Assembly: GCF_001679925.1 (NCBI RefSeq)
Contig: NZ_LYUZ01000024.1
Span: 38,877 to 102,876 of the forward strand
Length of the DNA: 64,000 bases
DNA from: Leisingera sp. JC1
GTDB lineage: Bacteria > Pseudomonadota > Alphaproteobacteria > Rhodobacterales > Rhodobacteraceae
Direction of reading: 5' to 3'
Positions 1 through 64,000 of this stretch are shown here, in pieces. Position 1 is the stretch's first letter. Every line of letters begins with the position of its first letter. The translations under genes were made by a program, and so were the position numbers. Below the pieces are notes generated by a model that was not told the DNA's origin, did no database searches, and worked only from the letters and a program-made list of their open reading frames with translations.

Positions 1-418
1 GCGGCTGGCGAGGGTCACGGGCCAGCGCGGCGGTGGCGGCCTCAATTGCGGCCTCTGCGTTGTTCATCACCAGATGCGCCTGCGCCTGCAGGTAGAGTGC
101 GGCCTGATCGCCGGGCTGGTCCTTCAGCACCCGTTCCAGCAGTTTCATCGCCGGTTCGCCCTGCTGCATAAACAACAGAGTCTGCGCCAGGTTTTTGCGG
201 GCGTCGTGAAAGCCGGGGGCCAGCGCCAGCGCCTTCTTGAAATAGGGGACAGCATCGCGGTGCTTGCCCAGGCCGGACAGGGAGATGCCGGCGATATTGG
301 GGAAATCGGGGTGGCTCTTGTGCCGCTTCATGCCGCCCTTGGACTGTTTCAGCGCCTGTTTGAACTTACCCTGGTTGAGAAAGCCCAGGGCGGACTGGAG
401 ATCGTTCTGAAGAGTCAT
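1..418 (-). CDS. TPR-repeat protein, N-terminal part (runs off the left edge)
   Basis: The minus-strand frame begins with ATG at 418 and stays open to base 1, giving about 139 residues of an incomplete protein. It contains at least three degenerate 34-residue tetratricopeptide repeats: helix pairs with the usual A/G/Y/P spacing, for example around 'GLGKHRDAVPYFKKALALAP' and the following 'MQQGEPAMKLLERVLKDQPG'. TPRs form protein-interaction superhelices. In Rhodobacteraceae, proteins starting this way often continue into a sulfotransferase domain, but that part would lie outside the window, so no enzymatic role is claimed. There is no signal peptide, so it is probably cytoplasmic. Confidence 0.75.
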   Translation of the reverse strand, partial: MTLQNDLQSALGFLNQGKFKQALKQSKGGMKRHKSHPDFPNIAGISLSGLGKHRDAVPYFKKALALAPGFHDARKNLAQTLLFMQQGEPAMKLLERVLKDQPGDQAALYLQAQAHLVMNNAEAAIEAATAALARDPRQP

Positions 419-508
419 GAGGCCTATCTATCATCCTGTCAGGGCAGCTGAAAATCCTGCGCCGCGGAAGGTTTTGCAAACGCGCCGCGGGCTGGGTTAG
501 AAATCAGC

Positions 509-1198
509 ATGTGCGGACGATTTGCCATAACCCTGCCCACGGATGCAATGGCGCAGCTGTTTGCGGCACAGCCGGCAAATGATTTGCCCATAGTGCCCAA
601 TTACAACGTCTGCCCGACAAATCCGGTGCATGTGGTGCAGGCGGGAGATGCAGGACGGCAGCTGGTGTCCATGCGCTGGGGATTTCTGCCGCATTGGTAC
701 AAGAGCGAGAGCGCCGGTCCGCTGCTGATCAATGCGCGGGCGGAGACGATTGCGGAAAAGCCCGCCTTTGCCGCTGCGGCTCGCGAGCGGCGCTGCCTGA
801 TCCCGGCCAGCGGGTTTTATGAGTGGACCAAATCGGAGGAGGGCGCCCGGTTGCCCTGGTACATCCATCGCAGCGACACGGCCCCCATTGCCTTTGCTGC
901 GGTCTGGCAGAGCTGGGGGGCTGATGATCCGGTCAAGACCTGCGCAATTGTCACCACCGCCGCTAACGAAGGGCTTTCACCTATCCACCATCGGATGCCG
1001 CTGATCCTGGAGGCGGAAAATTGGGGCAAATGGCTGGGCGAGGAGGGCCATGGCGCCGCCCGGCTGATGCAGCCGGGGGAAGAGGGCGTGCTGGATTTCC
1101 ACCGGGTTGATCCGGCGGTGAACTCCAACCGGGCTGAGGGGCCGGAGCTGATCGAACCCTTCGGGGAGGAGGATACCCCGCGCGGGCAGCTGATCTGA
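509..1198 (+). CDS. SOS response-associated peptidase, SRAP domain (YedK/HMCES family)
   Basis: The 229-residue length is normal for the SRAP family. Cys2 directly follows the start methionine ('MCGRFA'). In the family this cysteine becomes N-terminal after Met removal and forms a stable thiazolidine crosslink with abasic sites in single-stranded DNA. The supporting active-site residues are also visible: Asn75 in 'NARAET', Glu105 in 'SGFYEW' and His160 in 'PIHHRMP'. The invariant position of Cys2 fixes the start. The protein is cytoplasmic and acts at replication forks. It is monocistronic on the plus strand, with a MarR gene convergent 3 bp downstream. No LexA box was identified upstream. 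Confidence 0.95.
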   Translation: MCGRFAITLPTDAMAQLFAAQPANDLPIVPNYNVCPTNPVHVVQAGDAGRQLVSMRWGFLPHWYKSESAGPLLINARAETIAEKPAFAAAARERRCLIPASGFYEWTKSEEGARLPWYIHRSDTAPIAFAAVWQSWGADDPVKTCAIVTTAANEGLSPIHHRMPLILEAENWGKWLGEEGHGAARLMQPGEEGVLDFHRVDPAVNSNRAEGPELIEPFGEEDTPRGQLI

Positions 1199-1201
1199 GC
1201 G

Positions 1202-1693
1202 CTACTCGGCGGCGTGGCGGGCGGGCAGGTCGCGCTGCGGTGCGCGGCTGAGGTCATTGCCTGCCAGCGTCGCCTTTTGCAGCAGCGCCACAAAGACTTC
1301 CTGTTCCGCCTCGGTGAGCCCGGTCAGGATGCCGGGCTGGGAGGCCCGCACGATAGGCAGGATATGCTCCAGAAGCGCCGTGCCGTCGCGGGTCAGGCTG
1401 ACCTCGCGGGCACGGCGGTCGGCCTTGGACACGCATCGCTGCACCAGCCCCTTGTCCACCAGCCGGTCCACCACCTTGCCCAGAGTGGCGCGGTCATAGG
1501 CGATCAGGCCCGCAACCGACGCCTGGTCGATGCCGGGATGGCGGTGGATTGCGGCCATGGCAGAGAATTGCACCGGCGTAAGATCGACGCCTTCTGCCGC
1601 CATATGGTCCATGAACTGGCCGACCGAAATCTGGTGCAGCCGGCGGATCAGGTGGCCGGGCAGGGAGTGGATGTCCAACGGGTCGGTCGTCAT
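1202..1693 (-). CDS. MarR family transcriptional regulator
   Basis: I place the start at ATG 1693 (163 aa), because an AGAAGG-type ribosome binding site precedes it and the 32 extra codons upstream look non-coding. The protein has the MarR winged helix: N-terminal dimerisation helix, recognition helix region near 'IDQASVAGLIAYDRATLGKVVDRLVDKGLV', and the wing 'KADRRAREVSLT'. Such proteins are dimeric one-component repressors that respond to phenolics, oxidants or metabolites. The gene is divergent from mnmH with about 160 bp between the starts, so autoregulation and possible control of mnmH are plausible but unproven. The ligand cannot be inferred. Confidence 0.88.
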   Translation of the reverse strand: MTTDPLDIHSLPGHLIRRLHQISVGQFMDHMAAEGVDLTPVQFSAMAAIHRHPGIDQASVAGLIAYDRATLGKVVDRLVDKGLVQRCVSKADRRAREVSLTRDGTALLEHILPIVRASQPGILTGLTEAEQEVFVALLQKATLAGNDLSRAPQRDLPARHAAE

Positions 1694-1855
1694 GGCCTTC
1701 TGGTCCTTGGCGGTCTGCTCCGCGGCATATTGCACGGAATTGGTCTGTTCGCAGAAAGTGCCATAGCGCCCTGTGCGCAATGCGCGCAAGACTTATCGCC
1801 GCGGCAGCAGCAATTGCGGCTTTTCCTTGCGCATGGGGCGCGGTAGGCATGGGCC

Positions 1856-2908
1856 ATGGCGCTGAAATTCACCTCCCTGACAGAGTTCTATGCGCACGGG
1901 TTCGACACCGTGATCGACGTGCGCAGCCCGGCGGAATATGCCGAAGACCATGTGCCGGGGGCGATCAGCCTGCCGGTGCTGAACAACGAGGAACGGGCCG
2001 CGGTCGGAACGATTTACGTGCAGGACAGCCCCTTCAAAGCGCGTAAGCTGGGGGCGGCGCTGGTGTTCCGCAATGCCGCCAATCACATTGAGCAGAGCCT
2101 GAGCCACCACGAGGGCGGCTGGAAACCGCTGGTCTATTGCTGGCGCGGCGGCCAGCGGTCTGGGTCCTTCACCTGGATGCTGCAGCAGATCGGCTGGCGC
2201 GCCGAGGTGGTGGAGGGCGGCTATCAGACCTACCGCCGGCTGGTGAACGCAGCGCTTTACCAGACCGCGCTGCCGTACCGGCTGGTGGCGCTGGACGGCT
2301 ATACCGGATCGGCCAAGACCGAGGTGCTGAAACGCGCCAGGCACCTGGGCGTGCAGGTGCTGGACCTGGAGGGGCTGGCCAATCACCGCGGCTCTTTGCT
2401 GGGCGACATGCCGACGCCGCAGCCCTCGCAGAAGGGGTTTGAGTCCGCTGTGGCGGGCGCGCTGATGAAGCTGGACCCGTCCCGCCCGGTGCTGGTGGAG
2501 GCGGAGTCGAGCAAGATCGGCCAGCGCATCATCCCGCCTTCGGTCTGGGATGCGATGAAGCGGGCGCCGAGGATTGAGCTGCAGGTGCCGGTGGCAGCGC
2601 GCTGCCGGTATCTGGTGGAAGCCTACGACGATATCCTGTCTGATGCGGACAAGCTGCGTGACAAGCTGGGCCCCTTGCGTGCGCACAGGTCCGGCGCAGT
2701 GGTGGACGGCTGGTTCGCCAGCATCGAGGCGGGCGACAAGGCTGCGTTGACCGAGGCGCTGATGGTGGAGCATTACGACCCCGCCTACCGCAAGTCCCGC
2801 GCGGCCATCGGTGCGGAGGTCGCGGCCACGGTGGAAGCGGATGCGCTGGATGAAGCGGGGCTGGACGCCGCTGCAGCGCAGGTGGCAGCGGTCATTTCCG
2901 GTCTCTGA
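1856..2908 (+). CDS. mnmH: tRNA 2-selenouridine synthase (rhodanese + P-loop)
   Basis: The 350 residues match MnmH/SelU/YbbB. An N-terminal rhodanese domain carries the catalytic Cys95 in 'YCWRGGQRS', followed by a P-loop domain with Walker A 'GYTGSAKT' (about residues 148-155). The enzyme geranylates and then selenates 2-thiouridine at the wobble base of Lys, Glu and Gln tRNAs, using selenophosphate made by SelD. The selD gene lies immediately downstream in convergent orientation, which strongly supports the call. The protein is cytoplasmic. The start is the only in-frame ATG near the conserved N-terminus; its ribosome binding site is weak. Confidence 0.95.
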   Translation: MALKFTSLTEFYAHGFDTVIDVRSPAEYAEDHVPGAISLPVLNNEERAAVGTIYVQDSPFKARKLGAALVFRNAANHIEQSLSHHEGGWKPLVYCWRGGQRSGSFTWMLQQIGWRAEVVEGGYQTYRRLVNAALYQTALPYRLVALDGYTGSAKTEVLKRARHLGVQVLDLEGLANHRGSLLGDMPTPQPSQKGFESAVAGALMKLDPSRPVLVEAESSKIGQRIIPPSVWDAMKRAPRIELQVPVAARCRYLVEAYDDILSDADKLRDKLGPLRAHRSGAVVDGWFASIEAGDKAALTEALMVEHYDPAYRKSRAAIGAEVAATVEADALDEAGLDAAAAQVAAVISGL

Positions 2909-2968
2909 CGGGGGGTCTCCCGCCCGTCGCCGGAACATCTGCGATGTCCCGCTCCCGTTGGGCGTGGC

Positions 2969-2986
2969 GCTGCGCCGGGGCGCAGC
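2969..2986. terminator. GC hairpin between convergent mnmH and selD
   Basis: A perfect 8-bp inverted repeat (GCTGCGCC / GGCGCAGC, 2-base loop) lies in the 81-bp gap between the convergent stop codons. It has no long T-run, so it may act as a weak bidirectional terminator or as an mRNA 3' stabiliser. Confidence 0.45.
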
Positions 2987-2989
2987 GGG

Positions 2990-5155
2990 TCAGGTGCTGA
3001 GAGTAATGGCGCCGAAACCTTCGGTGACCTTGCCGATCCGGGCTGCCGGGTATCCTGCAGCTTGCAGCTGCTCCAGCAATGCATCAGCCTGATCTGCAGC
3101 AACCGCTGCCAGCAGCCCGCCCGCGGTTTGCGGGTCGAACAGCAGGTCCTGCCAGCCGGTCGTCTTCAACTCCGGCAGGGCTGCCTGATTGGCGGGGAAA
3201 AGGGAGGAACGGATGCCGCGATCCGCCAGCTCCGCAGCGCCCTGCATCAAGGGGATCTGCCCAGTGAACAGCTCCGCCCCGGTTCGGGACGCTTCGCAGA
3301 TGCCAAGCAGATGGCTCAGGAGACCGAAGCCGGTCACATCGGTCATAGCGTGCGCGTCCTGCAGGATGCCGGCGGCGGCGCCCTGCGGCTGGCTCATCTG
3401 GTCAAGCGCGGCCGCCACCCATTCGCCCCTGGCTTCGCCGGCCATCTCCGCGGCCATCAGCACGCCGGAGCCGAGGGGTTTGGTCAGGATCAGCGCATCG
3501 CCGGGTTGCGCACCTGCGAGGGTGATGGCGGGGCGGGGGCAGAGGCCGGTGACGGTGAAGCCAATGGTCAGCTCATCGCCCAGCGAGGTGTGGCCGCCGA
3601 TGATGGCGGCGCCGGCCGCCTGCATGACCTCGGAGGCCGCGCCCATGATCTCCTGCAGGGTGCGGGCCTGCAGGGCGGGCGACATGCGCGGCAGGATCAG
3701 GTTGGCGGTGGCGGCCTGCGGTTCCGCGCCCATCGCCCAGATATCGCCAAGCGCGTGCACGGCGGCGATGCGGGTCATCAGCACCGGGTCATTGGTGAAG
3801 CTGCGCAGGTGATCGGTGCTGATCACCTGATTGACGCCTCCGGTTGTCAGCAGCGCCGCGTCGTCGCCGGGCAGGGGCGTAAAGTCGTCGCGGTCCGCAG
3901 TCCCAAGGCCCGCAAGCGTGCCGAGCAGCGCGTCGCGCCCGACCTTGGCGCCGCAGCCGCCGCACATTGGTTTTTCGCCGAGGGCTTGCTCCATATCGAG
4001 GGTGTGTTCGGCGGGCAGGTCCGGCGGGTCCATGGCGGGAAGGTCGCGGAATTTCTCCATGAAGGCCTGGTCGATGCGGTCCTTCCAGGTCCACATCAGT
4101 GGTCCGGAGAGGGTAGTGCCGAAGCGTTCGCCAAGCGCCTCCTTGGAGCCCATGGAAATCAGTTTCAGGTAGTCTTTCTGAGGCTTGTATTTGCGCAGCG
4201 GATCGCCGGTCATCAGGGCGCGCAGGTTGTGGTAGAGCACCGGTGCCTGGCGGACGGCGTAGACGCCGGCCTTGGGGCGCGGGGCAAAATCCATATGGGC
4301 GCAGTCGCCGGCGGCAAAGACCTGGGGATCGGAGCTTTGCAAGGTTTCGTTGACGCGGATGAAGCCGTCGTTCAGGTCCAGCCCGCTGTCCGCCAGCCAG
4401 CCGTAGGGGCGGGCACCAGCGGCGCCGGTGGTGAAATCGGAGAGGATCTCCCGCCCGTCCTGCAGCGTGATGTAGGTGTCTTCGACACGTTTGATGTGCG
4501 CGTTCTCCTCCAGCCGCACGCCGTGTTCGACGAGGGCGCGCCGCAGAGACTGACTGGCCTTGCCTCCGATTGCGCGCAGGGCTTCACCGCTGTCGATCAG
4601 TGTCGCCTGCGCCAGACGGCCGCGGGACCTGAGGGCATGGGCCATGGCGAGGATCAGCTCCACCCCTGCAACGCCGCCGCCTATCACTGCCACATGGGCC
4701 GGGCCGTCCCCTTCGCGGAAGGCGGCCCAGCGGGCGGCGAAGCGGTCCAGCGGCTTGGCGGGGATGCCGTGGCCGGCAAAGCCTGGCAGATCCGGCATGG
4801 CGGAGGTGATACCGATGTCGATGGAGGCGACGTCATAGGCGATTGGCGGGCGGCCGGGCACATGCACCAGCCGGGCAGCGGTGTCGATATGCTCAGCTGC
4901 GCCCAGGACCACGCGGGCGCCCGCAAAACGGGCGAGGCGGACCAGGTCGATGTCCAGTTCGTCCCGCTGGTAATGGCCCGCTACAAAGCCCGGCAGCATA
5001 CCGGAATAGGGGGCTGCGGGGCCGGGGTTGATCACTGTCAGCCGGGCGCCGGGCAGGGGCTTCATGCCCCATTTGCGCAGCACCAGCGCGTGGGTGTGGC
5101 CGCCGCCCACCAGAACCAGGTCACGGGTCAGCGGCAGGCGGGAAGTGTCGATCAC
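2990..5155 (-). CDS. selD: Selenide, water dikinase fused to N-terminal NDH-2-like flavoprotein
   Basis: This 721-residue two-domain protein is about twice the length of plain SelD. Residues 1 to about 380 are a pyridine-nucleotide/FAD oxidoreductase of the NDH-2 type, with dinucleotide motifs 'VGGGHTHA' (about 16-23) and 'VIGGGVAGVE' (about 157-166) and the FAD motif 'VFAAGDCAH'. Residues from about 395 are SelD, with the catalytic pair Cys401 and Lys404 in 'CGGCGAKVG'; cysteine, not selenocysteine, is encoded. SelD makes selenophosphate from selenide and ATP. The fused flavoprotein may supply or reduce selenium, but its role is an inference. It pairs with mnmH; no selA or selB is in the window. 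Confidence 0.93.
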   Translation of the reverse strand: MIDTSRLPLTRDLVLVGGGHTHALVLRKWGMKPLPGARLTVINPGPAAPYSGMLPGFVAGHYQRDELDIDLVRLARFAGARVVLGAAEHIDTAARLVHVPGRPPIAYDVASIDIGITSAMPDLPGFAGHGIPAKPLDRFAARWAAFREGDGPAHVAVIGGGVAGVELILAMAHALRSRGRLAQATLIDSGEALRAIGGKASQSLRRALVEHGVRLEENAHIKRVEDTYITLQDGREILSDFTTGAAGARPYGWLADSGLDLNDGFIRVNETLQSSDPQVFAAGDCAHMDFAPRPKAGVYAVRQAPVLYHNLRALMTGDPLRKYKPQKDYLKLISMGSKEALGERFGTTLSGPLMWTWKDRIDQAFMEKFRDLPAMDPPDLPAEHTLDMEQALGEKPMCGGCGAKVGRDALLGTLAGLGTADRDDFTPLPGDDAALLTTGGVNQVISTDHLRSFTNDPVLMTRIAAVHALGDIWAMGAEPQAATANLILPRMSPALQARTLQEIMGAASEVMQAAGAAIIGGHTSLGDELTIGFTVTGLCPRPAITLAGAQPGDALILTKPLGSGVLMAAEMAGEARGEWVAAALDQMSQPQGAAAGILQDAHAMTDVTGFGLLSHLLGICEASRTGAELFTGQIPLMQGAAELADRGIRSSLFPANQAALPELKTTGWQDLLFDPQTAGGLLAAVAADQADALLEQLQAAGYPAARIGKVTEGFGAITLST

Positions 5156-5183
5156 GGGTCAGGCCTTCCTGGGTGCAGTGCGG

Positions 5184-5585
5184 TCAGTCTTCGGCGGGCG
5201 GGGTTTGGGAGGCGCTGCGGCGTTCCTCGTCTTCGGGCGTGTCATGGGTGGCCCAGTGGTCGTCGCCGCCGGCTTCGGGCATGGTGTCGCGGGTTTCCTG
5301 CCGGTGGATATGCACTTTGGCAATGAAATTTGCCGTGATCGGCGCGGTCAGGAACAGGAACAGAGTGATCATCAGCTCATGGTAGGAGAAGTATTTCTCA
5401 AACGCGGCTGCGTGCAGCATCGAGGCCAGCAGCACGCCGCCGACGCCCAGGGTGGTGGCCTTGGTCGGGGCGTGCAGCCGTGACATCTGGTCGTTCAGCT
5501 TGATCAGCCCGTAGGAGCCGACAATACCGAAGATGCCGGCGGTCACCAGGAAGGCGGCAACGAGGAATTCAAGGATGGTTTCCAT
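5184..5585 (-). CDS. phaG: Mrp/Pha-type cation:proton antiporter subunit G
   Basis: The ATG at 5585 ('METILEFLVA') gives 133 aa. Three transmembrane segments fill the first about 95 residues, with the MnhG/PhaG family sequence 'GSYGLIKLNDQMSRLHAPTKATTLG'-like core. A hydrophilic tail of about 40 residues follows, rich in Asp/Glu/His, and is longer than in many homologues. It is the last gene of the six-gene operon, 10 bp after phaF. The subunit is required for assembly and activity of the complex in the inner membrane. Confidence 0.92.
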   Translation of the reverse strand: METILEFLVAAFLVTAGIFGIVGSYGLIKLNDQMSRLHAPTKATTLGVGGVLLASMLHAAAFEKYFSYHELMITLFLFLTAPITANFIAKVHIHRQETRDTMPEAGGDDHWATHDTPEDEERRSASQTPPAED

Positions 5586-5595
5586 GGCTTTCCCC

Positions 5596-5865
5596 TTATT
5601 CGATGATGTTGCCGCGCAGGATGAAGCGCGCGTAGGCCACGGTGGAGACAAAGCCGAGCATGGCGATGATCATCGCGGCCTCAAAGAAAATCTCGGTCCC
5701 CAGCGCCATGCCGTAAAGCACCATCAGGGCGATGGCGTTGATGAACATGGTGTCGAGCGCCAGGATGCGGTCGGCCACATCGGGGGCGGTGACGACCTTC
5801 CAGAGGTTCATCAGCATGGCGAGCGCGAAGCAGGCGAAGGCGAAGGTTGCGGCGGCTTCGATCAT
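5596..5865 (-). CDS. phaF: Mrp/Pha-type antiporter subunit F
   Basis: The protein is 89 aa with three predicted transmembrane helices, the usual size for MnhF/PhaF. The conserved 'DVADRILALDTMFINAIALMV' region, carrying the Asp-Arg pair between helices 1 and 2, is clear. The start overlaps the end of phaE by 4 bp (ATGA), indicating translational coupling. It is a small integral membrane subunit of the antiporter complex. Confidence 0.92.
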   Translation of the reverse strand: MIEAAATFAFACFALAMLMNLWKVVTAPDVADRILALDTMFINAIALMVLYGMALGTEIFFEAAMIIAMLGFVSTVAYARFILRGNIIE

Positions 5866-6359
5866 TCGAAAATCTCCATCAGCCGGCGCTCGTAGCGCTG
5901 TTTGATTTCATCCCGCACCGCGTCCGGGTTGGGGGCGTCGAGGCAGTGCACCAGCAGGGCGTGGCCCTCATCCGAGACATCCGCCGACAGGGTGCCCGGG
6001 GTCATGGTGATGGTGCCGGCAAGGGCGGTGATGGCCTCCGGCGTTTTCAGCTCCAGCGGGATAGTGATCCAGTTGGGGCGGCGGTCGGCGTTGGGTTTGA
6101 ACAGCACGATGCGGGCAACGATGATGTTCGCTTGCACGATGTCCAGGAGCACCACCAGGATGTATTCCGCGATCTTGAGCGGGCGCCGCAGATTGGGGCG
6201 GTTAGGCCAGAACGGCTGGGTCACGAATGGGATGATGACCCCCAGCATAAAGCCGAAGACCAGAGAGTTCAGCGACCAGCGGTTCACCATCAGAAGCCAG
6301 GTGAGAGTCAGCAAAAGCGTCAGCAGGGGGTGCGGAAACAGGCGCCAGATCAGTTTCAT
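5862..6359 (-). CDS. phaE: Mrp/Pha-type antiporter subunit E
   Basis: The start at ATG 6359 ('MKLIWRLFPH') gives 165 aa; the longer upstream frame is out-of-family. The sequence has two N-terminal hydrophobic segments, the 'LNSLVFGFMLG' stretch and the conserved 'ANIIVARIVLFKPNADRRPNWITIP' region followed by the soluble 'TMTPGTLSADV' motif of MnhE/PhaE. The start overlaps phaD by 4 bp. It is an accessory subunit of the inner-membrane antiporter. Confidence 0.93.
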   Translation of the reverse strand: MKLIWRLFPHPLLTLLLTLTWLLMVNRWSLNSLVFGFMLGVIIPFVTQPFWPNRPNLRRPLKIAEYILVVLLDIVQANIIVARIVLFKPNADRRPNWITIPLELKTPEAITALAGTITMTPGTLSADVSDEGHALLVHCLDAPNPDAVRDEIKQRYERRLMEIFE

Positions 6360-7897
6360 TCCTCGGTCCTCCCTAGCACGGTGTCGATATAGGCCGAGGG
6401 CGCATAGAGCTGCGCTGCCGTGGCCTCGGCATAGCGGGTGGCGGGGCCGGCAAAGACGGTGAGCGCCACCAGACCGCCAAGCAGGCCGAAGCAAGCCACG
6501 AACGGCAGCTGTGCCGGCCGGGCGGGCAGGGTGCCAACCGGTGGTTCCTCGATGGTTCCCGGGTCTTCCGCAGGCAGGCCGTGGCCCTTCCAGAACAAGA
6601 GCGAGCCTGCGCGGGCCATGCCGATGATGGTCACCAGCGAACCCAGCAGGATCACGCCCCAGATCCAGGGGGCGAGGGCCGCACCGCGGGTGGCGTCAAG
6701 GACCAGCAGCTTGCCCAGGAAGCCCGACAGCGGCGGCATCCCTGCGAGCGCGATGGCCGCGGCAAAGAACAGGGCCGAGATCAGCCCGGTCTGCGGCATC
6801 GGAAGCTGCGGCAGAATCCACTGGCCCTGGCGTTCCATCACCAAGTCAGCAACCAGGAACAGAAGTGCGGCGGCCAGGGTGGAGTGCACCAGATAGTAAA
6901 GCGCGGCGGCGGCTGCGGTCTGGGTAAACAGCGAAATGGCGATCAGAAGCGTGCCCATGGAAGCGATGGCGCCGAAGGCAGCGAGGCGGCCCAGCTTCTT
7001 GGAGCCGAGGACACCGATGGCCCCGGCGCCGAGGGTCAGGAGGGCGGCGGGCAGCAGCCAGCTTTCGGTCAGGCCTGCGGTGGCCTCAACCTCGGGGCCG
7101 AAGACCAGCGTGTAGATGCGCAGGATCGAATAGGCACCGACCTTGGTCATGATTGCAAACAGTGCCGCCACCGGCATCGGCGCGTTGGCATAGGCCGAGG
7201 GAAGCCAGAAGTGGAGCGGCAGGAGCGACGCCTTGATGGCAAACACCAAGAGCAGCATCACCGCGCCAACGCGTAGCAACGCCGTGTCCTCCGCCGGGAT
7301 CTGGGAGACCTTCACGGCGAGGTCGGCCATGTTGAGGGTGCCGGTCACGGAGTAAAGTGTGCCGAGGGCAAACAGGAACAGGGTGGAGCCCAGGAGGTTG
7401 AACACCACATACTGCACGCCGGCCTGGAAGCGGCGGGTGCCGCCGGAGTGGATCATCAGCCCGTAGGAGGCGATCAGCAGCACCTCGAAGAAAACAAACA
7501 GGTTGAAGGCGTCACCGGTCAGGAAGGCGCCCATGATGCCCATAAGCTGGAACTGGAACAGCGCGTGGAAGTTGCTGCCGCGGGTGTCCCAGCCGGAGCC
7601 GATGGCGTAGAGCAGCACCGGCAAGGCCAGCAGTGAGGTCAGCACGATCATCATCGCCGACAGCCGGTCCAGCACCAGCACGATGCCAAAGGGTGCGGGC
7701 CAGTCGCCGAGCTCATAGACATGCACGCTGCCGTCAGCGGCCTTTGCGGCCAGCGCCAGTGTGATGCCTGCCAGCAGCACCGCGCTGGCCAGCGAAAAGA
7801 TTCGCTGCAGGTCCAGATGGTGGCGCAGCACCATGATGATGAAAGGCGCGACAAGGGCGGGCAGAACCACTGGTGCGATCAGAAGATGCTCCATCAT
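6356..7897 (-). CDS. phaD: Mrp/Pha-type antiporter subunit D
   Basis: A 513-residue polytopic protein of the proton-pumping NuoN/MrpD family. It has about fourteen hydrophobic segments, with a Lys in 'VFAIKASLLPLHFWLPSAYANAP' and a Glu in 'FVFFEVLLIASYGLM' that correspond to the conserved proton-path residues. Tandem ATG codons at 7897 and 7894 both fit; the first overlaps the phaC stop as ATGA. MrpD forms one of the ion-translocating modules with MrpA and is related to respiratory complex I subunits. Confidence 0.95.
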   Translation of the reverse strand: MMEHLLIAPVVLPALVAPFIIMVLRHHLDLQRIFSLASAVLLAGITLALAAKAADGSVHVYELGDWPAPFGIVLVLDRLSAMMIVLTSLLALPVLLYAIGSGWDTRGSNFHALFQFQLMGIMGAFLTGDAFNLFVFFEVLLIASYGLMIHSGGTRRFQAGVQYVVFNLLGSTLFLFALGTLYSVTGTLNMADLAVKVSQIPAEDTALLRVGAVMLLLVFAIKASLLPLHFWLPSAYANAPMPVAALFAIMTKVGAYSILRIYTLVFGPEVEATAGLTESWLLPAALLTLGAGAIGVLGSKKLGRLAAFGAIASMGTLLIAISLFTQTAAAAALYYLVHSTLAAALLFLVADLVMERQGQWILPQLPMPQTGLISALFFAAAIALAGMPPLSGFLGKLLVLDATRGAALAPWIWGVILLGSLVTIIGMARAGSLLFWKGHGLPAEDPGTIEEPPVGTLPARPAQLPFVACFGLLGGLVALTVFAGPATRYAEATAAQLYAPSAYIDTVLGRTEE

Positions 7898-8247
7898 GCG
7901 TCCTCCTCTGCGCCGTCTGCCTCAACCGGCATCGCGGTGCCGTCATCGCGGGACGAGAGGTATGCCCCCAGCGCGATCATCACCACCACTGCGGTCATGC
8001 CGAAGGAGATCACGATGGCAGTGAGCACCAGCGCCTGCGGCAGCGGGTCGGTATAGGCGACCTCCTCATACTTGTTGAGGATCGGCGGCGCGCCTGTGAC
8101 CAGCCTGCCGGTGGCAAAAAGGAACACGTTGACAGCATAGGTCAGCAGCGACAGGCCCAGGATAACCGGGAAGCTGCGGCGACGCAGGATCAGGTAGATG
8201 CCGGCCGCCGTCAGGATGCCCACGGCCGAGGCAACGAGAAGTTCCAT
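7894..8247 (-). CDS. phaC: Mrp/Pha-type antiporter subunit C
   Basis: The 117 residues carry three transmembrane helices homologous to NuoK/MrpC. The family signature 'GLSLLTYAVNVFLFATGRL' and 'DPLPQALVLTAIVISFGMTA' are obvious. It is encoded 2 bp after the large A/B subunit and overlaps phaD. The C-terminus is short, acidic and hydrophilic. It forms part of the membrane arm of the antiporter. Confidence 0.95.
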   Translation of the reverse strand: MELLVASAVGILTAAGIYLILRRRSFPVILGLSLLTYAVNVFLFATGRLVTGAPPILNKYEEVAYTDPLPQALVLTAIVISFGMTAVVVMIALGAYLSSRDDGTAMPVEADGAEEDA

Positions 8248-8249
8248 GC

Positions 8250-11111
8250 TTATCCCTCCGTCCCGGTCTTGGCCGCTTCGTCGCGTGCCGGGTTGATGTC
8301 CATTGCGTGTTCGGAGCTCATCCCCGGCTGCCAGGCAAAGCGCGAGAGGCTTTCGAGCGCTAGCAGCACCGCGCCGACAACAGCCAGGAAGACACCGAGG
8401 TCAAAGAGGGCAGCGGTTGCCCATTCGAACTCCTCCAGCGGCGGCCAGTGCAGGTAGCCGAAATCGCTGGTGAGGAACGGCTTGCCGTTGAACCAGGCGC
8501 CCATGCCGGTGGCGGCGGCGATCAGCACGCCGGAGCCGATGATGGCATGGTAGGGGTAGCGCTGGCGTTCGGTCGCCCAGGCAAAGCCGGAGGCCATGTA
8601 CTGCATGATGATGGCGATGGCCGCGACCAGCCCGGCGATGAAGCCGCCGCCCGGCAGGTTGTGGCCGCGGAAGAAGATATAGGCCGCCACCATAAGCGCC
8701 AACGGCATCATCACCCGGGTTGCCACCACCATCATCAGCGGGTGGGCGTCGCCCGCCTGCGGCAGGTCGGGCTTGCGGTTCAGGAGATAGGCGCGGACCT
8801 TGGATCCGAGCACCGCCTCGGTCAGGGCAAAGATCACCATGGCGGCGATGCCCAGCACGATGATCTCGCCGAATGTGTCATAGCCGCGGAAGTCGACCAG
8901 GATCACGTTCACCACATTGGTGCCGCCGCCGCCCTTGTAGGAGTTGGCGAGGTGGAAATCCGAGATGGTCGGGAAGGCGAAGTCGCGTATCAAGAGCGCA
9001 TAGATCAGCCCGCCGGCGCCAAGGCCCGCCACCACCGCAATCGCGCCGTCGCGGATGCGGGTGAGGGCCGGGGTTTCAACCGGGGTTTCCTTGGGCATGA
9101 AATTGAGCGCCAGCAGCATCAGAATGATGGTGACAACCTCAACCGAGATCTGGGTCAAGGCCAGATCGGGGGCGGAGAGGTAGTTGAAGGACAGTGATAC
9201 AACGAGGCCGACCACGCCGATCAGCACCAGCGACAGCAGGCGGTTGCGGTGCTTGGCAACGATGAACAGGGTTGCCACCACCAGGGCAAACCAGCCGACA
9301 ACCGGCAGCGCACCCGGGTCCTGCATTTGGCGGGTTTCAACGCCCAGGGTGCCGCCGCGGTAGGCGACATAGCTGATGGCCACGGTGAAGGTGACCATGA
9401 TCGCCGCGTAACGGGTGAGAACGCCGTTGTGCAAGCCTTCGGTCACGAACTGGCTGAGGCGGGTGAAGGCGCCGATCAAGGCCTCGAAAATGGTCTTGGC
9501 CTCTGGCCGGGGCATGGCGTTCCAGGCCCGCTGCAGGGGCGCGTGCAGCGCCAGCAGGGTCAAGCCGCCGATGGTGGCCGCCGCCGACATATAAAGCGCC
9601 GGAGTGAGCCCGTGCCAGAGTTTGAGCGAATAGTAGGGCAGCTCGCCGCCGCCGATGACTGCGCCTGCTGCGGTGGCGACCATCGGTCCTGCGATCTTGG
9701 CCGAGGCCAGACCGATCAGCACCACCAGCACGACCAGGAAGGCCGGGCCGATCCACATGCCGGTGTTCGGGTCATGCGGGTGGCCGGGGTAGTCGTCTTG
9801 TTTGCGGCCGAGGAACACATGCACGATGAAGCGGAAGGAATAGGCGGCGGAGAACAGTGCCGCCACCGTGGCCAGCGCGGGCACGATCAGATGCGAGCCG
9901 TTCCAGATGGTGTGGGCAGTTTCCTCCAGCATCATTTCTTTGGAGAGGAAACCGTTGAGGGGCGGGATACCGGCCATGGACAGGGCTGCAACCGTGCCGA
10001 TGGTGAAAGTGATCGGCATCAGGTGGCGCAATCCGCCAAGGCGCTTGATGTCGCGGGTGCCGGCCTCGTGGTCGACGATGCCTGCGGTCATGAACAGCGC
10101 TGCCTTGAAAGTGGCGTGGTTGATGATGTGGAAGACCGCGGCCACCGCGGCGATCTTGGTGCCAAAGCCCAGCAGCATGGTGATCAGGCCCAGGTGGCTG
10201 ACGGTAGAGAACGCCAGCAGCGCTTTGAGGTCGTCCTTGAACAGCGCGATCACCGCGCCGACCAGCATGGTGACAAGGCCGGTGGTGGCAACGATGTAAA
10301 ACCACTCCGGCGTGCCGGCCAGCACCGGCCACAGGCGGGCCATCAAAAACAGCCCGGCCTTCACCATGGTGGCGGAGTGCAGATAGGCCGAAACCGGTGT
10401 CGGGGCGGCCATCGCGTGCGGCAACCAGAAATGGAACGGGAACTGGGCCGATTTGGTGAAGGCCCCCAGCAGGATCAGGATCAGCGCGGGCAGGTAGAGG
10501 TCCGAGGATTGGATCGCTTCTTTGTTTTGCAGGATCACGCTGAGGTCATAGGAACCTGCAATGTTGCCGAGGATCAGCATGCCGGCAATCATCGCCAGCC
10601 CGCCGGAGCCGGTCACCGTTAGCGCCATGCGTGCGCCCTGGCGGCCTTCGGGCAGGTGCTTCCAGTAACCGATCAGCAGGAAGGAGCTGAGCGAGGTGAG
10701 CTCCCAGAACACCAGCAAAAGCAGGATGTTGTCGGACAGAACGATGCCGACCATCGCGCCCTGGAACAGCAGCAGGTAGCTGTAGAACTGCCCCATCGGG
10801 TCTTCGCGCGACAGGTAGTAGCGGGCGTAGAGGATGATCAGGAGGCCGATGCCAAGGATCATTGCCGCAAACAGGAAACCAAGGCCGTCCAGAAAGAAAT
10901 GCGCGTTGAGGCCAAGTGCTGGCAGCCAGTCCACCGCGGCATAGACCGTCTCGCCGCGGAACACGGCGGGGATGTGCAGCATCAGGCCGATGAAGGCAAG
11001 CAGCGTGGTCAGCCCGGCGGCGGAGGCAGCCGCATTGCGTCCGGCGCGGATCAATAGCGCGGGGAAGACGGCTCCGAGAAAGGGCAGGGCCGCAATCAGG
11101 AAAAGGGACAC
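8250..11111 (-). CDS. phaAB: Fused Mrp subunit A/B (PhaAB), cation:proton antiporter
   Basis: At about 953 aa it combines the MrpA NuoL-like domain (about 1-760) with the MrpB domain at the C-terminus ('ATRVMMPLALMVAAYIFFRG' onward), as in group-2 Mrp systems and Sinorhizobium PhaAB. The proton-path motif 'FWELTSLSSFLLIGYWK' and 'KSAQFPFHFWLPHAMAAPTPVSAYLHSATMVKAG'-type region are visible. The open frame extends to a TTG at 11117, but the AGGAG at 11121-11125 is ideally spaced for GTG 11111, which I chose. It is the first gene of the operon. The complex exports Na+ or K+ for protons; which ion cannot be read from sequence. Confidence 0.94.
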   Translation of the reverse strand: MSLFLIAALPFLGAVFPALLIRAGRNAAASAAGLTTLLAFIGLMLHIPAVFRGETVYAAVDWLPALGLNAHFFLDGLGFLFAAMILGIGLLIILYARYYLSREDPMGQFYSYLLLFQGAMVGIVLSDNILLLLVFWELTSLSSFLLIGYWKHLPEGRQGARMALTVTGSGGLAMIAGMLILGNIAGSYDLSVILQNKEAIQSSDLYLPALILILLGAFTKSAQFPFHFWLPHAMAAPTPVSAYLHSATMVKAGLFLMARLWPVLAGTPEWFYIVATTGLVTMLVGAVIALFKDDLKALLAFSTVSHLGLITMLLGFGTKIAAVAAVFHIINHATFKAALFMTAGIVDHEAGTRDIKRLGGLRHLMPITFTIGTVAALSMAGIPPLNGFLSKEMMLEETAHTIWNGSHLIVPALATVAALFSAAYSFRFIVHVFLGRKQDDYPGHPHDPNTGMWIGPAFLVVLVVLIGLASAKIAGPMVATAAGAVIGGGELPYYSLKLWHGLTPALYMSAAATIGGLTLLALHAPLQRAWNAMPRPEAKTIFEALIGAFTRLSQFVTEGLHNGVLTRYAAIMVTFTVAISYVAYRGGTLGVETRQMQDPGALPVVGWFALVVATLFIVAKHRNRLLSLVLIGVVGLVVSLSFNYLSAPDLALTQISVEVVTIILMLLALNFMPKETPVETPALTRIRDGAIAVVAGLGAGGLIYALLIRDFAFPTISDFHLANSYKGGGGTNVVNVILVDFRGYDTFGEIIVLGIAAMVIFALTEAVLGSKVRAYLLNRKPDLPQAGDAHPLMMVVATRVMMPLALMVAAYIFFRGHNLPGGGFIAGLVAAIAIIMQYMASGFAWATERQRYPYHAIIGSGVLIAAATGMGAWFNGKPFLTSDFGYLHWPPLEEFEWATAALFDLGVFLAVVGAVLLALESLSRFAWQPGMSSEHAMDINPARDEAAKTGTEG

Positions 11112-11367
11112 GTGCAAGTCTCCTGTCGGGTTGGCGCGTCGTGTTTTGGACCAGTGCTAAGCAATTTTGTTGCTCAGAACCACCCCTGCCGCCCCGATTG
11201 CGGCGGGAATGCCGCACCCAAAGGCAGAGTGAATACGCTCGTTACGGGCATAATTGGGCAGCAGGCGCGTAATAACAAGAACTTGACCGATGGAATCGGG
11301 CTGTTTCTGGTGATCAAAGGTCAGCGGCCTGCTAGACCGGAGGTGCAGAAGCGTCAGCGGAGGCGGG
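11112..11367. other. Divergent promoter region, pha operon / rhodanese gene
   Basis: This 256-bp gap holds the outward-facing promoters of the antiporter operon (minus) and the rhodanese gene (plus). A short 5-bp inverted repeat AGCAA-N5-TTGCT lies at 11159-11173, close to the antiporter start. I see no convincing sigma-70 boxes, and no gene within it. Confidence 0.4.
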
Positions 11368-11841
11368 ATGGCACACGTCGAAACAGGGAACCCGAAGCTT
11401 ACACGGCGGCTGGTGCTGCTGGGAGGCACCGCGGCGGCGGCAGGTTTCGGCTTCTGGTGGCAGCGCCGCCAGCCGCCGGATCACAGCCATCCGCGGCTGA
11501 GCGCGGCTGAGGCCTATGGCCAGGCGCAGGCAGGCGAGATCATTCTGGTCGATGTCCGCACCCCGCAGGAATGGCGGGCGTCGGGTGTCCCGGTGGGCAG
11601 CCATCAGATCGACATGCGGCGGGATGATTTCATTGCCGCCTTGCAGGCTGTGGCGGGACCTGACCCTTCGGTTCCGGTAGCGCTGATCTGCGCCCGCGGT
11701 GTGCGTTCGGCGCGGGTGACGCTGATGCTGGCCGAGGCGGGGTATACCCATGTGATCGACGTGCCGGAAGGGATGTTAGGGTCCGCAGCCGGGCCGGGCT
11801 GGATCGCCGGCAACCTGCCTGTGGCGCGGTGGCAGGGGTGA
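11368..11841 (+). CDS. Rhodanese-like sulfurtransferase with Tat-like N-terminus
   Basis: The protein is 157 aa. The N-terminus has a twin arginine before a hydrophobic stretch ('TRRLVLLGG', Arg13-Arg14), which suggests Tat export or an N-terminal anchor to the periplasmic side. A single rhodanese domain follows, with the 'VDVRTPQEW' motif and the catalytic loop Cys108 in 'CARGVRS'. It probably transfers sulfane sulfur in the periplasm; the natural substrate is unknown. The GGAGG ribosome binding site is well placed. The end overlaps the next gene by 13 bp. Confidence 0.85.
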   Translation: MAHVETGNPKLTRRLVLLGGTAAAAGFGFWWQRRQPPDHSHPRLSAAEAYGQAQAGEIILVDVRTPQEWRASGVPVGSHQIDMRRDDFIAALQAVAGPDPSVPVALICARGVRSARVTLMLAEAGYTHVIDVPEGMLGSAAGPGWIAGNLPVARWQG

Positions 11842-12683
11842 TCCGGGGGCTGGGTAATGCTGCTGTTGCTGCAGTGTTTGCAGTGCTTTTGGTCAGTACG
11901 GCCATGGCGGGTTGCGGCGAGGAGCGAACCGCTTGCCGCTTGCAGGGCGGTCAGTACCATATCGTGGTGCCGGACAGGGAAGCTGATGACGGTTCCGTGC
12001 CTGTGGTGATGTTCCTGCACGGTTATGGGGGCAGCGGCAGCAGCGTGTTGCGCAACCGGGACATGGTCGAGGGTCTGACGCAGCGCGGCTATGCGGTGAT
12101 CGCGCCAGAGGGGCTGCGGCGGGATGGCAGCGGGCCGCAGTCCTGGGGCTTTGGCCCGTTCACTGCGGGGCGCGACGAGGGCGCGTTTTTTGCGGCGGTG
12201 CTGGCGGATGCGGCAGAGCGGTTCGGGACGTCCCGGTCGCAGACGGTGCTGGCCGGGTTCTCGGCCGGCGCCTTCATGGTGCATTACCTGGCCTGCCGCG
12301 ATCCTGGAGCCTTTGCGGCTTATGCGCCGGTCTCCGGCGCCTTCTGGCGGCCGCAGCCGGAGCGCTGCGCCGGGCCGGTGCGGCTGTTGCAGGTGCATGG
12401 CTGGCGCGACGAGGTGGTGCCGCTGGAGGGGCGGATCCTGGGCGGCGGCCGGTTCGAGCAGGGCGATGTCTTTGCCGAGCTGGAGGTCTGGCGCGAGGCC
12501 AACGCCTGTGCCTCCCATGCGCCGGACCGGGCGTGGAGTGCCGGGGGACTGATGCGCCGCCGCTGGGATTGCGGTCCGGGAGCGGATATTGAACTGGTGC
12601 TGTTTGACGGCGGCCATACGGTGCCTAAGGGCTGGGCGGAGCTGATGGCGGAGTGGTTCGAGGATCAGCCCGCGGTGCGCTGA
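11829..12683 (+). CDS. Secreted PHB-depolymerase/LpqC-type alpha/beta-hydrolase
   Basis: A 284-residue protein starting at GTG, with an N-terminal signal peptide ending near 'TAMAGCGEE'; a lipoprotein is possible because a Cys follows 'MAG'. The alpha/beta-hydrolase elements of the esterase/PHB depolymerase family are present: oxyanion 'FLHGYGGSG', nucleophile elbow Ser145 in 'GFSAGA', Asp194 in 'GWRDEVVP' and His263 in 'GGHTVP'. An alternative GTG at 11838 forms a GTGA overlap with the rhodanese stop. It is probably a periplasmic or outer-membrane esterase; the substrate is unknown. Confidence 0.82.
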   Translation: MAGVIRGLGNAAVAAVFAVLLVSTAMAGCGEERTACRLQGGQYHIVVPDREADDGSVPVVMFLHGYGGSGSSVLRNRDMVEGLTQRGYAVIAPEGLRRDGSGPQSWGFGPFTAGRDEGAFFAAVLADAAERFGTSRSQTVLAGFSAGAFMVHYLACRDPGAFAAYAPVSGAFWRPQPERCAGPVRLLQVHGWRDEVVPLEGRILGGGRFEQGDVFAELEVWREANACASHAPDRAWSAGGLMRRRWDCGPGADIELVLFDGGHTVPKGWAELMAEWFEDQPAVR

Positions 12684-12720
12684 AGCTGGCGGCGAGGCAA
12701 GCCGCGGCGGTCTCCCGCCC

Positions 12721-12755
12721 CTTTGGCCTCAAAATTAAAGATTTGCAGGCCAAAG
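12721..12755. repeat. Intergenic inverted repeat, 9-bp arms
   Basis: Perfect arms CTTTGGCCT (12721-12729) and AGGCCAAAG (12747-12755) enclose a 17-base AT-rich loop. With the hairpin that follows, this makes a compact intergenic structure between the convergent esterase and opgH genes. It could be a REP-like element. Confidence 0.5.
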
Positions 12756-12766
12756 CGTTGGGCCGG

Positions 12767-12792
12767 GCAGCGCGCCCTTTCGGGCGCGCTGC
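12767..12792. terminator. Strong GC hairpin between convergent genes
   Basis: A perfect 11-bp stem (GCAGCGCGCCC / GGGCGCGCTGC) has a TTTC tetraloop and is followed on the plus strand by GGTTTCGTTT. It probably terminates the rhodanese-esterase transcript and may also end the opg transcript from the other side. Confidence 0.6.
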
Positions 12793-12910
12793 GGTTTCGT
12801 TTGCCACTGCCCGCGCCGCGCGGCAGCGCGGCGCCGGACCCAAGGCCGCCAAGGATGTGCCGGCAACAGCCGGGCATCCTGCGGGCGCGGGAGTTCCCTG
12901 ATTGCGGCGG

Positions 12911-14788
12911 TTACTCCGCAGGGGTGCCGCGGGCGGCGGTGCCGTCCAGCAGCGCCTTCAGTTCGGCTCGGGCGGCACGGGCGGCGCGGGTGATCTGGGG
13001 TTCGGTGAACTCTTCCCGCGTGGCCATCCAGTGGCGGATGCGGTTCACGGTCTTGACGCCGGAGAGCGCAGACAGCGGCACCGCCAGCACCAGGGACAGC
13101 GCAATCGGCGCCAGCCACAGCGACACGGTTCCGGTCAGGATGCCGGCCCAGAGCGCAACACCGCTGACGGTTTCCAGCGCGTGGCAGGTCACCAGCGTGC
13201 GCAGCGAGTAGCTGCCGCCGTCACGCGCCTGCGGTGCCCAGCCGCGCTGCAGGCCAAGGGCGGTGCGGAACACCGCGATCATCTGCTGCACCATCAGGAT
13301 CGGCGCATAGAGGATGGCAAGCACCACCTCGGACACGAAAGACAGCGCGAAATGCACCGGGCCGCCGTATTCGGAAAACCGGCTGCCGGTCAGCGGCAAG
13401 GCCGAGGCCGCCAGCATTTTGGGGGCCAGCAGCATGGCGTAGATCAGGATGATCACCAGCACATGCTTGGGTTCGGACATGTCCGGCCAGCTGGGGCGGA
13501 AGGGGTTGGCCTCGCTGAAGTAGCTGATCACCGAGGCTTCCTCGCTGCGGCCGATCACGGCCCAGAGAACCAGCAGCGCAAACCAGACCGGTGCCATCAG
13601 GTATCCGATCGCACCTGCAAAAAGGTGGAAGCGGGAAATTGCGCGGAAGCCTTTGGCGTGCAGCAGATTGAGGTGCTGCAGGTTGCCCTGGCACCAGCGG
13701 CGGTCGCGCAGGATGTGGTCGATCAGGGTGGCGGGTGTTTCCTCATACGATCCGCGGATGCGGGGCAGGAAGCGCACCGACCAGCCGGCCCGGCGCAACA
13801 GGCCGGCCTCGACGAAATCGTGGCTCATGATCAGCTTGTCGCCGCCACCGAAGCGCGAGCGCAGCAGCGGCAGACCGGCGCAGGCGGCAAAGGCGCGGGT
13901 GCGGATGATGGCGTTGTGACCCCAGTAGTTGCCTTCGTGGCCGGCCCAGCGGGCCAAGCCCTCGGCGAGTGCCAGGCCATAGACGCCATTGGCGAACTGC
14001 TGCATGCGGCCAAAGACGGACTGGGCGCCAATGAGCTGCGGATAGCTCTGGATCAGGCCGGCGCCGGGATCGCGCGCCAGCGCGTCGGCCAGCCTGGCAA
14101 TGGCGCGGCCGGTCATCAGACTGTCGGCATCCAGCACCAGCATCGCCTCGTAGTCCGCACCCCAGCGGCGCACCCAGTCGGAGATGTTACCGACCTTGCG
14201 GCCCTCGTTGTCGTCGCGGCGGCGGTAATAGAGTTCGGTGCCTTCGGGCAGCATGGTGCGCAGCGCCTCGACGCTGGCGCGCTCCTGCGCAGCAATGGCG
14301 TCGTCGCGGGTGTCCGAGAGGATGAACATTGCGTATTCATGCAGGCCGCCGCGGCCGTGAAGCTCCTGCAGCATGGTCTGGGCGTTGCCCAGAACATACC
14401 AGGGCACCTCATTGTAGACCGGCATCAGGAGCGCGACCTTCATCGGGCGGGCAGCGCCGCGGGTGGCGGTTCGCTCGCGGCGCGAGAGGCTGTATAGGCC
14501 CAACAGAACGGTGGAAACGGTAAAGGCGATCCAGAAGAAGTTGAAAGCAATCAGCGCCAGCAGGATCACCTCCAGCACCGAGAAGCCGCCATCTGTGAAC
14601 CAGCCGCCCATGACCCAGGTCAGGACGCCGGTTGCGGCCATCGCGGGCGAAAAGGCCAGCAGGCGCCAGAGCGCAACCTGTTTCGGCGCCGCGGCCCCAG
14701 GGGCCTCAGCATCGCGGAAGTCCTTGCTGAAGTCCTGTTCCGGCATCGCCAGCGGCTGTTCCGGGGGCATCAGATCACACGTAGTCAT
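12911..14788 (-). CDS. opgH: Glucans biosynthesis glucosyltransferase OpgH
   Basis: The start at ATG 14788 (625 aa) has AGGTGG upstream and overlaps opgG as ATGA; GTG 14797 is an in-frame alternative. This is a GT2-family membrane glycosyltransferase, with the UDP-glucose-binding 'DADSLMTG' motif, an acceptor-region 'SYEETPATLIDHILRDRRWCQGNLQH' stretch containing the (Q/R)xxRW element, and transmembrane segments at both ends. OpgH builds and exports the beta-1,2-linked backbone of osmoregulated periplasmic glucans. It is shorter than the E. coli protein (about 850 aa), as is usual for alphaproteobacterial forms. Confidence 0.93.
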   Translation of the reverse strand: MTTCDLMPPEQPLAMPEQDFSKDFRDAEAPGAAAPKQVALWRLLAFSPAMAATGVLTWVMGGWFTDGGFSVLEVILLALIAFNFFWIAFTVSTVLLGLYSLSRRERTATRGAARPMKVALLMPVYNEVPWYVLGNAQTMLQELHGRGGLHEYAMFILSDTRDDAIAAQERASVEALRTMLPEGTELYYRRRDDNEGRKVGNISDWVRRWGADYEAMLVLDADSLMTGRAIARLADALARDPGAGLIQSYPQLIGAQSVFGRMQQFANGVYGLALAEGLARWAGHEGNYWGHNAIIRTRAFAACAGLPLLRSRFGGGDKLIMSHDFVEAGLLRRAGWSVRFLPRIRGSYEETPATLIDHILRDRRWCQGNLQHLNLLHAKGFRAISRFHLFAGAIGYLMAPVWFALLVLWAVIGRSEEASVISYFSEANPFRPSWPDMSEPKHVLVIILIYAMLLAPKMLAASALPLTGSRFSEYGGPVHFALSFVSEVVLAILYAPILMVQQMIAVFRTALGLQRGWAPQARDGGSYSLRTLVTCHALETVSGVALWAGILTGTVSLWLAPIALSLVLAVPLSALSGVKTVNRIRHWMATREEFTEPQITRAARAARAELKALLDGTAARGTPAE

Positions 14789-16293
14789 GCGGTCCACCTG
14801 TAAAGCCAGACCTCAGAGGCGGGGCTGCCGTCTTTCCTGAGCTGGGCGCGAAGTTCGATGTGATCCCGGTCTTCGGGGTCGAAGTTGAAGGCAAGCCGCA
14901 GTCCGCCGGTTTCGGGGTTGCGCTGCAGCACGCCTTCGCTGGTCGCCACATGGGGAGAGTGGATGTGGACGTCAAGATCCTCCGGGTCGCCATCGAGAAG
15001 CGGATGCGAGTCAAAGTCGATGGTCATGATCCGGCCAGGTCCGCCGAAGATCCGGGCACCCTCTGCAGTGGACAAAACCCGCGCCATCGGCAGCGACGGC
15101 TCGCTGCCCCAGGTGAGGCGGTAGCTGAGGCTGATCTCGCTGCCTTTCGCATAGGGCTCTCGCGGGCGCCAGTAAGCGACAATATTGTCGTAGATTTCCT
15201 TGTCTGCCGGAATTTCCACCAGGGTGACGGCGCCCTTGCCCCAGTCTTCTTTGGGTTCGACCCATAGGCAGGGGCGCTTGTGGTAGAAGGCTTCGAGGTC
15301 GTTGAAGTCCGACAGTTTGCGGGCGCGCTGCATCAGGCCGAAACCGCGCGGGTTTTCGTCAACGAAGGAAGACACCTGAAGGCGTTTCGGGTTGGCGAGC
15401 GGCCGCCACAGGGTTTCGCCATTGCCGTTCTGCACCAGCAGGCCGTCGGTGTCGTGCACCGCCGGGCGGAAATCGTCGAAGTCGTGGCGGTTCTTGGCGT
15501 CGAACAGGAACATCGAGGTGAGAGGCGCGAGGCCTGCGTGGGTCAGCTCTTCGCGGGCAAACAGCGTGGCCTCCACATCCATCACCGCGCTGCTGCCGGG
15601 GGTGATGGTAAAGCGGTAGGCGCCGGTGACTGAGGGGGAATCCATCAGCGCATGCACCACCATGTGCCGCTGGCCGGGGGCAGGGGCCTCCAGCCAGAAT
15701 TCGATGAACTCTGGGAACTCCTCGCCCTCGGGGTCGGCGGTTTTGAGCGCCAGGCCGCGTGCCGACTGCCCATAGGCATTGCCGGTGCCGATGGCACGGA
15801 AATAGCTGGCGCCCTGGAATACGCAGAATTCGGTTTTCTTGCCGGGTTCAGACTGCTCTGTGCGCAGGCGCAGGCCGGAGTAGCCCAGGTCGCCCTCGGT
15901 GGTCAGATCGGGGGCTTTGTCGGATTTGTCGAACAGCGACAGATCAAAGGGCACCCGGCTGGACAGCCCGTTTGCCACGGTGTTGATCTGGATTGCGCGT
16001 GGAAAGTACAGCCCGGGCAGGAAGAAATCCACGTTGTAGCTGCGGTCTGTCCCGGCCCACAGCGCATCCTTGGTGCGGAACCAGCGCGCCTTGTAGTCGT
16101 CATAAGACTGATCCAGCCAGTCCTGCGGCACGGTGGGGCGTTCTGCATAGTCCGCGGCGGCCAGGGCGCGGGCCTTGGCAACGACAATGTCGCGGGTGAA
16201 CGGCACGGCTTCGCTGGCCATGCCGGGCAGCGCGGCCAGGGCGGTGCTGCCCAATGCGGCAGCCATGAAGGTGCGGCGGGAAATAATGCTCAT
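14785..16293 (-). CDS. opgG: Periplasmic glucan biosynthesis protein OpgG/OpgD family, Tat signal
   Basis: The start at ATG 16293 gives 502 aa with a GGAGAG ribosome binding site and the opgC overlap ATGA. The N-terminus 'SIISRRTFMAAALGS' is a twin-arginine signal, as in E. coli OpgD rather than OpgG. The OpgG/OpgD family core follows ('WFRTKDALW', 'LPGLYFPRAIQINTV', 'GENDP'-type region near 'PCLWVEPKEDWGKGAV'). It acts in the periplasm on glucan branching or release. Because there is one copy, it probably serves both functions. The G-versus-D naming is a family-level choice. Confidence 0.9.
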   Translation of the reverse strand: MSIISRRTFMAAALGSTALAALPGMASEAVPFTRDIVVAKARALAAADYAERPTVPQDWLDQSYDDYKARWFRTKDALWAGTDRSYNVDFFLPGLYFPRAIQINTVANGLSSRVPFDLSLFDKSDKAPDLTTEGDLGYSGLRLRTEQSEPGKKTEFCVFQGASYFRAIGTGNAYGQSARGLALKTADPEGEEFPEFIEFWLEAPAPGQRHMVVHALMDSPSVTGAYRFTITPGSSAVMDVEATLFAREELTHAGLAPLTSMFLFDAKNRHDFDDFRPAVHDTDGLLVQNGNGETLWRPLANPKRLQVSSFVDENPRGFGLMQRARKLSDFNDLEAFYHKRPCLWVEPKEDWGKGAVTLVEIPADKEIYDNIVAYWRPREPYAKGSEISLSYRLTWGSEPSLPMARVLSTAEGARIFGGPGRIMTIDFDSHPLLDGDPEDLDVHIHSPHVATSEGVLQRNPETGGLRLAFNFDPEDRDHIELRAQLRKDGSPASEVWLYRWTA

Positions 16294-17552
16294 CGCTTGG
16301 CTCTCCAAGGTTGCGACTTGAACCAAGCTGCGGTGTAAGCGCAGACAATGATTAGGAAAAAACCAACCAGGTTGGCGAATGCCGTGGTCATAACCGCGCG
16401 GTCGGTCTGGTCAAGCGCAAAGCCGATGAATCGGGCCAGAGCCATCGAAAAAACAAACACTGCAAGCGATTGCTGGCCGACCTTGGTGATCAGTTTCAGC
16501 AAAACCGCCCATATGCGTGCAGCCAGCGAATGGCCGGTGGCAATGAGCCGCTTGCCGCCGGTTCCCGCGGCCACCCAGCCCAGATAAGCCAGCGACAGGA
16601 AATGGGTGTAGCGCAGCAGGCCGAAGTCGGTCTTCTCGCGCCACTCTGCGGTGATCTCCCAGGTGGGGCGGATCAGACTGGCGAGATCCTTGTTCGCCGC
16701 TTCCACCCACAGAAATACTTTCCAGGAGCCGAAGGGGGCTGACAGGATCAGGAATGCGGCGGCCAGGATCACCAGTGCCTTGGAGACGGGCGGCGCGGGC
16801 AGCCAGCCTTTCATGAAGGCAAAGCCGGTGAAGAACAGCAGCTGCCAGCCGAGCGGGTTGAAGAACCATTCGCGGTCCGACCACGGTTCCGCCGGGAAGG
16901 AGATGCCATTGGGGCCAAGGCCGATCATATAGGGGTTGGCGCTGAGCCAGATCAGCAGGCTGGCAGCGATCACTGCCCAGACCCCGGCCTTCTCCAGCCC
17001 CATCATCAGCGGCAACAGGAACAGCACGCCAAGGTACATCGGCAGCACGTCAAAGTAGTTCGGCACATAGGTGAGGGTCATCACCCCGACCAGCTGCTGA
17101 ACTGTGTTGGTGAAGAACCAGTGCAGGTTCAATGACCCGATGTAGCTCTTGTCGAAGCCGCCGTAGAGGTCAAGCGTCGCCATCGAGGCCGCGAGGAAGA
17201 AGAACAGGCCGATGTGGGCCCAGTAGACCTGCCAGCAGCGGAAGACGACGCGGGCGGTGCCGAGCCACCAACCTTGTTTGGCAAAGGAGCTGCCGAAGGC
17301 GATGGCCGAGGCCATGCCTGAGCAGAAGACGAAGATCTCGGTTGCGTCGGAAAAGCCGAACCGGGCCGGAATCCAGCTGGCCCAGCGGTTGCCCGGGATA
17401 TGCGCCACTAGGATGATAAACATGGCGATGCCGCGGTAGAAGTCGAGCCGCGGATCGCGGACACGCGGCTGAGCCGCTTGCGGCGGCGGAGCTGCGCGGT
17501 TGGCGGCACTGGGGTCTTTCTGGGGCCCGGGGAAGGGCGCAACACTGGACAT
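16290..17552 (-). CDS. opgC: OpgC succinyl-/acyl-transferase for periplasmic glucans
   Basis: A 420-residue polytopic membrane protein with about ten hydrophobic segments. The opening 'DPRLDFYRGIAMFIILVAHIPGN' motif is typical of the OpgC family of acyltransferase-3-like enzymes. OpgC adds succinyl groups to glucans, giving them negative charge. The N-terminal about 30 residues are Pro/Ala-rich and cytoplasmic. It is the first of three coupled opg genes and has an AAGGA about 12 bases before its ATG. A 25-bp gap separates it from the upstream TPR gene. Confidence 0.9.
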   Translation of the reverse strand: MSSVAPFPGPQKDPSAANRAAPPPQAAQPRVRDPRLDFYRGIAMFIILVAHIPGNRWASWIPARFGFSDATEIFVFCSGMASAIAFGSSFAKQGWWLGTARVVFRCWQVYWAHIGLFFFLAASMATLDLYGGFDKSYIGSLNLHWFFTNTVQQLVGVMTLTYVPNYFDVLPMYLGVLFLLPLMMGLEKAGVWAVIAASLLIWLSANPYMIGLGPNGISFPAEPWSDREWFFNPLGWQLLFFTGFAFMKGWLPAPPVSKALVILAAAFLILSAPFGSWKVFLWVEAANKDLASLIRPTWEITAEWREKTDFGLLRYTHFLSLAYLGWVAAGTGGKRLIATGHSLAARIWAVLLKLITKVGQQSLAVFVFSMALARFIGFALDQTDRAVMTTAFANLVGFFLIIVCAYTAAWFKSQPWRAKR

Positions 17553-17577
17553 GGGTCGTTAGGGTCCTTGGAAGGTC

Positions 17578-18939
17578 TTATTCGGCGGGAACGCTTTTGG
17601 GGTCGGGTGAGTTCCGGCCTTGGGCGATCAAGGCGCGGCGGGCCAGGGCGTAATTGTCCTCGGTGCCGCCGCGTTTGACGCGGCGGTCATCTAGGATTGC
17701 TTCGGCTTCGTCAAGCCGTCCTGCGCGCAGGCCGGCGTCGATGGTTATCCGTTCGAAAACATCGCGTTGCGCGTGGCTGCCGCCGGCCAGCTGAAGCGTG
17801 GTGCGGGCTGTGGATAAATTCTCGAATGCGGCCTTGTAATTACCGTCCCCGAAGGCCTCCAGCCCGTCGGCGGCAGCGCATCCGGGCGCTGCCATCCGCT
17901 CTTTCGCCTCGCTGCCGCCGGTGCTGGCATCGGCGTGAATCCGCTGAACCAGCCTATGCGCGTCCTCCTTGCGGTGGCCGGTCAGAGCCAGGAGGTAGTG
18001 CAAATCGGCGAAAATCAGGCTTCCATCCTCGGTCCGGCTGGCACAGAGATTCGCCAGTTCCTCCCAGCGGGAGCCCACATTGACACCTTCCAGCTCCAGC
18101 CGCATCAAGAGCGAGGTGGCATTGGAGATGTCGCGGTAGTCGTCGGTCTTGTCCTTGCGGACCTCGGTGTCATAGAGCGCGATGGCCTCGTCCATCTGGC
18201 CGAGGTCCAGATGCATCAGCGCTTTGTGCCACCAGACGTGGTAGCGGAAATTGTTGCAATGCGCCCAGGCCTCCTCGCGGCCATGCAGCCATTCCAGCCC
18301 GGCAGAGGCGTTGCCGGTCATGTCGTGGACATGGGCAACGGCGTGCAGGCCCCAGGCATCGTCCGGCGCCATCCAAAGCGCCTGGCGGCCGGCGTTGGCC
18401 GCGCGCTCGAATTCGCCGGTTTCCTCCAGCGCAAAGGAGTGGCAGCCCAAGAGGTAGCCGCGGCCGGCGTGATCCGGGTCATAGCTTGGCAGCACACGTT
18501 CGATCGAGGCGCGCATGCCTGCGGGGTCGCCCATGATGAAACGAATGCCGTGGCTGAGTTTCATCGCCAGCGTGTCCTGCGGGAAGACGTCCAGCACTTT
18601 CTCCATCCGCTGGATGGCCAGGCTGGGATGGCCGGCAAGCCAGTTTTCCAGCGCGTCGACATATTTCCGTTCGCGGGGCAGGGTGGCCTCATAGACCGCC
18701 TTGGCGTCCTGCAGCGCCTCGCGCGCAGTCGGCAGCAGTTCGCTGCGCCCCAGCATCAGCAGCGACAATCCCTTGATGGCATGTGCCAAGGCGAATTCGG
18801 GCGACGCCTTGAGCACTGCGCCCAGATGATCTGCGGTGGAAGCGGCATGGGCCAGGACCCCCAGTTGCACGGCGTTCCAATCCTGCAGTGCGTTGGTGTC
18901 AGTCAGGCTGCTCTCCTGGCCGAAAATATCAAGCATCAT
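17578..18939 (-). CDS. TTC38-like tetratricopeptide repeat protein
   Basis: The start is at tandem ATG codons 18939/18936 (about 453 aa); the longer frame is not convincing. The protein is an alpha-helical TPR array without a signal peptide. The conserved central segment 'DDAWGLHAVAHVHDMTGNASAGLEWL' and 'HVWWHKALMHLDLGQMDEAIALYD' match the TTC38 family, found in animals and scattered bacteria. Its biochemical role is unknown. It lies just upstream of opgC on the same strand, so it may be co-transcribed with the glucan genes. Confidence 0.82.
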   Translation of the reverse strand: MMLDIFGQESSLTDTNALQDWNAVQLGVLAHAASTADHLGAVLKASPEFALAHAIKGLSLLMLGRSELLPTAREALQDAKAVYEATLPRERKYVDALENWLAGHPSLAIQRMEKVLDVFPQDTLAMKLSHGIRFIMGDPAGMRASIERVLPSYDPDHAGRGYLLGCHSFALEETGEFERAANAGRQALWMAPDDAWGLHAVAHVHDMTGNASAGLEWLHGREEAWAHCNNFRYHVWWHKALMHLDLGQMDEAIALYDTEVRKDKTDDYRDISNATSLLMRLELEGVNVGSRWEELANLCASRTEDGSLIFADLHYLLALTGHRKEDAHRLVQRIHADASTGGSEAKERMAAPGCAAADGLEAFGDGNYKAAFENLSTARTTLQLAGGSHAQRDVFERITIDAGLRAGRLDEAEAILDDRRVKRGGTEDNYALARRALIAQGRNSPDPKSVPAE

Positions 18940-19122
18940 GGGGGTCCAATCTTTGTCAAATGAAGCGCGGGTTCCTGTCCCGATGGAGAGTAGATCATCG
19001 CAACGGTCCGGGCGAACCCCGCTCGCGGTTTGGTGATGGGCTGTGTGCACTCAGCTTTGAAATTCGCCGGATGTGTAGGATTTTCCGGGAAAATTCTGCA
19101 AGAGACCGGGGCCGAAGACAGC

Positions 19123-19151
19123 AAAAACACCGCCGGTTTGGCGGTGTTTTG
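19123..19151 (-). terminator. Rho-independent terminator after the CoA-transferase operon
   Basis: A perfect 11-bp stem (AAAACACCGCC / GGCGGTGTTTT, 5-base loop) is followed on the minus strand by TTTTTGC. It sits 47 bp beyond the CoA-transferase stop codon and shields the TPR/opg genes downstream. Confidence 0.85.
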
Positions 19152-19197
19152 CCGGAATCTGTAACACTTGGCGGAATGCTGCCGCGGGTTTGGGCGG

Positions 19198-20397
19198 TCA
19201 GGCTGCCCCGAAGGGGGCATCTGAGCTCAGAATCTCCTCTGTGCCCTCGCCGCATTGGGGGGGCGCGTGGCGGTAAGTGACCGGTGTTCGCGAGAAGTTC
19301 AGGGGGTTGCCCAGCAGTTTTACCGGTCCTGCCGCAGTGTCCATACCGATAGCCATGTCCCGTGCTGCAACCTGATCCGTGGCAAACAGGGTGTCCAGTG
19401 TCTGCACCGGGCCGGCGGGGACCTTGCGGGCCTCCATGGCGTCCAGAACCTCATGCGTGGTAAACCGCTGCACCGAAGGGATCAGCACGCTGTTGAGCGC
19501 ATCGCGGTTCTGCAGACGGGCCGGGTTGGAGGCAAAGCGGGGGTCTTCTGCCAGGCCCTCAAGCTTCAGGAATTCCATGAACCGGCGGAACTGGCTGTCG
19601 TTGCCCACCGCCAAAATCACGTGGCCGTCCGCGGTTTCATAGACACCATAGGGCATAATGCTGGGGTGCTCATTGCCGCGGCGCTTGGGGTTCTGGCCTG
19701 TATTCAGATAGGCGACGCCTTCGTTGATCAGCCAGGCGATCTGGGCGTCGACCAGTGCCAGGTCGATTTGCTGGCCTTCGCCGGTTTTCTGGCGGTGGTG
19801 CAGGGCCGAGAGGATGCCGATGCAGGCATACATGCCGCACATCACATCGGCGATGCCGACACCGGCCTTCATCGGCTGGCCTTCGGGCTCTCCGGTCAGA
19901 GACATGATGCCGCCGAAGCCCTGGGCCATGATGTCATAGCCGGGCTTATGGCTGTTGGGGCCGGTCTGGCCGTAGCCGGAGATCGAACAGTAGACCAGGC
20001 CGGGCAGGTCGTTCTTGAGGCTGGCAAAATCCAGCCCGTATTTCGCCAGCCCGCCGGGTTTGAAGTTCTCGATCAGGATGTCGGCCTCTGCCGCAAGACG
20101 GCGGATGGCCTGCTGGCCGTCTTCCGTTGCAATATCAATGGCAACCGAGCGCTTGTTGCGGTTGGCGGCCATGAAATAGGCGGAGAGGTCGGATTGCTGC
20201 CCGTCCGCATCCACAACATAGGGCGGTCCCCACTGGCGGGTGTCGTCACCGCCGGTCTTGGGGTTTTCCACCTTGATCACCGTGGCGCCGAGGTCGCCCA
20301 GAAGCTGGGTGCAGGTCGGGCCTGCCAGAATGCGGGAGAGGTCGAGGACCTTGACGCCATTGAGGGCGCCGTGGGGGAGCAGGTCAGATGCGGCCAT
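19198..20397 (-). CDS. CaiB/BaiF-type (class III) CoA-transferase
   Basis: The start at ATG 20397 (399 aa) has a GGAGG ribosome binding site. The class III CoA-transferase family is clear from 'VLDLSRILAGPTCTQLLGDLGATVIKVENP' and 'ANRNKRSVAID'. The catalytic Asp lies in the 'GQTGPNSHKPGYDIMAQGFGG' segment. Members move CoA between carboxylic acids (formyl/oxalyl, carnitine, succinyl/mesaconyl and others). The gene overlaps the upstream ThDP enzyme by 14 bp, so the pair should act in one pathway: an acid activated to its CoA ester, then cleaved or decarboxylated. The exact substrate is unknown. Confidence 0.88.
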   Translation of the reverse strand: MAASDLLPHGALNGVKVLDLSRILAGPTCTQLLGDLGATVIKVENPKTGGDDTRQWGPPYVVDADGQQSDLSAYFMAANRNKRSVAIDIATEDGQQAIRRLAAEADILIENFKPGGLAKYGLDFASLKNDLPGLVYCSISGYGQTGPNSHKPGYDIMAQGFGGIMSLTGEPEGQPMKAGVGIADVMCGMYACIGILSALHHRQKTGEGQQIDLALVDAQIAWLINEGVAYLNTGQNPKRRGNEHPSIMPYGVYETADGHVILAVGNDSQFRRFMEFLKLEGLAEDPRFASNPARLQNRDALNSVLIPSVQRFTTHEVLDAMEARKVPAGPVQTLDTLFATDQVAARDMAIGMDTAAGPVKLLGNPLNFSRTPVTYRHAPPQCGEGTEEILSSDAPFGAA

Positions 20398-21997
20398 CGT
20401 AGCCTCCGCGCTCAATCACGGCCGAGATGACGGTGAACTTGTCTGATTTCATTGCGTCCTTCAGGGCGGTGCGCAACTCGCTGCGGCCGGTGACGGTGAC
20501 ACCGTTGCCACCGAACGCGCGGCCAATCGCGGCAAAATCGTGCTCGGCGAAATCGACACCGCCGTTGGCAAGCTGCCGCTGGCGCTGTTTCAGCTCAATC
20601 AGGGCAAGGCTGGCGTCAGCGAAGACCACGAAGATCGGCGCCACTCGCAGTTCCGCGGCAGTGGCGAGCTCGCCTGCCACCATCAGGAAGCCGGCATCAC
20701 CCGAGAAGCTGACCACGGGCCGCTCCGGCTGCGCCAGCTTGCGGCCGATAGCCATCGGCACGGCGCAACCCATGGTGCAAAGGCCGGAAGACTGGATAAG
20801 ACCGCGTGGCTCGGAACACTCCCACATCTGGCTGAGCAATATCCGGTGGGCGCCGCTGTCGGCGGTGGCAAGGGTTTCCGGGGGCAGCATGGCGCGGCAT
20901 TCGGCGATGACGCCGGCGGGTCCCCAGTCCTCATCCCTCGGGAAAGCCTCTGCCAGTGCGGACTTGACCGCTGCCGGGCGGCAATTGGCCCAGGTTTCCC
21001 GCGGGGCGGTAGCTTCGGAGAGGGCTTCCAGCGTCGGTGTGATGGCGGTCAGGAAGTTCAGCCCGGCCTGATGCATGTAATGGGTGTTGGCCTCCGGTGC
21101 GATGTCGATGACGTTCTGGGTCTCAACGTCCCAGACATTGCGCCAGCCGGGGCGCATTTCGATCGGGTCATAGCCGATGGAGAGCACCAGATCGGCCTCG
21201 CGCACCAGTGGCAGAATGTGCTTGTCCGCCAAAGGCGACAGGCCAGCACCACCCAGGCATAGCGGGTGGTCTTCGGGCAGGATGCCCTTTGCCTTGTAGC
21301 TGGTGACAAAGGGGATCTGGTGTTTCTCAAGAAAACTGCGAAGGGCGGGGCCGGCATTCTCTTGCAACGCGTCGAGGCCGATCACCGCAGCCGGGCGTTC
21401 AGCGGCTGCAAGCCAGGAGCGTGCCTGCGCCAGTGCCTCGCCGCTTGGCGCGCAAGCACAGGCAGGTGCTCGGCGGATGCCGCTGTCTTTTGCTGGCGCA
21501 TCTGCAACCGAGATCGGCACGTCGATATGCACCGGCCCGTTACGGGGTTCTGTCGCGATGGCAACCGCCTTATCTGCGATCAGGTCCGCGGCTTCGGCAT
21601 CCAGCCGGAAGGTGGCTTTGGTGATCGGGGTGAAAACCGCGCGGTGGTCGAGCACCTGGTGGGTGTAGCTCTGCTCCTCTGCCGCATCGACGCAGCCGGT
21701 GAGCACCAGCATCGGCACCCGGTCCTGATGGGCGTTGGCGACCACGTTGATGCCGTTCAGCGCACCAGGGCCGAGGGTGGCGACCAGGATGACCGGCGCG
21801 CCGTCCGCATGATGCACGCCTTCACCCATGAAACCGGCGCAGTTTTCATGCTTGGCCAGGTGAAAAGTGATGCCTGCCTTGGTCAGTGCATCCACCAGTG
21901 TCAGCACCTCGCCGCCGGGCATCCCGAAGGCATGGCGGCAGCCTGCCTCAAATAGCCGCCGGGCCAGAACATCGGCTGCGCGTGAGGGTTCTGTCAT
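20384..21997 (-). CDS. ThDP-dependent enzyme, acetolactate synthase/2-hydroxyacyl-CoA lyase-like
   Basis: The start at ATG 21997 (537 aa) matches the family start 'AADVLARRLFEAGCRHAFGMPGGEVL'. Three ThDP domains are present: PYR with the activating Glu in 'KHENCAGFMGEG', the central domain, and PP. The cofactor motif is atypical: the canonical GDG is GDA ('SGDAGFL') and the Mg2+-binding Asn 26 residues on is Ala ('FADASLALIE'), with the next Asp kept. It is probably translationally coupled to the CoA-transferase. An oxalyl-CoA decarboxylase or 2-hydroxyacyl-CoA lyase role is possible, but I cannot choose between them. Confidence 0.8.
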   Translation of the reverse strand: MTEPSRAADVLARRLFEAGCRHAFGMPGGEVLTLVDALTKAGITFHLAKHENCAGFMGEGVHHADGAPVILVATLGPGALNGINVVANAHQDRVPMLVLTGCVDAAEEQSYTHQVLDHRAVFTPITKATFRLDAEAADLIADKAVAIATEPRNGPVHIDVPISVADAPAKDSGIRRAPACACAPSGEALAQARSWLAAAERPAAVIGLDALQENAGPALRSFLEKHQIPFVTSYKAKGILPEDHPLCLGGAGLSPLADKHILPLVREADLVLSIGYDPIEMRPGWRNVWDVETQNVIDIAPEANTHYMHQAGLNFLTAITPTLEALSEATAPRETWANCRPAAVKSALAEAFPRDEDWGPAGVIAECRAMLPPETLATADSGAHRILLSQMWECSEPRGLIQSSGLCTMGCAVPMAIGRKLAQPERPVVSFSGDAGFLMVAGELATAAELRVAPIFVVFADASLALIELKQRQRQLANGGVDFAEHDFAAIGRAFGGNGVTVTGRSELRTALKDAMKSDKFTVISAVIERGGYDGRI

Positions 21998-22059
21998 CTT
22001 GTCCGTCCAATCCGTTGATTTGCCGCCAGAATGCCGAGCCTGTGCCCGCGCGCAAGCCC

Positions 22060-22077
22060 TCTCACGCCAGTGTGAGA
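22060..22077. promoter_or_regulatory. Candidate operator upstream of the ThDP enzyme gene
   Basis: A perfect inverted repeat TCTCAC-N6-GTGAGA lies 63-80 bp before the ATG at 21997, in the expected place for a regulator dimer. No regulator gene is adjacent, so the cognate protein is unknown. Confidence 0.4.
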
Positions 22078-22123
22078 AATGCTGCGGCGGTTTTTGGCGC
22101 AAACGGGGGATTGGGGGCCGCGG

Positions 22124-22594
22124 TTACTTTTGGGCCTGTTCAGCGATCAGCGCGAAGCGGCGGTCGAGTTGGCCGGCCAGAGCTGCCAGGCCTGCGCCGC
22201 CCTCATCCGAGTAAGGGGCAAAGACATGCGTGGGCAGCTTGTAAGACAGCGTGGCGGTGCCGTCAGCTTCCTCTGTCACATACATCCGCACCGGAGCCTC
22301 GATCATCGCGGCGGTGGAGAGCGCCAGGATCTTCACTGCGAAGTCGTTGTTGAAGAGGCCGATCACCCGGTTGCCGGGAATGGTGATGCCGCGGGCGGCA
22401 GCGGCCTGGGTCGGGCCTGCCTGGGTGACGACACCCAGACCCTCAGCCTTGGCGGCGGCTTTGACGTCTGCAACCAGCTGTTCGAAGGGTTTGGAGGTTT
22501 CATGCACGGCCCAGCCGTCGCGCGGGGCAATGCTGCCTGCCGAGACTGTTGCGGCAGAAAGGGCAAAGGCGGCGGTCAGGCGTCTGAAATACAT
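22124..22594 (-). CDS. Exported DUF302 domain protein
   Basis: The start at ATG 22594 ('MYFRRLTAAFALS') gives 156 aa with a Sec signal peptide cleaved near 'TVSAGS'. The mature part is a DUF302 alpha/beta domain with the characteristic 'KPFEQLVADVKAAAKAEGLGVV' opening and 'GLFNNDFAVKIL' and 'PVRMYVTEEADGTATLSYK' strands. Family members are small periplasmic proteins without a known reaction; some bind metals or nucleotides. The gene sits 85 bp after phoX on the same strand and ends 126 bp before the ThDP enzyme start. Confidence 0.85.
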   Translation of the reverse strand: MYFRRLTAAFALSAATVSAGSIAPRDGWAVHETSKPFEQLVADVKAAAKAEGLGVVTQAGPTQAAAARGITIPGNRVIGLFNNDFAVKILALSTAAMIEAPVRMYVTEEADGTATLSYKLPTHVFAPYSDEGGAGLAALAGQLDRRFALIAEQAQK

Positions 22595-22679
22595 GGGGCT
22601 CTCCCGGATGTCAGTGCCAACCCTAAAAGAGTTGCTGCAGTTGCGGGGCTCACATTTGCGTGCGCCGCGCCGCTGCGGG

Positions 22680-24713
22680 TCAGCCCGCGATCTTGCCGCC
22701 GCCTTGTTTGGTGACCACAACCACCGAGGGGCGGGGCGGCATCGCCGGGTCGAAGTCTGGCCAGCGGGTGGCCGGGTCCTCGAAGGTGGATTCTCGCTCA
22801 AACCCTTTCAGGCTGGTGGTGCCGTCGGTGCCGGGGTGCTGCACTGCCAGGAACAGGGTTTCATTGTCGGGGGTGAAGTAGGGGCCGCAAAGCTCTGCCC
22901 CTACGGGACATCGGAAGAACAGCTTGGAATGGCCGCGCAAATCTCCTTCGGTCTCCACGCCGTAGAGCCCGTCGGATTTGCCTGTCTTGTCCCACTTGCG
23001 GCCCTGATCGGTCGCGACCCAGAGGCGGCCCTCCGCGTCCATGGCGCAATTGTCCGGGGAGCCGAACCAGCCGTTTTCTGTGGTTTCCGGGTTCCATTGC
23101 GCTCCGACGGCAGCGATTGCGGGATTGCCGCATTGCACCAGGATCGACCAGCTGCCGCGGGTGGCGGCGTGGTCGCCGCCGTTTTCCTTGAGTTCGATGA
23201 TATGGCCGAAGTCCGAGTCCGGCCGCGGGTTTGCGGCGTCCGTTTGGCCCGGCTTGCGCTTGGAGTTGTTGGTGAGCATCACATAAGCGGTGCCGTCGCC
23301 GCGGGGGGAGACGTCTTCGGGGCGGTCCATCGGGGTTGCGCCCAGGGCATCCCCGGCCAGGCGGGCGTCAATCAGGACATCTGCATGGCTGGCAAAGCCG
23401 TTTTCATCCGTCAGCGGGCCTTGGCCATGGACCAGCGGCAGCCAATGCAAGGTGCCGTCCGGGTCAAACCGGGCAGCATAGAGCGTGCCGTCGCTAAGCA
23501 GTCTGGAGTTGGCGGCCCGGTCCTGCGAAACCGATCCGCGGGAGATGTATTTGTAAAGATACTCGAACCGGGCATCGTCGCCCATGTAGATCACCAGGCG
23601 GCCATCTGCAGAAAGGGTGGTTTCCGCGCCCTCATGAGCAAAGCGGCCAAGTGCGGTGTGCTTCATCGGTGTCGATTGCGGGTCCAACGGATCAACCTCA
23701 ACAACCCATCCGAAGCGGTTCACTTCATTAGGTTCTTTACCGATGTCGAAACGGTCGTAGAACTTGCCCCAGGCGTACCAGTTGCCAGGAGCGCCATAGC
23801 GCTCAAGTTTTTCAGCCTCTGGATGCCCGGAGGCGTCGGGCTCGCCATCAAAGCCGGTTTCATCGGTCCAGAAGTAGCCGTGAAAATTCTCCTCTGCCAT
23901 CAGCCAGGTGCCCCAGGGAGTCATGCCGCCGGCGCAATTGTTCAGGGTGCCGATGACTTCGCGGCCGGATGGATCGGCGCTGGTCTGCATACGCGGATGG
24001 CCCGCAGCGGGGCCGTCAACGCCCATTACCGTGTTCAGAGGCGAGATCCGGCGGTTCATCCCGCCGTCGCGCACAAATGTCCATTTGCCGCCGGATCCGC
24101 GGGTGATTTCCACCACTGAGCCGCCGTGGGCAGCCATTTCTATTTCCACCAGTTCTTGGGTCATGCCGGCGAAATCAGCTTTGTCCTGCCGGCCGAGGTG
24201 CGGGAACATCACCTCCTCGTTGGTGTATTCGTGATTGACGCAAAGGAGGCCGCGGGTGCCTTCTGCATTCAGCGGCAGGAAGCCGATGTAGTCGTTGTTG
24301 TAGCCGAATTGCTGTAACTGGGCTTCGGCGCTTTGGTTCATCACGTCGAACTCAGGTGCGTCCGCAGTGATGGGATCGCCCCAGCGCAGCAAGATATCGG
24401 CGTCATAGCCCTCAGCGATATGGTGAGTGTGGTCATTTCCCCATGCCAGCTCATCAAAGGCGTAACGGCTTTTGGAGCTTGTGGCCGCCGAGGCAGCTTG
24501 AAGCGTTCCGGAGAGAGCGGAAGCGCAGTACAAGGCTGCGGTGGCGGAGATGCTAAGCATCCCATTCAGCACTGTGCGGCGGCCATGGCGCGCAGCGGCC
24601 ACATCGCCAAAGGTGCGGCGGAGGTTCGGATTGGCCGGACAGTCGTCCGCGGCTTCAAAGGCTTCCGCCTTGTTGCCGGTCTGGGGGTCATTGATGATCT
24701 GCCTGCGGTTCAC
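22680..24713 (-). CDS. phoX: PhoX-family alkaline phosphatase, Tat-exported
   Basis: I place the start at GTG 24713 (677 aa), because GGAG lies seven bases upstream; ATG 24740 in frame has no ribosome binding site. A twin-arginine signal ('GRRTVLNGMLSIS') lies unusually deep, about 45 residues in, as is common in PhoX. PhoX/DUF839 motifs include 'CVNHEYTNEEVMFPH', 'NNCAGGMTPWGTWLMAEENFHGYFW', 'GRFAHEGAETTLSADGRLVIYMGDDARFEYLYK' fragments and 'RPEDVSPRGDGTAYVMLTNN'. It is a Ca2+/Fe3+-dependent phosphomonoesterase that releases phosphate in the periplasm. I see no clear Pho box in the short upstream gap. Confidence 0.88.
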   Translation of the reverse strand: MNRRQIINDPQTGNKAEAFEAADDCPANPNLRRTFGDVAAARHGRRTVLNGMLSISATAALYCASALSGTLQAASAATSSKSRYAFDELAWGNDHTHHIAEGYDADILLRWGDPITADAPEFDVMNQSAEAQLQQFGYNNDYIGFLPLNAEGTRGLLCVNHEYTNEEVMFPHLGRQDKADFAGMTQELVEIEMAAHGGSVVEITRGSGGKWTFVRDGGMNRRISPLNTVMGVDGPAAGHPRMQTSADPSGREVIGTLNNCAGGMTPWGTWLMAEENFHGYFWTDETGFDGEPDASGHPEAEKLERYGAPGNWYAWGKFYDRFDIGKEPNEVNRFGWVVEVDPLDPQSTPMKHTALGRFAHEGAETTLSADGRLVIYMGDDARFEYLYKYISRGSVSQDRAANSRLLSDGTLYAARFDPDGTLHWLPLVHGQGPLTDENGFASHADVLIDARLAGDALGATPMDRPEDVSPRGDGTAYVMLTNNSKRKPGQTDAANPRPDSDFGHIIELKENGGDHAATRGSWSILVQCGNPAIAAVGAQWNPETTENGWFGSPDNCAMDAEGRLWVATDQGRKWDKTGKSDGLYGVETEGDLRGHSKLFFRCPVGAELCGPYFTPDNETLFLAVQHPGTDGTTSLKGFERESTFEDPATRWPDFDPAMPPRPSVVVVTKQGGGKIAG

Positions 24714-24794
24714 TGCTGAGCTCCGGTTGGCGTGCCGCATGCGGCGGCTAGCACTGTTTCGCCGGTATGCAGAGTATTGCGCAGCCCGGCGGCG

Positions 24795-25133
24795 TCAATC
24801 GCCGTCGTTGCAGAAAATATCGTAAACCACTTCCAGTACGCGGCGGGCTTTGTCATCTGCCAGGCGATAGTAGATCGCCTTGCCGTCGCGGCGCGGAATA
24901 ACCAGCCCTTCCAGGCGCAAACGGGAGAGCTGCTGCGAGACGGCGGCCTGGCGGGCAGACAGAAGTTGCTCCAGCTCTGTTACGGACTTTTCGCCTGAGA
25001 CCAGATGGCACAGGATCATCAGCCGCCCCTGATGGCTGATCGCTTTAAGGAAACTGGAAGCCTTGGTCGCATTTGCGAGCATTTGCTCCTTTTGGTCCGG
25101 GTCCATGTCAGCTGAAAACTCGGGTAGTGGCAT
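24795..25133 (-). CDS. ArsR-family repressor, BigR/SqrR/YgaV-like persulfide sensor
   Basis: The start at ATG 25133 (112 aa) is set by TGGAGA upstream. The protein is a compact winged helix ('ARQAAVSQQLSRLRLEGLV', wing 'RRDGKAIYYRL'). Two cysteines fall at positions 42 ('LMILCHL') and 108 ('YDIFCND'). These are the residue numbers of the BigR dithiol (Cys42/Cys108) and match the SqrR pair, which form a disulfide or polysulfide bridge on exposure to persulfide. It therefore probably represses sulfide/persulfide genes. Likely targets lie at 48.9-51.1 kb, not next to it; the gene after it is phoX. Confidence 0.85.
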   Translation of the reverse strand: MPLPEFSADMDPDQKEQMLANATKASSFLKAISHQGRLMILCHLVSGEKSVTELEQLLSARQAAVSQQLSRLRLEGLVIPRRDGKAIYYRLADDKARRVLEVVYDIFCNDGD

Positions 25134-25213
25134 CTTGCGTCTCCAGGCGGCACCGGGGCCCCTTTTCCCTTTTTTGAAATACGCGCAGACCACGAATTAA
25201 TGCGGCCCGTGCG

Positions 25214-25229
25214 TATTCTCAACAGAATA
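25214..25229. promoter_or_regulatory. Candidate operator of the BigR/SqrR-like repressor
   Basis: A perfect inverted repeat TATTCT-N4-AGAATA lies 81-96 bp upstream of the repressor's ATG. The family recognises ATTC...GAAT-type palindromes, so autoregulation is plausible. The half-site ATTCTCAA recurs upstream of the persulfide operon near 51140. Confidence 0.5.
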
Positions 25230-25230
25230 T

Positions 25231-25244
25231 CTAAGTTCGCTTAG
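25231..25244. repeat. Short hairpin CTAAG-TTCG-CTTAG
   Basis: A perfect 5-bp stem with a TTCG tetraloop immediately follows the candidate operator in the same promoter region. It may be a second operator half or an RNA hairpin at the end of the minus-strand GlxA-type gene. Confidence 0.35.
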
Positions 25245-25327
25245 CAGACCTTACCGGTACGGCCAAAAGAAAAGTTGCCAATTTGGTATCTGTGAAGAGA
25301 GTGCCCCTCCGCCCGGCGGGAGCTCCG

Positions 25328-26335
25328 TCAGCTCCAGCCCTTGCGGAAGAAGTGCGGCGAGGCGCCGAACTTTCGCTTGAACTGGCGCGAGAAATGCGTT
25401 GCCGAGTTGAAACCGGAGGCCAGGGCGATTTCGGTGACGCTCATCGAGGTTTCGTTCATCAGCGCAAAAGCATGGCTGAGGCGCATGTCGAAGTAGACGT
25501 GCATCGGGCTCTGGTTCAGGTAGCGCGAAAACAGCCGTTCCAGCTGGCGGCGGGAGATGTCGAGCCGATCGCAGAGGTCGCCGATCGACAGCGGCTCCTC
25601 AATCGATTCCTGCATCAGCTGCAGTGCATTCAGCAGGCGCTGGTTGCGGCTGCCGATTGCCACCGCGTAGTTAGATTTCTGCGGTGCTGCCTGGCCGCCG
25701 GAGCGCACGTGCAGGCACATGTCGGCGACGATGATCGCCAGTTGCTTGCCGTGGCGTTCCTCAATCAGGTGCAGCATCATGTCGGTCGCGGCATTGCCGC
25801 CGCCGCAGGTCATCAGCGGCCCGGAGATCTCGAAGATGTTGGGCGATGGTTCCAGGCTTGGATAGCTTTCCAGGAATCCCGGCTGGTTTTCCCAATGCAG
25901 GGTGAACTTGTGGTTCTTGATAAGACCGGCCTGGGCCAGCGCAAAGGCGCCGGTGCAGATGCCGCCGATGGAACGGCCAAAGCGGCTTTCGCGGCGCAGC
26001 CAGTTCAGGGTGACCTCGCTGGCGGCCGCATGCGGTTCAACCCCGGCGCAGACAAACCCCATCGAATCTGAGGGCAGCGGCTGCAGCTGGGTGTCCGGCG
26101 TCACCACCATGCCGTTGGAGCAGCGCACCGGCTGGCCGTCCTCTGTCATGATGTACCAGCGGTACAGCCGGGTGCCGGTCACCTGGTTGGCAATGCGCAA
26201 GGGTTCGATGGCGGCGGCCACCGGCAGCATCGTCGCCTTCGGCAGCAGCAGGAAATAGAAATCCAGCGGCTCGCCCTCGAACGGAATGGCGAGATTGGCA
26301 GCGGCGCCTTTCTGAACGAAGCTGTCATCGGACAT
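25328..26335 (-). CDS. GlxA-family AraC-type transcriptional regulator
   Basis: The start at ATG 26335 (335 aa). The N-terminal half is a DJ-1/PfpI-like (type 1 glutamine amidotransferase-like) ligand domain: 'PLDFYFLLLPKATMLPVAAAIEPLRIAN'-type start and 'GGICTGAFALAQAGLI', where a Cys occupies the nucleophile-elbow position. The C-terminal half has two AraC helix-turn-helices ('LSIGDLCDRLDISRRQLERLF', 'VTEIALASGFNSATHFSRQFKRKFGASP'). This arrangement is shared with GbdR, CdhR and ArgR-type activators of quaternary amine or amino acid catabolism. Which ligand applies is unknown; no catabolic operon adjoins it. Confidence 0.9.
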   Translation of the reverse strand: MSDDSFVQKGAAANLAIPFEGEPLDFYFLLLPKATMLPVAAAIEPLRIANQVTGTRLYRWYIMTEDGQPVRCSNGMVVTPDTQLQPLPSDSMGFVCAGVEPHAAASEVTLNWLRRESRFGRSIGGICTGAFALAQAGLIKNHKFTLHWENQPGFLESYPSLEPSPNIFEISGPLMTCGGGNAATDMMLHLIEERHGKQLAIIVADMCLHVRSGGQAAPQKSNYAVAIGSRNQRLLNALQLMQESIEEPLSIGDLCDRLDISRRQLERLFSRYLNQSPMHVYFDMRLSHAFALMNETSMSVTEIALASGFNSATHFSRQFKRKFGASPHFFRKGWS

Positions 26336-26586
26336 GGCGGGACCCCAGCGCAGCACCCGGTGAAAACGCCGGGCGGAATTCGGACTTGATTTTGCTTCCT
26401 AAGGTGCTGGTGCCGCCGGCAGCCGGAGAATAGCGACAGCGCTCCAGCGGATTGCGACACTACATGCAGGTTTGCGTCACCGGGAAAATGCCTGCCGCCT
26501 CTTGCAGGTCAAAAGGGGCGATACTAAGACTCGGGTAACACACTGTCGGGTATGGTGCCGGACATAAACAACGCAGGCAGGTTGCA

Positions 26587-27219
26587 ATGATTGATCCCAG
26601 AGAAACATACATGAACACCCTGGTCCCGATGGTGGTTGAGCAGACCAGCCGGGGCGAACGGGCCTATGACATCTTTTCCCGCCTTCTGAAGGAGCGGATC
26701 ATCTTCCTGAACGGTCCGGTTCATGACGGGATGAGCTCGCTGATCGTGGCGCAACTCTTGCACCTTGAGGCGGAAAACCCGTCCAAGGAAATCTCCATGT
26801 ACATCAACAGCCCCGGCGGCGTGGTGACCTCCGGCCTGTCGATCTATGACACCATGCAGTACATCAAGCCCAAGGTCTCGACCCTGGTGATCGGCCAGGC
26901 GGCCTCGATGGGCTCGCTGCTGCTGACCGCTGGTGAGCCGGGCATGCGCTTCAGCCTGCCGAATTCCCGCGTGATGGTGCACCAGCCCTCTGGCGGCTTC
27001 CAGGGCCAGGCGACCGACATCATGATCCACGCCGAGGAAACCCTGAAGCTGAAGAAGCGCCTGAACGAGATCTACGTCAAGCACACCGGCCAGGATTACG
27101 ACACCATTGTCGAAGCGCTGGAGCGCGACAACTTCATGTCGCCGGAAGAGGCCAAGGAATTCGGCCTGATCGACGAGATCGTCGAGAACCGCGCCAAGGG
27201 CGATGACGAGCAGGCCTGA
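26587..27219 (+). CDS. clpP: ATP-dependent Clp protease proteolytic subunit
   Basis: The 210-residue protein has the serine-protease triad in family context: Ser107 in 'QAASMGS', His132 in 'MVHQPSGG' and Asp181 in 'LERDNF'. 'NSPGGVV' and the handle helix '[13 protein letters not shown]' are intact. ClpP forms a double heptamer that degrades substrates delivered by ClpX or ClpA. The start at 26587 is the most upstream ATG with a weak AGG; Met9 ('MNTLVPMV') is an alternative and would mark the propeptide region. It is followed by clpX, the standard order. Confidence 0.98.
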
Positions 27220-27240
27220 CGCCTGAGCTTGTGAACAGCC

Positions 27241-27274
27241 GTGTGCCCCGGCGGTTAAGATGGGGCGCACTTTC
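27241..27274 (+). terminator. Hairpin between clpP and clpX
   Basis: GTGTGCCCC and GGGGCGCAC pair over nine bases (one G-T wobble) with a 12-base loop, followed by TTTC. It probably gives partial termination after clpP, with clpX also read from its own promoter in the remaining 95 bp. Confidence 0.5.
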
Positions 27275-27369
27275 ACATTGTGGCGGCCTAAGCACTGGCT
27301 TAAGCTGGCCAAAAGAGGAAATGCCCCGCAGTGCGGGAGCAGCGGACCGGGCGGACTGAAAGGTAGACC

Positions 27370-28638
27370 ATGGCGACGAATTCAGGCGGCGACAGCAAGA
27401 ACACCCTCTACTGCAGCTTCTGCGGCAAGAGCCAGCACGAAGTGCGTAAGCTGATCGCAGGCCCCACCGTGTTCATTTGCGATGAATGCGTTGAACTGTG
27501 CATGGATATCATCCGTGAAGAGACCAAGGCTTCCGGCCTGAAGGCGACCGACGGCGTGCCGACGCCCAAGGACATCTGCCAGGTGCTTGATGATTACGTG
27601 ATCGGCCAGGCCACCGCCAAGCGGGTGCTGTCGGTTGCGGTGCATAACCATTACAAGCGTCTGAACCATGCTCAGAAGGCGGGCTCGGACATCGAACTGG
27701 CAAAATCCAACATCCTGCTGATCGGCCCCACCGGCTGCGGCAAGACATTGCTGGCGCAGACGCTGGCACGGATTCTGGATGTGCCCTTCACCATGGCGGA
27801 TGCAACCACGCTGACCGAAGCCGGTTACGTGGGCGAGGATGTCGAGAACATCATCCTGAAGCTCTTGCAGGCGTCTGAGTACAACGTCGAGCGCGCGCAG
27901 CGCGGCATCGTCTATATCGACGAGGTCGACAAGATCACCCGCAAGTCGGAAAACCCCTCGATCACCCGCGACGTGTCGGGTGAGGGCGTGCAGCAGGCAC
28001 TGCTGAAGCTGATGGAGGGCACCGTGGCCTCTGTGCCGCCGCAGGGCGGGCGCAAACATCCGCAGCAGGAATTCCTGCAGGTGGACACCACCAACATCCT
28101 GTTCATCTGCGGCGGCGCCTTTGCCGGTCTCGACAAGATCATCGCACAGCGCGGCAAGGGCTCGGCCATGGGCTTTGGCGCCGATGTGCGTGACAATGAC
28201 GAGCGCGGCGTTGGCGAGATCTTCAAGGATCTGGAGCCGGAAGATCTGCTGAAATTCGGCCTGATCCCGGAATTTGTCGGCCGTCTGCCGGTTCTGGCGA
28301 CGCTCGAGGATCTGGACGAGGACGCGCTGGTCACCATTCTGACCCTGCCGAAGAACGCCCTGGTCAAACAGTACCAGCGCCTGTTCGAGCTGGAAGACAC
28401 CGAGCTGGACTTCACCGACGAAGCGCTGAGCGCGATTGCCAAGAAAGCAATCGAGCGCAAGACCGGCGCCCGCGGCTTGCGCTCGATCATGGAAGATATC
28501 CTGCTGGATACGATGTTCGACCTGCCGGGAATGGACAGCGTGACCAAAGTGGTTGTGAACGAGGAGGCGGTGACCTCTGATGCGCAGCCGCTGATGATCC
28601 ACGCGGATGCCGAGAAAGAGCCGGCTTCGGCGGGCTGA
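27370..28638 (+). CDS. clpX: ATP-dependent Clp protease ATP-binding subunit ClpX
   Basis: The 422 residues match the normal ClpX length. The N-terminal C4 zinc finger (Cys15, Cys18, Cys37, Cys40) is complete. The AAA+ core has Walker A 'GPTGCGKT' (119-126), Walker B '[10 protein letters not shown]', and pore loop 'YVGEDVENI'; the ClpP-docking loop lies in the 'GFGA' region and the sensor-2 arginine in 'TGARGLRS'. ClpX unfolds tagged proteins (SsrA, CtrA and others in alphaproteobacteria) and feeds ClpP. An AGG-rich ribosome binding site precedes the ATG. It is downstream of clpP by 150 bp. Confidence 0.98.
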
Positions 28639-28658
28639 CAGGCGAAAGTTTCTGATAG

Positions 28659-28687
28659 AGCGGCGCGGTGATTTCCGCGCCGCTTTC
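28659..28687 (+). terminator. Rho-independent-like terminator after clpX
   Basis: A perfect 10-bp stem (AGCGGCGCGG / CCGCGCCGCT, loop TGATTT) begins 21 bp after the clpX stop and is followed by TTCAT. The T-run is short, but the stem is very stable. Confidence 0.75.
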
Positions 28688-28704
28688 ATGTTGAGGAGAA
28701 AAAC

Positions 28705-29070
28705 ATGATCAAGCGGATTTCTTCGGGCGGCGAGTTCGAGGCCAAGATCGGCTATTGCCGCGCCGTGGTTGCAGGCGGTTTCGTGCATGTGGCGGGAACC
28801 GTTGGGCAGGGCGACGATGTGGTGGCGCAGTGCCGCTCGGCGCTGGACACCATCGGCAGTGCCTTGGAGAAGGCAGGCGCCAGCTTTGCCGATGTAGTGC
28901 GGGTGAACTACTACCTGCCGGATGCGGCGGAGTTTGAGCCTTGCTGGCCCATTCTGTCGGAAACTTTCGGCGCCAACCCGCCCGCGGCCACCATGATCGA
29001 GTGCAATCTGATTGATCCCAAGTTTCGGATTGAGATCGAAGTAACCGCACTGGCGCCCGCGGAGGGCTGA
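28705..29070 (+). CDS. RidA (YjgF/UK114) family protein
   Basis: The protein is 121 aa with the YjgF fold: '[11 protein letters not shown]', '[32 protein letters not shown]' and the terminal strand 'IEIEVTAL'. In archetypal RidA the imine-deaminating Arg105 sits in a 'P(A)R' motif; here that segment reads '[10 protein letters not shown]', so the arginine is absent. The protein therefore belongs to a Rid subgroup that probably lacks 2-aminoacrylate deaminase activity. A TTGAGGAG-type site precedes the ATG. It follows the clpX terminator, so it has its own promoter or read-through. Confidence 0.88.
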
Positions 29071-29203
29071 CCGGTCCGGCGGCGCAGCGCCGCGGAAGCA
29101 AATCTGCCAAATCCCGCCAAGTCACAGGCAGCGCAGGGCGCAAGCCACTGGACCTTGGCGGGAAATTGGGCCATATCGAAGTCGGAAAAATCCGGAGGCA
29201 CCC

Positions 29204-29590
29204 ATGGGAATCCTGAACACTCTTCTGCGCGCTGTGACCTGGTGGAACGGCTCCACCCTGAACACCCGGATCTTCACCGCCCGTAAGGGGCTTAAAGTAG
29301 GTGAGGATGATCAGGGCAACGTGTTCTACCGCAATGCGGACGACAGCAAGCGCTGGGTGATGTTCAACGGCGAAGTGGAAGCCTCCCGCATCAGCCCCGA
29401 CTGGCACGGCTGGCTGCACCGCACCTTTGACGAGGTGCCGAGCGAGAAGCCGCTGAAGCACAAGGCCTGGGAAAAGCCGCATCAGGAAAACCTGACCGGC
29501 ACCATGATGGCCTATGCCCCGGCCGGGTCGATCCGCGCGGGCGGCGAGCCGAAAGAGCGCCGCGATTACGAGGCCTGGGTGCCCGAGTAA
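29204..29590 (+). CDS. Complex I accessory subunit, NDUFA12/B17.2 family
   Basis: The 128-residue protein carries the NDUFA12 signature: '[40 protein letters not shown]' fragments and the '[19 protein letters not shown]' tail. In alphaproteobacteria this is one of few accessory subunits shared with mitochondrial complex I, bound on the peripheral arm. The gene lies outside the nuo operon, upstream of mlaD, which is the usual arrangement in this group. The ATG at 29204 has GGAGG eight bases upstream. Confidence 0.95.
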
Positions 29591-29615
29591 ACACATCTGC
29601 CAAAAGGCTGATTTC

Positions 29616-30068
29616 ATGTCCCATAATCCTACTGAAGTTTTTGCCGGCGGCATCGTGCTGGCGGCGGCCATCGGTTTTGCCGTTTATGCGGGTCAGGCGG
29701 CGGGCCTGTCGCGTGGCGGCTCCACCTATGATCTGACAGCTTCTTTCCGTTCGCTGGAAGGCGTCAGCGTTGGTACCGATGTGCGGCTGGCCGGTGTCAA
29801 GATCGGCACCGTGACCGGTGTTGACCTCAATCCGGAGACCTACCGCGCCGATACCGTGTTCTCGGTCAGGGAGGGCATTGAAGTTCCGGACGATAGCGCA
29901 GTGGTAATTTCCTCCGAAGGCCTGCTTGGCGGCAACTTTGTTGAGATCATGCCCGGCGGCTCTCCTTTTGCCTTTGAGCCGGGCGATGAGATCGAGGACA
30001 CCCAGGGTGCGGTCAGCCTGATTTCGCTCCTGGTGAAATTCGTGGCGGGCGGCGGGGAAGAGTCTTGA
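29616..30068 (+). CDS. mlaD: MlaD-type MCE domain protein, outer-membrane lipid asymmetry
   Basis: The start at ATG 29616 ('MSHNPTEVFAGG') gives 150 aa; the longer frame overlaps the preceding gene. One N-terminal transmembrane helix (about residues 8-28) anchors a single MCE domain ('YDLTASFRSLEGVSVGTDVRLAGVKIGTV' start). MlaD hexamers bind phospholipid in the periplasm for the MlaFEDB transporter, which keeps phospholipid out of the outer leaflet. No mlaE or mlaF is nearby, so the partners are elsewhere. It overlaps the DUF2155 gene by 4 bp. Confidence 0.92.
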   Translation: MSHNPTEVFAGGIVLAAAIGFAVYAGQAAGLSRGGSTYDLTASFRSLEGVSVGTDVRLAGVKIGTVTGVDLNPETYRADTVFSVREGIEVPDDSAVVISSEGLLGGNFVEIMPGGSPFAFEPGDEIEDTQGAVSLISLLVKFVAGGGEES

Positions 30069-30427
30069 GACGCTTTACGGCAGTATTGACGGCTGCCCTG
30101 CTGGCGCTCCCCGCCTTGGCGCAGGAGCAGGCCACCCAAGGGACGGCGGCAGTGCTGCGGGCGCTGGACAAGGTCAACGGGCATTCCCTGGATGCGGAGG
30201 TCGCCATTGGCGCCAGCGCCGAGATGTTCGGCCTGCTGGTGACCGTCCGGGACTGCCGCTATCCGGCGGACAACCCGACAGGGGACGCTTTTGCCTATTT
30301 GTCGGTGCAGGACCCCAAGAATGGATCCGAGCATTTCCAGGGCTGGATGATCGCTTCTAGCCCGGCGCTGAATGCGCTGGATCACAACCGTTATGACGTC
30401 TGGGTCATCCGCTGCAAAAGCAGCTGA
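30065..30427 (+). CDS. Exported DUF2155 domain protein
   Basis: A 120-residue protein starting at TTG, overlapping the mlaD stop (TTGA). It has a signal peptide cleaved after 'ALPALAQ'. The DUF2155 core is plain: 'LDKVNGHSLDAEVAIGASAEMFGLLVTVRDCRY' start and 'AFAYLSVQD' then 'GWMIASSPALNALDHNRYDVWVIRC'. Two conserved cysteines could form a disulfide. Its function is unknown; the fixed mlaD-DUF2155 pairing suggests an envelope role. Its 3' end overlaps the convergent aat gene by 37 bp. Confidence 0.9.
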   Translation: MRRFTAVLTAALLALPALAQEQATQGTAAVLRALDKVNGHSLDAEVAIGASAEMFGLLVTVRDCRYPADNPTGDAFAYLSVQDPKNGSEHFQGWMIASSPALNALDHNRYDVWVIRCKSS

Positions 30428-31023
30428 GGCCCGGGTACCGGCGGCAGTAAAAAATCAGCATCCTTGTCCAAGGCCTCGTGCAGCAGCGCGCGGTATCGTG
30501 CGCGTGTGACCTCGACCCCGCCAAGCGACGCCAGATGCGGGGTCAGGAACTGGGTATCGCATAGGGTGAAACCAGCCTTCACCAGCCGGTCTGTCAGATA
30601 GGCCAGTGCTACCTTTGAGGCATCGCGGCGGCGGGAGAACATGCTCTCGCCGAAGAACGCACCGCCTAGTGAAACGCCATAGGTTCCGCCCGCCAGCATC
30701 CCCTGATGCCAGACCTCGAGCGAATGGGCGTTGCCCATCAGGTGCAGTTCCTGGTAGCGGTCGCGAATTTCGCTGTTGATCCAGGTTTCAGCCCGGTCGG
30801 CACAGCCGTCCACCACACCGGCAAAATCCCGGTTCACGGTAATCTCAAACCCGCCGTTGCGGATGCGCTTGGCCAAAGAGCGGGAGATACGGAACCCGTC
30901 CAGCGGCAGGATCCCGCGCCGCTTGGGATCGACCCAGAACACTTCGGGGTCGTCGCGGTGTTCGGCCATCGGGAAAACACCGGCGGAATAGGCGTGCAGC
31001 AAAAGATCGGCAGTCAGGCTCAT
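30391..31023 (-). CDS. aat: Leucyl/phenylalanyl-tRNA--protein transferase
   Basis: The start at ATG 31023 ('MSLTADLLLHAYSAGVFPM') gives 210 aa. Family motifs are 'FWVDPKRRGILPLDGFRISRSL', 'WINSEIRDRYQELHLMGNAHSLEVW', 'GGTYGVSLGGAFFGESMFSR' and 'FTLCDTQFLTPHLASLG' segments. Aat adds Leu or Phe to proteins with N-terminal Lys or Arg and makes them N-degron substrates for ClpS-ClpAP. It is cytoplasmic. ClpP is encoded 4 kb away, but clpS and clpA are not in the window. The tail overlaps DUF2155 on the other strand. Confidence 0.95.
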   Translation of the reverse strand: MSLTADLLLHAYSAGVFPMAEHRDDPEVFWVDPKRRGILPLDGFRISRSLAKRIRNGGFEITVNRDFAGVVDGCADRAETWINSEIRDRYQELHLMGNAHSLEVWHQGMLAGGTYGVSLGGAFFGESMFSRRRDASKVALAYLTDRLVKAGFTLCDTQFLTPHLASLGGVEVTRARYRALLHEALDKDADFLLPPVPGPQLLLQRMTQTS

Positions 31024-31053
31024 GATGCCGCCAGTATAAAGGGGAAAGGCAGG

Positions 31054-31091
31054 GAAAAGTAAAACGGGGCGCAACCCGATGGTGCGCCCCG
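31054..31091 (-). terminator. Rho-independent terminator after accB-accC
   Basis: A perfect 9-bp stem (CGGGGCGCA / TGCGCCCCG, 9-base loop) is followed on the minus strand by TTTTACTTTTC. It lies 8 bp beyond the accC stop and just before aat. Confidence 0.85.
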
Positions 31092-31098
31092 CAAGGGT

Positions 31099-32448
31099 TT
31101 AACCCGGTGTGTTTTCTTCCAGCCAGCGCTCCAGCCAGTGAATGCCGTAGTCGCCGGAGTGGATGTCCTGCTCCTGCAGCAGAGCATGGAACAGCGGCAC
31201 GGTGGTGTCGATGCCGTCAATGATCAGCTCGCCCAGGGCGCGGTTCAGGCGCGCCAGCGCCTCGGTCCGGTCGCGGCCGTGCACGATCAGCTTGCCGATC
31301 AACGAGTCGTAGTAGGGCGGGATTGAGTAGCCGTCATAAAGCGCCGAATCCATCCGCACGCCCAGTCCGCCGGGGGCGTGGTACTGGGTGATCTTGCCCG
31401 GGCAGGGCGAGAAGTTCGGCAGTTTCTCGGCGTTGATCCGCACCTCGATGGCGTGGCCGTTGATCTCCAGATCGTCCTGGGTGAACGACATCGGCAGGCC
31501 TTCGGCCACCCGGATCTGTTCACGCACCAGGTCGACGCCGAAGATGGCCTCGGTCACCGGATGCTCCACCTGCAGGCGGGTGTTCATCTCGATGAAGTAG
31601 AACTCGCCGTCCTCATAGAGGAACTCGACGGTGCCCGCGCCGGAATAGCCCATTTTACCCACGGCGTCGGCGCAGATTTTGCCGATGCGGGCGCGCTCTT
31701 CCGGGGTGATGCAGGGGCCGGGGGCTTCCTCGAACACCTTCTGGTGGCGCCGCTGCAGGGAGCAGTCGCGTTCGGCTAGATGGATGCCGGTGCCCTTGCC
31801 GTCGCCAAAGACCTGAACCTCGATATGACGCGGCTTCTGGAGGTATTTCTCCATGTAGACTTCGTCATTGCCAAAAGCGGCCTTGGCCTCGGAGCGGGCG
31901 GTTGAGAAGGCCGAGACCAGTTCTTTCTCGTCCTTGGCCACCTTCATGCCGCGGCCGCCGCCGCCGGCGGTGGCCTTGATGATCACCGGGTAGCCCATGT
32001 CCTTGGCGGCCTTCTTGGCCGCAGCAATGTCGGGAACGCCGCCGTCGGAGCCGGGCACCACCGGAATGCCGAGGTTCTTGGCTGTTTCCTTGGCGGTGAT
32101 CTTGTCGCCCATGATGCGGATGTGTGCAGCCGACGGGCCGATGAAGGTCAGGCCGTGGTCTTCGATGATCTGCACAAAATTGGCGTTTTCCGACAGGAAA
32201 CCGTAGCCCGGGTGGATCGCCTGGGCGCCGGTGATCTCGCAAGCGGAGATGATGGCTGGAATCGACAGGTAGCTTTGGGTGCCGGACGGCGGCCCGATGC
32301 AGACCGATTCATCGGCCATGCGGACGTGCATCGCGTCGGCATCTGCGGTGGAGTGCACCGCGACGGACTTGATGCCCATCTCGCGGCAGGCACGGATCAC
32401 GCGCAGGGCGATCTCGCCGCGGTTGGCAATCAGGATCTTGTCAAACAT
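31099..32448 (-). CDS. accC: Acetyl-CoA carboxylase, biotin carboxylase subunit
   Basis: The 449 residues are the typical AccC length. The ATP-grasp glycine-rich loop 'GGGGRGM' (162-168) is intact, as are '[12 protein letters not shown]' and the active-site strand '[16 protein letters not shown]' with catalytic Glu and Arg. AccC carboxylates the biotin on AccB using bicarbonate and ATP, the first half of malonyl-CoA synthesis. It follows accB by 9 bp on the same strand, the standard two-gene operon. Confidence 0.98.
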
Positions 32449-32457
32449 GGCAGATCC

Positions 32458-32952
32458 TTACTCGATGATGGCCAGGGGGGTTCCGAATTCAACGGCGGCA
32501 CCGTCTTCGACCAGGATGCGCTTCACGGTGCCGGATTTGGGCGCCGGGATGTGGTTCATGGTCTTCATCGCCTCAACGATCAGCAGGGTGTCGCCTTCGC
32601 TGACCTGCGCGCCAACCGAGATGAACGACGGCGCGCCGGGTTCCGGCTGCAGGTAGACGGTGCCAACCATCGGCGAGGTCACGGCGCCGGGGTGGCTGGC
32701 CGGATCGTCGCTTGCGGCTGCCGGGGCAGCGGCGGCAGGAGCGGCAGCAACCGGAGCGGGGGCGGCAGCGGCAGGCACTTGAACCTGTACCGGCGCAGCA
32801 GCCATAGCGGTCTGGCGCGAAACGCGCACGTTCAGGCTGTCGTCGTCGCCATAGTCGCGTTTAACCTGCAGCTCGGTCAGGTCGTTTTCGCGCAGCAGCT
32901 CCGCCAGCGCCTTGATGAATGCCACGTCAGCTTCGTGAGATTTGTTTGTCAT
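32458..32952 (-). CDS. accB: Acetyl-CoA carboxylase biotin carboxyl carrier protein
   Basis: The start at ATG 32952 gives 164 aa. A helical N-terminus ('[17 protein letters not shown]') leads to an Ala/Pro-rich flexible linker (about 50-90). The biotinyl domain carries Lys130 in 'VEAMKTMN'. AccB is biotinylated by BirA and shuttles carboxyl groups from AccC to the carboxyltransferase. It is the first gene of the accBC operon; the carboxyltransferase genes are not in the window. Confidence 0.97.
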
Positions 32953-33108
32953 TTTGTCCTCAGCCAATTCCGACAGGCCCGCCGGATGGGCGGGCAGGAA
33001 ATTAGGGCGCTTATAGGGCAAGGATTACCGCAAGGAAAGCACTCCTGAACTGCGGTGTAACATGAGGTCTATGGCGCGGATTCGCAATTGCCTGCGGGAA
33101 TTTCCTGG

Positions 33109-33645
33109 TCAGAGGGGCATCCCGGTCAGTTTGGCCACCAGCTCCGGCAGTTTGCGGGCGCCGAATTTTTGCAAGAGATGCGCGCGGTGGCTCTCCACAG
33201 TCCGGTAGGACAGATCCAGCTGCTTGCCGATTTCCTTGGCTGACAGCCCCTTGCAGGTGAGGATCGCAACCTCGCGCTCGCGCGGAGTAAGGGAGACCAC
33301 GGGGCGGTCGTCGGAAATGTCGGCAAAGGACCAGATGCCGGTCTGAAACGGAGCCTCAGGCGTCACGGAGCGGCCGCGCACCCGGCACCAGAACAATCCG
33401 CCCGTCCGGCGGCGCATGATACGCTCGTCGCTGTAGCTGCCGCTTTGCGCTTCGGGCTGCTGCAGAAGGGCACCGATGCGGTTGAAGTCTTCCTGGCTGG
33501 GATAAAGCTCAGCAACCAGCATGCCGGTATAATCGCCGGGCGCGCCGCCAAAGGTCGCGGCGAATTGCAGGTTGCACCGGGTGATGACGCGGCGTTCCAG
33601 AACCGCAAGGCCCACAGGGGCATGGTCAAAGGCAAGATCGCTCAT
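33109..33645 (-). CDS. PAS-LuxR type transcriptional regulator
   Basis: A 178-residue protein with an N-terminal PAS-like sensory domain (about 1-110: 'APVGLAVLERRVITRCNLQFAATFG', 'GLFWCRVRGRSV') and a C-terminal LuxR/GerE helix-turn-helix ('SLTPREREVAILTCKGLSAKEIGKQLDLSYRTVESHRAHLLQKFG' elements). There is no receiver domain, so it probably senses a small molecule or redox state directly. It is divergent from the acyl-CoA ligase gene with 95 bp between starts, and may control it. Confidence 0.88.
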   Translation of the reverse strand: MSDLAFDHAPVGLAVLERRVITRCNLQFAATFGGAPGDYTGMLVAELYPSQEDFNRIGALLQQPEAQSGSYSDERIMRRRTGGLFWCRVRGRSVTPEAPFQTGIWSFADISDDRPVVSLTPREREVAILTCKGLSAKEIGKQLDLSYRTVESHRAHLLQKFGARKLPELVAKLTGMPL

Positions 33646-33740
33646 ATGGTATTCTTACGCAGGTATTTTTGCGGAATTGAAGGGTTTTGCCCTTGCGTGC
33701 CAGTTTCCGGCCGCAACGGCAAGCCGGGGAGGCGATTGGG

Positions 33741-35237
33741 ATGAACATAGCGGTGTGGCTGGCGAGGATGGCCGCGGCAGAAGGGGCGCGGCCGGCGCTG
33801 TATCTGGGGAAGGAGCTGGTGGCGGATTATGCCGGGTTCGATGCGCGCGCTGCTTCGGTTGCGGGCTGGCTGCGGGCGCAGGGCGTCGTGCCAGGCGACC
33901 GGGTCGGCATCTTTATGAAGAACTGCCCGGACTACCTGATCGCGCTTTACGGCATCTGGTATGCAGGCGCGGCCGCGGTGCCGATCAATGCCAAGCTGCA
34001 TGGCAAGGAAGCAGAGTTCATTTTGCAGAATTCCGGTGCAGGGCTGGTGTTTACCTCACCGGGACTGACTGAGGCGGTCGAAGGGACCGAGGCTGCGGTG
34101 CGCTGCGTGGATATTACCGGCGCGGAGTATGCCGATGCCTTGCAGGCGGAACCGGTCGCGGAGCCTGCCGCGCGCCTGCCGGAAGATCTTGCCTGGCTGT
34201 TTTATACCTCCGGGACTACCGGGCGGCCCAAGGGGGTGATGATTACCCATCGGATGCTGATGAACATGGCCGTAACCTACTTCGCGGATGTCGATCAGGT
34301 AAGCGCGGAGGATCACGCACTATACGCAGCGCCGATGAGCCATGGCGCGGGGATCTATGCCATCCAGCATGTGCTGGCGGGTGCGCGGCATGTCTGCCCG
34401 GTGTCCGGCGGCTTCGACGAGGCGGAGATTTTCGATCTTGCCGCGCATTTCGGGCGGGTTCACATGTTTGCCGCACCAACGATGGTCACGCGCATGACCT
34501 CCGAAGCCAAGCGGCTGGGCCGCAAGGGCGAGGGTTTGCGCACGGTCGTCTATGCCGGCGGGCCGATGTATGTTGCCGACATCGTTGAGGCGGTCTCGCA
34601 TTTCGGCCCGGTCTTTGTGCAGGTCTACGGTCAGGGCGAATGCCCGATGGCAATCACCGCGCTGAAGCGTCACGACGTGCAGGACCGCGCGCATCCCCGC
34701 TGGAAGGAGCGGCTGGCCAGCGTCGGCAAGGCGCAGAGTGTGGTGGACGTGCGGATCGGCACACCAGAGGGGGAATTCCTGCCAGCCGGTAGCCACGGCG
34801 AGATCATGGTGCGCGGCGACGCGGTGATGCCCGGATACTGGCGGAACCCGGAGGCGACAGAGAAGACCCTGATCAATGGCTGGCTGATGACCGGCGACAT
34901 GGGGGTGCTGGACGACGATGGCTACCTGACCCTGCAGGACCGTTCCAAGGACATGATCATCACCGGCGGCTCCAACGTTTACCCGCGCGAGGTGGAGGAG
35001 GTTCTGCTGATGCACCCGCAGGTGCGTGAGGTCTCTGTGGTGGGCCGGCCGCACACGGACTGGGGTGAGGAAGTGGTGGCCTTTGTCGTGGGTGATGCGC
35101 CGGATGACGAGCTGGACGAACTGTGCAACAGCCGTATCGCGCGATTCAAACGCCCCAAGGCGTATTTGCATATCGAGGCGCTGCCCAAGAACAACTACGG
35201 CAAAGTTCTGAAAACCGAACTTCGCCAGATGCTGTGA
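33741..35237 (+). CDS. Acyl-CoA ligase (AMP-forming, ANL superfamily)
   Basis: The start at ATG 33741 (498 aa) has GGGGAGG upstream. The AMP-binding P-loop 'YTSGTTGRPKG' (about 155-165), 'YGQGECP' (A5-type motif), 'TGDMGVLDDDGY' and the C-terminal 'GGSNVYPREVEEVL' and 'NNYGKVLKTEL' (catalytic Lys) are present. It activates a carboxylic acid to its CoA thioester through an acyl-adenylate. The length fits medium/long-chain or aryl acids; the substrate is not decidable. The adjacent divergent PAS-LuxR gene is a likely regulator. Confidence 0.9.
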   Translation: MNIAVWLARMAAAEGARPALYLGKELVADYAGFDARAASVAGWLRAQGVVPGDRVGIFMKNCPDYLIALYGIWYAGAAAVPINAKLHGKEAEFILQNSGAGLVFTSPGLTEAVEGTEAAVRCVDITGAEYADALQAEPVAEPAARLPEDLAWLFYTSGTTGRPKGVMITHRMLMNMAVTYFADVDQVSAEDHALYAAPMSHGAGIYAIQHVLAGARHVCPVSGGFDEAEIFDLAAHFGRVHMFAAPTMVTRMTSEAKRLGRKGEGLRTVVYAGGPMYVADIVEAVSHFGPVFVQVYGQGECPMAITALKRHDVQDRAHPRWKERLASVGKAQSVVDVRIGTPEGEFLPAGSHGEIMVRGDAVMPGYWRNPEATEKTLINGWLMTGDMGVLDDDGYLTLQDRSKDMIITGGSNVYPREVEEVLLMHPQVREVSVVGRPHTDWGEEVVAFVVGDAPDDELDELCNSRIARFKRPKAYLHIEALPKNNYGKVLKTELRQML

Positions 35238-35244
35238 CAGGCGT

Positions 35245-35790
35245 TCAGGCGGATCGGGCGGAGCCTTCTTCAACTTCGGTCTGACGCCGGCCCATCAGGG
35301 TGTCTATCAGCAGGCTCATCAGTTCGGCCCGGTTGCCGGTGCCGGACTTGCGGTAGATCGCATTGAGCTGTGCCTTGACGGTGCCCTCGGCGCTGCCGCG
35401 CATGGCGGCGATTTCGGAGGTGCTGAGACCCTTGACCAGGAAGGTCGCGACGTCCAGTTCGGCGGGCGTCAGGCTCCAATTGGCAAACTCGGCGTCGATC
35501 ACCTCCTGCACGGCGGCCTGAGCCGAATTCAGGCTTTCCTCCAGATGCGCTTTGCGCCGCATCAGCCACATCAGGATACGGGTCTCGATCACGATTGCAG
35601 CAAGCAGGGCCACCGCGGCCAGGCCTTCGACATAGGCGTGCGGGCCTTCGCCTTGTTCGGTTTCCGCGGCTTCCATGCCGGAGAGATCTGCAATCATGTC
35701 GCCTAGAAACACCGCCGCGCAGAGGGCCTGCACGGCGATGACGGCAATCAGGATCCAGGGTTGGGCCGGGTCTTGCCGGTTTTGGCTCAT
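35245..35790 (-). CDS. Membrane-anchored LuxR-type HTH regulator
   Basis: A 181-residue protein with two predicted transmembrane helices ('WILIAVIAVQALCAAVFLG' and 'GLAAVALLAAIVIETRILMWLM'), a short helical linker, and a C-terminal GerE-type helix-turn-helix ('LTPAELDVATFLVKGLSTSEIAAMRG', 'GTVKAQLNAIYRKSGTGNRAELMSLL'). The HTH is cytoplasmic if both helices span. The start overlaps the cytochrome b gene as ATGA, so the two are translationally coupled. It may report membrane redox state to transcription, by inference from context. No receiver or classical sensor domain is present. Confidence 0.82.
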   Translation of the reverse strand: MSQNRQDPAQPWILIAVIAVQALCAAVFLGDMIADLSGMEAAETEQGEGPHAYVEGLAAVALLAAIVIETRILMWLMRRKAHLEESLNSAQAAVQEVIDAEFANWSLTPAELDVATFLVKGLSTSEIAAMRGSAEGTVKAQLNAIYRKSGTGNRAELMSLLIDTLMGRRQTEVEEGSARSA

Positions 35791-36329
35791 GGCGAAGGCT
35801 CCGCGTCGGTCTCAGGCAGTTCCTTGTAGCCAGTGACCATCGCGCGCGCCAGATTGACTTTGGTCCGGCGGCTTTCGAACAACACCGCAGCCACATGCAG
35901 GACAACCGAGAATTCTGCCCAGGAGACAAGCGCCTCATGCAGGTCTTCCGGCCAGCCTATGTCCTGGAAACCTGGTGAAGCCGCCATCCAGCCGGTGAGC
36001 GCCACCGCCAGCAGCGTCAACAGAAGGTTGTAGATCATCAAAGCCCCCAGCGGGGTGTGGCCCTTGTGGTGGCGCACCCGCCCTGTTGCAATATCGGTCA
36101 ATTGACCGGCGGCGGCGCCCGGATGAGGCGGGAAGCTGGAGAACCGGGCGTAACGGCTGCCGGTCAGCCCCCAGATCACCCGCAATCCCACCAGTGCCGC
36201 GATGAAGTAGCCAATGTAATGATGAAGGGTTCCGTCCGGATCGGTCAGCAGCGTGTTGGCAAAAAAACTGCAAGCCAGCAGCCAGTGAAACGTTCGCACC
36301 AGAGGGTCCCAGACATATGCTTTTTGCAT
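35787..36329 (-). CDS. Cytochrome b (b561/Ni-Fe hydrogenase cytochrome b family)
   Basis: The start at ATG 36329 ('MQKAYVWDPLVRTFHW') gives 180 aa with four hydrophobic segments. Candidate haem-ligand histidines lie in 'RTFHWLLA', 'TLHHYIGY' and 'SVVLHVAAV', consistent with a dihaem membrane cytochrome. Such proteins pass electrons between quinol and a periplasmic or soluble partner. The gene is 65 bp after the PepSY gene and overlaps the membrane HTH gene. The electron partner is unknown. Confidence 0.87.
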   Translation of the reverse strand: MQKAYVWDPLVRTFHWLLACSFFANTLLTDPDGTLHHYIGYFIAALVGLRVIWGLTGSRYARFSSFPPHPGAAAGQLTDIATGRVRHHKGHTPLGALMIYNLLLTLLAVALTGWMAASPGFQDIGWPEDLHEALVSWAEFSVVLHVAAVLFESRRTKVNLARAMVTGYKELPETDAEPSP

Positions 36330-36394
36330 GTCAGCCTCCTGTTGGTCCCGGATGCGGAGGCTGCTGCATCCGGGAAACATGTCTGTGCGGGCGC

Positions 36395-36655
36395 TCAGTC
36401 GTCCTCGCTGTCTTCCTCGGTCTTCACGACTTCGAACTGGTCATTCAGAAGGAACTCGTATTCCTTGCCATCTTTGGTGGCTTCGGCTTCGAACATGCCG
36501 TCTTCGGCTTCAATTTCGGTGACCTCAAAGCCTTGGCCGGCCAGCAGCTCGCGGATCTTTGTTTCAGTTTCACTGCTGATGGGGCCTTCAGAGGCAAAAG
36601 CCGTCGCCGCAGGAAGGCTGAGAGCGAGGGCGAGGAGTTTCAGGGAGTTGCGCAT
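36395..36655 (-). CDS. Exported PepSY-domain small protein
   Basis: The start at ATG 36655 ('MRNSLKLLALALSLPAATAFA') gives 86 aa with a Sec signal peptide. The mature about 65 residues form one PepSY-like domain ('KIRELLAGQGFEVTEIEAEDGMFEAEATKDG') with a very acidic tail ending in SEDD. PepSY proteins often accompany membrane cytochromes or metal-linked systems. It is the first gene of a three-gene run with cytochrome b and the membrane HTH protein. Confidence 0.82.
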   Translation of the reverse strand: MRNSLKLLALALSLPAATAFASEGPISSETETKIRELLAGQGFEVTEIEAEDGMFEAEATKDGKEYEFLLNDQFEVVKTEEDSEDD

Positions 36656-36831
36656 GACGTGGTCCTTTCCGTGTCGTGTCAAAGACCGCACCGGACTGGT
36701 GCAGGCTGTGGCATCGACTTCGGGGGCAGGGCGGACATTCTGAATAGGCGCAAGGTTGCAACAGGGCTGAAAACAGCTCCGTATAACTGAGGTTTACGGC
36801 CCGGAGTTTGTGTTTTCCATTGGCGGTTGTC

Positions 36832-36863
36832 AAAAAAATGGCCAGCCCTGAACAGAGCTGGCC
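36832..36863 (-). terminator. Rho-independent terminator after the liv operon
   Basis: A perfect 7-bp stem GGCCAGC / GCTGGCC (10-base loop) is followed on the minus strand by A then seven T's. It lies about 60 bp beyond the livF stop and is the best canonical terminator of this region. Confidence 0.88.
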
Positions 36864-36925
36864 TCAGTCACACAGTTCCGGCACGCGGGTGGCCGGCACG
36901 GCGGAGATGAAGTTCGGGATGCGGT

Positions 36926-37681
36926 TCAGATCGCCAGGTATTCGGCGCGCAGTTCCTCGTTCTCCAGAACCTCGGCGGCGGTGCCGTCAAAGACGATGCC
37001 GCCGGTATCGAGGATCACTGCACGGTCCGCCAATTCCAGGGCGCGGACCGCGTTCTGCTCGACAATGATGGTTGTCATGCCCTGTTCCTTGATGTGGATA
37101 AGGGTCTTTTCAATCTCGTCCACGATCACCGGGGCGAGGCCTTCGTAGGGTTCATCCAGCAACAGCACCTTGATGTCACGGGCCAGCGCCCGGGCAATTG
37201 CCAGCATCTGCTGCTCACCGCCCGAAAGCGTTACGCCTTCTTGCTTGCGGCGTTCGCCGAGGCGCGGGAACAGATCATAGAGACGCTCCAGCGACCAGCC
37301 GATGGGCGGGGCGATCTGGGCGAGCTGCAGGTTTTCTTCAACCGTTAGTCCGGGGATGATGCGGCGGTCCTCGGGCACCAGGCCAAGCCCGGCGGCGGCG
37401 GCCTCATGCGAGGCCATGTTGTGCAGCGGCTTGTGGTCAAGCCAGATTTCGCCGCGGGTCACCATGGGGGAGCCAGTGCGGGCAATTGACCGCAGGGTCG
37501 ACGTCTTGCCGGCGCCGTTGCGGCCCAGGAGGGCCAGGATCTCGCCCTCGTGGACGTTGAAGCTGATGCCTTGCACGATGTAGCTCTCGCCATAATAGGC
37601 GTGCACATCCCAAACTGACAGGAAGGCCGGGGCGGTGGTGGCGGCGTTGGCGTTTTTGGAGAAATCGGGTTTGACGTTCAT
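36926..37681 (-). CDS. livF: Branched-chain amino-acid-type ABC transporter ATPase LivF
   Basis: The protein is 251 aa with Walker A 'GRNGAGKTS', the ABC signature 'LSGGEQQM', Walker B 'VLLLDEPYEGL' and the LivF-type ending. It pairs with LivG to drive the LivHM permease. Start ATG 37681 has an AAGGAGGAA site. It is the last gene of the operon and is followed by a clean terminator. Confidence 0.95.
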   Translation of the reverse strand: MNVKPDFSKNANAATTAPAFLSVWDVHAYYGESYIVQGISFNVHEGEILALLGRNGAGKTSTLRSIARTGSPMVTRGEIWLDHKPLHNMASHEAAAAGLGLVPEDRRIIPGLTVEENLQLAQIAPPIGWSLERLYDLFPRLGERRKQEGVTLSGGEQQMLAIARALARDIKVLLLDEPYEGLAPVIVDEIEKTLIHIKEQGMTTIIVEQNAVRALELADRAVILDTGGIVFDGTAAEVLENEELRAEYLAI

Positions 37682-37693
37682 CTTGGTTCCTCC

Positions 37694-38449
37694 TTACGCC
37701 GACTCGCCAAGGTACGCTTCGCGCACCTTCGGGTTGCCGCGGATGTTTTGCGGATCGTCCTCCACCAGCGGGGTGCCCTGGGCCAGCACGGTGATCCGGT
37801 TGGCGAGGCTGAACACAACATGCATGTCGTGCTCGATGATGGCGATGGTAATGTCGCGCTCGTCACTGATCTGCTTCAGAAGATCGATAGTGTTGTTGGT
37901 GTCGGCCCGCGCCATGCCGGCGGTGGGCTCGTCCAGCAGCAGCAGGCGCGGTTCCTGGCTCAGGCACATGCCGATCTCCAGACGCCGCTTGTCGCCGCGG
38001 GACATGGCGGCAGCGTTCATGTGCCGCTTGTCTGCCATGTTCATCTCTTCCAGCATGTGCTCGGCCTTTTGCAGAATGTCCTTCTGCTTCAGCACTGCGG
38101 ACAGGGCGTTCAGCTCAAACGCGCCGTCGCGCTTGGCAAAGCAGGGGATCATCATGTTCTCCAGCACCGTCAGGTCGCCGAAGATTTCCGGCGTCTGGAA
38201 CACGCGGGAGATGCCCATCTGATTGATCTCGTAAGGCGCGCGGCCCAGCACCGACTGGCCGTCGAACATGACCGATCCGGTGTCGGGGATCAGTTTGCCC
38301 ACCAGGCAATTGAGCAGGGTGGACTTGCCAGCGCCGTTCGGCCCGATGATTGCGTGGACCGAGTTTTCCTGAACGCTGAGGTTCACGTCGGACAGCGCCT
38401 GCAGGCCGCCGAACCGTTTCCCCACGTCTTTGACTTCAAGGATACCCAT
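37694..38449 (-). CDS. livG: Branched-chain amino-acid-type ABC transporter ATPase LivG
   Basis: The protein is 251 aa with Walker A 'GPNGAGKST', signature 'MSRGDKRRLEIG' (the common LSGGQ is replaced by MSRGD, as in urea/amide-type transporters such as UrtD), and Walker B 'RLLLLDEPTAGM'. Start ATG 38449 has GGAGA upstream. It lies between livM and livF with gaps of 12 bp on both sides. Confidence 0.93.
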   Translation of the reverse strand: MGILEVKDVGKRFGGLQALSDVNLSVQENSVHAIIGPNGAGKSTLLNCLVGKLIPDTGSVMFDGQSVLGRAPYEINQMGISRVFQTPEIFGDLTVLENMMIPCFAKRDGAFELNALSAVLKQKDILQKAEHMLEEMNMADKRHMNAAAMSRGDKRRLEIGMCLSQEPRLLLLDEPTAGMARADTNNTIDLLKQISDERDITIAIIEHDMHVVFSLANRITVLAQGTPLVEDDPQNIRGNPKVREAYLGESA

Positions 38450-38461
38450 TGTTCTGTCTCC

Positions 38462-39667
38462 TTATTCTGCGGGGTTGGTTTCGCCGGCAGCCTTGCCGCC
38501 GTCTTTGGCCTTGCGGCGGCTGAGCCAGCCCTTGATCCGCTGGCCGCCTTCAACCAGGCCGCCGGGCAGGAAGATCACCACCAGCATGAACAGGATGCCC
38601 AGGGTCAGGTGCCAGCCCTTGCCGATGAAGGGGTGGATGATGAACACTACCGCGTCCTCCATCCCGTCGGGCAGGAAGCTGAACCAGGTGTGCAGCACGT
38701 TGTCGTTGATCTTGGAGAAGATGTTCTCGAAGTATTTAATGAAGCCTGCACCCAGGACCGGGCCGATCAGCGTGCCGGCACCGCCGAGAATGGTCATCAG
38801 CACCACCTCGCCAGAGGCGGTCCACTGCATCCGCTCGGCACCCGCCAGGGGGTCCATCGAAGCCATCAGCCCGCCTGCCAGTCCTGCATACATGCCGGAA
38901 ATCACGAAGGCCGCGAGTGTGTAGGGACGGGTGTTCAGGCCGGTGTAGTTCATCCGCTGCTGGTTCGACTTCACCGCCCGCAGCATCATGCCGAAAGGCG
39001 AGCGGAAGATGCGGATCGCCAGATAGAAGGCGGCCAGCATGATCAGCGCGCAGAGGTAATAGCCGGCGTTGAACTGGAAGGCCCAGGGGCCGAGCGCCAG
39101 CTCGAAGGTGGAGCGCATTTCAAGCCCGAACAGGTTGGTGACCGGGATCGAGCCGTCGGCGGTGGCCGAGACACCCAGTATGCGGGGGTCTTCCAGCGTC
39201 AGCTGCAGGCCGGTCTCGCCGTTGGTGATCGGTGTCAGAACCGAATAGGCTAGGTTGAAGGACATCTGCGCAAAGGCCAGCGTCAGGATCGAGAAGTAGA
39301 TGCCCGAGCGTCGCAAGCTGACAAAGCCGATCAGCAGCGCAAACAGGCCCGCGACGATCACCGACAGCACGATCGCCGGGATCACGTTCATGCCGATCAG
39401 CTTGAACATCCAGACGGCGGAGTAGGAGCCGACACCCAGAAAGGCCGCGTGGCCGAAGGACAGGTAGCCGGTGAGGCCAAAGAGGATGTTGAAGCCGATG
39501 GCAAAGATCCCGAAGATCACGAAACGCTGCATCAGGTCCGGATAGCCCGCGTTGAACTGCGCCAGGGCGCTGTCCGTCGGGAAGGGGTTCAGGATAAAGG
39601 GCGCAAGCAGTGCGAGGCAGGCGACGATGATCAGCTTTGATGTATCTTTTTTGTCGAGTCCGAACAT
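38462..39667 (-). CDS. livM: Branched-chain amino-acid-type ABC transporter permease LivM
   Basis: A 401-residue inner-membrane permease with about ten transmembrane helices. The family core '[25 protein letters not shown]' and the coupling region '[33 protein letters not shown]' (EAA-like loop) are evident. It is one of the two permease subunits. It begins 3 bp after the livH stop. The C-terminus is Lys/Arg-rich and cytoplasmic. Confidence 0.94.
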
Positions 39668-39670
39668 GTC

Positions 39671-40693
39671 TTATTCCTCCATCACGCCTTTGCGGCCCAT
39701 CAGGCCCCGAGGCCGGGTCAGCAGAATGATGATTGCGACCACGTAGATGATGATCTGGTCGATGCCGGGCAGCAGCGATTTGACCTCGTTCATCGAGGCA
39801 AAGCTTTCGAGCACACCCAGCAGGAAGCCTGCCAGTACCGCGCCGGGCAGGGAGCCCATGCCGCCGACAACCACCACCACAAAACTGAGAACCAGGAAGT
39901 CCATGCCCATATGGTAATTGGGGGAGTTGATCGGGGTGTACATGACGCCGGCCAGGCCCGCGACAGCGGCCGCAATGCCGAACATGATGGTAAAGCGGCG
40001 GTCGATGTTGATGCCCAGCAGGCCTACGGTTTCGCGGTCCGCCATGCCGGCCCGAACCACCATGCCGAAGGTGGTGAACTGCAGGAAGCAGAAGATGCCC
40101 CCAATAATCAGCACCGCAAAGAAAAAGTAGACCACGCGCCAGACCGGATAGACGATGTCCATGCCGATGGCTGCGCCCAGGTTCACAACGCCGTTCAAAG
40201 TATCCGGAGCCGGGGTCTGGATCGGGTTGGCGCCATAGAAGTATTTCACCACTTCCTGCAGCACGATGGCGAGGCCGAAAGTTACCAGGATCTGGTCGGC
40301 GTGGGGGCGCTTGTAGAAGTGCTTGATCAGCCCGCGCTCCATCACATAGCCGACACCGATCATGATCGGGATCGCAAACAGGATCGCCAACGGCACCGCC
40401 CAGTCGATGATGCTGCCGCCGATGTCGGGGCCGAACCAGGCCTCCACATAGGGGGTTTTGACCTTGAGCGGGTTACCCAGAAAGTCGGTCTGGGTCTCGT
40501 CCACGAATTCAAAGCTGAGGTTCAGGATACGCTGCAGGGTGACGGCGCAGAAGGCGCCGATCATGAACAGCGCCCCGTGGGCGAAGTTCACCACGCCCAG
40601 CGTGCCGAAGATGAGTGTCAAACCCAGCGCGATCAGCGCATAGGCCGAGCCTTTGTCGAGCCCGTTCAGGATTTGCAGGAGAATGGCGTCCAT
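39671..40693 (-). CDS. livH: Branched-chain amino-acid-type ABC transporter permease LivH
   Basis: The start at ATG 40693 ('MDAILLQILNGLDKGSAYALIALG') gives 340 aa; the in-frame GTG at 40702 is less likely. It has eight or more transmembrane helices and the LivH pattern 'LTLIFGTLGVVNFAHGALFMIGAF' and 'YTPINSPNYHMGMDFLVLSFVVVVVGGMGS'. An internal hydrophilic segment of about 30 residues ('DETQTDFLGNPLKVKTPYVEA') is longer than in E. coli LivH. Confidence 0.94.
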   Translation of the reverse strand: MDAILLQILNGLDKGSAYALIALGLTLIFGTLGVVNFAHGALFMIGAFCAVTLQRILNLSFEFVDETQTDFLGNPLKVKTPYVEAWFGPDIGGSIIDWAVPLAILFAIPIMIGVGYVMERGLIKHFYKRPHADQILVTFGLAIVLQEVVKYFYGANPIQTPAPDTLNGVVNLGAAIGMDIVYPVWRVVYFFFAVLIIGGIFCFLQFTTFGMVVRAGMADRETVGLLGINIDRRFTIMFGIAAAVAGLAGVMYTPINSPNYHMGMDFLVLSFVVVVVGGMGSLPGAVLAGFLLGVLESFASMNEVKSLLPGIDQIIIYVVAIIILLTRPRGLMGRKGVMEE

Positions 40694-40707
40694 GGGTCCC
40701 ACCGTTA

Positions 40708-40790
40708 GTCAGGTTGGGGAAGGCCCGCCCGGCGGGGGAGCGGACGGGCCGGTTGGGGCAGCCGGAGCCCGGTGCGGACTCCGGCCCGGA
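40708..40790 (-). terminator. Two GC hairpins between the binding-protein gene and livH
   Basis: The gap contains GGCCCG...CGGGCC and, at about 40761-40785, the perfect 7-bp stem GCCGGAG / CTCCGGC. No T-run follows either. Such intercistronic hairpins commonly stabilise the upstream message, so the binding protein is made in excess over the permease. Confidence 0.55.
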
Positions 40791-40821
40791 ATTCTAAAAC
40801 TTCCGGTGCCCTGCGGCTGGC

Positions 40822-42168
40822 TTATGCGCCCGGGTTGCAGGAGCCCAGATTGCCGCCTGCGAACATCGGGTGGTCCGGTGCGTATTCCACCTGCGCCCGC
40901 GGGGTGACCTCGACCACTTCCAGAAGGTCGAATTCCGAGGTCGGGTTTTCCTTGCCGCGCACCACCAGAACGTCCTTGAAGCATTGGTGATCTTCGGCGC
41001 GGTAGAGGGTCGGGCCGTTGCCCATGCCGTCGAACTCAAACCCTTCAAGCGCCTCGGCGACGGCACAGGGATTGAAGCTTCCGGCGCGCTCGACCGCATC
41101 TGCATAGAGCAGTGTCTGCACGTAGCAGGTGTGCGCGGCCTGGCTCGGCGGGAAGCCGTATTTGGTGCCGAAGGATTTCACAAAGGCCTTGGAGCCTTCA
41201 TCCTGCAGCGTCCAGTGCCAGTTGGTGGAGCCATGGATGCCTTTCACGTTTTCGCCGGCGCCCTTGGCCATCAGGCGGGAGTAGAGCGGCACGACGATCT
41301 CGAAGTTCTTGCCGTTCACCACTTTCTCGCGCAGGCCGAACTGCACCGCGTTGGTCAGCGAGTTCACCATGTTGCCGCCATAGTGGTTCAGCACCAGCAC
41401 GTCAGCGCCCGAGTTCAGCACCGGCGCGATGTAGGAGGAGAAATCGGTGGCCGCGAGCGGGGTGCGGACCTTGTTCACGGTCTGCCAGCCCAGCGCCTCG
41501 GTGGCGGCGGCGATCGACTCTTCCTGGGTCCAGCCCCAAGTGTAGTCGGCAGTCAGGTGATAGGCGACACGGTCGGTGCCATAGAGGTTCTTAAGCACCG
41601 GTGCCAGCGCGGCGCCCGACATGTAGCCGTTGAAGAAATGGCGGAAGCCGTTGGCCTTCTTGTCCTTGCCGGTGGTGTCGTTGGAATGGGTCAGGCCGGC
41701 CATGAAGATAACGCCTGCCTCCTGGCAGAGGCCTTGAACGGCAATCGCAACACCGGAAGAGGAACCGCCGGTGATCATCACCGCGCCGTCCTTCTCGATC
41801 ATCGACTTGGCGGAGGCACGGGCAGCATCCGATTTGGTTTGGGTGTCGCCGGTCACGTACTCGACTTTCTTGCCCAGAATGCCGTTCCCTTGCAGCGCCT
41901 TGGAGCTGAAAGTGTTCATCATGCCGCCGTCGCCGCCGCCATTCAGGTGCTCGACCGCCAGTTCATAGGCGCGCAGTTCGTCGGCACCTTCGTCCGCATA
42001 GGGGCCGGTCTGGGGCACGTTGAAGCCCAGAGTAACGCTGCCGCCGGTCGGCTCATTGGTGAAGGCCGCGGCGGAAGAGGCGGTAAAGATGGTCGGCAGC
42101 GCCACACCGGCGCCTGCAATTGCGCCGGTCTTAAGGACTCTGCGGCGCGAAGCATCAAAATTAGACAT
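40822..42168 (-). CDS. ABC transporter substrate-binding protein, Tat signal (branched-chain/amide type)
   Basis: A 448-residue periplasmic binding protein with a twin-arginine signal ('ASRRRVLKTGAIAGAGVALP') and the type I peripla_BP_6 fold ('LGFNVPQTGPYADEG', 'IEKDGAVMITGGSSSGVAIAVQGLC'). It belongs to the LivK/AmiC/urea-binding group, so the ligand may be an amino acid, an amide, urea or another small polar compound. GGGAGGAATAC before ATG 42168 is a very strong ribosome binding site. It is the first gene of the operon and shares a divergent promoter region with the ScfR-like gene. Confidence 0.93.
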   Translation of the reverse strand: MSNFDASRRRVLKTGAIAGAGVALPTIFTASSAAAFTNEPTGGSVTLGFNVPQTGPYADEGADELRAYELAVEHLNGGGDGGMMNTFSSKALQGNGILGKKVEYVTGDTQTKSDAARASAKSMIEKDGAVMITGGSSSGVAIAVQGLCQEAGVIFMAGLTHSNDTTGKDKKANGFRHFFNGYMSGAALAPVLKNLYGTDRVAYHLTADYTWGWTQEESIAAATEALGWQTVNKVRTPLAATDFSSYIAPVLNSGADVLVLNHYGGNMVNSLTNAVQFGLREKVVNGKNFEIVVPLYSRLMAKGAGENVKGIHGSTNWHWTLQDEGSKAFVKSFGTKYGFPPSQAAHTCYVQTLLYADAVERAGSFNPCAVAEALEGFEFDGMGNGPTLYRAEDHQCFKDVLVVRGKENPTSEFDLLEVVEVTPRAQVEYAPDHPMFAGGNLGSCNPGA

Positions 42169-42227
42169 GTATTCCTCCCTATATGATTGGTGCCTTGCAG
42201 CTCCTCACTTCTGCGCGGTACCAGCAC

Positions 42228-42239
42228 TTTGCGTGCAAA
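42228..42239. promoter_or_regulatory. Inverted repeat TTTGC-GT-GCAAA, candidate ScfR-type site
   Basis: It lies about 60 bp before the binding-protein ATG, in the divergent region. ScfR-family proteins such as PccR recognise TTTGCAAA-type sequences, and this is a split version of that palindrome. A related TTTTGC-ATT-GCAGAA sequence occurs at 42346-42359. Confidence 0.4.
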
Positions 42240-42268
42240 ATCAGTATGAGAGGCACATGTAAACTCAG

Positions 42269-42289
42269 GCAATAAAACCTTTTTATTGC
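42269..42289. repeat. AT-rich palindrome GCAATAAAA-CCT-TTTTATTGC
   Basis: Perfect 9-bp arms with a 3-base centre lie in the middle of the divergent promoter region. It may be an operator, or a hairpin ending a short transcript; the position between two starts favours an operator. Confidence 0.5.
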
Positions 42290-42296
42290 TTGAAAA

Positions 42297-42341
42297 TTCT
42301 GTAAATAACTGAACAATAATCGTGAGCCTTCTGTAAATAAC
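42297..42341. repeat. Direct repeat of TTCTGTAAATAAC, 32-bp period
   Basis: Two identical 13-bp copies lie at 42297-42309 and 42329-42341. The 32-bp period is close to three helical turns, so both copies face the same side of the DNA. It precedes the ScfR-like gene by 58 bp. Confidence 0.6.
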
Positions 42342-42398
42342 CTTATTTTGCATTGCAGAAAGCTGTTGAAATGGAAGTGTTTTGGGAGGCCCGCCCGC

Positions 42399-43697
42399 AT
42401 GGCACGCGACACCCTGACCGGAAGCCGGATCCGCGAACGCAGACTGATCCTTGGCATGCGCCAGGCCGAACTGGCGCGGGAGGCAGGGATTTCCGCCTCT
42501 TACCTCAACCTGATTGAGCACAACCGGCGCAGAATCGGCGGCAAGCTGCTGGTAGGCATAGCCGGGGTGCTCGGGGTCGAGCCGTCGATGCTCAGCGAAG
42601 GGGCAGAAGCGGCGCTGATCTCAACCCTGCGGGAGGCGGCGGCGGACAGTGGTGTGCCGGTGGCAGAACTGGACCGGGTCGATGAATTTGCGGGCCGCTT
42701 TCCGGGCTGGGCAGAGGTTCTGGCAGCAGGGCACCGCCGCATCGCCACGCTGGAGCGCACGGTGGAAACTCTGTCTGACCGGCTGACCCATGACCCCAAC
42801 CTTGCAGCCTCGGTGCATGAGGTGCTGTCGACCGCGGCCGCGATCCGCTCCACCGCTTCAATCCTCGCGGAAACCGGAGAGCTGGAGCCGGAATGGCGGG
42901 ACCGGTTCCATAAGAACCTCAACCAGGATTCGCTGCGCTTGTCCGAAAGCAGCCGGGCGCTGGTCAGTTTTCTGGATGAGGACGGCAGCGGCGCGGACCG
43001 GCGCGGTATGCCGCAGGAGGAATCTGAGGCGTTTTTTCAGGGCAACGGTTTTCATTTCCCCGCCCTTGAAGACGGCTCCGCCACGCCTGAGGATTTGGTG
43101 CGGGATGAGCCGGACCTGACCGGCGAGGCTGCCCGCAGCCTCGCCCAGGCAGCGCTAGCGCAATACCAGTCCGACGCGCGTGCGATGCCCCTGCAAGCTC
43201 TGGAACAAGAGATTTCCGCAAACGGGATAAACCCGGTTGCTTTGGCGGGCCGGTTCAATTGCGGGCTGCCTGCCGTGTTGCGCCGCTTGGCGGCGCTGCC
43301 GGAGGAGGTGCTGGGCCAGGAGGCCGGGCTGGTGATTTGCGATGCCTCGGGCACGCTGTTGTTCCGCAAGCCGGTGACTGGCTTTGCGATGCCGCGCTTC
43401 GGCGCTTCATGCCCGCTCTGGCCGCTTTTTACTGCTTTGGTGAGCCCTAATGTGCCGGTCCGGCGCAATGTGGTGCAGCACGGGCGCAATGCTGCGGCGT
43501 TTGATTGCATGGCCACGGCCTGGATGCTGAAACAGCCGGACTTTGGTGAGGACCCCCTGTACCGAGCGGTAATGCTGATCCTGCCCGGGGCCAAGGATGC
43601 ACAGGATCCGCAGCCGGTGGGAGCCAGCTGCCGGATCTGCCCGCGCCAGGCCTGTCTGGCACGGCGCGAACCGTCGATCCTGAAGGAAGAGTTTTGA
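42399..43697 (+). CDS. Short-chain fatty acyl regulator family (ScfR/PccR/RamB-like) XRE protein
   Basis: The start at ATG 42399 (432 aa) has GGGAGG ten bases upstream. An N-terminal XRE helix-turn-helix ('LTGSRIRERRLILGMRQAELAREAGISASYLNLIEHNRR') is followed by a long ligand domain of the ScfR/DUF2083-type. The C-terminus has a cysteine cluster in 'GASCRICPRQACLARREPS', resembling the CxxC...C metal/Fe-S motif of RamB/PccR proteins. Members control acetate, propionyl-CoA or glyoxylate metabolism in response to acyl-CoAs. The neighbouring acetate-switch-like kinase is consistent with that. Confidence 0.87.
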   Translation: MARDTLTGSRIRERRLILGMRQAELAREAGISASYLNLIEHNRRRIGGKLLVGIAGVLGVEPSMLSEGAEAALISTLREAAADSGVPVAELDRVDEFAGRFPGWAEVLAAGHRRIATLERTVETLSDRLTHDPNLAASVHEVLSTAAAIRSTASILAETGELEPEWRDRFHKNLNQDSLRLSESSRALVSFLDEDGSGADRRGMPQEESEAFFQGNGFHFPALEDGSATPEDLVRDEPDLTGEAARSLAQAALAQYQSDARAMPLQALEQEISANGINPVALAGRFNCGLPAVLRRLAALPEEVLGQEAGLVICDASGTLLFRKPVTGFAMPRFGASCPLWPLFTALVSPNVPVRRNVVQHGRNAAAFDCMATAWMLKQPDFGEDPLYRAVMLILPGAKDAQDPQPVGASCRICPRQACLARREPSILKEEF

Positions 43698-43789
43698 CAC
43701 TCATGCGGGCAGGGGGCTAACCTGCGGAAAAATAACCGCGTGTCCGGGCCGAGCAGGCCGCAGGACCGCGCCGGGAGGAAATTCTGCTG

Positions 43790-44170
43790 ATGGGCAGGCA
43801 TGTTGTTCTGATTGAAGACGAACCGAACATCACCGAGGCTATCCGGTTTCTGCTGATGCGCGACGGCTGGAGCGTTGACGCGCACACCGATGGCGCCACT
43901 GCTGTGGAAGTGATCCGCGATGCGGGGCCAGACCTGGTGATTCTGGATCTGATGCTGCCGGGCAAGAGCGGGCTGGAAATCGTGCGCGAACTGCGTGCGG
44001 AGGACGGTTTGCAGGCGCTGCCGGTACTGATGCTGACAGCACGCGGCCAGATGCGTGACCGCGAGATGGCAGAGAAGGCGGGTGTCACGCGCTTCATGAC
44101 CAAACCCTTCTCCAACGCCGAGGTTCTGACGGCAGTGCGCGACCTGCACGCACAGGCCGGGCAGGGATAA
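43790..44170 (+). CDS. Single-domain response regulator (CheY-like receiver)
   Basis: The 126 residues form one receiver domain with no output domain. The acidic pocket ('IEDEPN'), phosphoacceptor Asp53 in 'LVILDLMLPG', Thr83 ('MLTARG') and Lys105 ('MTKPF') are all intact. A GGGAGGAAA site precedes the ATG. It lies upstream of the symporter-histidine kinase in what looks like one operon and is its probable partner, though without a DNA-binding domain it must act through another protein. Confidence 0.93.
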   Translation: MGRHVVLIEDEPNITEAIRFLLMRDGWSVDAHTDGATAVEVIRDAGPDLVILDLMLPGKSGLEIVRELRAEDGLQALPVLMLTARGQMRDREMAEKAGVTRFMTKPFSNAEVLTAVRDLHAQAGQG

Positions 44171-44177
44171 GGGCGCG

Positions 44178-44522
44178 ATGGCGCTGGGGAGCGGTGAAGA
44201 GCAGGCGGGTACCCGCACGGAGCGCCAGACCTACCGCCGCCGCCGTCTGATGGACATTTCCCGGCTGCTGCCGATTCTGGGCGCGCTGCTGCTGGCGCTG
44301 CCTCTGCTATGGCCTGAGGCCTCCGCCCATCCGGCGGCACGCGGCGGCGTCAGCATGTCAACGGCCATCATCTATGTCTTTGCCGTCTGGGTTGCCATGA
44401 TCGCTGCCTGTTTCGTGTTCAGCCTGGCAGTTCAGCGGTGGGCTGACCACTGGACCGGTGGCGCCCCGGACGGCGGCAGCGCCCCGGCAAGCCAGCCTCC
44501 CGGCAGGGCGGAGGACAGCTGA
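44178..44522 (+). CDS. Small membrane protein between receiver and symporter-kinase
   Basis: The 114-residue protein has a basic cytoplasmic start ('RTERQTYRRRRLMDISR'), a hydrophobic segment ('LLPILGALLLALPLLWPEA') and a second transmembrane helix ('TAIIYVFAVWVAMIAACFVFSLAV'). Met25 (44250) is an alternative start. The stop overlaps the kinase start (TGATG). Small two-helix subunits often accompany solute symporters, so it may be an accessory subunit of the hybrid kinase; this is an inference from position. It is not a family I can name. Confidence 0.75.
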   Translation: MALGSGEEQAGTRTERQTYRRRRLMDISRLLPILGALLLALPLLWPEASAHPAARGGVSMSTAIIYVFAVWVAMIAACFVFSLAVQRWADHWTGGAPDGGSAPASQPPGRAEDS

Positions 44523-47200
44523 TGGCCTCCCTCAACGTCCTTGCCTTCGTCTGTCTGGCCTATGTGGCCTTTCTGTTCTTCATCGCGTTCTGGGCCGACC
44601 GCATGGCAACGCGGGGCAAAAGCGCTGCCTGGATGCGCTCGCCGCTGATCTACACGCTTTCGCTGTCGATCTACTGCACCGCCTGGACATTTTACGGTGC
44701 GGTAGGATACGCGGCGCGTTCGGGACTGGAATTCGTGACCATCTACTTGGGTCCGTCCCTGGTGATGATCTGCTGGTGGTGGGGCTTGCGGAAGCTGGTG
44801 CGGATCGGGCGCAGCCAGCGGATCACCTCGATCGCTGATCTGTTGTCCTCGCGCTATGGCAAGTCGAACCTGCTGGCGGCTGGTGTGACCATTCTGGCAG
44901 TTATCGGCGTGACGCCGTATATTTCCTTGCAATTGCAGTCTGTTACGCTGTCTTTTGCAATCTTTGCCGAGGCCGATCCGCTGCGCGGTTACAATGAAAC
45001 TTCGATCGTGTTCTGGGTTGCTGCGGGGCTGGCAGTCTTTGCGATCCTGTTCGGCACCCGCAACCTTAACGCCAATGAGCGCCACCACGGCGTGGTGACC
45101 GCCGTCGCACTGGAGGCGATTGTCAAACTGGCGGCCTTGCTGGCGGTCGGAATATTCGTGGTTTGGGGAATCGCTGGCGGCGTTGGCGAAACGCTGGCCC
45201 GCATCGATGCGTCGCGGATCGGGCAGTGGAATGTCGACGGCAGCCGCTGGGCCACGATCACCTTCCTGGCTGCTGCGGCTTTCATCTGCCTGCCGCGGAT
45301 GTTCCAGGTGATGGTGGTTGAGAACGAGGACGAGCGCCATCTTCGGATCGCCTCCTGGGCGTTTCCGCTGTACCTGCTGCTGATCTCGATGTTCGTGGTC
45401 CCAATTGCCGTGGTCGGGCTGGATCTGCTGCCGGCCGGCTCTAACCCCGACATGTTCGTCTTGACGGTTCCGCTGCAGCAAGGTCAGCAGGGGCTGGCGA
45501 TGCTGTCTTTCCTAGGCGGGTTTTCTTCGGCCACCTCAATGGTGATTGTGGCGGCGATGGCGCTGTCGACGATGGTGTCGAACCACATCGTGATGCCGGT
45601 CTGGCTGCGGCTGCAAAACCGGCAGGCGTCTGTCTCTGGGGACGTGCGCGACGTGGTGCTGCTGTCGCGGCGGGTGTCGATCGCAGTGATCATGGCCCTG
45701 GGATATTTCTATTACCACCTCTCCGGCGGGGCCGCTGCGCTGGCGGCCATCGGCCTGATCTCCTTTGCAGGGGTGGCGCAGCTGCTGCCCGCGCTGGTTG
45801 GCGGGCTGTTCTGGCGCGGAGCCACCCGCAGCGGTGCGCTGGCGGGGCTGACGGTGGGGTTTGCAATCTGGCTGTATACCATGATGCTTCCGGCCTTGGG
45901 CGGCGGGCTGCTGCCGGAACACATCCTGCGCCATGGGCTGTTCGGTCTCAGCTGGCTGCGGCCCGAGGCGTTGTTCGGGATCGAAGGCCTCGATCCGACG
46001 GTGCACGCAGTGATGTGGTCGATGAGCCTGAATGCGCTGGTGTTCTGCCTGGTTTCTCTGATGAGCTTTCCCAGCCCGCTGGAACGTCTGCAGGGGGCGC
46101 AGTTTGTCAATGTGTTCGACCATTCCGCGGGTCCCCGCGGCTGGACCGGATCGGTGGCGCAATGCGAGGATCTGATGATCATGTCGCAACGGATTCTGGG
46201 GGCGACGGAAGCGCAGGCATTCTTCCAGCGCGAGCGGATGCGGCAAGGCGGCCGAGGCCCGCTGCCCGAGCCGACACCAGCATTTCTTGAGCGGCTTGAG
46301 CGGGAACTCAGCGCCTCCATCGGGGCGGCGGCGGCTCATGCGATGATCGGGCAGATTGCTGGCGGCTCGTCGGTTTCGGTTGCCGATCTGCTGGCGGTGG
46401 CGGACGAAACCGCGCAGATGCTGGAATACTCCAGCCGCCTTGAGACGCAATCGGCGGAGTTGTCTGCAACGGCGCGCAAGTTGCGGGAAACAAACGAGAA
46501 GCTCACTCAGATCTCGGAGCAGAAAGACGCGTTCCTGAGTCAGGTCAGCCACGAGCTTCGGACCCCGATGACGTCAATCCGGGCGTTTTCCGAAATTCTG
46601 CGCGATGCCGGGCAGCTCAGCCCGCAGGAGCAGCGCCGCTACGCAGGAATTATCCACGACGAAACACTGCGGCTGACCCGGCTGCTGAACGATCTGCTGG
46701 ACCTCAGCGTGCTTGAAAGCGGTCAGGTCAGCCTGAACATCACTGCGGGCACACTGACCGAGGTACTGGACCACGCCGTCGCAACCGCGCTCGCCGGCTC
46801 AGAGATGCCGCTAACGGTCCGGCGCAGCCCGGAGGCGGAAGGGTTCCGTCTGTCGTCTGATCTGGACCGGCTGGCGCAGGTGTTCATCAACCTGATCGCC
46901 AACGCCCAGAAATATTGCGATGCGGAGCAGCCAGAACTGACGGTCTCCGCCTCGGTCTCCGGCGGGCGGCTTCATATTGTTTTTACGGACAACGGCAGCG
47001 GTGTGCCAGCGGACGCCCAGCAGATGATTTTTGAGAAATTTGCGCGGGTCAGCCCGGAACGGGCCGGCGGCGCCGGCCTGGGGCTGGCAATCTGCCGCGA
47101 GGTCATGCAGCGGCTGGGCGGCGATGTTTCCTATTTGCCGGGACATGGCGGCGGAGCCTTCCGGGTTTCCTTACCTGCTGCAGGTGAAAAGGCTGCATAA
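44522..47200 (+). CDS. Sodium:solute symporter-histidine kinase hybrid (CrbS/CbrA-like)
   Basis: The 892 residues comprise an N-terminal SSS/PutP-type transporter domain (about 1-500, twelve or more helices), a linker coiled coil ('QSAELSATARKLRETNEKLTQISEQKD'), and a C-terminal kinase. HisKA has the phosphoacceptor His677 in 'SHELRTPMTSIR'. HATPase has the N box 'LIANAQKYCD' and G boxes 'DNGSGVP' and 'GGAGLGLAI'. Related proteins (CrbS, CbrA) couple substrate transport or sensing to acetate or carbon-use switches. It belongs with the receiver gene two positions upstream. Confidence 0.92.
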   Translation: MASLNVLAFVCLAYVAFLFFIAFWADRMATRGKSAAWMRSPLIYTLSLSIYCTAWTFYGAVGYAARSGLEFVTIYLGPSLVMICWWWGLRKLVRIGRSQRITSIADLLSSRYGKSNLLAAGVTILAVIGVTPYISLQLQSVTLSFAIFAEADPLRGYNETSIVFWVAAGLAVFAILFGTRNLNANERHHGVVTAVALEAIVKLAALLAVGIFVVWGIAGGVGETLARIDASRIGQWNVDGSRWATITFLAAAAFICLPRMFQVMVVENEDERHLRIASWAFPLYLLLISMFVVPIAVVGLDLLPAGSNPDMFVLTVPLQQGQQGLAMLSFLGGFSSATSMVIVAAMALSTMVSNHIVMPVWLRLQNRQASVSGDVRDVVLLSRRVSIAVIMALGYFYYHLSGGAAALAAIGLISFAGVAQLLPALVGGLFWRGATRSGALAGLTVGFAIWLYTMMLPALGGGLLPEHILRHGLFGLSWLRPEALFGIEGLDPTVHAVMWSMSLNALVFCLVSLMSFPSPLERLQGAQFVNVFDHSAGPRGWTGSVAQCEDLMIMSQRILGATEAQAFFQRERMRQGGRGPLPEPTPAFLERLERELSASIGAAAAHAMIGQIAGGSSVSVADLLAVADETAQMLEYSSRLETQSAELSATARKLRETNEKLTQISEQKDAFLSQVSHELRTPMTSIRAFSEILRDAGQLSPQEQRRYAGIIHDETLRLTRLLNDLLDLSVLESGQVSLNITAGTLTEVLDHAVATALAGSEMPLTVRRSPEAEGFRLSSDLDRLAQVFINLIANAQKYCDAEQPELTVSASVSGGRLHIVFTDNGSGVPADAQQMIFEKFARVSPERAGGAGLGLAICREVMQRLGGDVSYLPGHGGGAFRVSLPAAGEKAA

Positions 47201-47284
47201 GACGTGCCGGAATACAGAAGTTGTTAACCCCCTTTCGGTTAAAACCGGGGAAACGGGACGCGCAAGGGGCAGGTTAAACAGCCT

Positions 47285-48640
47285 ATGTCTGAAACAGAAG
47301 CAGCAGAGGCAGGCAGCGGCAGGCAAAGTGTGCTTGCACGCAAGCTGGCAGCGACGAAGGAAGGGGCCGGGGGGCTGACCAGTTCCCTGACGCTGAAAGC
47401 GTTGCGCCGTTCAGTCGCGCGCGCAGCTGCGGACCTGTGCAATCTGCCGATGGCGGTTTTGGCGGCACGCCAGTCCAACCGGGCCTCCGAAGACCTGGCT
47501 GACCAGCTGTCGGATAAGGATCTTCTGGTGGTGCTTGATTGCCCGCAGGGGCGGCTTGGGGCTGCCAGCATGGATGCAGCCACTGTCACGGCGCTGATTC
47601 AACAGCAGACCATCGGGGCGGTCATTGGCAATGCGCCGTCTGAGCGCCACTATACCCCAACAGATGCCGCTATGACCGCGGACTTCCTGGAACGCAGCTT
47701 CGCCAAGGTCGTGGCCATGCTGGACGGCCAGGCGGACCAATCCTTGTTCTCCGGCTACAGGTTCGGCGCTCAGGTTGAAAACGTGCGCAGCCTTGTGCTG
47801 GGCATGGAGGCCGACGACTACCGGGTGATTGAACTGAATTTGGATCTATCCTGCGGCGCCATGCAGGGGGTGATGAAGCTGATCCTGCCTGAACCCACGG
47901 CAGAGGAATTGCATGACGGCCAGAACAGCGCCAATGGCCCGTCTCTTGGGGCCAGCCTTGATTCGATCCGGGCGGAGCTGACAGCGGTTCTGTGCAAGAT
48001 GCGGGTGCCGGTGCAGAAATTCGCCAGCCTGCAGATCGGCGATACCATTCCGCTGGATTCGGCGTTCCTCTATGAAACCGACCTTCTGACGATTGGCGGC
48101 AAGCCGGTGGCGCAGGGGCGTCTTGGCCAGATGAACGGATCGCGTGCGGTGCGCCTGAACCCGCCCAGGAACAGCCGACCCGCAGAAAGCGGCGCGGATG
48201 CCGCCGCGTTCTCCGAAGGCGGCGGAATGCAGGCGTTGCCGGACGCGCCGCCTGCGCTGGATCTGGATATGGGAATCGCTGCGCAAGGGTTGCAGGATCC
48301 CATGGATGACATGGGTCTCCCGGCGCTGGATGCTGGGCCGGTCCTGGACGCCGGGGCGCTGGACGCAAGCGCCGGCGACGGCTTGCCCGCGCTTGGCGGC
48401 GAGGGAATGGATGACGCGCTTGGCGGCGGTCTCGGCGGGGAGATGGATCCAATGGGCCTGCCTGCGCTTGATGGAGACGCCGGGCTGAGCATGGATGGGC
48501 TGGAGGGCGGCTTGCCGGATCTTCCTGATCTGTCTGACCTGCCGGACCTGCCTGCGGGTGATCTGGGTGACTTCACGGCTGGCGGTGCTGACGAAATATC
48601 CCAGCTTGCCGGCCTGGAAAGCGCGCTGCCGGAAGGCTGA
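47285..48640 (+). CDS. FliM/FliN-like (SpoA domain) protein with repetitive acidic tail
   Basis: A 451-residue protein. About residues 225-295 form a SpoA/surface-presentation domain ('LTAVLCKMRVPVQKFASLQIGDTIPLDS', 'LYETDLLTIGGKPVAQGRLGQMNGSRAVRL'), as in flagellar switch proteins FliM and FliN. Residues about 310-451 are a low-complexity Gly/Leu/Asp/Pro tail with recurring 'LPALDxG/LPALGGEGM/LPALDGD' units and 'LPDLPDLSDLPDLP'. No flagellar gene lies nearby. The start follows an 84-bp gap after the kinase. It could be a stray motor component or part of an unknown sensory complex. Confidence 0.78.
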   Translation: MSETEAAEAGSGRQSVLARKLAATKEGAGGLTSSLTLKALRRSVARAAADLCNLPMAVLAARQSNRASEDLADQLSDKDLLVVLDCPQGRLGAASMDAATVTALIQQQTIGAVIGNAPSERHYTPTDAAMTADFLERSFAKVVAMLDGQADQSLFSGYRFGAQVENVRSLVLGMEADDYRVIELNLDLSCGAMQGVMKLILPEPTAEELHDGQNSANGPSLGASLDSIRAELTAVLCKMRVPVQKFASLQIGDTIPLDSAFLYETDLLTIGGKPVAQGRLGQMNGSRAVRLNPPRNSRPAESGADAAAFSEGGGMQALPDAPPALDLDMGIAAQGLQDPMDDMGLPALDAGPVLDAGALDASAGDGLPALGGEGMDDALGGGLGGEMDPMGLPALDGDAGLSMDGLEGGLPDLPDLSDLPDLPAGDLGDFTAGGADEISQLAGLESALPEG

Positions 48641-48916
48641 GGCCAGCCTCCAGAGACGCAGCCGCCGCTGAACGGCGCATTCCAGTTTCGTGCAGGGCCT
48701 GTCAGTTCGGCTTAATTGCGAAAACGCCCCGGAGGTTGCGGTGCCAGCAGAGATGGTTGTGCCCGGATGCTGTAAGCGTCAGCCTGGCCTGCAGCGGCAT
48801 AAGGCGCGGCCGGGTATGGCCGCGAAGAATTGGCCGGCAAGCGGCCAATATCAGATGTTTCTCAGGCGAAGCTGAACCGCAGCGCGGTCCACCCTTCTGC
48901 TCCAGGACTTCCTCAG
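48641..48916. other. Intergenic stretch with short palindrome
   Basis: No convincing gene. A perfect inverted repeat ATTGGCCG-N5-CGGCCAAT occupies 48829-48849. A 61-codon frame at 48690-48875 shows no family resemblance and was not accepted. The convergent FliM/N-like and DUF442 genes end at its two borders. Confidence 0.4.
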
Positions 48917-49342
48917 TTAGCTGCCCGCCAAAGAAATCAGGGCCGGGCGCAGGCCGTCCAGCTGATACCCCGCGGCCTGTGTTTTCTGCAGGATCTCGTC
49001 GGGTGCCATGTCGCAAGCCTGACCCAGCGCCCAGACCACAGAACAGCGCGTGCCTGAGGCGCAGTAGGCCAGTACGGGGCCTTCGCAGCCCTCATACAGT
49101 TCACGCTGCAGGGCAACATTATCCGGGGTCATGGTCTGGTGGGTCAGCGGCAGCACCTCGAACCGAAGCCCTGCGGCCTCGGCGGCGGCGCGGATGGCTT
49201 CTGCCTGATGGCTGGGCGGGACTTCCTCATCCGGACGGTTGCAGATCACCGTCTTGTAACCGGCATCAGCAATGGCGGGCAGGTCCTCGGCAGAGATCTG
49301 CGGCGAGACCGAATAGCGGGGGGTGATTACGCGTGCATCCAT
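48917..49342 (-). CDS. DUF442/TIGR01244 family sulfur transferase-like phosphatase (Blh N-domain type)
   Basis: The start at ATG 49342 gives 141 aa. The family opening 'YSVSPQISAEDLPAIADAGYKTVICNRPDEE' and the active-site loop Cys94 in 'YCASGTRCS' mark a DUF442 protein, a rhodanese/protein-tyrosine-phosphatase-like fold. In Xylella and Agrobacterium the same domain is the N-terminal half of Blh, fused to the persulfide dioxygenase; here it is a separate gene. It probably handles sulfane sulfur. It is the last gene in the persulfide operon. Confidence 0.88.
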   Translation of the reverse strand: MDARVITPRYSVSPQISAEDLPAIADAGYKTVICNRPDEEVPPSHQAEAIRAAAEAAGLRFEVLPLTHQTMTPDNVALQRELYEGCEGPVLAYCASGTRCSVVWALGQACDMAPDEILQKTQAAGYQLDGLRPALISLAGS

Positions 49343-49353
49343 GGCCCGAGTCT

Positions 49354-49788
49354 TTACGCGTTTGCAGCCGCACGGTCCAGATGCCGGCTGAACCAGGGCG
49401 CGGCCATCATGCCGCAGGCCATTGCGGCAAAGAACAGAAAACCCTGCCAGCCGTTGTAGCTGAGCGAAGCCATGGCGGGGCCAGGGCACAGTCCGGCGAG
49501 GCCCCAGCCGGCGCCGAACAGCACAGACCCCAGGATCAGCCGCCGGTCCAATTCCTTGTGCGGCGGGGCAGGGAAACTGCCGCCAGCTGCAGGCCTTCGC
49601 CCTGCTGTCAGCCGCCAGGCCACGGCCATTGGAATAAGCGCGCCGCCCATCACGAAGGCCAGCGTGGGGTCCCAGTTACCAAAGATGTCCAGCCACCCCT
49701 GCACTTTGGCAGTGTCGGTCATCCCTGACAGCATCAGGCCGGTGCCGAACAGCCCGCCAGCGGAAAGGGCCAAAAGAATACGCAGCAT
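49354..49788 (-). CDS. YeeE/YedE (DUF6691) half-transporter, second subunit
   Basis: A 144-residue integral membrane protein with about four helices. The 'GTGLMLSGMTDTAKVQGWLDIFGNWDPTLAFVMGGA' start and 'WGLAGLCPGPAMASL' motif with a conserved Cys are diagnostic. Together with the preceding subunit it forms a split YeeE/YedE-type sulfur transporter. It overlaps the upstream gene by one base (start at 49788 equals the neighbour's last base) and ends 11 bp before the DUF442 gene. Confidence 0.9.
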   Translation of the reverse strand: MLRILLALSAGGLFGTGLMLSGMTDTAKVQGWLDIFGNWDPTLAFVMGGALIPMAVAWRLTAGRRPAAGGSFPAPPHKELDRRLILGSVLFGAGWGLAGLCPGPAMASLSYNGWQGFLFFAAMACGMMAAPWFSRHLDRAAANA

Positions 49789-50219
49789 CAGATTACTCCC
49801 AGCAACTGGCGCAGAACCGCTACAGTCAGAATGCCGGCCAGCATGAAAACGGCAGTTGCCGCGATGCCGCGCAGGGACAAGCGGGAGATTCCGCAGACCC
49901 CGTGGCCGGAGGTGCAGCCGTTGGCAATGCGGGTGCCGATGCCCACCAGCAGCCCCGCGCCAATCAGCACCGCAGCATTGCTGGTGACGTGGGTAACTGG
50001 CGCATGTCCCGTGACGAGAGCGATCAGAAGCGGCACCAGAACAACGCCGCCAATGAAGGCGATGCGCTCAGCTGCATTGGACCGGCCGCTGCCATCCAGC
50101 AGCCCGCCCAGAATGCCGCTGGCGCCCATGATGCGTCCGTTGCCCAGCAGGAACACTGCGCCGCCGAGGCCAATCAGCAGCCCGCCGCCAAGTCCCCAGA
50201 TCCAATCCGCTTCCATCAC
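49788..50219 (-). CDS. YeeE/YedE half-transporter, first subunit
   Basis: A 143-residue membrane protein (Met1 or Met2 start). The 'GGAVFLLGNGRIMGASGILGG' and 'GTRIANGCTSGHGVCGISRLS' motifs contain the conserved cysteines of the thiosulfate/sulfur YeeE family. The split into two about 140-residue proteins is the arrangement seen beside Blh/BigR genes, where the pair probably exports or imports reduced sulfur species. It lies 19 bp after the metallo-hydrolase. Confidence 0.9.
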   Translation of the reverse strand: MMEADWIWGLGGGLLIGLGGAVFLLGNGRIMGASGILGGLLDGSGRSNAAERIAFIGGVVLVPLLIALVTGHAPVTHVTSNAAVLIGAGLLVGIGTRIANGCTSGHGVCGISRLSLRGIAATAVFMLAGILTVAVLRQLLGVI

Positions 50220-50238
50220 GCTGCTCCGTCTTGCCTGT

Positions 50239-51102
50239 CTAAATTTTGTTAACCGGGATCTTGAGGAACACGTCGCCCTGTTCGTCCGGTTCGGGCATTT
50301 GACCAGCGCGCATGTTGACCTGAAGCGACGGCAGGATCAGGCGCGGCATGCCCAGCGTCGCGTCCCGGGCATCGCGCATCTCGACAAATTCCTCGATGCT
50401 GCGGCCTGCGCCCACATGCACGTTCAGTGCTTTCTGTTCGCCAACAGTGGTCTCCCAGGCGAAATCGTCACGCCCCGGGGCCTTGTAGTCGTGGCCGACA
50501 AAGACCCGGGTGTCATCGGGCAGCGTCAGGATCTTCTGGATCGAGTTGTAAAGATCCGAAGAGGAACCGCCGGGGAAATCACAGCGGGCAGTGCCAAAGT
50601 CCGGCATGAACAGTGTATCACCGACAAAGGCCGCATCACCGATCACATAGGTGAGGCAGGCCGGCGTATGGCCGGGCGTGTGCAGCACCTCTCCGCGCAT
50701 CTGCCCGATCATGAAACTGTCGCCTTCGCGGAACAACTGGTCGAACTGGCTGCCGTCCCGCTGGAACTCGGTGCCTTCGTTGAACACTTTACCAAAGGTG
50801 TCCTGAACCACTGTAATCTGGTCGCCGATACCGATCTTGCCGCCAACCTGCTCTTGCATATAAGGCGCTGCGGAGAGGTGGTCGGCGTGGACATGGCTTT
50901 CCAGAATCCACTCGACACGCAGGTTTTCGGATTTGATCCAGGCGATGATGGCATCTGCTGAAGCGGTGCAGGTGCGGCCCGCGGCCTGATCAAAATCCAG
51001 CACCGAATCGATGATGGCGCAGGCGGAACCTTCCGGTTCGCGCACCACATATGAAACGGTGTTGGTGGCTTCGTCGAAAAACGCTTTGACGGCGGGGGTC
51101 AT
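50239..51102 (-). CDS. Metallo-beta-lactamase-fold persulfide dioxygenase-like hydrolase (Blh/ETHE1 type)
   Basis: The start at ATG 51102 (287 aa) follows GGGAGAG. The metal motif 'HVHADH' (70-75), 'TPGHTPACLTYVIG', 'FVGDTLF' and 'FVGHDYKAPGRD' match the ETHE1/Blh group of glyoxalase-II-like non-haem iron enzymes, which oxidise glutathione persulfide to sulfite. The neighbouring YeeE pair and DUF442 gene match the BigR-controlled operons of plant-associated bacteria. It is the first gene of the operon. Activity is inferred from family and context. Confidence 0.88.
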   Translation of the reverse strand: MTPAVKAFFDEATNTVSYVVREPEGSACAIIDSVLDFDQAAGRTCTASADAIIAWIKSENLRVEWILESHVHADHLSAAPYMQEQVGGKIGIGDQITVVQDTFGKVFNEGTEFQRDGSQFDQLFREGDSFMIGQMRGEVLHTPGHTPACLTYVIGDAAFVGDTLFMPDFGTARCDFPGGSSSDLYNSIQKILTLPDDTRVFVGHDYKAPGRDDFAWETTVGEQKALNVHVGAGRSIEEFVEMRDARDATLGMPRLILPSLQVNMRAGQMPEPDEQGDVFLKIPVNKI

Positions 51103-51125
51103 CAGTTGCTCTCCCTTGGGTTTGC

Positions 51126-51149
51126 AATTCATATAACGATTTGAGAATG
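51126..51149. promoter_or_regulatory. Candidate BigR/SqrR-type operator of the persulfide operon
   Basis: ATTC (51127-51130) and GAAT (51145-51148) frame an imperfect palindrome 25-46 bp before the ATG. On the minus strand it begins ATTCTCAA, the same 8 bases as in the repressor's own promoter. The 14-base spacing differs from the tighter site there, so the match is partial. Confidence 0.35.
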
Positions 51150-51392
51150 TGTTTCAAGCCTGCCGGCGGGCGCTGTTGAAAGGCTGCTGAATCATTACTT
51201 CCAGCTGATTTAAGTCAAGGCGCCGGGATGCTGCGCTGCGGTAGGCTGGCTGCGCTGCCGGGAGGCCGCAAAAACCACCAGAGGACCGGTAAATCTGCGT
51301 AAATAAGCGGCAGCACGCTCAAATGGCTTGGGTATTCATATGCCTGTTGTGAAATACCGGGATAACCTCATCATGACACAGGGAGGACTGCT

Positions 51393-51608
51393 ATGACACG
51401 TGAAGATCTGCTCAGCACCGTCGAGAGCCTGGAAACCCGGATCCGCAAGGAAAGCGGCGCTGCTAGGCTGGCCATGCGGCCGGAATTCATCCGTCTGCTG
51501 GACTACATGCGCAAGACCGGTGCAGAGGTTCCGGGCCGCTTGCGCCGTCTGGAGGCAACCCTGTGCGAGGAGGCGGTCGAGGACATGTTTGATAACGTGC
51601 CGGTCTAA
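51393..51608 (+). CDS. Small conserved-looking cytoplasmic protein
   Basis: The 71-residue helical protein ('MTREDLLSTVESLETRIRKESG', 'EFIRLLDYMRKTGAEVPGRLRRLEATLCEEAVEDMFDN') has no signal or membrane helix. GGAGG lies at the right distance, and codon use resembles the neighbours, so it is likely to be expressed. I do not recognise the family. It is convergent with the small membrane protein gene 30 bp downstream. Confidence 0.65.
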   Translation: MTREDLLSTVESLETRIRKESGAARLAMRPEFIRLLDYMRKTGAEVPGRLRRLEATLCEEAVEDMFDNVPV

Positions 51609-51637
51609 CCGGAGAAGGGGCAGGGGCGTTCCGGGCG

Positions 51638-51856
51638 TCAGCCCAGGAAGATGCCCACCATCACCAGCATCAGGCCAAGTACTGACAGAAGCAGGGCACC
51701 CAGATTGTAGGGCAGCACTGCTTGCACCACGGCGCGCAGCGCTTCGTCGTCCAGTTTCTGGCGCCGGGCGCGTGCGACCTTGATGATGCACCAAACCAGA
51801 CCCAGCAGGCCGGCAACGGATACGGCGGCTCCGGTCCAAACGATCAGATCGAACAT
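51638..51856 (-). CDS. Small two-helix membrane protein
   Basis: The 72-residue protein has two transmembrane segments ('VWTGAAVSVAGLLGLVWCIIKVA' and 'LGALLLSVLGLMLVMVGIFLG') joined by a basic cytoplasmic loop ('RARRQKLDDEALRAVVQAVLP'). The start ATG 51856 has AGGAGC upstream. The function is unknown; it resembles small uncharacterised inner-membrane proteins of Rhodobacteraceae. Confidence 0.68.
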   Translation of the reverse strand: MFDLIVWTGAAVSVAGLLGLVWCIIKVARARRQKLDDEALRAVVQAVLPYNLGALLLSVLGLMLVMVGIFLG

Positions 51857-52063
51857 AGGTGTGCTCCTGAGGGGTTTTGTGCAGGGATGCGCCTAGCCGA
51901 TGCGTTGTGCGCGTGCAAGCGTTTCGGCCCCGTTTGACGGGTTCTGTTGCCGGTTTTCGCCGCTCTGTGCGCCTCTGCCGCTTTCCCGGCTTGCAGCGCG
52001 CCGGGCGGGGCGCTATCCCCTTGCTCCGACAGCAACTGACAGCCTTTGCCGACGGAGCCGCAG

Positions 52064-52327
52064 ATGGACATCACAGAAGACGAAAAGAGCGAAAACTACC
52101 GCGTGACCGCTGGCGAGCTGCGCCAGTTCATCGAGCGGTTCGAGCGGCTCGATGAAGAAAAGAAAACCATTGCCGAGCAGCAGAAAGAGGTGATGGCCGA
52201 GGCCAAGGGGCGCGGCTATGACACCAAGGTGATGCGCAAGATCATCGCCCTGCGCAAGCGCGACGAGAACGACATCGCTGAGGAAGAAGCGGTGCTGGAA
52301 ATGTACAAGGAAGCGCTTGGCATGTAA
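52064..52327 (+). CDS. gapR: DUF2312/UPF0335 protein, GapR-like nucleoid-associated protein
   Basis: The start at ATG 52064 gives 87 aa; the upstream in-frame ATG at 52046 is less likely. The protein is almost wholly helical ('LRQFIERFERLDEEKKTIAEQQKEVMAEAKGRGYDTKVMRKIIALRKRDENDI' pieces), a coiled-coil dimer. The DUF2312 family includes Caulobacter GapR, which clamps overtwisted DNA ahead of replication and transcription. The short linker 'GYDTKVMRKIIALRK' carries the conserved DNA-binding lysines. It is an essential chromosome-structure protein in Caulobacter. Confidence 0.9.
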   Translation: MDITEDEKSENYRVTAGELRQFIERFERLDEEKKTIAEQQKEVMAEAKGRGYDTKVMRKIIALRKRDENDIAEEEAVLEMYKEALGM

Positions 52328-52350
52328 GCTACGCTGCCGTTCCGAAATGC

Positions 52351-52390
52351 AAAGCCGCGCAGGTCCTGGGCCTGCGCGGCTTTTGTTTTT
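52351..52390 (+). terminator. Rho-independent terminator after gapR
   Basis: A perfect 10-bp stem GCCGCGCAGG / CCTGCGCGGC (7-base loop) is followed by TTTTGTTTTT. It is a textbook terminator 24 bp after the stop codon. Confidence 0.93.
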
Positions 52391-52481
52391 CAGGGTTCGC
52401 CATGAGAAATTTTAAGCTTGAAATAAATGCCGCGGCAGCGCTATGGTCAGCCCAGGCAGTGATCAGCAAAGGAGTCCCGCC

Positions 52482-52880
52482 ATGCCGGCCATCAGCGTGC
52501 ATCCCGAAGGGTGGAAGCCCGCAAAAGGCTATGCCAATGGCATGGCGGCAGAAGGCCGGCAGTTGTTTGTCGGCGGCCAGATCGGCTGGACCGCGGAGCA
52601 GGTGTTTGAAGCTCGGGACTTCATCGGGCAAATGAGCCAGGCGCTGCGCAACATTCTGGAAGTCGTCCAAACGGCAGGCGGCAAAGCTGAAGATATCACC
52701 AGGCTCACCTGGTATGTGACGGACAAGGAAGAGTACCTGGCCCACCAGGCGGAGGTCGGGAAAGCCTACCGTGCGGTGATGGGCTATCACTTCCCGGCCA
52801 TGACCATGGTGGTGGTTTCAGCCTTGGTTGAGGATGAGGCCAAGGTTGAAATCGAGGCCACTGCAGTGCTGCCATCCTAA
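52482..52880 (+). CDS. RidA-family protein, second copy
   Basis: The start at ATG 52482 (132 aa) follows AAAGGAG. The YjgF fold is visible ('EGRQLFVGGQIGWTAEQVFEARDFIGQMSQALRNILEVVQTAGG', 'IEATAVLPS'). The RidA Arg105 position reads 'HFPAMTMVVV', so the imine-deaminase arginine is missing. It sits 290 bp upstream of the pyrimidine locus. RutC of the Rut uracil pathway is also a RidA-family protein, but this gene has its own terminator-separated context, so a link is only a possibility. Confidence 0.87.
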   Translation: MPAISVHPEGWKPAKGYANGMAAEGRQLFVGGQIGWTAEQVFEARDFIGQMSQALRNILEVVQTAGGKAEDITRLTWYVTDKEEYLAHQAEVGKAYRAVMGYHFPAMTMVVVSALVEDEAKVEIEATAVLPS

Positions 52881-53170
52881 GACTTTGCAGGGAGCCGGGA
52901 CAGTGCTTTCAAGGTGCTGAATTGCTGCCATAGGGCCAGACCAAAGATGCCATTTTGGGGTGAAAGCCGAAGTTTCGGCGCGTCTTGAATGGGGCGCAGG
53001 CGCAATCCAGCCGAAAACAGTTCCGGCATAATCTCGCTTTTTCAATCTGTTGCGTGCCGTTCCTCCGGGAGCGGCATTTTTTTTGCCCGCGGCAAAATTT
53101 TACCAGTTGATAAAAAATCAGACTGTGGCACTCTGATATCAAGAACAACAGAAAATCAGGGAGACACCCA
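52881..53170. other. Promoter region upstream of preT
   Basis: No gene was found in the 290 bp after ridA. The last 110 bp are AT-rich and contain the degenerate RutR box; the rest has no recognisable motif. Confidence 0.5.
53099..53114. promoter_or_regulatory. Degenerate RutR box upstream of preT
   Basis: TTTACCAGTTGATAAA matches 11 of the 14 defined bases of TTGACCAnnTGGTCAA and lies 57 bp before the preT ATG. With the perfect copy beside rutR it indicates control of preTA by RutR. Confidence 0.65.
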
Positions 53171-54505
53171 ATGGCGACCAGCCATCAGGCATCCGGTATT
53201 CAGGCAGCGCGGCTTGACGCTGCCGGCATTGCCGAGAATTTCTCGGACCTGCATCCAGCCTATGACGCGCATGAAGCAGCCGTGGCGGCGGACCGCTGCT
53301 ATTTCTGCTATGATGCGCCCTGCATGACAGCCTGTCCGACCAGCATCGACATTCCCCAGTTCATCCGGGAGATCCAGGCAGGCCACCCCGAAAGCGCGGC
53401 CAGGACCATTCTGGAGCAGAACATTCTCGGCGGCATGTGCGCCCGGGTCTGTCCGACAGAAACGCTCTGCGAAGAGGCTTGCGTGCGCGAAACCGCCGAG
53501 GGCAAGCCGGTCGAGATCGGCCGCCTGCAGCGTTATGCCACCGACACGCTGATGGAAAAGGGGGCGCATCCCTTCACCCGTGCGGCCTCCACCGGCAAAA
53601 AAGTTGCCGTGGTTGGCGCCGGTCCCGCGGGCCTGGCCGCCGCGCACCGTCTGGCGATGCTGGGCCACGATGTGGTGGTCTACGATGCCAAGTCCAAGGC
53701 GGGCGGCCTCAATGAATTCGGTATCGCCGCCTATAAATCGACCAATGATTTTGCCGCGCGCGAGGTTGACTGGCTGCTGCAAATCGGCGGCATCACAATG
53801 GATTATGGCAAGAAGCTGGGCGCGGAACTGTCGCTGGACGGGCTGACTTCCGGCTATGACGCGGTGTTCCTGTCCATCGGCCTGGCCGGCGTCAACGCCT
53901 TGCGTGCGCCGGGCGAGGACAAGGACGGCGTGCGCGACGCGGTGGAGTTCATCGCCGAATTGCGCCAGGCCGAAGATCTGACGGCGCTGCCGGTGGGCCG
54001 CAATGTGGTGGTGATCGGCGGTGGCATGACGGCAGTGGACGCCGCGGTGCAGTCCAAGCTGCTGGGTGCCGAAAACGTGACCATCGCCTACCGCCGCAGC
54101 CGTGAGGAAATGGGCGCGAGCCGCTTTGAGCAGGATCTGGCAGCCTCCAAAGGCGTCAAGCTGATGTTCAACGTCATGCCCAAAGCGGTGCTTGGCAACG
54201 GGTCGGCGGCAGAGATCGAACTGGAGTATACTCAGGTCGCAGACGGCAAGGTGTCTGGCACCGGCGAGACCGTGCGTTTGGCCGCGGACCAGGTGTTCAA
54301 GGCGATCGGGCAGACGCTGGCAGGCCAGCCCGATGCGCTGGAGCTAGAGGGCCGCAAAATCAAGGTCAGTGACACGGGCCGCACCTCGATGGCCGGTGTC
54401 TGGGCCGGAGGCGACTGCGCCTCTGGCGGCGAGGACCTCACCGTGACCGCCGTGGCCGAGGGCCGCGATGCTGCAATGGACATTCACTCCAGCCTGATGG
54501 GCTGA
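53171..54505 (+). CDS. preT: NAD-dependent dihydropyrimidine dehydrogenase, subunit PreT
   Basis: A 444-residue flavoprotein of the GltD/PreT type. The N-terminal cysteine-rich Fe-S domain (Cys43, Cys46, Cys51, Cys55 and Cys90-Cys104) is followed by two dinucleotide folds ('VVGAGPAGLAAAHRLAMLG' at about 147 and 'VIGGGMTAVDAAVQSKLLG' at about 276). It passes electrons from NADH to PreA, which reduces uracil and thymine to dihydro forms. The AGGGAGACACCCA site precedes the ATG. Pairing with preA distinguishes it from glutamate synthase subunits. Confidence 0.94.
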   Translation: MATSHQASGIQAARLDAAGIAENFSDLHPAYDAHEAAVAADRCYFCYDAPCMTACPTSIDIPQFIREIQAGHPESAARTILEQNILGGMCARVCPTETLCEEACVRETAEGKPVEIGRLQRYATDTLMEKGAHPFTRAASTGKKVAVVGAGPAGLAAAHRLAMLGHDVVVYDAKSKAGGLNEFGIAAYKSTNDFAAREVDWLLQIGGITMDYGKKLGAELSLDGLTSGYDAVFLSIGLAGVNALRAPGEDKDGVRDAVEFIAELRQAEDLTALPVGRNVVVIGGGMTAVDAAVQSKLLGAENVTIAYRRSREEMGASRFEQDLAASKGVKLMFNVMPKAVLGNGSAAEIELEYTQVADGKVSGTGETVRLAADQVFKAIGQTLAGQPDALELEGRKIKVSDTGRTSMAGVWAGGDCASGGEDLTVTAVAEGRDAAMDIHSSLMG

Positions 54506-54513
54506 GCCAGTTC

Positions 54514-54534
54514 GGGTGCAGTTCTTCTGCATCC
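54514..54534 (+). repeat. Hairpin in the preT-preA intercistronic gap
   Basis: An 8-bp stem (one G-T pair) with a TTCTT loop lies between preT and preA. No T-run follows, so it is more likely an mRNA-stability or translation element than a terminator. Confidence 0.45.
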
Positions 54535-54560
54535 AAGCTAGCCTTAAGAGGAGAGATCAA

Positions 54561-55865
54561 ATGGCTGATCTGACAACAGAATTTCTGGGGATTAAATCCC
54601 CCAACCCGTTCTGGCTGGCTTCCGCGCCGCCGACCGACAAGGAATACAACGTCCGCCGCGCCTTTGAGGCCGGATGGGGCGGCGTGGTCTGGAAGACCCT
54701 TGGTTCCGAAGGCCCGCCGGTGGTCAATGTGAACGGCCCGCGATACGGCGCAATCTGGGGCGCCGACCGCCGCCTTCTGGGTCTTAACAACATCGAGTTG
54801 ATCACCGACCGGCCGCTGCAGACCAACTTGGAGGAAATCACCCGCGTCAAGAAGGACTACCCGGACCGCGCCGTGATCGTGTCGATCATGGTGCCCTGCG
54901 AGGAGCAGGCCTGGAAAGACATCCTGCCGCAGGTTGAGGCAACCGGCGCCGACGGGATCGAGCTGAACTTCGGCTGCCCGCATGGCATGGCCGAGCGCGG
55001 CATGGGCTCCGCCGTGGGGCAGGTGCCGGAATACATCCAGATGGTCACCGAGTGGTGCAAGAAATACTACTCCAAGCCGGTGATCGTGAAGCTGACGCCG
55101 AATATCACAGACATCCGCAACCCGGCCCGCGCGGCCAATGCGGGCAATGCAGATGCGGTCAGCCTGATCAACACCATCAACTCGATCACCTCGGTGGATC
55201 TCGACAGCATGGCGCCGGAGCCGACCATCGGCGGCAAGGGCACCCATGGCGGCTATTGCGGCCCGGCGGTGAAGCCGATTGCGCTGAACATGGTGGCGGA
55301 AATTGCCCGCGACCCGCAGACCCGCGGCCTGCCGATATCGGCCATCGGCGGCGTCACCACTTGGCGCGACGCGGCGGAATTCATGGCAATGGGGGCCGGC
55401 AACGTGCAGGTCTGCACTGCGGCGATGACCTATGGCTTCAACGTGGTGAAGGAAATGATCTCGGGCCTGTCCACTTGGATGGACGAGAAGGGCTACACCT
55501 CCACCCAGGACTTCATCGGCATGGCGGTTCCGAATGTGACCGACTGGCAGTATCTGGACCTGAACTATGTGACCAAGGCCAAGATCAGCCAGGACGATTG
55601 CATCAAATGCGGCCGCTGCTATGCGGCGTGCGAGGACACTTCGCACCAGGCGATTGCGATGAGCGAGGACCGGGTGTTCACGGTGAAGGACGACGAATGC
55701 GTCGCCTGCAACCTCTGTGTGAACGTCTGCCCGGTCGAAAATTGCATCACAATGGTCGAGGTTCCCGCTGGCCAGATCGACGAGCGCACTGGTGAGGTGG
55801 TTTCAGGCGACTATGCGAACTGGACCACGCATCCGAACAATCCGTCGGCAACAGCTGCGGAATAA
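54561..55865 (+). CDS. preA: NAD-dependent dihydropyrimidine dehydrogenase, subunit PreA
   Basis: The start at ATG 54561 (434 aa) has AGAGGAGAG upstream. A dihydroorotate-dehydrogenase-like FMN barrel (about 1-330) includes 'LNFGCPHGM', 'NTINSI' and the active-site loop 'GTHGGYCGPAVKPIALNM' with the catalytic Cys. The C-terminal bacterial-ferredoxin domain has two [4Fe-4S] motifs ('CIKCGRCYAAC' and 'CVACNLCVNVCPVENC'). PreTA together do the work of mammalian DPD, the first step of reductive uracil and thymine breakdown. Confidence 0.96.
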   Translation: MADLTTEFLGIKSPNPFWLASAPPTDKEYNVRRAFEAGWGGVVWKTLGSEGPPVVNVNGPRYGAIWGADRRLLGLNNIELITDRPLQTNLEEITRVKKDYPDRAVIVSIMVPCEEQAWKDILPQVEATGADGIELNFGCPHGMAERGMGSAVGQVPEYIQMVTEWCKKYYSKPVIVKLTPNITDIRNPARAANAGNADAVSLINTINSITSVDLDSMAPEPTIGGKGTHGGYCGPAVKPIALNMVAEIARDPQTRGLPISAIGGVTTWRDAAEFMAMGAGNVQVCTAAMTYGFNVVKEMISGLSTWMDEKGYTSTQDFIGMAVPNVTDWQYLDLNYVTKAKISQDDCIKCGRCYAACEDTSHQAIAMSEDRVFTVKDDECVACNLCVNVCPVENCITMVEVPAGQIDERTGEVVSGDYANWTTHPNNPSATAAE

Positions 55866-55871
55866 CTGAAA

Positions 55872-55889
55872 CGCGCCCAAGCGGGCGCG
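55872..55889. repeat. Hairpin CGCGCCC-AAGC-GGGCGCG
   Basis: A perfect 7-bp stem with a 4-base loop lies 7 bp after preA, just before the canonical terminator. It may act as a transcription pause or mRNA 3' protection. Confidence 0.5.
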
Positions 55890-55910
55890 CTGTCTCCCCG
55901 TTGACTTTGC

Positions 55911-55937
55911 GCCCCGGCTTTTTGGCCGGGGTTTTTT
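55911..55937 (+). terminator. Rho-independent terminator after preTA
   Basis: The stem CCCCGGC / GCCGGGG with loop TTTTTG is followed by TTTTTTG. It closes the preTA operon, so the downstream catabolic genes are read from other promoters. Confidence 0.92.
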
Positions 55938-55999
55938 GTTGGAATTGGTTCCGGCGCAGGCAGGTAGGCTGTCCAGCGGAATTGCTGCGGTCGGTTGCT

Positions 56000-56614
56000 T
56001 CAGCTTTTCGGCGTAAGCATGCGACGGTACAGGGTTTCCAGGTACTGCGGCGCGGCGTCAAAAGGGTCTTCGTCCCCCATCAAGGTCCGGACCTGGGCGT
56101 CAAAATCCGCATAATGCTGGGTAAGCGACCAGATCGAAAACAAGAGATGCTTAGGGTGCGCGCGGTTGATCCGGCCTGCATCCATCCACCCCTGCAGCAG
56201 TTGCGCCTTTTCCTCGACTAGGACATTCAAATCCGCCGCGATCACGTCATGCAGCCTAGGCGCGCCCTGAACGATTTCATTGGCATACAGCCGGCTTTCC
56301 CGCGGGAAATCGCGGCTCATCTGCAGCTTTCGCTGCACATAGGCGAGGATTTCTTCGAGAGGTTCCCCCTCCGGGTCCAGCGCACGCAGCGGGTCCAGCC
56401 AGGTGTCCAGCAGCCCTGCCATCAGCTCGTTGAAAATAGCTTCCTTGGAGGGGAAGTAATAGAGCAGGTTCGGCTTACTGAGCCCAGCTGCCTTGGCGAT
56501 CTGGTCCACGGTGGAGCCGCGGAAGCCGTGGCTGGAGAAAACATCCAGCGCGGCCTCCAGAATGGCGGCGCGATTCTTTCTCTGAATGCGGGTGGGCGCG
56601 CGGTCTGCGGGCAT
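56000..56614 (-). CDS. rutR: TetR-family pyrimidine regulator RutR
   Basis: The start at ATG 56614 (204 aa). The N-terminal TetR helix-turn-helix is 'ILEAALDVFSSHGFRGSTVDQIAKAAGLSKPNLLYYFPSKEAIFNELM', nearly the RutR pattern. The ligand domain contains the RutR-type 'SRLYANEIVQGAP' and 'HLLFSIWSLTQHYADF' segments. RutR dimers release DNA when uracil or thymine binds. The gene is divergent from the beta-ureidopropionase gene, and a perfect RutR operator lies between them. Confidence 0.93.
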   Translation of the reverse strand: MPADRAPTRIQRKNRAAILEAALDVFSSHGFRGSTVDQIAKAAGLSKPNLLYYFPSKEAIFNELMAGLLDTWLDPLRALDPEGEPLEEILAYVQRKLQMSRDFPRESRLYANEIVQGAPRLHDVIAADLNVLVEEKAQLLQGWMDAGRINRAHPKHLLFSIWSLTQHYADFDAQVRTLMGDEDPFDAAPQYLETLYRRMLTPKS

Positions 56615-56748
56615 GTCCGTCCTTGTCTGTTTTTGCCGCAGCCGCCAGGGGACGCGCGGAATTTCACCTATTTCCGGCAAAAGCACCGATTTTTTCAAGT
56701 GCCACGCGGCAATTTCTTGACTGGTGGTGAACCCGTGATAGCGTGAGT

Positions 56749-56764
56749 TTGACCAGTTGGTCAA
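56749..56764. promoter_or_regulatory. RutR box, perfect match
   Basis: TTGACCAGTTGGTCAA matches the E. coli RutR consensus TTGACCAnnTGGTCAA at all 14 defined bases; the palindrome extends one base on each side. It is 135 bp from the rutR start and 118 bp from the hydrolase start, and can control both. Confidence 0.93.
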
Positions 56765-56881
56765 ATCAAGGCTCGGCACGCAACAGACTGAGCGTTGATG
56801 AGACCAGCACGCATAAGCCACCTAACACGGCGCCAAGCCGGAAAGCCTGCAAAGACGGGCGCACAGGGAAGGAAGCTCTTG

Positions 56882-58132
56882 ATGACGTCGCTTGGACAGA
56901 ATCTGAAAATTGATGGTGACAGGCTGTGGGACAGCCTGATGGAGATGGCCAAGATTGGGCCTGGCGTGGCGGGCGGCAACAACCGTCAGACGCTGACCGA
57001 TGAAGACGGCGAAGGCCGTGCGCTGTTTCAGAAATGGTTCGAAGACGCCGGCTGCACCATGGGGCTGGACCAGATGGGCAACATGTTTGCGGTGCGCGCG
57101 GGCACCGACCCCGACGCGCTGCCGGTTTATGTTGGTTCGCATCTGGATACCCAGCCGACCGGCGGTAAGTACGATGGCGTGCTGGGGGTGTTGGCGGGGC
57201 TGGAATTGATCCGCTCGCTCAACGATATGAACATCAAAACTAAGCATCCGATTGTAGCCACCAACTTCACCAATGAGGAAGGCACACGCTACGCGCCTGC
57301 GATGCTGTCTTCGGGTGTTTTTGCAGGCATTCACACCCAGGACTGGGCATATGAGCGTGAAGACGCGGAGGGGAAGAAGTTCGGCGATGAGCTGAAGCGT
57401 ATCGGCTGGCGCGGCGAGGAGGAGACCGGCGCCCGCAAGATGCATGCCTTCTTTGAACTGCACATCGAGCAGGGTCCGATCCTGGAGGCCGAGGGCAAGG
57501 ACATTGGCGTGGTGACCCACGGCCAGGGCCTCAGCTGGACGCAGGTGACGATCACCGGCAAGGATGCCCATACCGGCTCCACCCCGATGCCGATGCGCCG
57601 CAATGCGGGCCTTGCGATGGCGCGTATCCTGGAGCAGGTGGACGAGATCGCCTGGAGCCACGCGCCCCATGCGGTTGGTGCCGCGGGCCATATCGACGTC
57701 TACCCTAACTCACGCAACGTGATTCCGGGCAAGGTGGTCTTTACCGTCGACTTCCGCAGCCCGGAGCTGGATGTGATCACCGACATGGAAAACCGCCTGC
57801 GCGAGCAGGGTTCCAAGATCGCTGAGAAGATGGGGGTGGAGATCGCATTCGAGAAGGTCGGCGGCTTCGACCCTGTGGCCTTTGACGAGGGCTGTGTCAG
57901 CGCAGTGCGCAGCGCGGCAGACCGGCTGGGCTATTCGCATCTCGATATCATCTCCGGCGCCGGTCACGACGCCTGCTGGATCAATAGGGTGGCGCCCACC
58001 GCGATGGTGATGTGCCCTTGCGTTGACGGGCTCAGCCACAACGAGGCCGAGGAAATCAGCAAGGAATGGGCCGAGGCGGGCGCCAATGTTCTGTTCCATG
58101 CGGTGGTCGAGACAGCGGAGATCGTTGAATAG
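56882..58132 (+). CDS. N-carbamoyl-beta-alanine amidohydrolase (beta-ureidopropionase), M20 family
   Basis: The start at ATG 56882 (416 aa) has GGAAGG upstream. The di-zinc M20 hydrolase motifs are His87 in 'VGSHLDTQPTGG', Asp98 in 'KYDGVLGVL', the Glu132-Glu133 pair in 'TNEEGTRYAP', His194 in 'HIEQGPILE' and 'SGAGHDACW'. The family also contains allantoate and L-carbamoylase enzymes. The neighbouring dihydropyrimidinase and PreTA favour beta-ureidopropionase, which releases beta-alanine, CO2 and ammonia. It is the first gene of the rightward operon and is under RutR. Confidence 0.92.
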   Translation: MTSLGQNLKIDGDRLWDSLMEMAKIGPGVAGGNNRQTLTDEDGEGRALFQKWFEDAGCTMGLDQMGNMFAVRAGTDPDALPVYVGSHLDTQPTGGKYDGVLGVLAGLELIRSLNDMNIKTKHPIVATNFTNEEGTRYAPAMLSSGVFAGIHTQDWAYEREDAEGKKFGDELKRIGWRGEEETGARKMHAFFELHIEQGPILEAEGKDIGVVTHGQGLSWTQVTITGKDAHTGSTPMPMRRNAGLAMARILEQVDEIAWSHAPHAVGAAGHIDVYPNSRNVIPGKVVFTVDFRSPELDVITDMENRLREQGSKIAEKMGVEIAFEKVGGFDPVAFDEGCVSAVRSAADRLGYSHLDIISGAGHDACWINRVAPTAMVMCPCVDGLSHNEAEEISKEWAEAGANVLFHAVVETAEIVE

Positions 58133-58190
58133 GGGCGCTGCCCCCGCGGCCCCTAGGGCCGCTCCACCGGAGTATTTCCGGCAAGATGAA
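58133..58190. repeat. Rhodobacteraceae-type intergenic GC element
   Basis: The GGGGCGCTGCCCCCGCGGCC stretch with downstream ACCGGAGTATTT and CAAGATGAA resembles a short repeat family often seen between genes in Rhodobacteraceae. It lies in the gap between the two hydrolase genes. Only one clear copy is in the window, so the repeat status relies on recollection. Confidence 0.4.
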
Positions 58191-58264
58191 TGAGAAGCTG
58201 CGCCAGACAGCGGAAGAGACAAGTGGAGGCGTTAAAATACGCCCCGATTCAGGGAGTTGTAACC

Positions 58265-59719
58265 ATGAGTAAAGTCATCCGGAACGGCACCATCGTGACC
58301 GCCGATCTGACCTACAAGTCCGATGTGCTGATCGAAAACGGGGTGATTACCCAGATCGGCCCGAACCTGAAAGGCGATGAAGAACTGGACGCCACCGGCT
58401 GTTATGTGATGCCGGGCGGGATTGATCCGCACACCCACTTGGAGATGCCCTTCATGGGCACCTACAGCTCGGACGATTTCGAGAGCGGCACCCGCGCCGG
58501 GCTGGCGGGCGGCACCACCATGGTAGTGGATTTTGCACTGCCCAATCCGGGTGAGAGCCTGCTGGACGCGCTGAAGCGCTGGGACAACAAATCGACCCGC
58601 GCCAACTGCGATTACTCTTTCCACATGGCAGTCACCTGGTGGGGCGAGCAGGTCTTTGACGACATCAAGACCGTGATCCAGGAGCGCGGCATTAACACCT
58701 TCAAGCACTTCATGGCCTACAAGGGGGCGCTGATGGTGAATGATGATGAGCTCTACGCCTCTTTCCAGCGGCTGGCGGAGCTGGGCGGCATCGCTATGGT
58801 GCATGCTGAAAACGGCGACGTGGTGGCAGAACTGTCCGCTAAGCTCTTGGCACAAGGTAATAATGGCCCTGAAGCACACGCCTATTCCCGCCCGCCGCAG
58901 GTGGAGGGTGAGGCGACCAATCGCGCCATCATGATCGCCGATATGGCAGGCGTGCCGCTCTATGTGGTACATACCTCCTGCGAGGACAGCCACGAGGCCA
59001 TCCGCCGCGCCCGGATGCAGGGCAAGCGGGTCTGGGGGGAGCCGCTGATCCAGCATCTGACACTGGATGAGAGCGAATACTTCAACAAGGACTGGGACCA
59101 CGCCGCCCGCCGGGTGATGTCGCCGCCGTTCCGCAACAAGCAACATCAGGACAGCCTTTGGGCCGGTTTGCAGTCGGGCTCGCTGTCTGTGGTGGCAACG
59201 GACCACTGCGCCTTTACCACCGAGCAAAAGCGTTATGGGGTTGGCGATTTCACCAAGATTCCGAACGGCACCGGCGGCCTGGAGGACCGGATGCCGATGC
59301 TGTGGACCCACGGTGTGGAAACAGGCCGGATCACGCCGAATGAATTTGTGGCGGTCACTTCGACAAATATCGCCAAGATATTGAATTGTTACCCGAAAAA
59401 GGGTGCGGTTCTGGTTGGCGCGGATGCCGATCTGGTGGTCTGGGATCCGGAAAAACGCAAGACGATTTCGGCCGGAACTCAGCAATCCTCGATCGACTAC
59501 AATGTGTTCGAGGGCCATGAGGTGAAAGGCCTGCCGCGCTTTACCCTGACCCGCGGCCATGTGGCGGTGCATGACGGTGAGATCCGCTGCCAGGAGGGCC
59601 ACGGCAAGTTCGTCTCGCGGGAGGCCAACACCACGGTGAACAAGGCGCTGTCGACCTGGAAAGAGCTGACCGCGCCGCGTCCGGTGGAGCGCACCGGCAT
59701 CCCGGCGACAGGCGTGTAA
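58265..59719 (+). CDS. hydA: Dihydropyrimidinase
   Basis: The start at ATG 58265 (484 aa) has GGGAG upstream. The amidohydrolase-fold enzyme has metal ligands His56 and His58 ('DPHTHLEMPF'), the carbamylated lysine Lys153 in 'FMAYKGAL', and later 'VVHTSCEDSHEAIRRAR' and 'VVATDHCAF' with the metal-binding Asp. It opens dihydrouracil to N-carbamoyl-beta-alanine, the second step after PreTA. D-hydantoinase activity is common in the family. It is 132 bp after the beta-ureidopropionase gene. Confidence 0.95.
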   Translation: MSKVIRNGTIVTADLTYKSDVLIENGVITQIGPNLKGDEELDATGCYVMPGGIDPHTHLEMPFMGTYSSDDFESGTRAGLAGGTTMVVDFALPNPGESLLDALKRWDNKSTRANCDYSFHMAVTWWGEQVFDDIKTVIQERGINTFKHFMAYKGALMVNDDELYASFQRLAELGGIAMVHAENGDVVAELSAKLLAQGNNGPEAHAYSRPPQVEGEATNRAIMIADMAGVPLYVVHTSCEDSHEAIRRARMQGKRVWGEPLIQHLTLDESEYFNKDWDHAARRVMSPPFRNKQHQDSLWAGLQSGSLSVVATDHCAFTTEQKRYGVGDFTKIPNGTGGLEDRMPMLWTHGVETGRITPNEFVAVTSTNIAKILNCYPKKGAVLVGADADLVVWDPEKRKTISAGTQQSSIDYNVFEGHEVKGLPRFTLTRGHVAVHDGEIRCQEGHGKFVSREANTTVNKALSTWKELTAPRPVERTGIPATGV

Positions 59720-59779
59720 ATCAGGAACGGGCTGCCAGTAGTGGCGGCCCGTTTTCCTGTGTGAAATCAAGGCGAAGAT

Positions 59780-60619
59780 ATGAATATGGAAACGACCACC
59801 CAGGCTATCCATCCCGAGGCCGCCGCTTCCGCTACAGTTCCTGCGAATTGCGTGATCGAGGCCCGGAACCTGGACCTGACATTCCAGACCAACGACGGAC
59901 CGGTGCACGCGCTGAAGGATGTGAGCCTGGAGATCAAGAAGGGCGACTTTGTCTCCTTCATCGGCCCCTCCGGCTGCGGCAAGACCACCTTCCTGCGCTG
60001 TATCGCGGCGCTGGAAACACCCACCGGAGGCAGCCTGTCCGTGAATGGCATGACGCCGGATGAGGCACGGCGTAACCGGGCCTATGGCTATGTGTTCCAA
60101 GCCGCGGGTCTGTACCCCTGGCGCACCATTGCCAAGAACATCAAACTGCCGCTGGAGATCATGGGATATTCCAAGGCCGAGCAGGAGAAGCGCGTCAACC
60201 AGGTCCTGGAACTTGTTGAATTATCAGGATTTGGCGGCAAGTTCCCCTGGCAGCTGTCCGGCGGGATGCAGCAGCGCGCCTCCATCGCGCGGGCGTTGGC
60301 GTTTGATGCCGACATCCTGCTGATGGACGAGCCCTTCGGGGCGCTGGATGAGATCGTGCGCGACCATCTGAACGAGCAGCTGCTGAAGCTGTGGGCACGG
60401 ACCAACAAGACCATCGGCTTTGTCACCCACTCGATCCCTGAGGCGGTGTATCTGTCCACCAAGATCGTGGTGATGTCGCCGCGGCCGGGACGGATTCATG
60501 ACGTGATTGACAGCACGCTGCCCAAGGAGCGGCCGCTGGATATCCGCGACAGCCCGGAGTTCATCGAGATCGCCCACCGGGTGCGCGAGGGCCTGCGGGC
60601 GGGGCATGGCGATGACTGA
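59780..60619 (+). CDS. ABC transporter ATPase (NMT1/THI5-type importer)
   Basis: The 279-residue protein has Walker A 'IGPSGCGKTT' (about 61-70), signature 'LSGGMQQRASIARAL', Walker B 'ILLMDEPFGALDE' and the H-loop 'GFVTHSIPEA', all as in the nitrate/sulfonate/taurine and thiamine-precursor importer ATPases. It is 60 bp after dihydropyrimidinase and upstream of two permeases, so it probably energises uptake of a pyrimidine or its breakdown products. The N-terminal about 25 residues are variable. Confidence 0.94.
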   Translation: MNMETTTQAIHPEAAASATVPANCVIEARNLDLTFQTNDGPVHALKDVSLEIKKGDFVSFIGPSGCGKTTFLRCIAALETPTGGSLSVNGMTPDEARRNRAYGYVFQAAGLYPWRTIAKNIKLPLEIMGYSKAEQEKRVNQVLELVELSGFGGKFPWQLSGGMQQRASIARALAFDADILLMDEPFGALDEIVRDHLNEQLLKLWARTNKTIGFVTHSIPEAVYLSTKIVVMSPRPGRIHDVIDSTLPKERPLDIRDSPEFIEIAHRVREGLRAGHGDD

Positions 60620-60659
60620 GTTGGCCAGCCGGACCCGCCGGAATTGGGGGGTGACACGC

Positions 60660-60688
60660 GTGCACCCCCTGTGCACCCCCTGTGCACC
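60660..60688. repeat. 11-bp tandem repeat GTGCACCCCCT before the first permease
   Basis: Two perfect copies and a third 7-base partial copy (GTGCACC) lie in the 99-bp gap between the ATPase and first permease genes, in a stretch that lacks codon bias. It is unusual for an intra-operon gap and could be a slippage site. Confidence 0.7.
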
Positions 60689-60718
60689 GGACGGCAGACA
60701 AACGGGGAGGGCGGAGTC

Positions 60719-61636
60719 ATGAAAAGCCTTGTTGCCGTCCTCACCGTGCTAGCCGCAATCATCGCCTTCTGGTACGCGGCCTGCGTGCCGATGAACATCA
60801 AGGGCGTGCTGGATGCTGCCGAACGGGCAGGGGTTGAAGTCACCCCGGCAACCGCCAAGGAACGCCGGGACAGGGGTGAGATCGGGCTGGTGGTGAACAA
60901 CACATTTGCCATCGCCGACACCTGGGTGCAGGAGCGCCCGCGGCTGCCCGCGCCGCATCAGGTCGCGGTGGAGCTGTGGGAGACCACGGTGGAGAAGAAA
61001 ATCACCTCCAAACGCAGCCTGATCTATCACGGGCAGGTGACTCTGTCGGCAACGCTCCTGGGCTTTGCCATCGGCACCGGGCTTGGCATTCTGCTGGCGG
61101 TTGGGATTGTGCATTCCCGCGTCATGGATATGTCGGTGATGCCCTGGGCGATTGTCAGTCAGACCATCCCGATCATCGCACTGGCGCCGATGATCATCGT
61201 GGTGCTTTACTCCATCGGGGTGCAGGGGATCATCCCCAAGGCAGTGATCTCAGCCTACCTCAGCTTCTTCCCGGTTGTTGTCGGCATGGTGAAGGGCCTT
61301 CGGGCACCGGATGCGATGCAGTTGGATCTGCTGAAAACCTACAACGCCAACACGAACCAGGGGTTCTGGAAGCTGCGGCTGCCGTCCTCGATGCCTTATC
61401 TGTTTGCGTCGCTGAAGATCGGCATTGCCGCCTCGCTGGTGGGGGCCATCGTGGGTGAGCTGCCGACCGGTGCGGTTGCGGGCCTTGGCGCAAGGCTCTT
61501 GGCGGGCAGCTATTACGGGCAGACCGTGCAGATCTGGTCGGCGCTGTTTGCCGCGGCGATCCTGGCGGCGGCGCTGGTGGCGCTGCTGGGCCTGATCGAG
61601 AAGGTTGTCTTGAACCGGATGGGGGTACGGGCATGA
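60719..61636 (+). CDS. ABC transporter permease, first subunit
   Basis: The start at ATG 60719 ('MKSLVAVLTVLAAIIAFWYAACVP') gives 305 aa. The first helix is followed by a long non-membrane segment of about 90 residues ('ERAGVEVTPATAKERRDRGEIGLVVNN'), unusual in binding-protein-dependent permeases, then five helices with the EAA loop 'LLKTYNANTNQGFWKLRLPSSMPYL'. It partners the second permease, which overlaps by 4 bp (ATGA). It belongs to the NitT/TauT/ThiX-like permease group. Confidence 0.92.
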   Translation: MKSLVAVLTVLAAIIAFWYAACVPMNIKGVLDAAERAGVEVTPATAKERRDRGEIGLVVNNTFAIADTWVQERPRLPAPHQVAVELWETTVEKKITSKRSLIYHGQVTLSATLLGFAIGTGLGILLAVGIVHSRVMDMSVMPWAIVSQTIPIIALAPMIIVVLYSIGVQGIIPKAVISAYLSFFPVVVGMVKGLRAPDAMQLDLLKTYNANTNQGFWKLRLPSSMPYLFASLKIGIAASLVGAIVGELPTGAVAGLGARLLAGSYYGQTVQIWSALFAAAILAAALVALLGLIEKVVLNRMGVRA

Positions 61637-62478
61637 TACTGGTGATCCTTGCAATCCTTGTCTGGTGTTCGGGCTGGTGGCTGAACAGCCGGCTGGCAAA
61701 CAGCCCGGCATCGAAAACCCGCGCGGTGCAGCTGCTGGTGCCGGCCATCTTCGGCATCACCGTTCTGGTGGTCTGGGAACTGCTGGTCAGGGGGCTGGCG
61801 GTGTCGCTGGTGATCCTGCCGGCGCCGACGGTCATTGCGGCGCGCTTTGCCTCCAGTCTGCCGATCCTGTGGGAGGATTTTGCCCAGACGATCCTGAAGG
61901 GCGCGCTTGGCGGTTACCTGATCGGTTGCGGCGCGGCTTTCCTGACTGCGATCCTGGTGGACCGCAGCGATTTCCTGCGCCGGGGCCTCTTGCCGGTCGG
62001 GAATTTCGTTGCTGCGCTGCCGATTGTCGGCACCGCGCCGATCCTAGTGATGTGGTTCGGGTTTGACTGGCATTCAAAGGCTGCGGTGGTTGTGGTCATG
62101 GTGTTCTTTCCTATGCTGGTGAACACCGTGGCGGGGTTGCGTGAAACCGACCAGATGCAGCGCGACCTGATGCAGACCTATGCGGCTGGATACTGGCAGA
62201 GCTTCTTCAAGCTGCGGCTGCCGGCGGCGCTGCCGTTTGTGTTTAACGGGCTCAAGATCTCAACCACGCTGGCGCTTATTGGCGCGATTGTGGCGGAGTT
62301 CTTTGGCTCGCCCACCGTCGGCATGGGCTTCCGCATTTCCACCAGCGTCGGACAGCTGGCGCTGGACATGGTCTGGGCGGAAATCGTGGTGGCGGCGCTG
62401 GCCGGGTCGGCCTTCTACGGGCTGGTTGCGCTGATCGAGAAGAGTTTTACCTTCTGGCACCCTTCACAGCGGGGCTGA
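61633..62478 (+). CDS. ABC transporter permease, second subunit
   Basis: The 281-residue protein has about six helices and the EAA loop 'LMQTYAAGYWQSFFKLRLPAALPFV'. It is homologous to the preceding permease without the long hydrophilic insert. The start overlaps the first permease as ATGA, which suggests a 1:1 heterodimer. It is followed by a terminator, after which the binding protein is expressed separately. Confidence 0.93.
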   Translation: MILVILAILVWCSGWWLNSRLANSPASKTRAVQLLVPAIFGITVLVVWELLVRGLAVSLVILPAPTVIAARFASSLPILWEDFAQTILKGALGGYLIGCGAAFLTAILVDRSDFLRRGLLPVGNFVAALPIVGTAPILVMWFGFDWHSKAAVVVVMVFFPMLVNTVAGLRETDQMQRDLMQTYAAGYWQSFFKLRLPAALPFVFNGLKISTTLALIGAIVAEFFGSPTVGMGFRISTSVGQLALDMVWAEIVVAALAGSAFYGLVALIEKSFTFWHPSQRG

Positions 62479-62485
62479 AAGTTGA

Positions 62486-62515
62486 ACCGTCCCGCTGATT
62501 GCGGGGCGGTTTTTT
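62486..62515 (+). terminator. Rho-independent terminator after the permease genes
   Basis: A 10-bp stem (ACCGTCCCGC / GCGGGGCGGT, one G-T pair, loop TGATT) is followed by a T-run (TTTTT). It separates the hydrolase-transporter operon from the binding-protein gene. Confidence 0.9.
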
Positions 62516-62568
62516 GCGGAAATCTTGCGCGGGGTGCCGTCAAAGGCTGGCCTCATAAAGAAAAAACT

Positions 62569-62584
62569 TTGAACGAATGGTCAA
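62569..62584. promoter_or_regulatory. RutR box upstream of the binding-protein gene
   Basis: TTGAACGAATGGTCAA matches 12 of 14 consensus bases; the right half TGGTCAA is perfect. It lies 43 bp before the ATG and just past the preceding terminator, so the binding protein should have its own RutR-controlled promoter. Confidence 0.75.
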
Positions 62585-62627
62585 ACCCGGGCAAGCTTCA
62601 CATCATAATCAACAGGGAGAACGAGAC

Positions 62628-63614
62628 ATGAAACATCTGATGACAGCGGCAGCGCTGATGATGGGCGCCGCAGGGGCGGCGCAGGCGGCGGATGACGTCA
62701 CGCTGCAGCTGAAGTGGGTGACCCAGGCGCAGTTCGCGGGCTATTACGTGGCGCTGGACAAGGGGTTCTATGAAGAAGAGGACCTGAATGTCACCATCCT
62801 TCCGGGCGGCCCCGATATTGCGCCGACCCAGGTGATTGCCGGCGGCGGTGCTGATGTGACGGTGGAATGGATGCCTGCGGCGCTGGCCGCACGTGAAAAG
62901 GGCCTGCCGCTGGTCAATATCGCGCAGCCGTTCAAATCCTCCGGCATGATGCTGACCTGCTGGAAGGACACCGGCATTGCCGAACCAGCCGATCTGGCGA
63001 ACCGCACCCTGGGGGTCTGGTTCTTCGGTAATGAGTTCCCGTTCATGAGCTGGATGAGCCAGCTGGGCATCTCCACCGAGGGTAAGAGCGAGAACGGTGT
63101 GGAAGTTCTGAAGCAGGGTTTCAACGTCGATCCGCTGCTGCAGCGCCAGGCGGACTGCATCTCGACCATGACCTATAATGAATACTGGCAGGTCATTGAC
63201 GCGGGTGTGTCGCCGGATGAGCTGATCACCTTCAAGTACGAGGATCAGGGCGTGGCGACGCTGGAAGACGGTTTGTACGTGCTGGAGGAGAACCTGAACG
63301 ACGAGGCCTTTGCCGGCAAGATGGAGCGTTTTGTCCGGGCGTCGATGAAGGGCTGGAAATACGCCGAGGAGAACCCGGACGAGGCGGCAGAGATCGTGCT
63401 GGACAATGACGCCTCCGGTGCCCAGACCGAAACCCACCAGAAGCGGATGATGGGCGAGATTGCCAAGCTGACCGCGGGCAGCAACGGCGCGCTGGACGAA
63501 GCGGACTACCAGCGCACCGTGTCGACCCTGATGGGCGGCGGCTCTGATCCGGTGATCACCAAGGAGCCGGAGGGCGCCTGGACCCATGCCATTACCGATG
63601 CGGCTCTGAAGTAA
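62628..63614 (+). CDS. ABC transporter substrate-binding protein (NMT1/THI5-like)
   Basis: The start at ATG 62628 (328 aa) has a Sec signal peptide ('MKHLMTAAALMMGAAGAAQA', cleaved before ADDVTL). The NMT1/THI5 opening 'LQLKWVTQAQFAGYYVALDKGFYEEEDLNVTI' and 'GGGADVTVEWMPAAL' are strong. THI5/ThiY proteins bind pyrimidine precursors of thiamine; here the RutR box and pyrimidine genes suggest uracil, thymine or a dihydro- or ureido-intermediate as ligand. The protein is periplasmic. Confidence 0.93.
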   Translation: MKHLMTAAALMMGAAGAAQAADDVTLQLKWVTQAQFAGYYVALDKGFYEEEDLNVTILPGGPDIAPTQVIAGGGADVTVEWMPAALAAREKGLPLVNIAQPFKSSGMMLTCWKDTGIAEPADLANRTLGVWFFGNEFPFMSWMSQLGISTEGKSENGVEVLKQGFNVDPLLQRQADCISTMTYNEYWQVIDAGVSPDELITFKYEDQGVATLEDGLYVLEENLNDEAFAGKMERFVRASMKGWKYAEENPDEAAEIVLDNDASGAQTETHQKRMMGEIAKLTAGSNGALDEADYQRTVSTLMGGGSDPVITKEPEGAWTHAITDAALK

Positions 63615-63641
63615 ACCGCAGCAGCAGACAGATACTGCCAG

Positions 63642-63670
63642 CCCCGCCGGACCTGTTCCGGCGGGGTTTT
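63642..63670 (+). terminator. Rho-independent terminator after the binding-protein gene
   Basis: A perfect 10-bp stem CCCCGCCGGA / TCCGGCGGGG (loop CCTGT) is followed by TTTT. It closes the pyrimidine locus. Confidence 0.93.
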
Positions 63671-64000
63671 CCATTCATTGCTTCTGGATTGGTTAAATTT
63701 GCAACAAAATTGCAGCTCGATGGAAAAACATCCTGAGGTTGTTTTTGTTTGTGTTATCCTAATCTCATGGGAGAGATGTGCGGACGTATCTCTGAACGGG
63801 TGAGGCCTGCTGGCAAAGCGCCGCAGCATTTGTGTCTTTGTTCCCGGTCTGAAGCCGCCGAGTGCCGGTCCAAGTACGCGGTCAAAGGGCGGTTCGCCCT
63901 GCGTGATGTGGCCTGCCGGAGCAGCGCCTTGCCTCTGATGGCATTGTGCCAGAAGGCGCATGGGCGAAAACTGGCAACAGGCCGGGCGCAGGTCCTGGTG
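63671..64000. other. Unassigned right-hand end
   Basis: No recognised gene. An ATG frame from 63767 stays open to the window edge (78 codons, many Cys and Arg), but its product matches nothing I know and its ribosome binding site is poor. A small RNA is possible: a stable GGGCG-GTT-CGCCC hairpin sits near 63890, but I recognise no RNA family. The first 100 bp are AT-rich and promoter-like, with TTATCCTAAT near 63755-63764. Confidence 0.35.

Follow-up and report, generated by a model that had tools for sequence, protein, structure and literature searches.

The closest described systems are RutR of Escherichia coli and PydR of Pseudomonas putida. E. coli RutR controls the oxidative Rut route (rutABCDEFG) with its RutG permease, and a passage of PMC10891134 places W77, Y97, W167, Q171 and Q179 in contact with uracil in its structure. 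PydR, going by the title of Hidese et al. 2012 (in PMC7332683), is a RutR-like regulator under which a dihydropyrimidine dehydrogenase gene belonging to the reductive pathway is repressed. Passages of Leyn et al. 2016 (PMC5343134) describe an in silico reconstruction of RutR regulons that covers 68 genomes from 13 taxa, with 273 sites and 743 genes; the regulons are tagged "Pyrimidine catabolism", and the motif varies by taxon.

The locus considered here lies in a window, by which we mean the whole analyzed stretch of 64,000 nucleotides, from the marine bacterium Leisingera sp. JC1 (assembly GCF_001679925.1, contig NZ_LYUZ01000024.1). Where E. coli has the Rut genes and RutG, this locus has the reductive PreTA/HyuA/HyuC enzymes and an ABC importer. 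Its RutR-like regulator resembles PydR, as characterized by its title alone, in being tied to the reductive pathway, and its host belongs to a different class of Proteobacteria from that of PydR. Since PydR is on record and RutR regulons have been reconstructed in 68 genomes, the core arrangement, which is conserved in relatives, is largely of a known kind.

Gene content and RutR-like regulator of the locus

Boxes are scored against the RutR consensus operator, which we take to be TTGACCANNTGGTCAA. The features of the locus are as follows.

53099–53114, + strand: operator-like box TTTACCAGTTGATAAA 5' of preT; 11/14 to TTGACCANNTGGTCAA, 13/14 to TTTACCANNTGGTAAA
53171–54505, + strand: preT, flavoprotein/Fe-S subunit of dihydropyrimidine dehydrogenase; Pfam Fer4_20 and Pyr_redox_2
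54561–55865, + strand: preA, catalytic subunit of dihydropyrimidine dehydrogenase; NF006183 PreA, 726 bits against a cut-off of 335
55911–55932, + strand: terminator-like hairpin 3' of preA; pattern match only
56000–56614, − strand: rutR, RutR-like TetR-family regulator, 204 aa; PF08362, TIGR03613 below cut-off, uracil-contact residues
56749–56764, no strand: perfect box TTGACCAGTTGGTCAA between divergent rutR and hyuC; 0 mismatches (14/14)
56882–58132, + strand: hyuC/pydC, probable beta-ureidopropionase (N-carbamoyl-beta-alanine amidohydrolase); above the TIGR01879 cut-off, solved relatives
58265–59719, + strand: hyuA/pydB, dihydropyrimidinase; TIGR02033, 603 bits against a cut-off of 393
59780–60619, + strand: ABC importer ATPase; profile matches (PF00005)
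60719–61636, + strand: ABC importer permease 1; PF00528
61633–62478, + strand: ABC importer permease 2; PF00528
62492–62509, + strand: terminator-like hairpin 3' of permease 2; pattern match only
62569–62584, + strand: box TTGAACGAATGGTCAA 5' of the binding-protein gene; 12/14, 2 mismatches
62628–63614, + strand: periplasmic binding protein gene, NMT1/THI5-like; PF09084

The gene assignments are consistent with profile matches across the locus; the name preT rests on domains and position because the protein scores under each NCBIfam cut-off shown. From gene spacing and the terminator-like hairpins after preA and permease 2, we infer four transcription units, namely rutR, preTA, the hydrolase–importer operon and the binding-protein gene. 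A consensus scan of 52800–64000 gave no sigma-70-type promoter.

The regulator carries the domains PF08362 (YcdC-like C-terminal, 155.1 bits, cut-off 25) and TetR_N (60.7, cut-off 24) and misses both NCBI RutR equivalogs (TIGR03613, 212.7 against 368 bits; NF011584, 192.4 against 230). Like E. coli RutR, to which it is identical at 84 of 203 aligned residues, it has the TetR fold, the same five uracil-contact residues and the DNA-contact lysines 52 and 62; these positions are identical in all 78 aligned relatives (from the best 80 of 535), and in 45 class-wide proteins they show a single departure, one W167F. The midpoint-rooted tree of 60 rows separates the window protein and E. coli RutR from a second RutR-like clade by a 100/99 branch. 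At E ≤ 1e-25 the Leisingera sp. JC1 genome yields a single RutR-like gene, and in some relatives a second RutR-like regulator adjoins the first.

Because RutA has no match in the Leisingera sp. JC1 assembly (99.6% complete, 168 contigs), the regulator was filed as RutR-like with the reductive route; among family genomes, RutA scores above the cut-off in 1/149, with weaker matches in 103/149. A class-wide screen gave a RutR-like match at E ≤ 1e-25 in 42 of 289 genomes, and 40 stretches were taken from 39 of the 41 genomes besides Leisingera sp. JC1 (G249, G265 and the second matches of G179, G211 and G339 were left out). At least two of preT, preA, hyuC and hyuA stand beside the RutR-like gene in 28 of these 40 alphaproteobacterial loci and RutA in one; the pairing with the reductive route is common in Alphaproteobacteria and not peculiar to the Leisingera locus. 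The first-pass annotation had proposed that RutR controls the reductive route together with an NMT1/THI5-like importer. The genes, the conserved boxes and the missing RutA match agree with this; the missed RutR equivalog cut-offs, the wide occurrence of the pairing, the weak binding-protein box and an apparently larger regulon qualify it.

Operator-like boxes and their conservation

The 14/14 match next to the regulator's own gene (56749), between rutR and the beta-ureidopropionase gene, and the two partial boxes were found where they had first been annotated, the latter with 3 mismatches before preT and 2 before the binding-protein gene. The gap to the start codon is 43 bp for the binding protein, as given there, and 56 bp, not 57, for preT; hyuC and rutR start 117 and 134 bp from the perfect box. 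E. coli likewise has an operator-like site between divergent genes (rutR/rutA), and since the top-scoring site of that intergenic region is itself 11/14, the "partial" boxes of the window are not weaker than the E. coli site. The dihydropyrimidine dehydrogenase genes are thus preceded by a RutR-like box, a feature that we assume to mark a PydR-type regulon. In the whole window there are 8 sites at three mismatches or fewer, against an average of 1.62 in shuffles, none of 100 of which reaches 8; the remaining five are not claimed as operators. The site at 57066–57081 was rejected as coding, within hyuC, and matches before preA (9% of loci, window plus best 80 of 535) were not accepted. One such match in the window, 54285–54300, falls within preT.

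The family-level comparison comprised 81 loci, that is, the window and its nearest relatives (best 80 of 535 confirmed stretches), which are akin to one another and non-independent. Upstream counts exclude loci in which a contig end lies too near the gene or the match covers less than 60% of the protein. In this set (window plus best 80 of 535), a box of at least 12/14 lies ahead of rutR or hyuC in 80/81 loci, and one of at least 11/14 ahead of preT in 67/73, against 1.6% in resampled upstream sequence. All 73 preT loci have a site of at least 10/14 at 44–76 bp upstream, and, scored against TTTACCA-nn-TGGTAAA, a sister form, all 73 reach at least 11/14. For the binding-protein gene the count at 11/14 or better is 8/77, against 1.3% in resampled sequence; within Leisingera this box is decayed in L007 and missing from L008 and L009. 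None of 200 permuted palindromes equals the true consensus at preT, hyuC or rutR. Class-wide, the box is present before preT in 20/28 loci (1.4% by chance), before hyuC in 8/26 and before the binding-protein gene in 0/19. Conservation in relatives supports the boxes of rutR/hyuC and preT; that of the binding-protein gene is lineage-specific and weakly supported.

Among the best 80 of 535, an AptA-type omega-aminotransferase gene separates rutR from hyuC in five relatives and lies under the box there; in the Leisingera sp. JC1 genome no box precedes the AptA aminotransferase at C92:2499. Upstream of the RidA gene (52443–52880), no box of at least 11/14 occurs in the 11 loci possessing the gene (window plus best 80 of 535).

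The form of the rutR/hyuC operator varies together with the regulator: the PS pair just after the recognition helix is kept in none of the rows with a TTTACC-form operator, three TTG-form rows being without a readable helix motif. This association may reflect a single event, because it is confined to one clade.

Possible extent of the regulon and probable function of the importer

Claims on sites across the genome are based on pattern searches. The relaxed palindrome TTKAYCANNTGRTMAA has exactly 3 copies in the genome (hyuC/rutR, preT and cdd), and its reversed control has 0; in a similar search of 12 hand-picked genomes, 3 were without an exact match. At one mismatch or fewer there are six sites; two of them, C79:66738 and C87:37008, fall within other open reading frames and were therefore not retained as candidate targets. 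At two mismatches or fewer there is an excess of sites (53 against 25 for the reversed control), part of which were inspected and none used as targets.

For cdd (cdd-deoA-deoB), upp and a DUF1330 gene, 30 genomes spread over genera were hand-picked from the best 80 of 535 before results. A box precedes cdd in 13/30 relatives, 12 of them at a constant 15–29 bp before the start, upp in 6/30 at 63–80 bp and the DUF1330 gene in 10/30 at 63–71 bp, with chance rates of 0.2–0.7%. It should be noted that DUF1330 was chosen owing to sites in Leisingera sp. JC1 and in G011, one of the 30, so that the independent count is 9/29.

These data suggest a regulon reaching beyond the locus, with one uracil switch spanning import, breakdown and salvage. 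An unlikely alternative, to which we nevertheless give some weight, is that only rutR/hyuC and preTA are controlled and that the boxes at the binding-protein gene, cdd, upp and DUF1330 are chance matches, relics or the similar palindrome of another TetR-family protein. The scarcity of the binding-protein box (8/77, window plus best 80 of 535) and its decay or absence in three Leisingera, the lack of the other boxes in the majority of the 30 relatives and the second RutR-like regulator next to the first in some relatives would fit such a regulon. The steady box positions, the low chance rates, the single RutR-like gene at E ≤ 1e-25 in Leisingera sp. JC1 and the fact that pyrimidines are substrates of the cdd, deoA and upp products argue for the wider one.

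The importer is an NMT1/THI5-type system (PF09084 binding protein, 131.4 bits, cut-off 20.5; PF00005; PF00528 twice) and probably a THI5-type uracil/thymine importer. The nearest solved folds of its binding protein, 3ix1 (aminopyrimidine-binding) and 4nmy (thiamin-bound), whose ligands are a formyl-aminopyrimidine and thiamin, would also suit uptake of the thiamine precursor hydroxymethylpyrimidine, the importer being in the operon for another reason. We consider this improbable, as no Rfam family, riboswitches included, reaches its gathering score in 50000–64000, and the binding-protein gene is kept in 77/81 loci (window plus best 80 of 535; in the other four a contig end comes first) and in 19/40 loci class-wide.

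A role of the operon in using hydantoins or N-carbamoyl amino acids, in place of pyrimidine breakdown, is very improbable. In its favour, hydantoinases and carbamoylases occur in the HyuA and HyuC families, HyuC has as its closest solved relative 8apz (672 bits), which bears the name N-carbamoyl-L-amino-acid hydrolase, and HyuC also satisfies NF006769, a model named allantoate amidohydrolase. Against it, preTA adjoins, HyuA satisfies the dihydropyrimidinase equivalog and is closest to 3dc8 dihydropyrimidinase (916 bits), 8c46, the runner-up for HyuC and nearly as close (668 bits), is an N-carbamoyl-beta-alanine amidohydrolase, and AptA lies under the box in five relatives.

Proposed model and its meaning

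Overall, it is very probable that a RutR-family protein regulates rutR itself, the uracil-breakdown enzymes and the predicted pyrimidine importer. According to the proposed model, at low uracil the dimeric RutR-like repressor would occupy the rutR/hyuC palindrome and the preT box and hold down rutR, the hydrolase–importer operon and preTA. Uracil (or thymine) entering the C-terminal pocket would release it from DNA, and the importer and the reductive pathway, presumably converting uracil to dihydrouracil, N-carbamoyl-beta-alanine and finally beta-alanine, ammonia and CO2, would then be made. On the sequence evidence, we assign this reading as a whole a probability of roughly 0.8. Probable further targets of this repressor in the Leisingera lineage are the promoter of the binding-protein gene and, outside the locus, cdd-deoA-deoB, upp and the DUF1330 gene.

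A broader reading, which we regard as about an even bet, makes RutR of Leisingera, Ruegeria and their near relatives a uracil-responsive switch for all of pyrimidine metabolism, including import, reductive breakdown, salvage by cdd-deoA-deoB and upp, and the uncharacterised DUF1330 protein. Starting from a core that stayed fixed (rutR/hyuC and preT), the regulon would have been extended step by step, and in one clade the rutR/hyuC operator would have shifted from TTGACC to TTTACC alongside the change just past the recognition helix.

If true, this would establish how pyrimidine use is controlled in a marine group: a sensor from the family that governs the oxidative route in E. coli would govern the reductive one, together with a dedicated importer, in this locus and probably in many Alphaproteobacteria. 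The system would also offer the uncharacterised DUF1330 protein and the probable THI5-type uracil/thymine importer as targets, and a possible example of a regulator and its operator changing together.

Gene content of the locus and its predicted regulator

The genome of Leisingera sp. JC1 (5.19 Mb in 168 contigs, with the window on contig C24) has Leisingera as its closest named relatives among the matches listed, the best 80 of 535 stretches. The genes run in the order preT, preA, rutR on the opposite strand, hyuC, hyuA, an ABC ATPase gene, two permease genes and a binding-protein gene, with terminator-like hairpins 3' of preA and 3' of the second permease; in 50000-64000 nothing scored as high as the gathering threshold of any Rfam family. 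The first-pass annotation placed preTA, the hydrolases and the importer in one RutR regulon, and its three predicted operators were found exactly where it put them:

53099-53114, box before preT
56749-56764, box between rutR and hyuC
62569-62584, box before the binding-protein gene

Hydrolase and importer genes were assigned as follows:

hyuC, beta-ureidopropionase type; best two solved relatives 8apz (N-carbamoyl-L-amino-acid hydrolase) and 8c46 (N-carbamoyl-beta-alanine amidohydrolase)
hyuA, dihydropyrimidinase; best solved relative 3dc8, a dihydropyrimidinase
binding protein, NMT1/THI5 family, after the two permeases

A RidA-family gene (52443-52880), present in 11 of 81 loci (window plus best 80 of 535), directly precedes the preT promoter, and no box was found for this gene itself. 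RutA has no match in the genome; across the family it matches at E<=0.001 in 103 of 149 genomes, almost all far under the cut-off, which is exceeded in one. The binding-protein model is of good quality (mean pLDDT 89) and its nearest solved folds are 3ix1, a formyl-aminopyrimidine binder, thiamin-bound 4nmy and then Thi5; our best guess is that the importer substrate is a pyrimidine base.

The regulator carries the RutR C-terminal domain PF08362. The uracil-contact residues of an E. coli structure and two DNA-contact lysines, as named in PMC10891134, are unchanged in it and in 78/78 aligned relatives (from the best 80 of 535), with one departure, W167F, in 45 class-wide proteins. A 60-protein tree places it on the side of E. 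coli RutR at a 100/99 branch, yet it scores under both RutR equivalog cut-offs, and it is therefore named here a RutR-like regulator. A second RutR-like clade lies across that branch, and both clades co-occur with reductive genes; five loci (L165, L167, L168, L169, L184) hold one regulator of each clade side by side.

Operator-like boxes in the window and its nearest relatives

Boxes were scored out of 14 in 81 loci, the window and the best 80 of 535 stretches, to which all counts in this section refer unless stated. A box of at least 12/14 precedes rutR or hyuC in 80 of them; the sole exception, L075, lies on a short contig that shows no rutR. Before preT, 67 of 73 loci reach at least 11/14, compared with 1.6% in resampled upstream sequence, and the remaining six read TTTACCG-nn-TGATAAA. 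Scored against the form TTTACCA-nn-TGGTAAA, all 73 reach at least 11/14, 44-76 bp before preT; the box described earlier as partial is therefore a nearly perfect palindrome of this sister form. In E. coli, too, the highest score of any site between rutR and rutA is 11/14.

At the binding-protein gene a box of 11/14 is found in just 8 of 77 loci, which have its aligned position and flanks in common; it is decayed in L007 and absent from L008 and L009, and class-wide it occurs in 0/19. No box was found at hyuA or either permease, and one was found at abcA in 1/79 loci. At preT, hyuC, rutR and the binding-protein gene, and outside the locus at cdd and upp, the true consensus did better than every one of 200 permuted palindromes; preA has a match in 9% of loci, and 1 of 200 permutations does equally well.

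The rutR/hyuC operator, in 79 loci, has TTG/CAA on both sides in 48, TTT/AAA in 20 and a mixed form in 11. A PS pair after the recognition helix occurs, as LPS, in 38/48 TTG and 6/11 mixed rows and in 0/20 TTT (TTTACC-form) rows. The link between operator form and helix change may be one event, because all 20 TTT rows lie within one tree group of 27 rows.

Extent across the class and sites outside the locus

A search of 289 alphaproteobacterial genomes gave RutR-like matches at E<=1e-25 in 42. Among 40 stretches from 39 genomes with such a match, 28 carry at least two of preT, preA, hyuC and hyuA, 19 the binding protein and one RutA; three stretches whose regulators are among those nearest E. 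coli RutR (L174-L176) show neither gene set. Of the 28 loci that have preT, 20 carry a box 48-234 bp upstream of it, compared with 1.4% by chance; hyuC has a box in 8 of 26. Pairing with reductive genes is therefore common where a RutR-like regulator of this kind occurs, and not peculiar to this genome.

A whole-genome pattern search gave three sites for the relaxed palindrome TTKAYCANNTGRTMAA, at hyuC/rutR, preT and cdd, and none for its reversed control. One-mismatch sites also precede upp and a DUF1330 gene behind alaS. The sites at cdd, upp and DUF1330 are:

C24:10346-10361 (L087, 6347-6362), 17 bp before cdd, head of the tight cdd-deoA-deoB operon
C24:13283-13298 (L087, 9284-9299), before upp
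C81:213425-213440 (L005, 1501-1516), before the DUF1330 gene

The first two are on the contig that holds the window, some 25-28 kb to the left of it. In 30 relatives picked for spread (L219-L248 for DUF1330), a box of at least 11/14 precedes cdd in 13, 12 of these 15-29 bp before the start, and upp in six; DUF1330 has a box in ten, 63-71 bp before the gene, and one of these ten had been the reason for running the test. Chance rates are 0.2-0.7%. In L123, from relative L011, a stop interrupts the upp reading frame in that relative's assembly. Five relatives (L052, L062, L063, L067, L083) have an AptA-family omega-aminotransferase gene inserted between rutR and hyuC and preceded by a 13-14/14 box; its product is expected to act on beta-alanine. 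In Ruegeria atlantica HKCCD9103 (genome of L012), double RutR-type boxes precede a second RutR-like gene, a CofG (deazaflavin) gene and a Bmp/PnrA-like ABC binding-protein gene (L215, L216, L218).

The core finding, a RutR-like regulator with reductive genes, is of a kind already known: a title cited in PMC7332683 describes P. putida PydR as RutR-like and as repressing the dihydropyrimidine dehydrogenase gene, and Leyn et al. 2016 (PMC5343134) lists regulons of RutR for 68 genomes from 13 taxa, with taxon-specific motif changes. In the open-licence papers searched, Leyn et al. alone was found for RutR, regulon, pyrimidine and Rhodobacterales, and no paper was found joining RutR to Rhodobacteraceae or to uracil phosphoribosyltransferase and cytidine deaminase. 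The salvage (cdd, upp) and DUF1330 boxes may be the new part. Taken together, their presence in some relatives and the AptA insertion in five suggest a regulon with a fixed core and lineage-specific additions.
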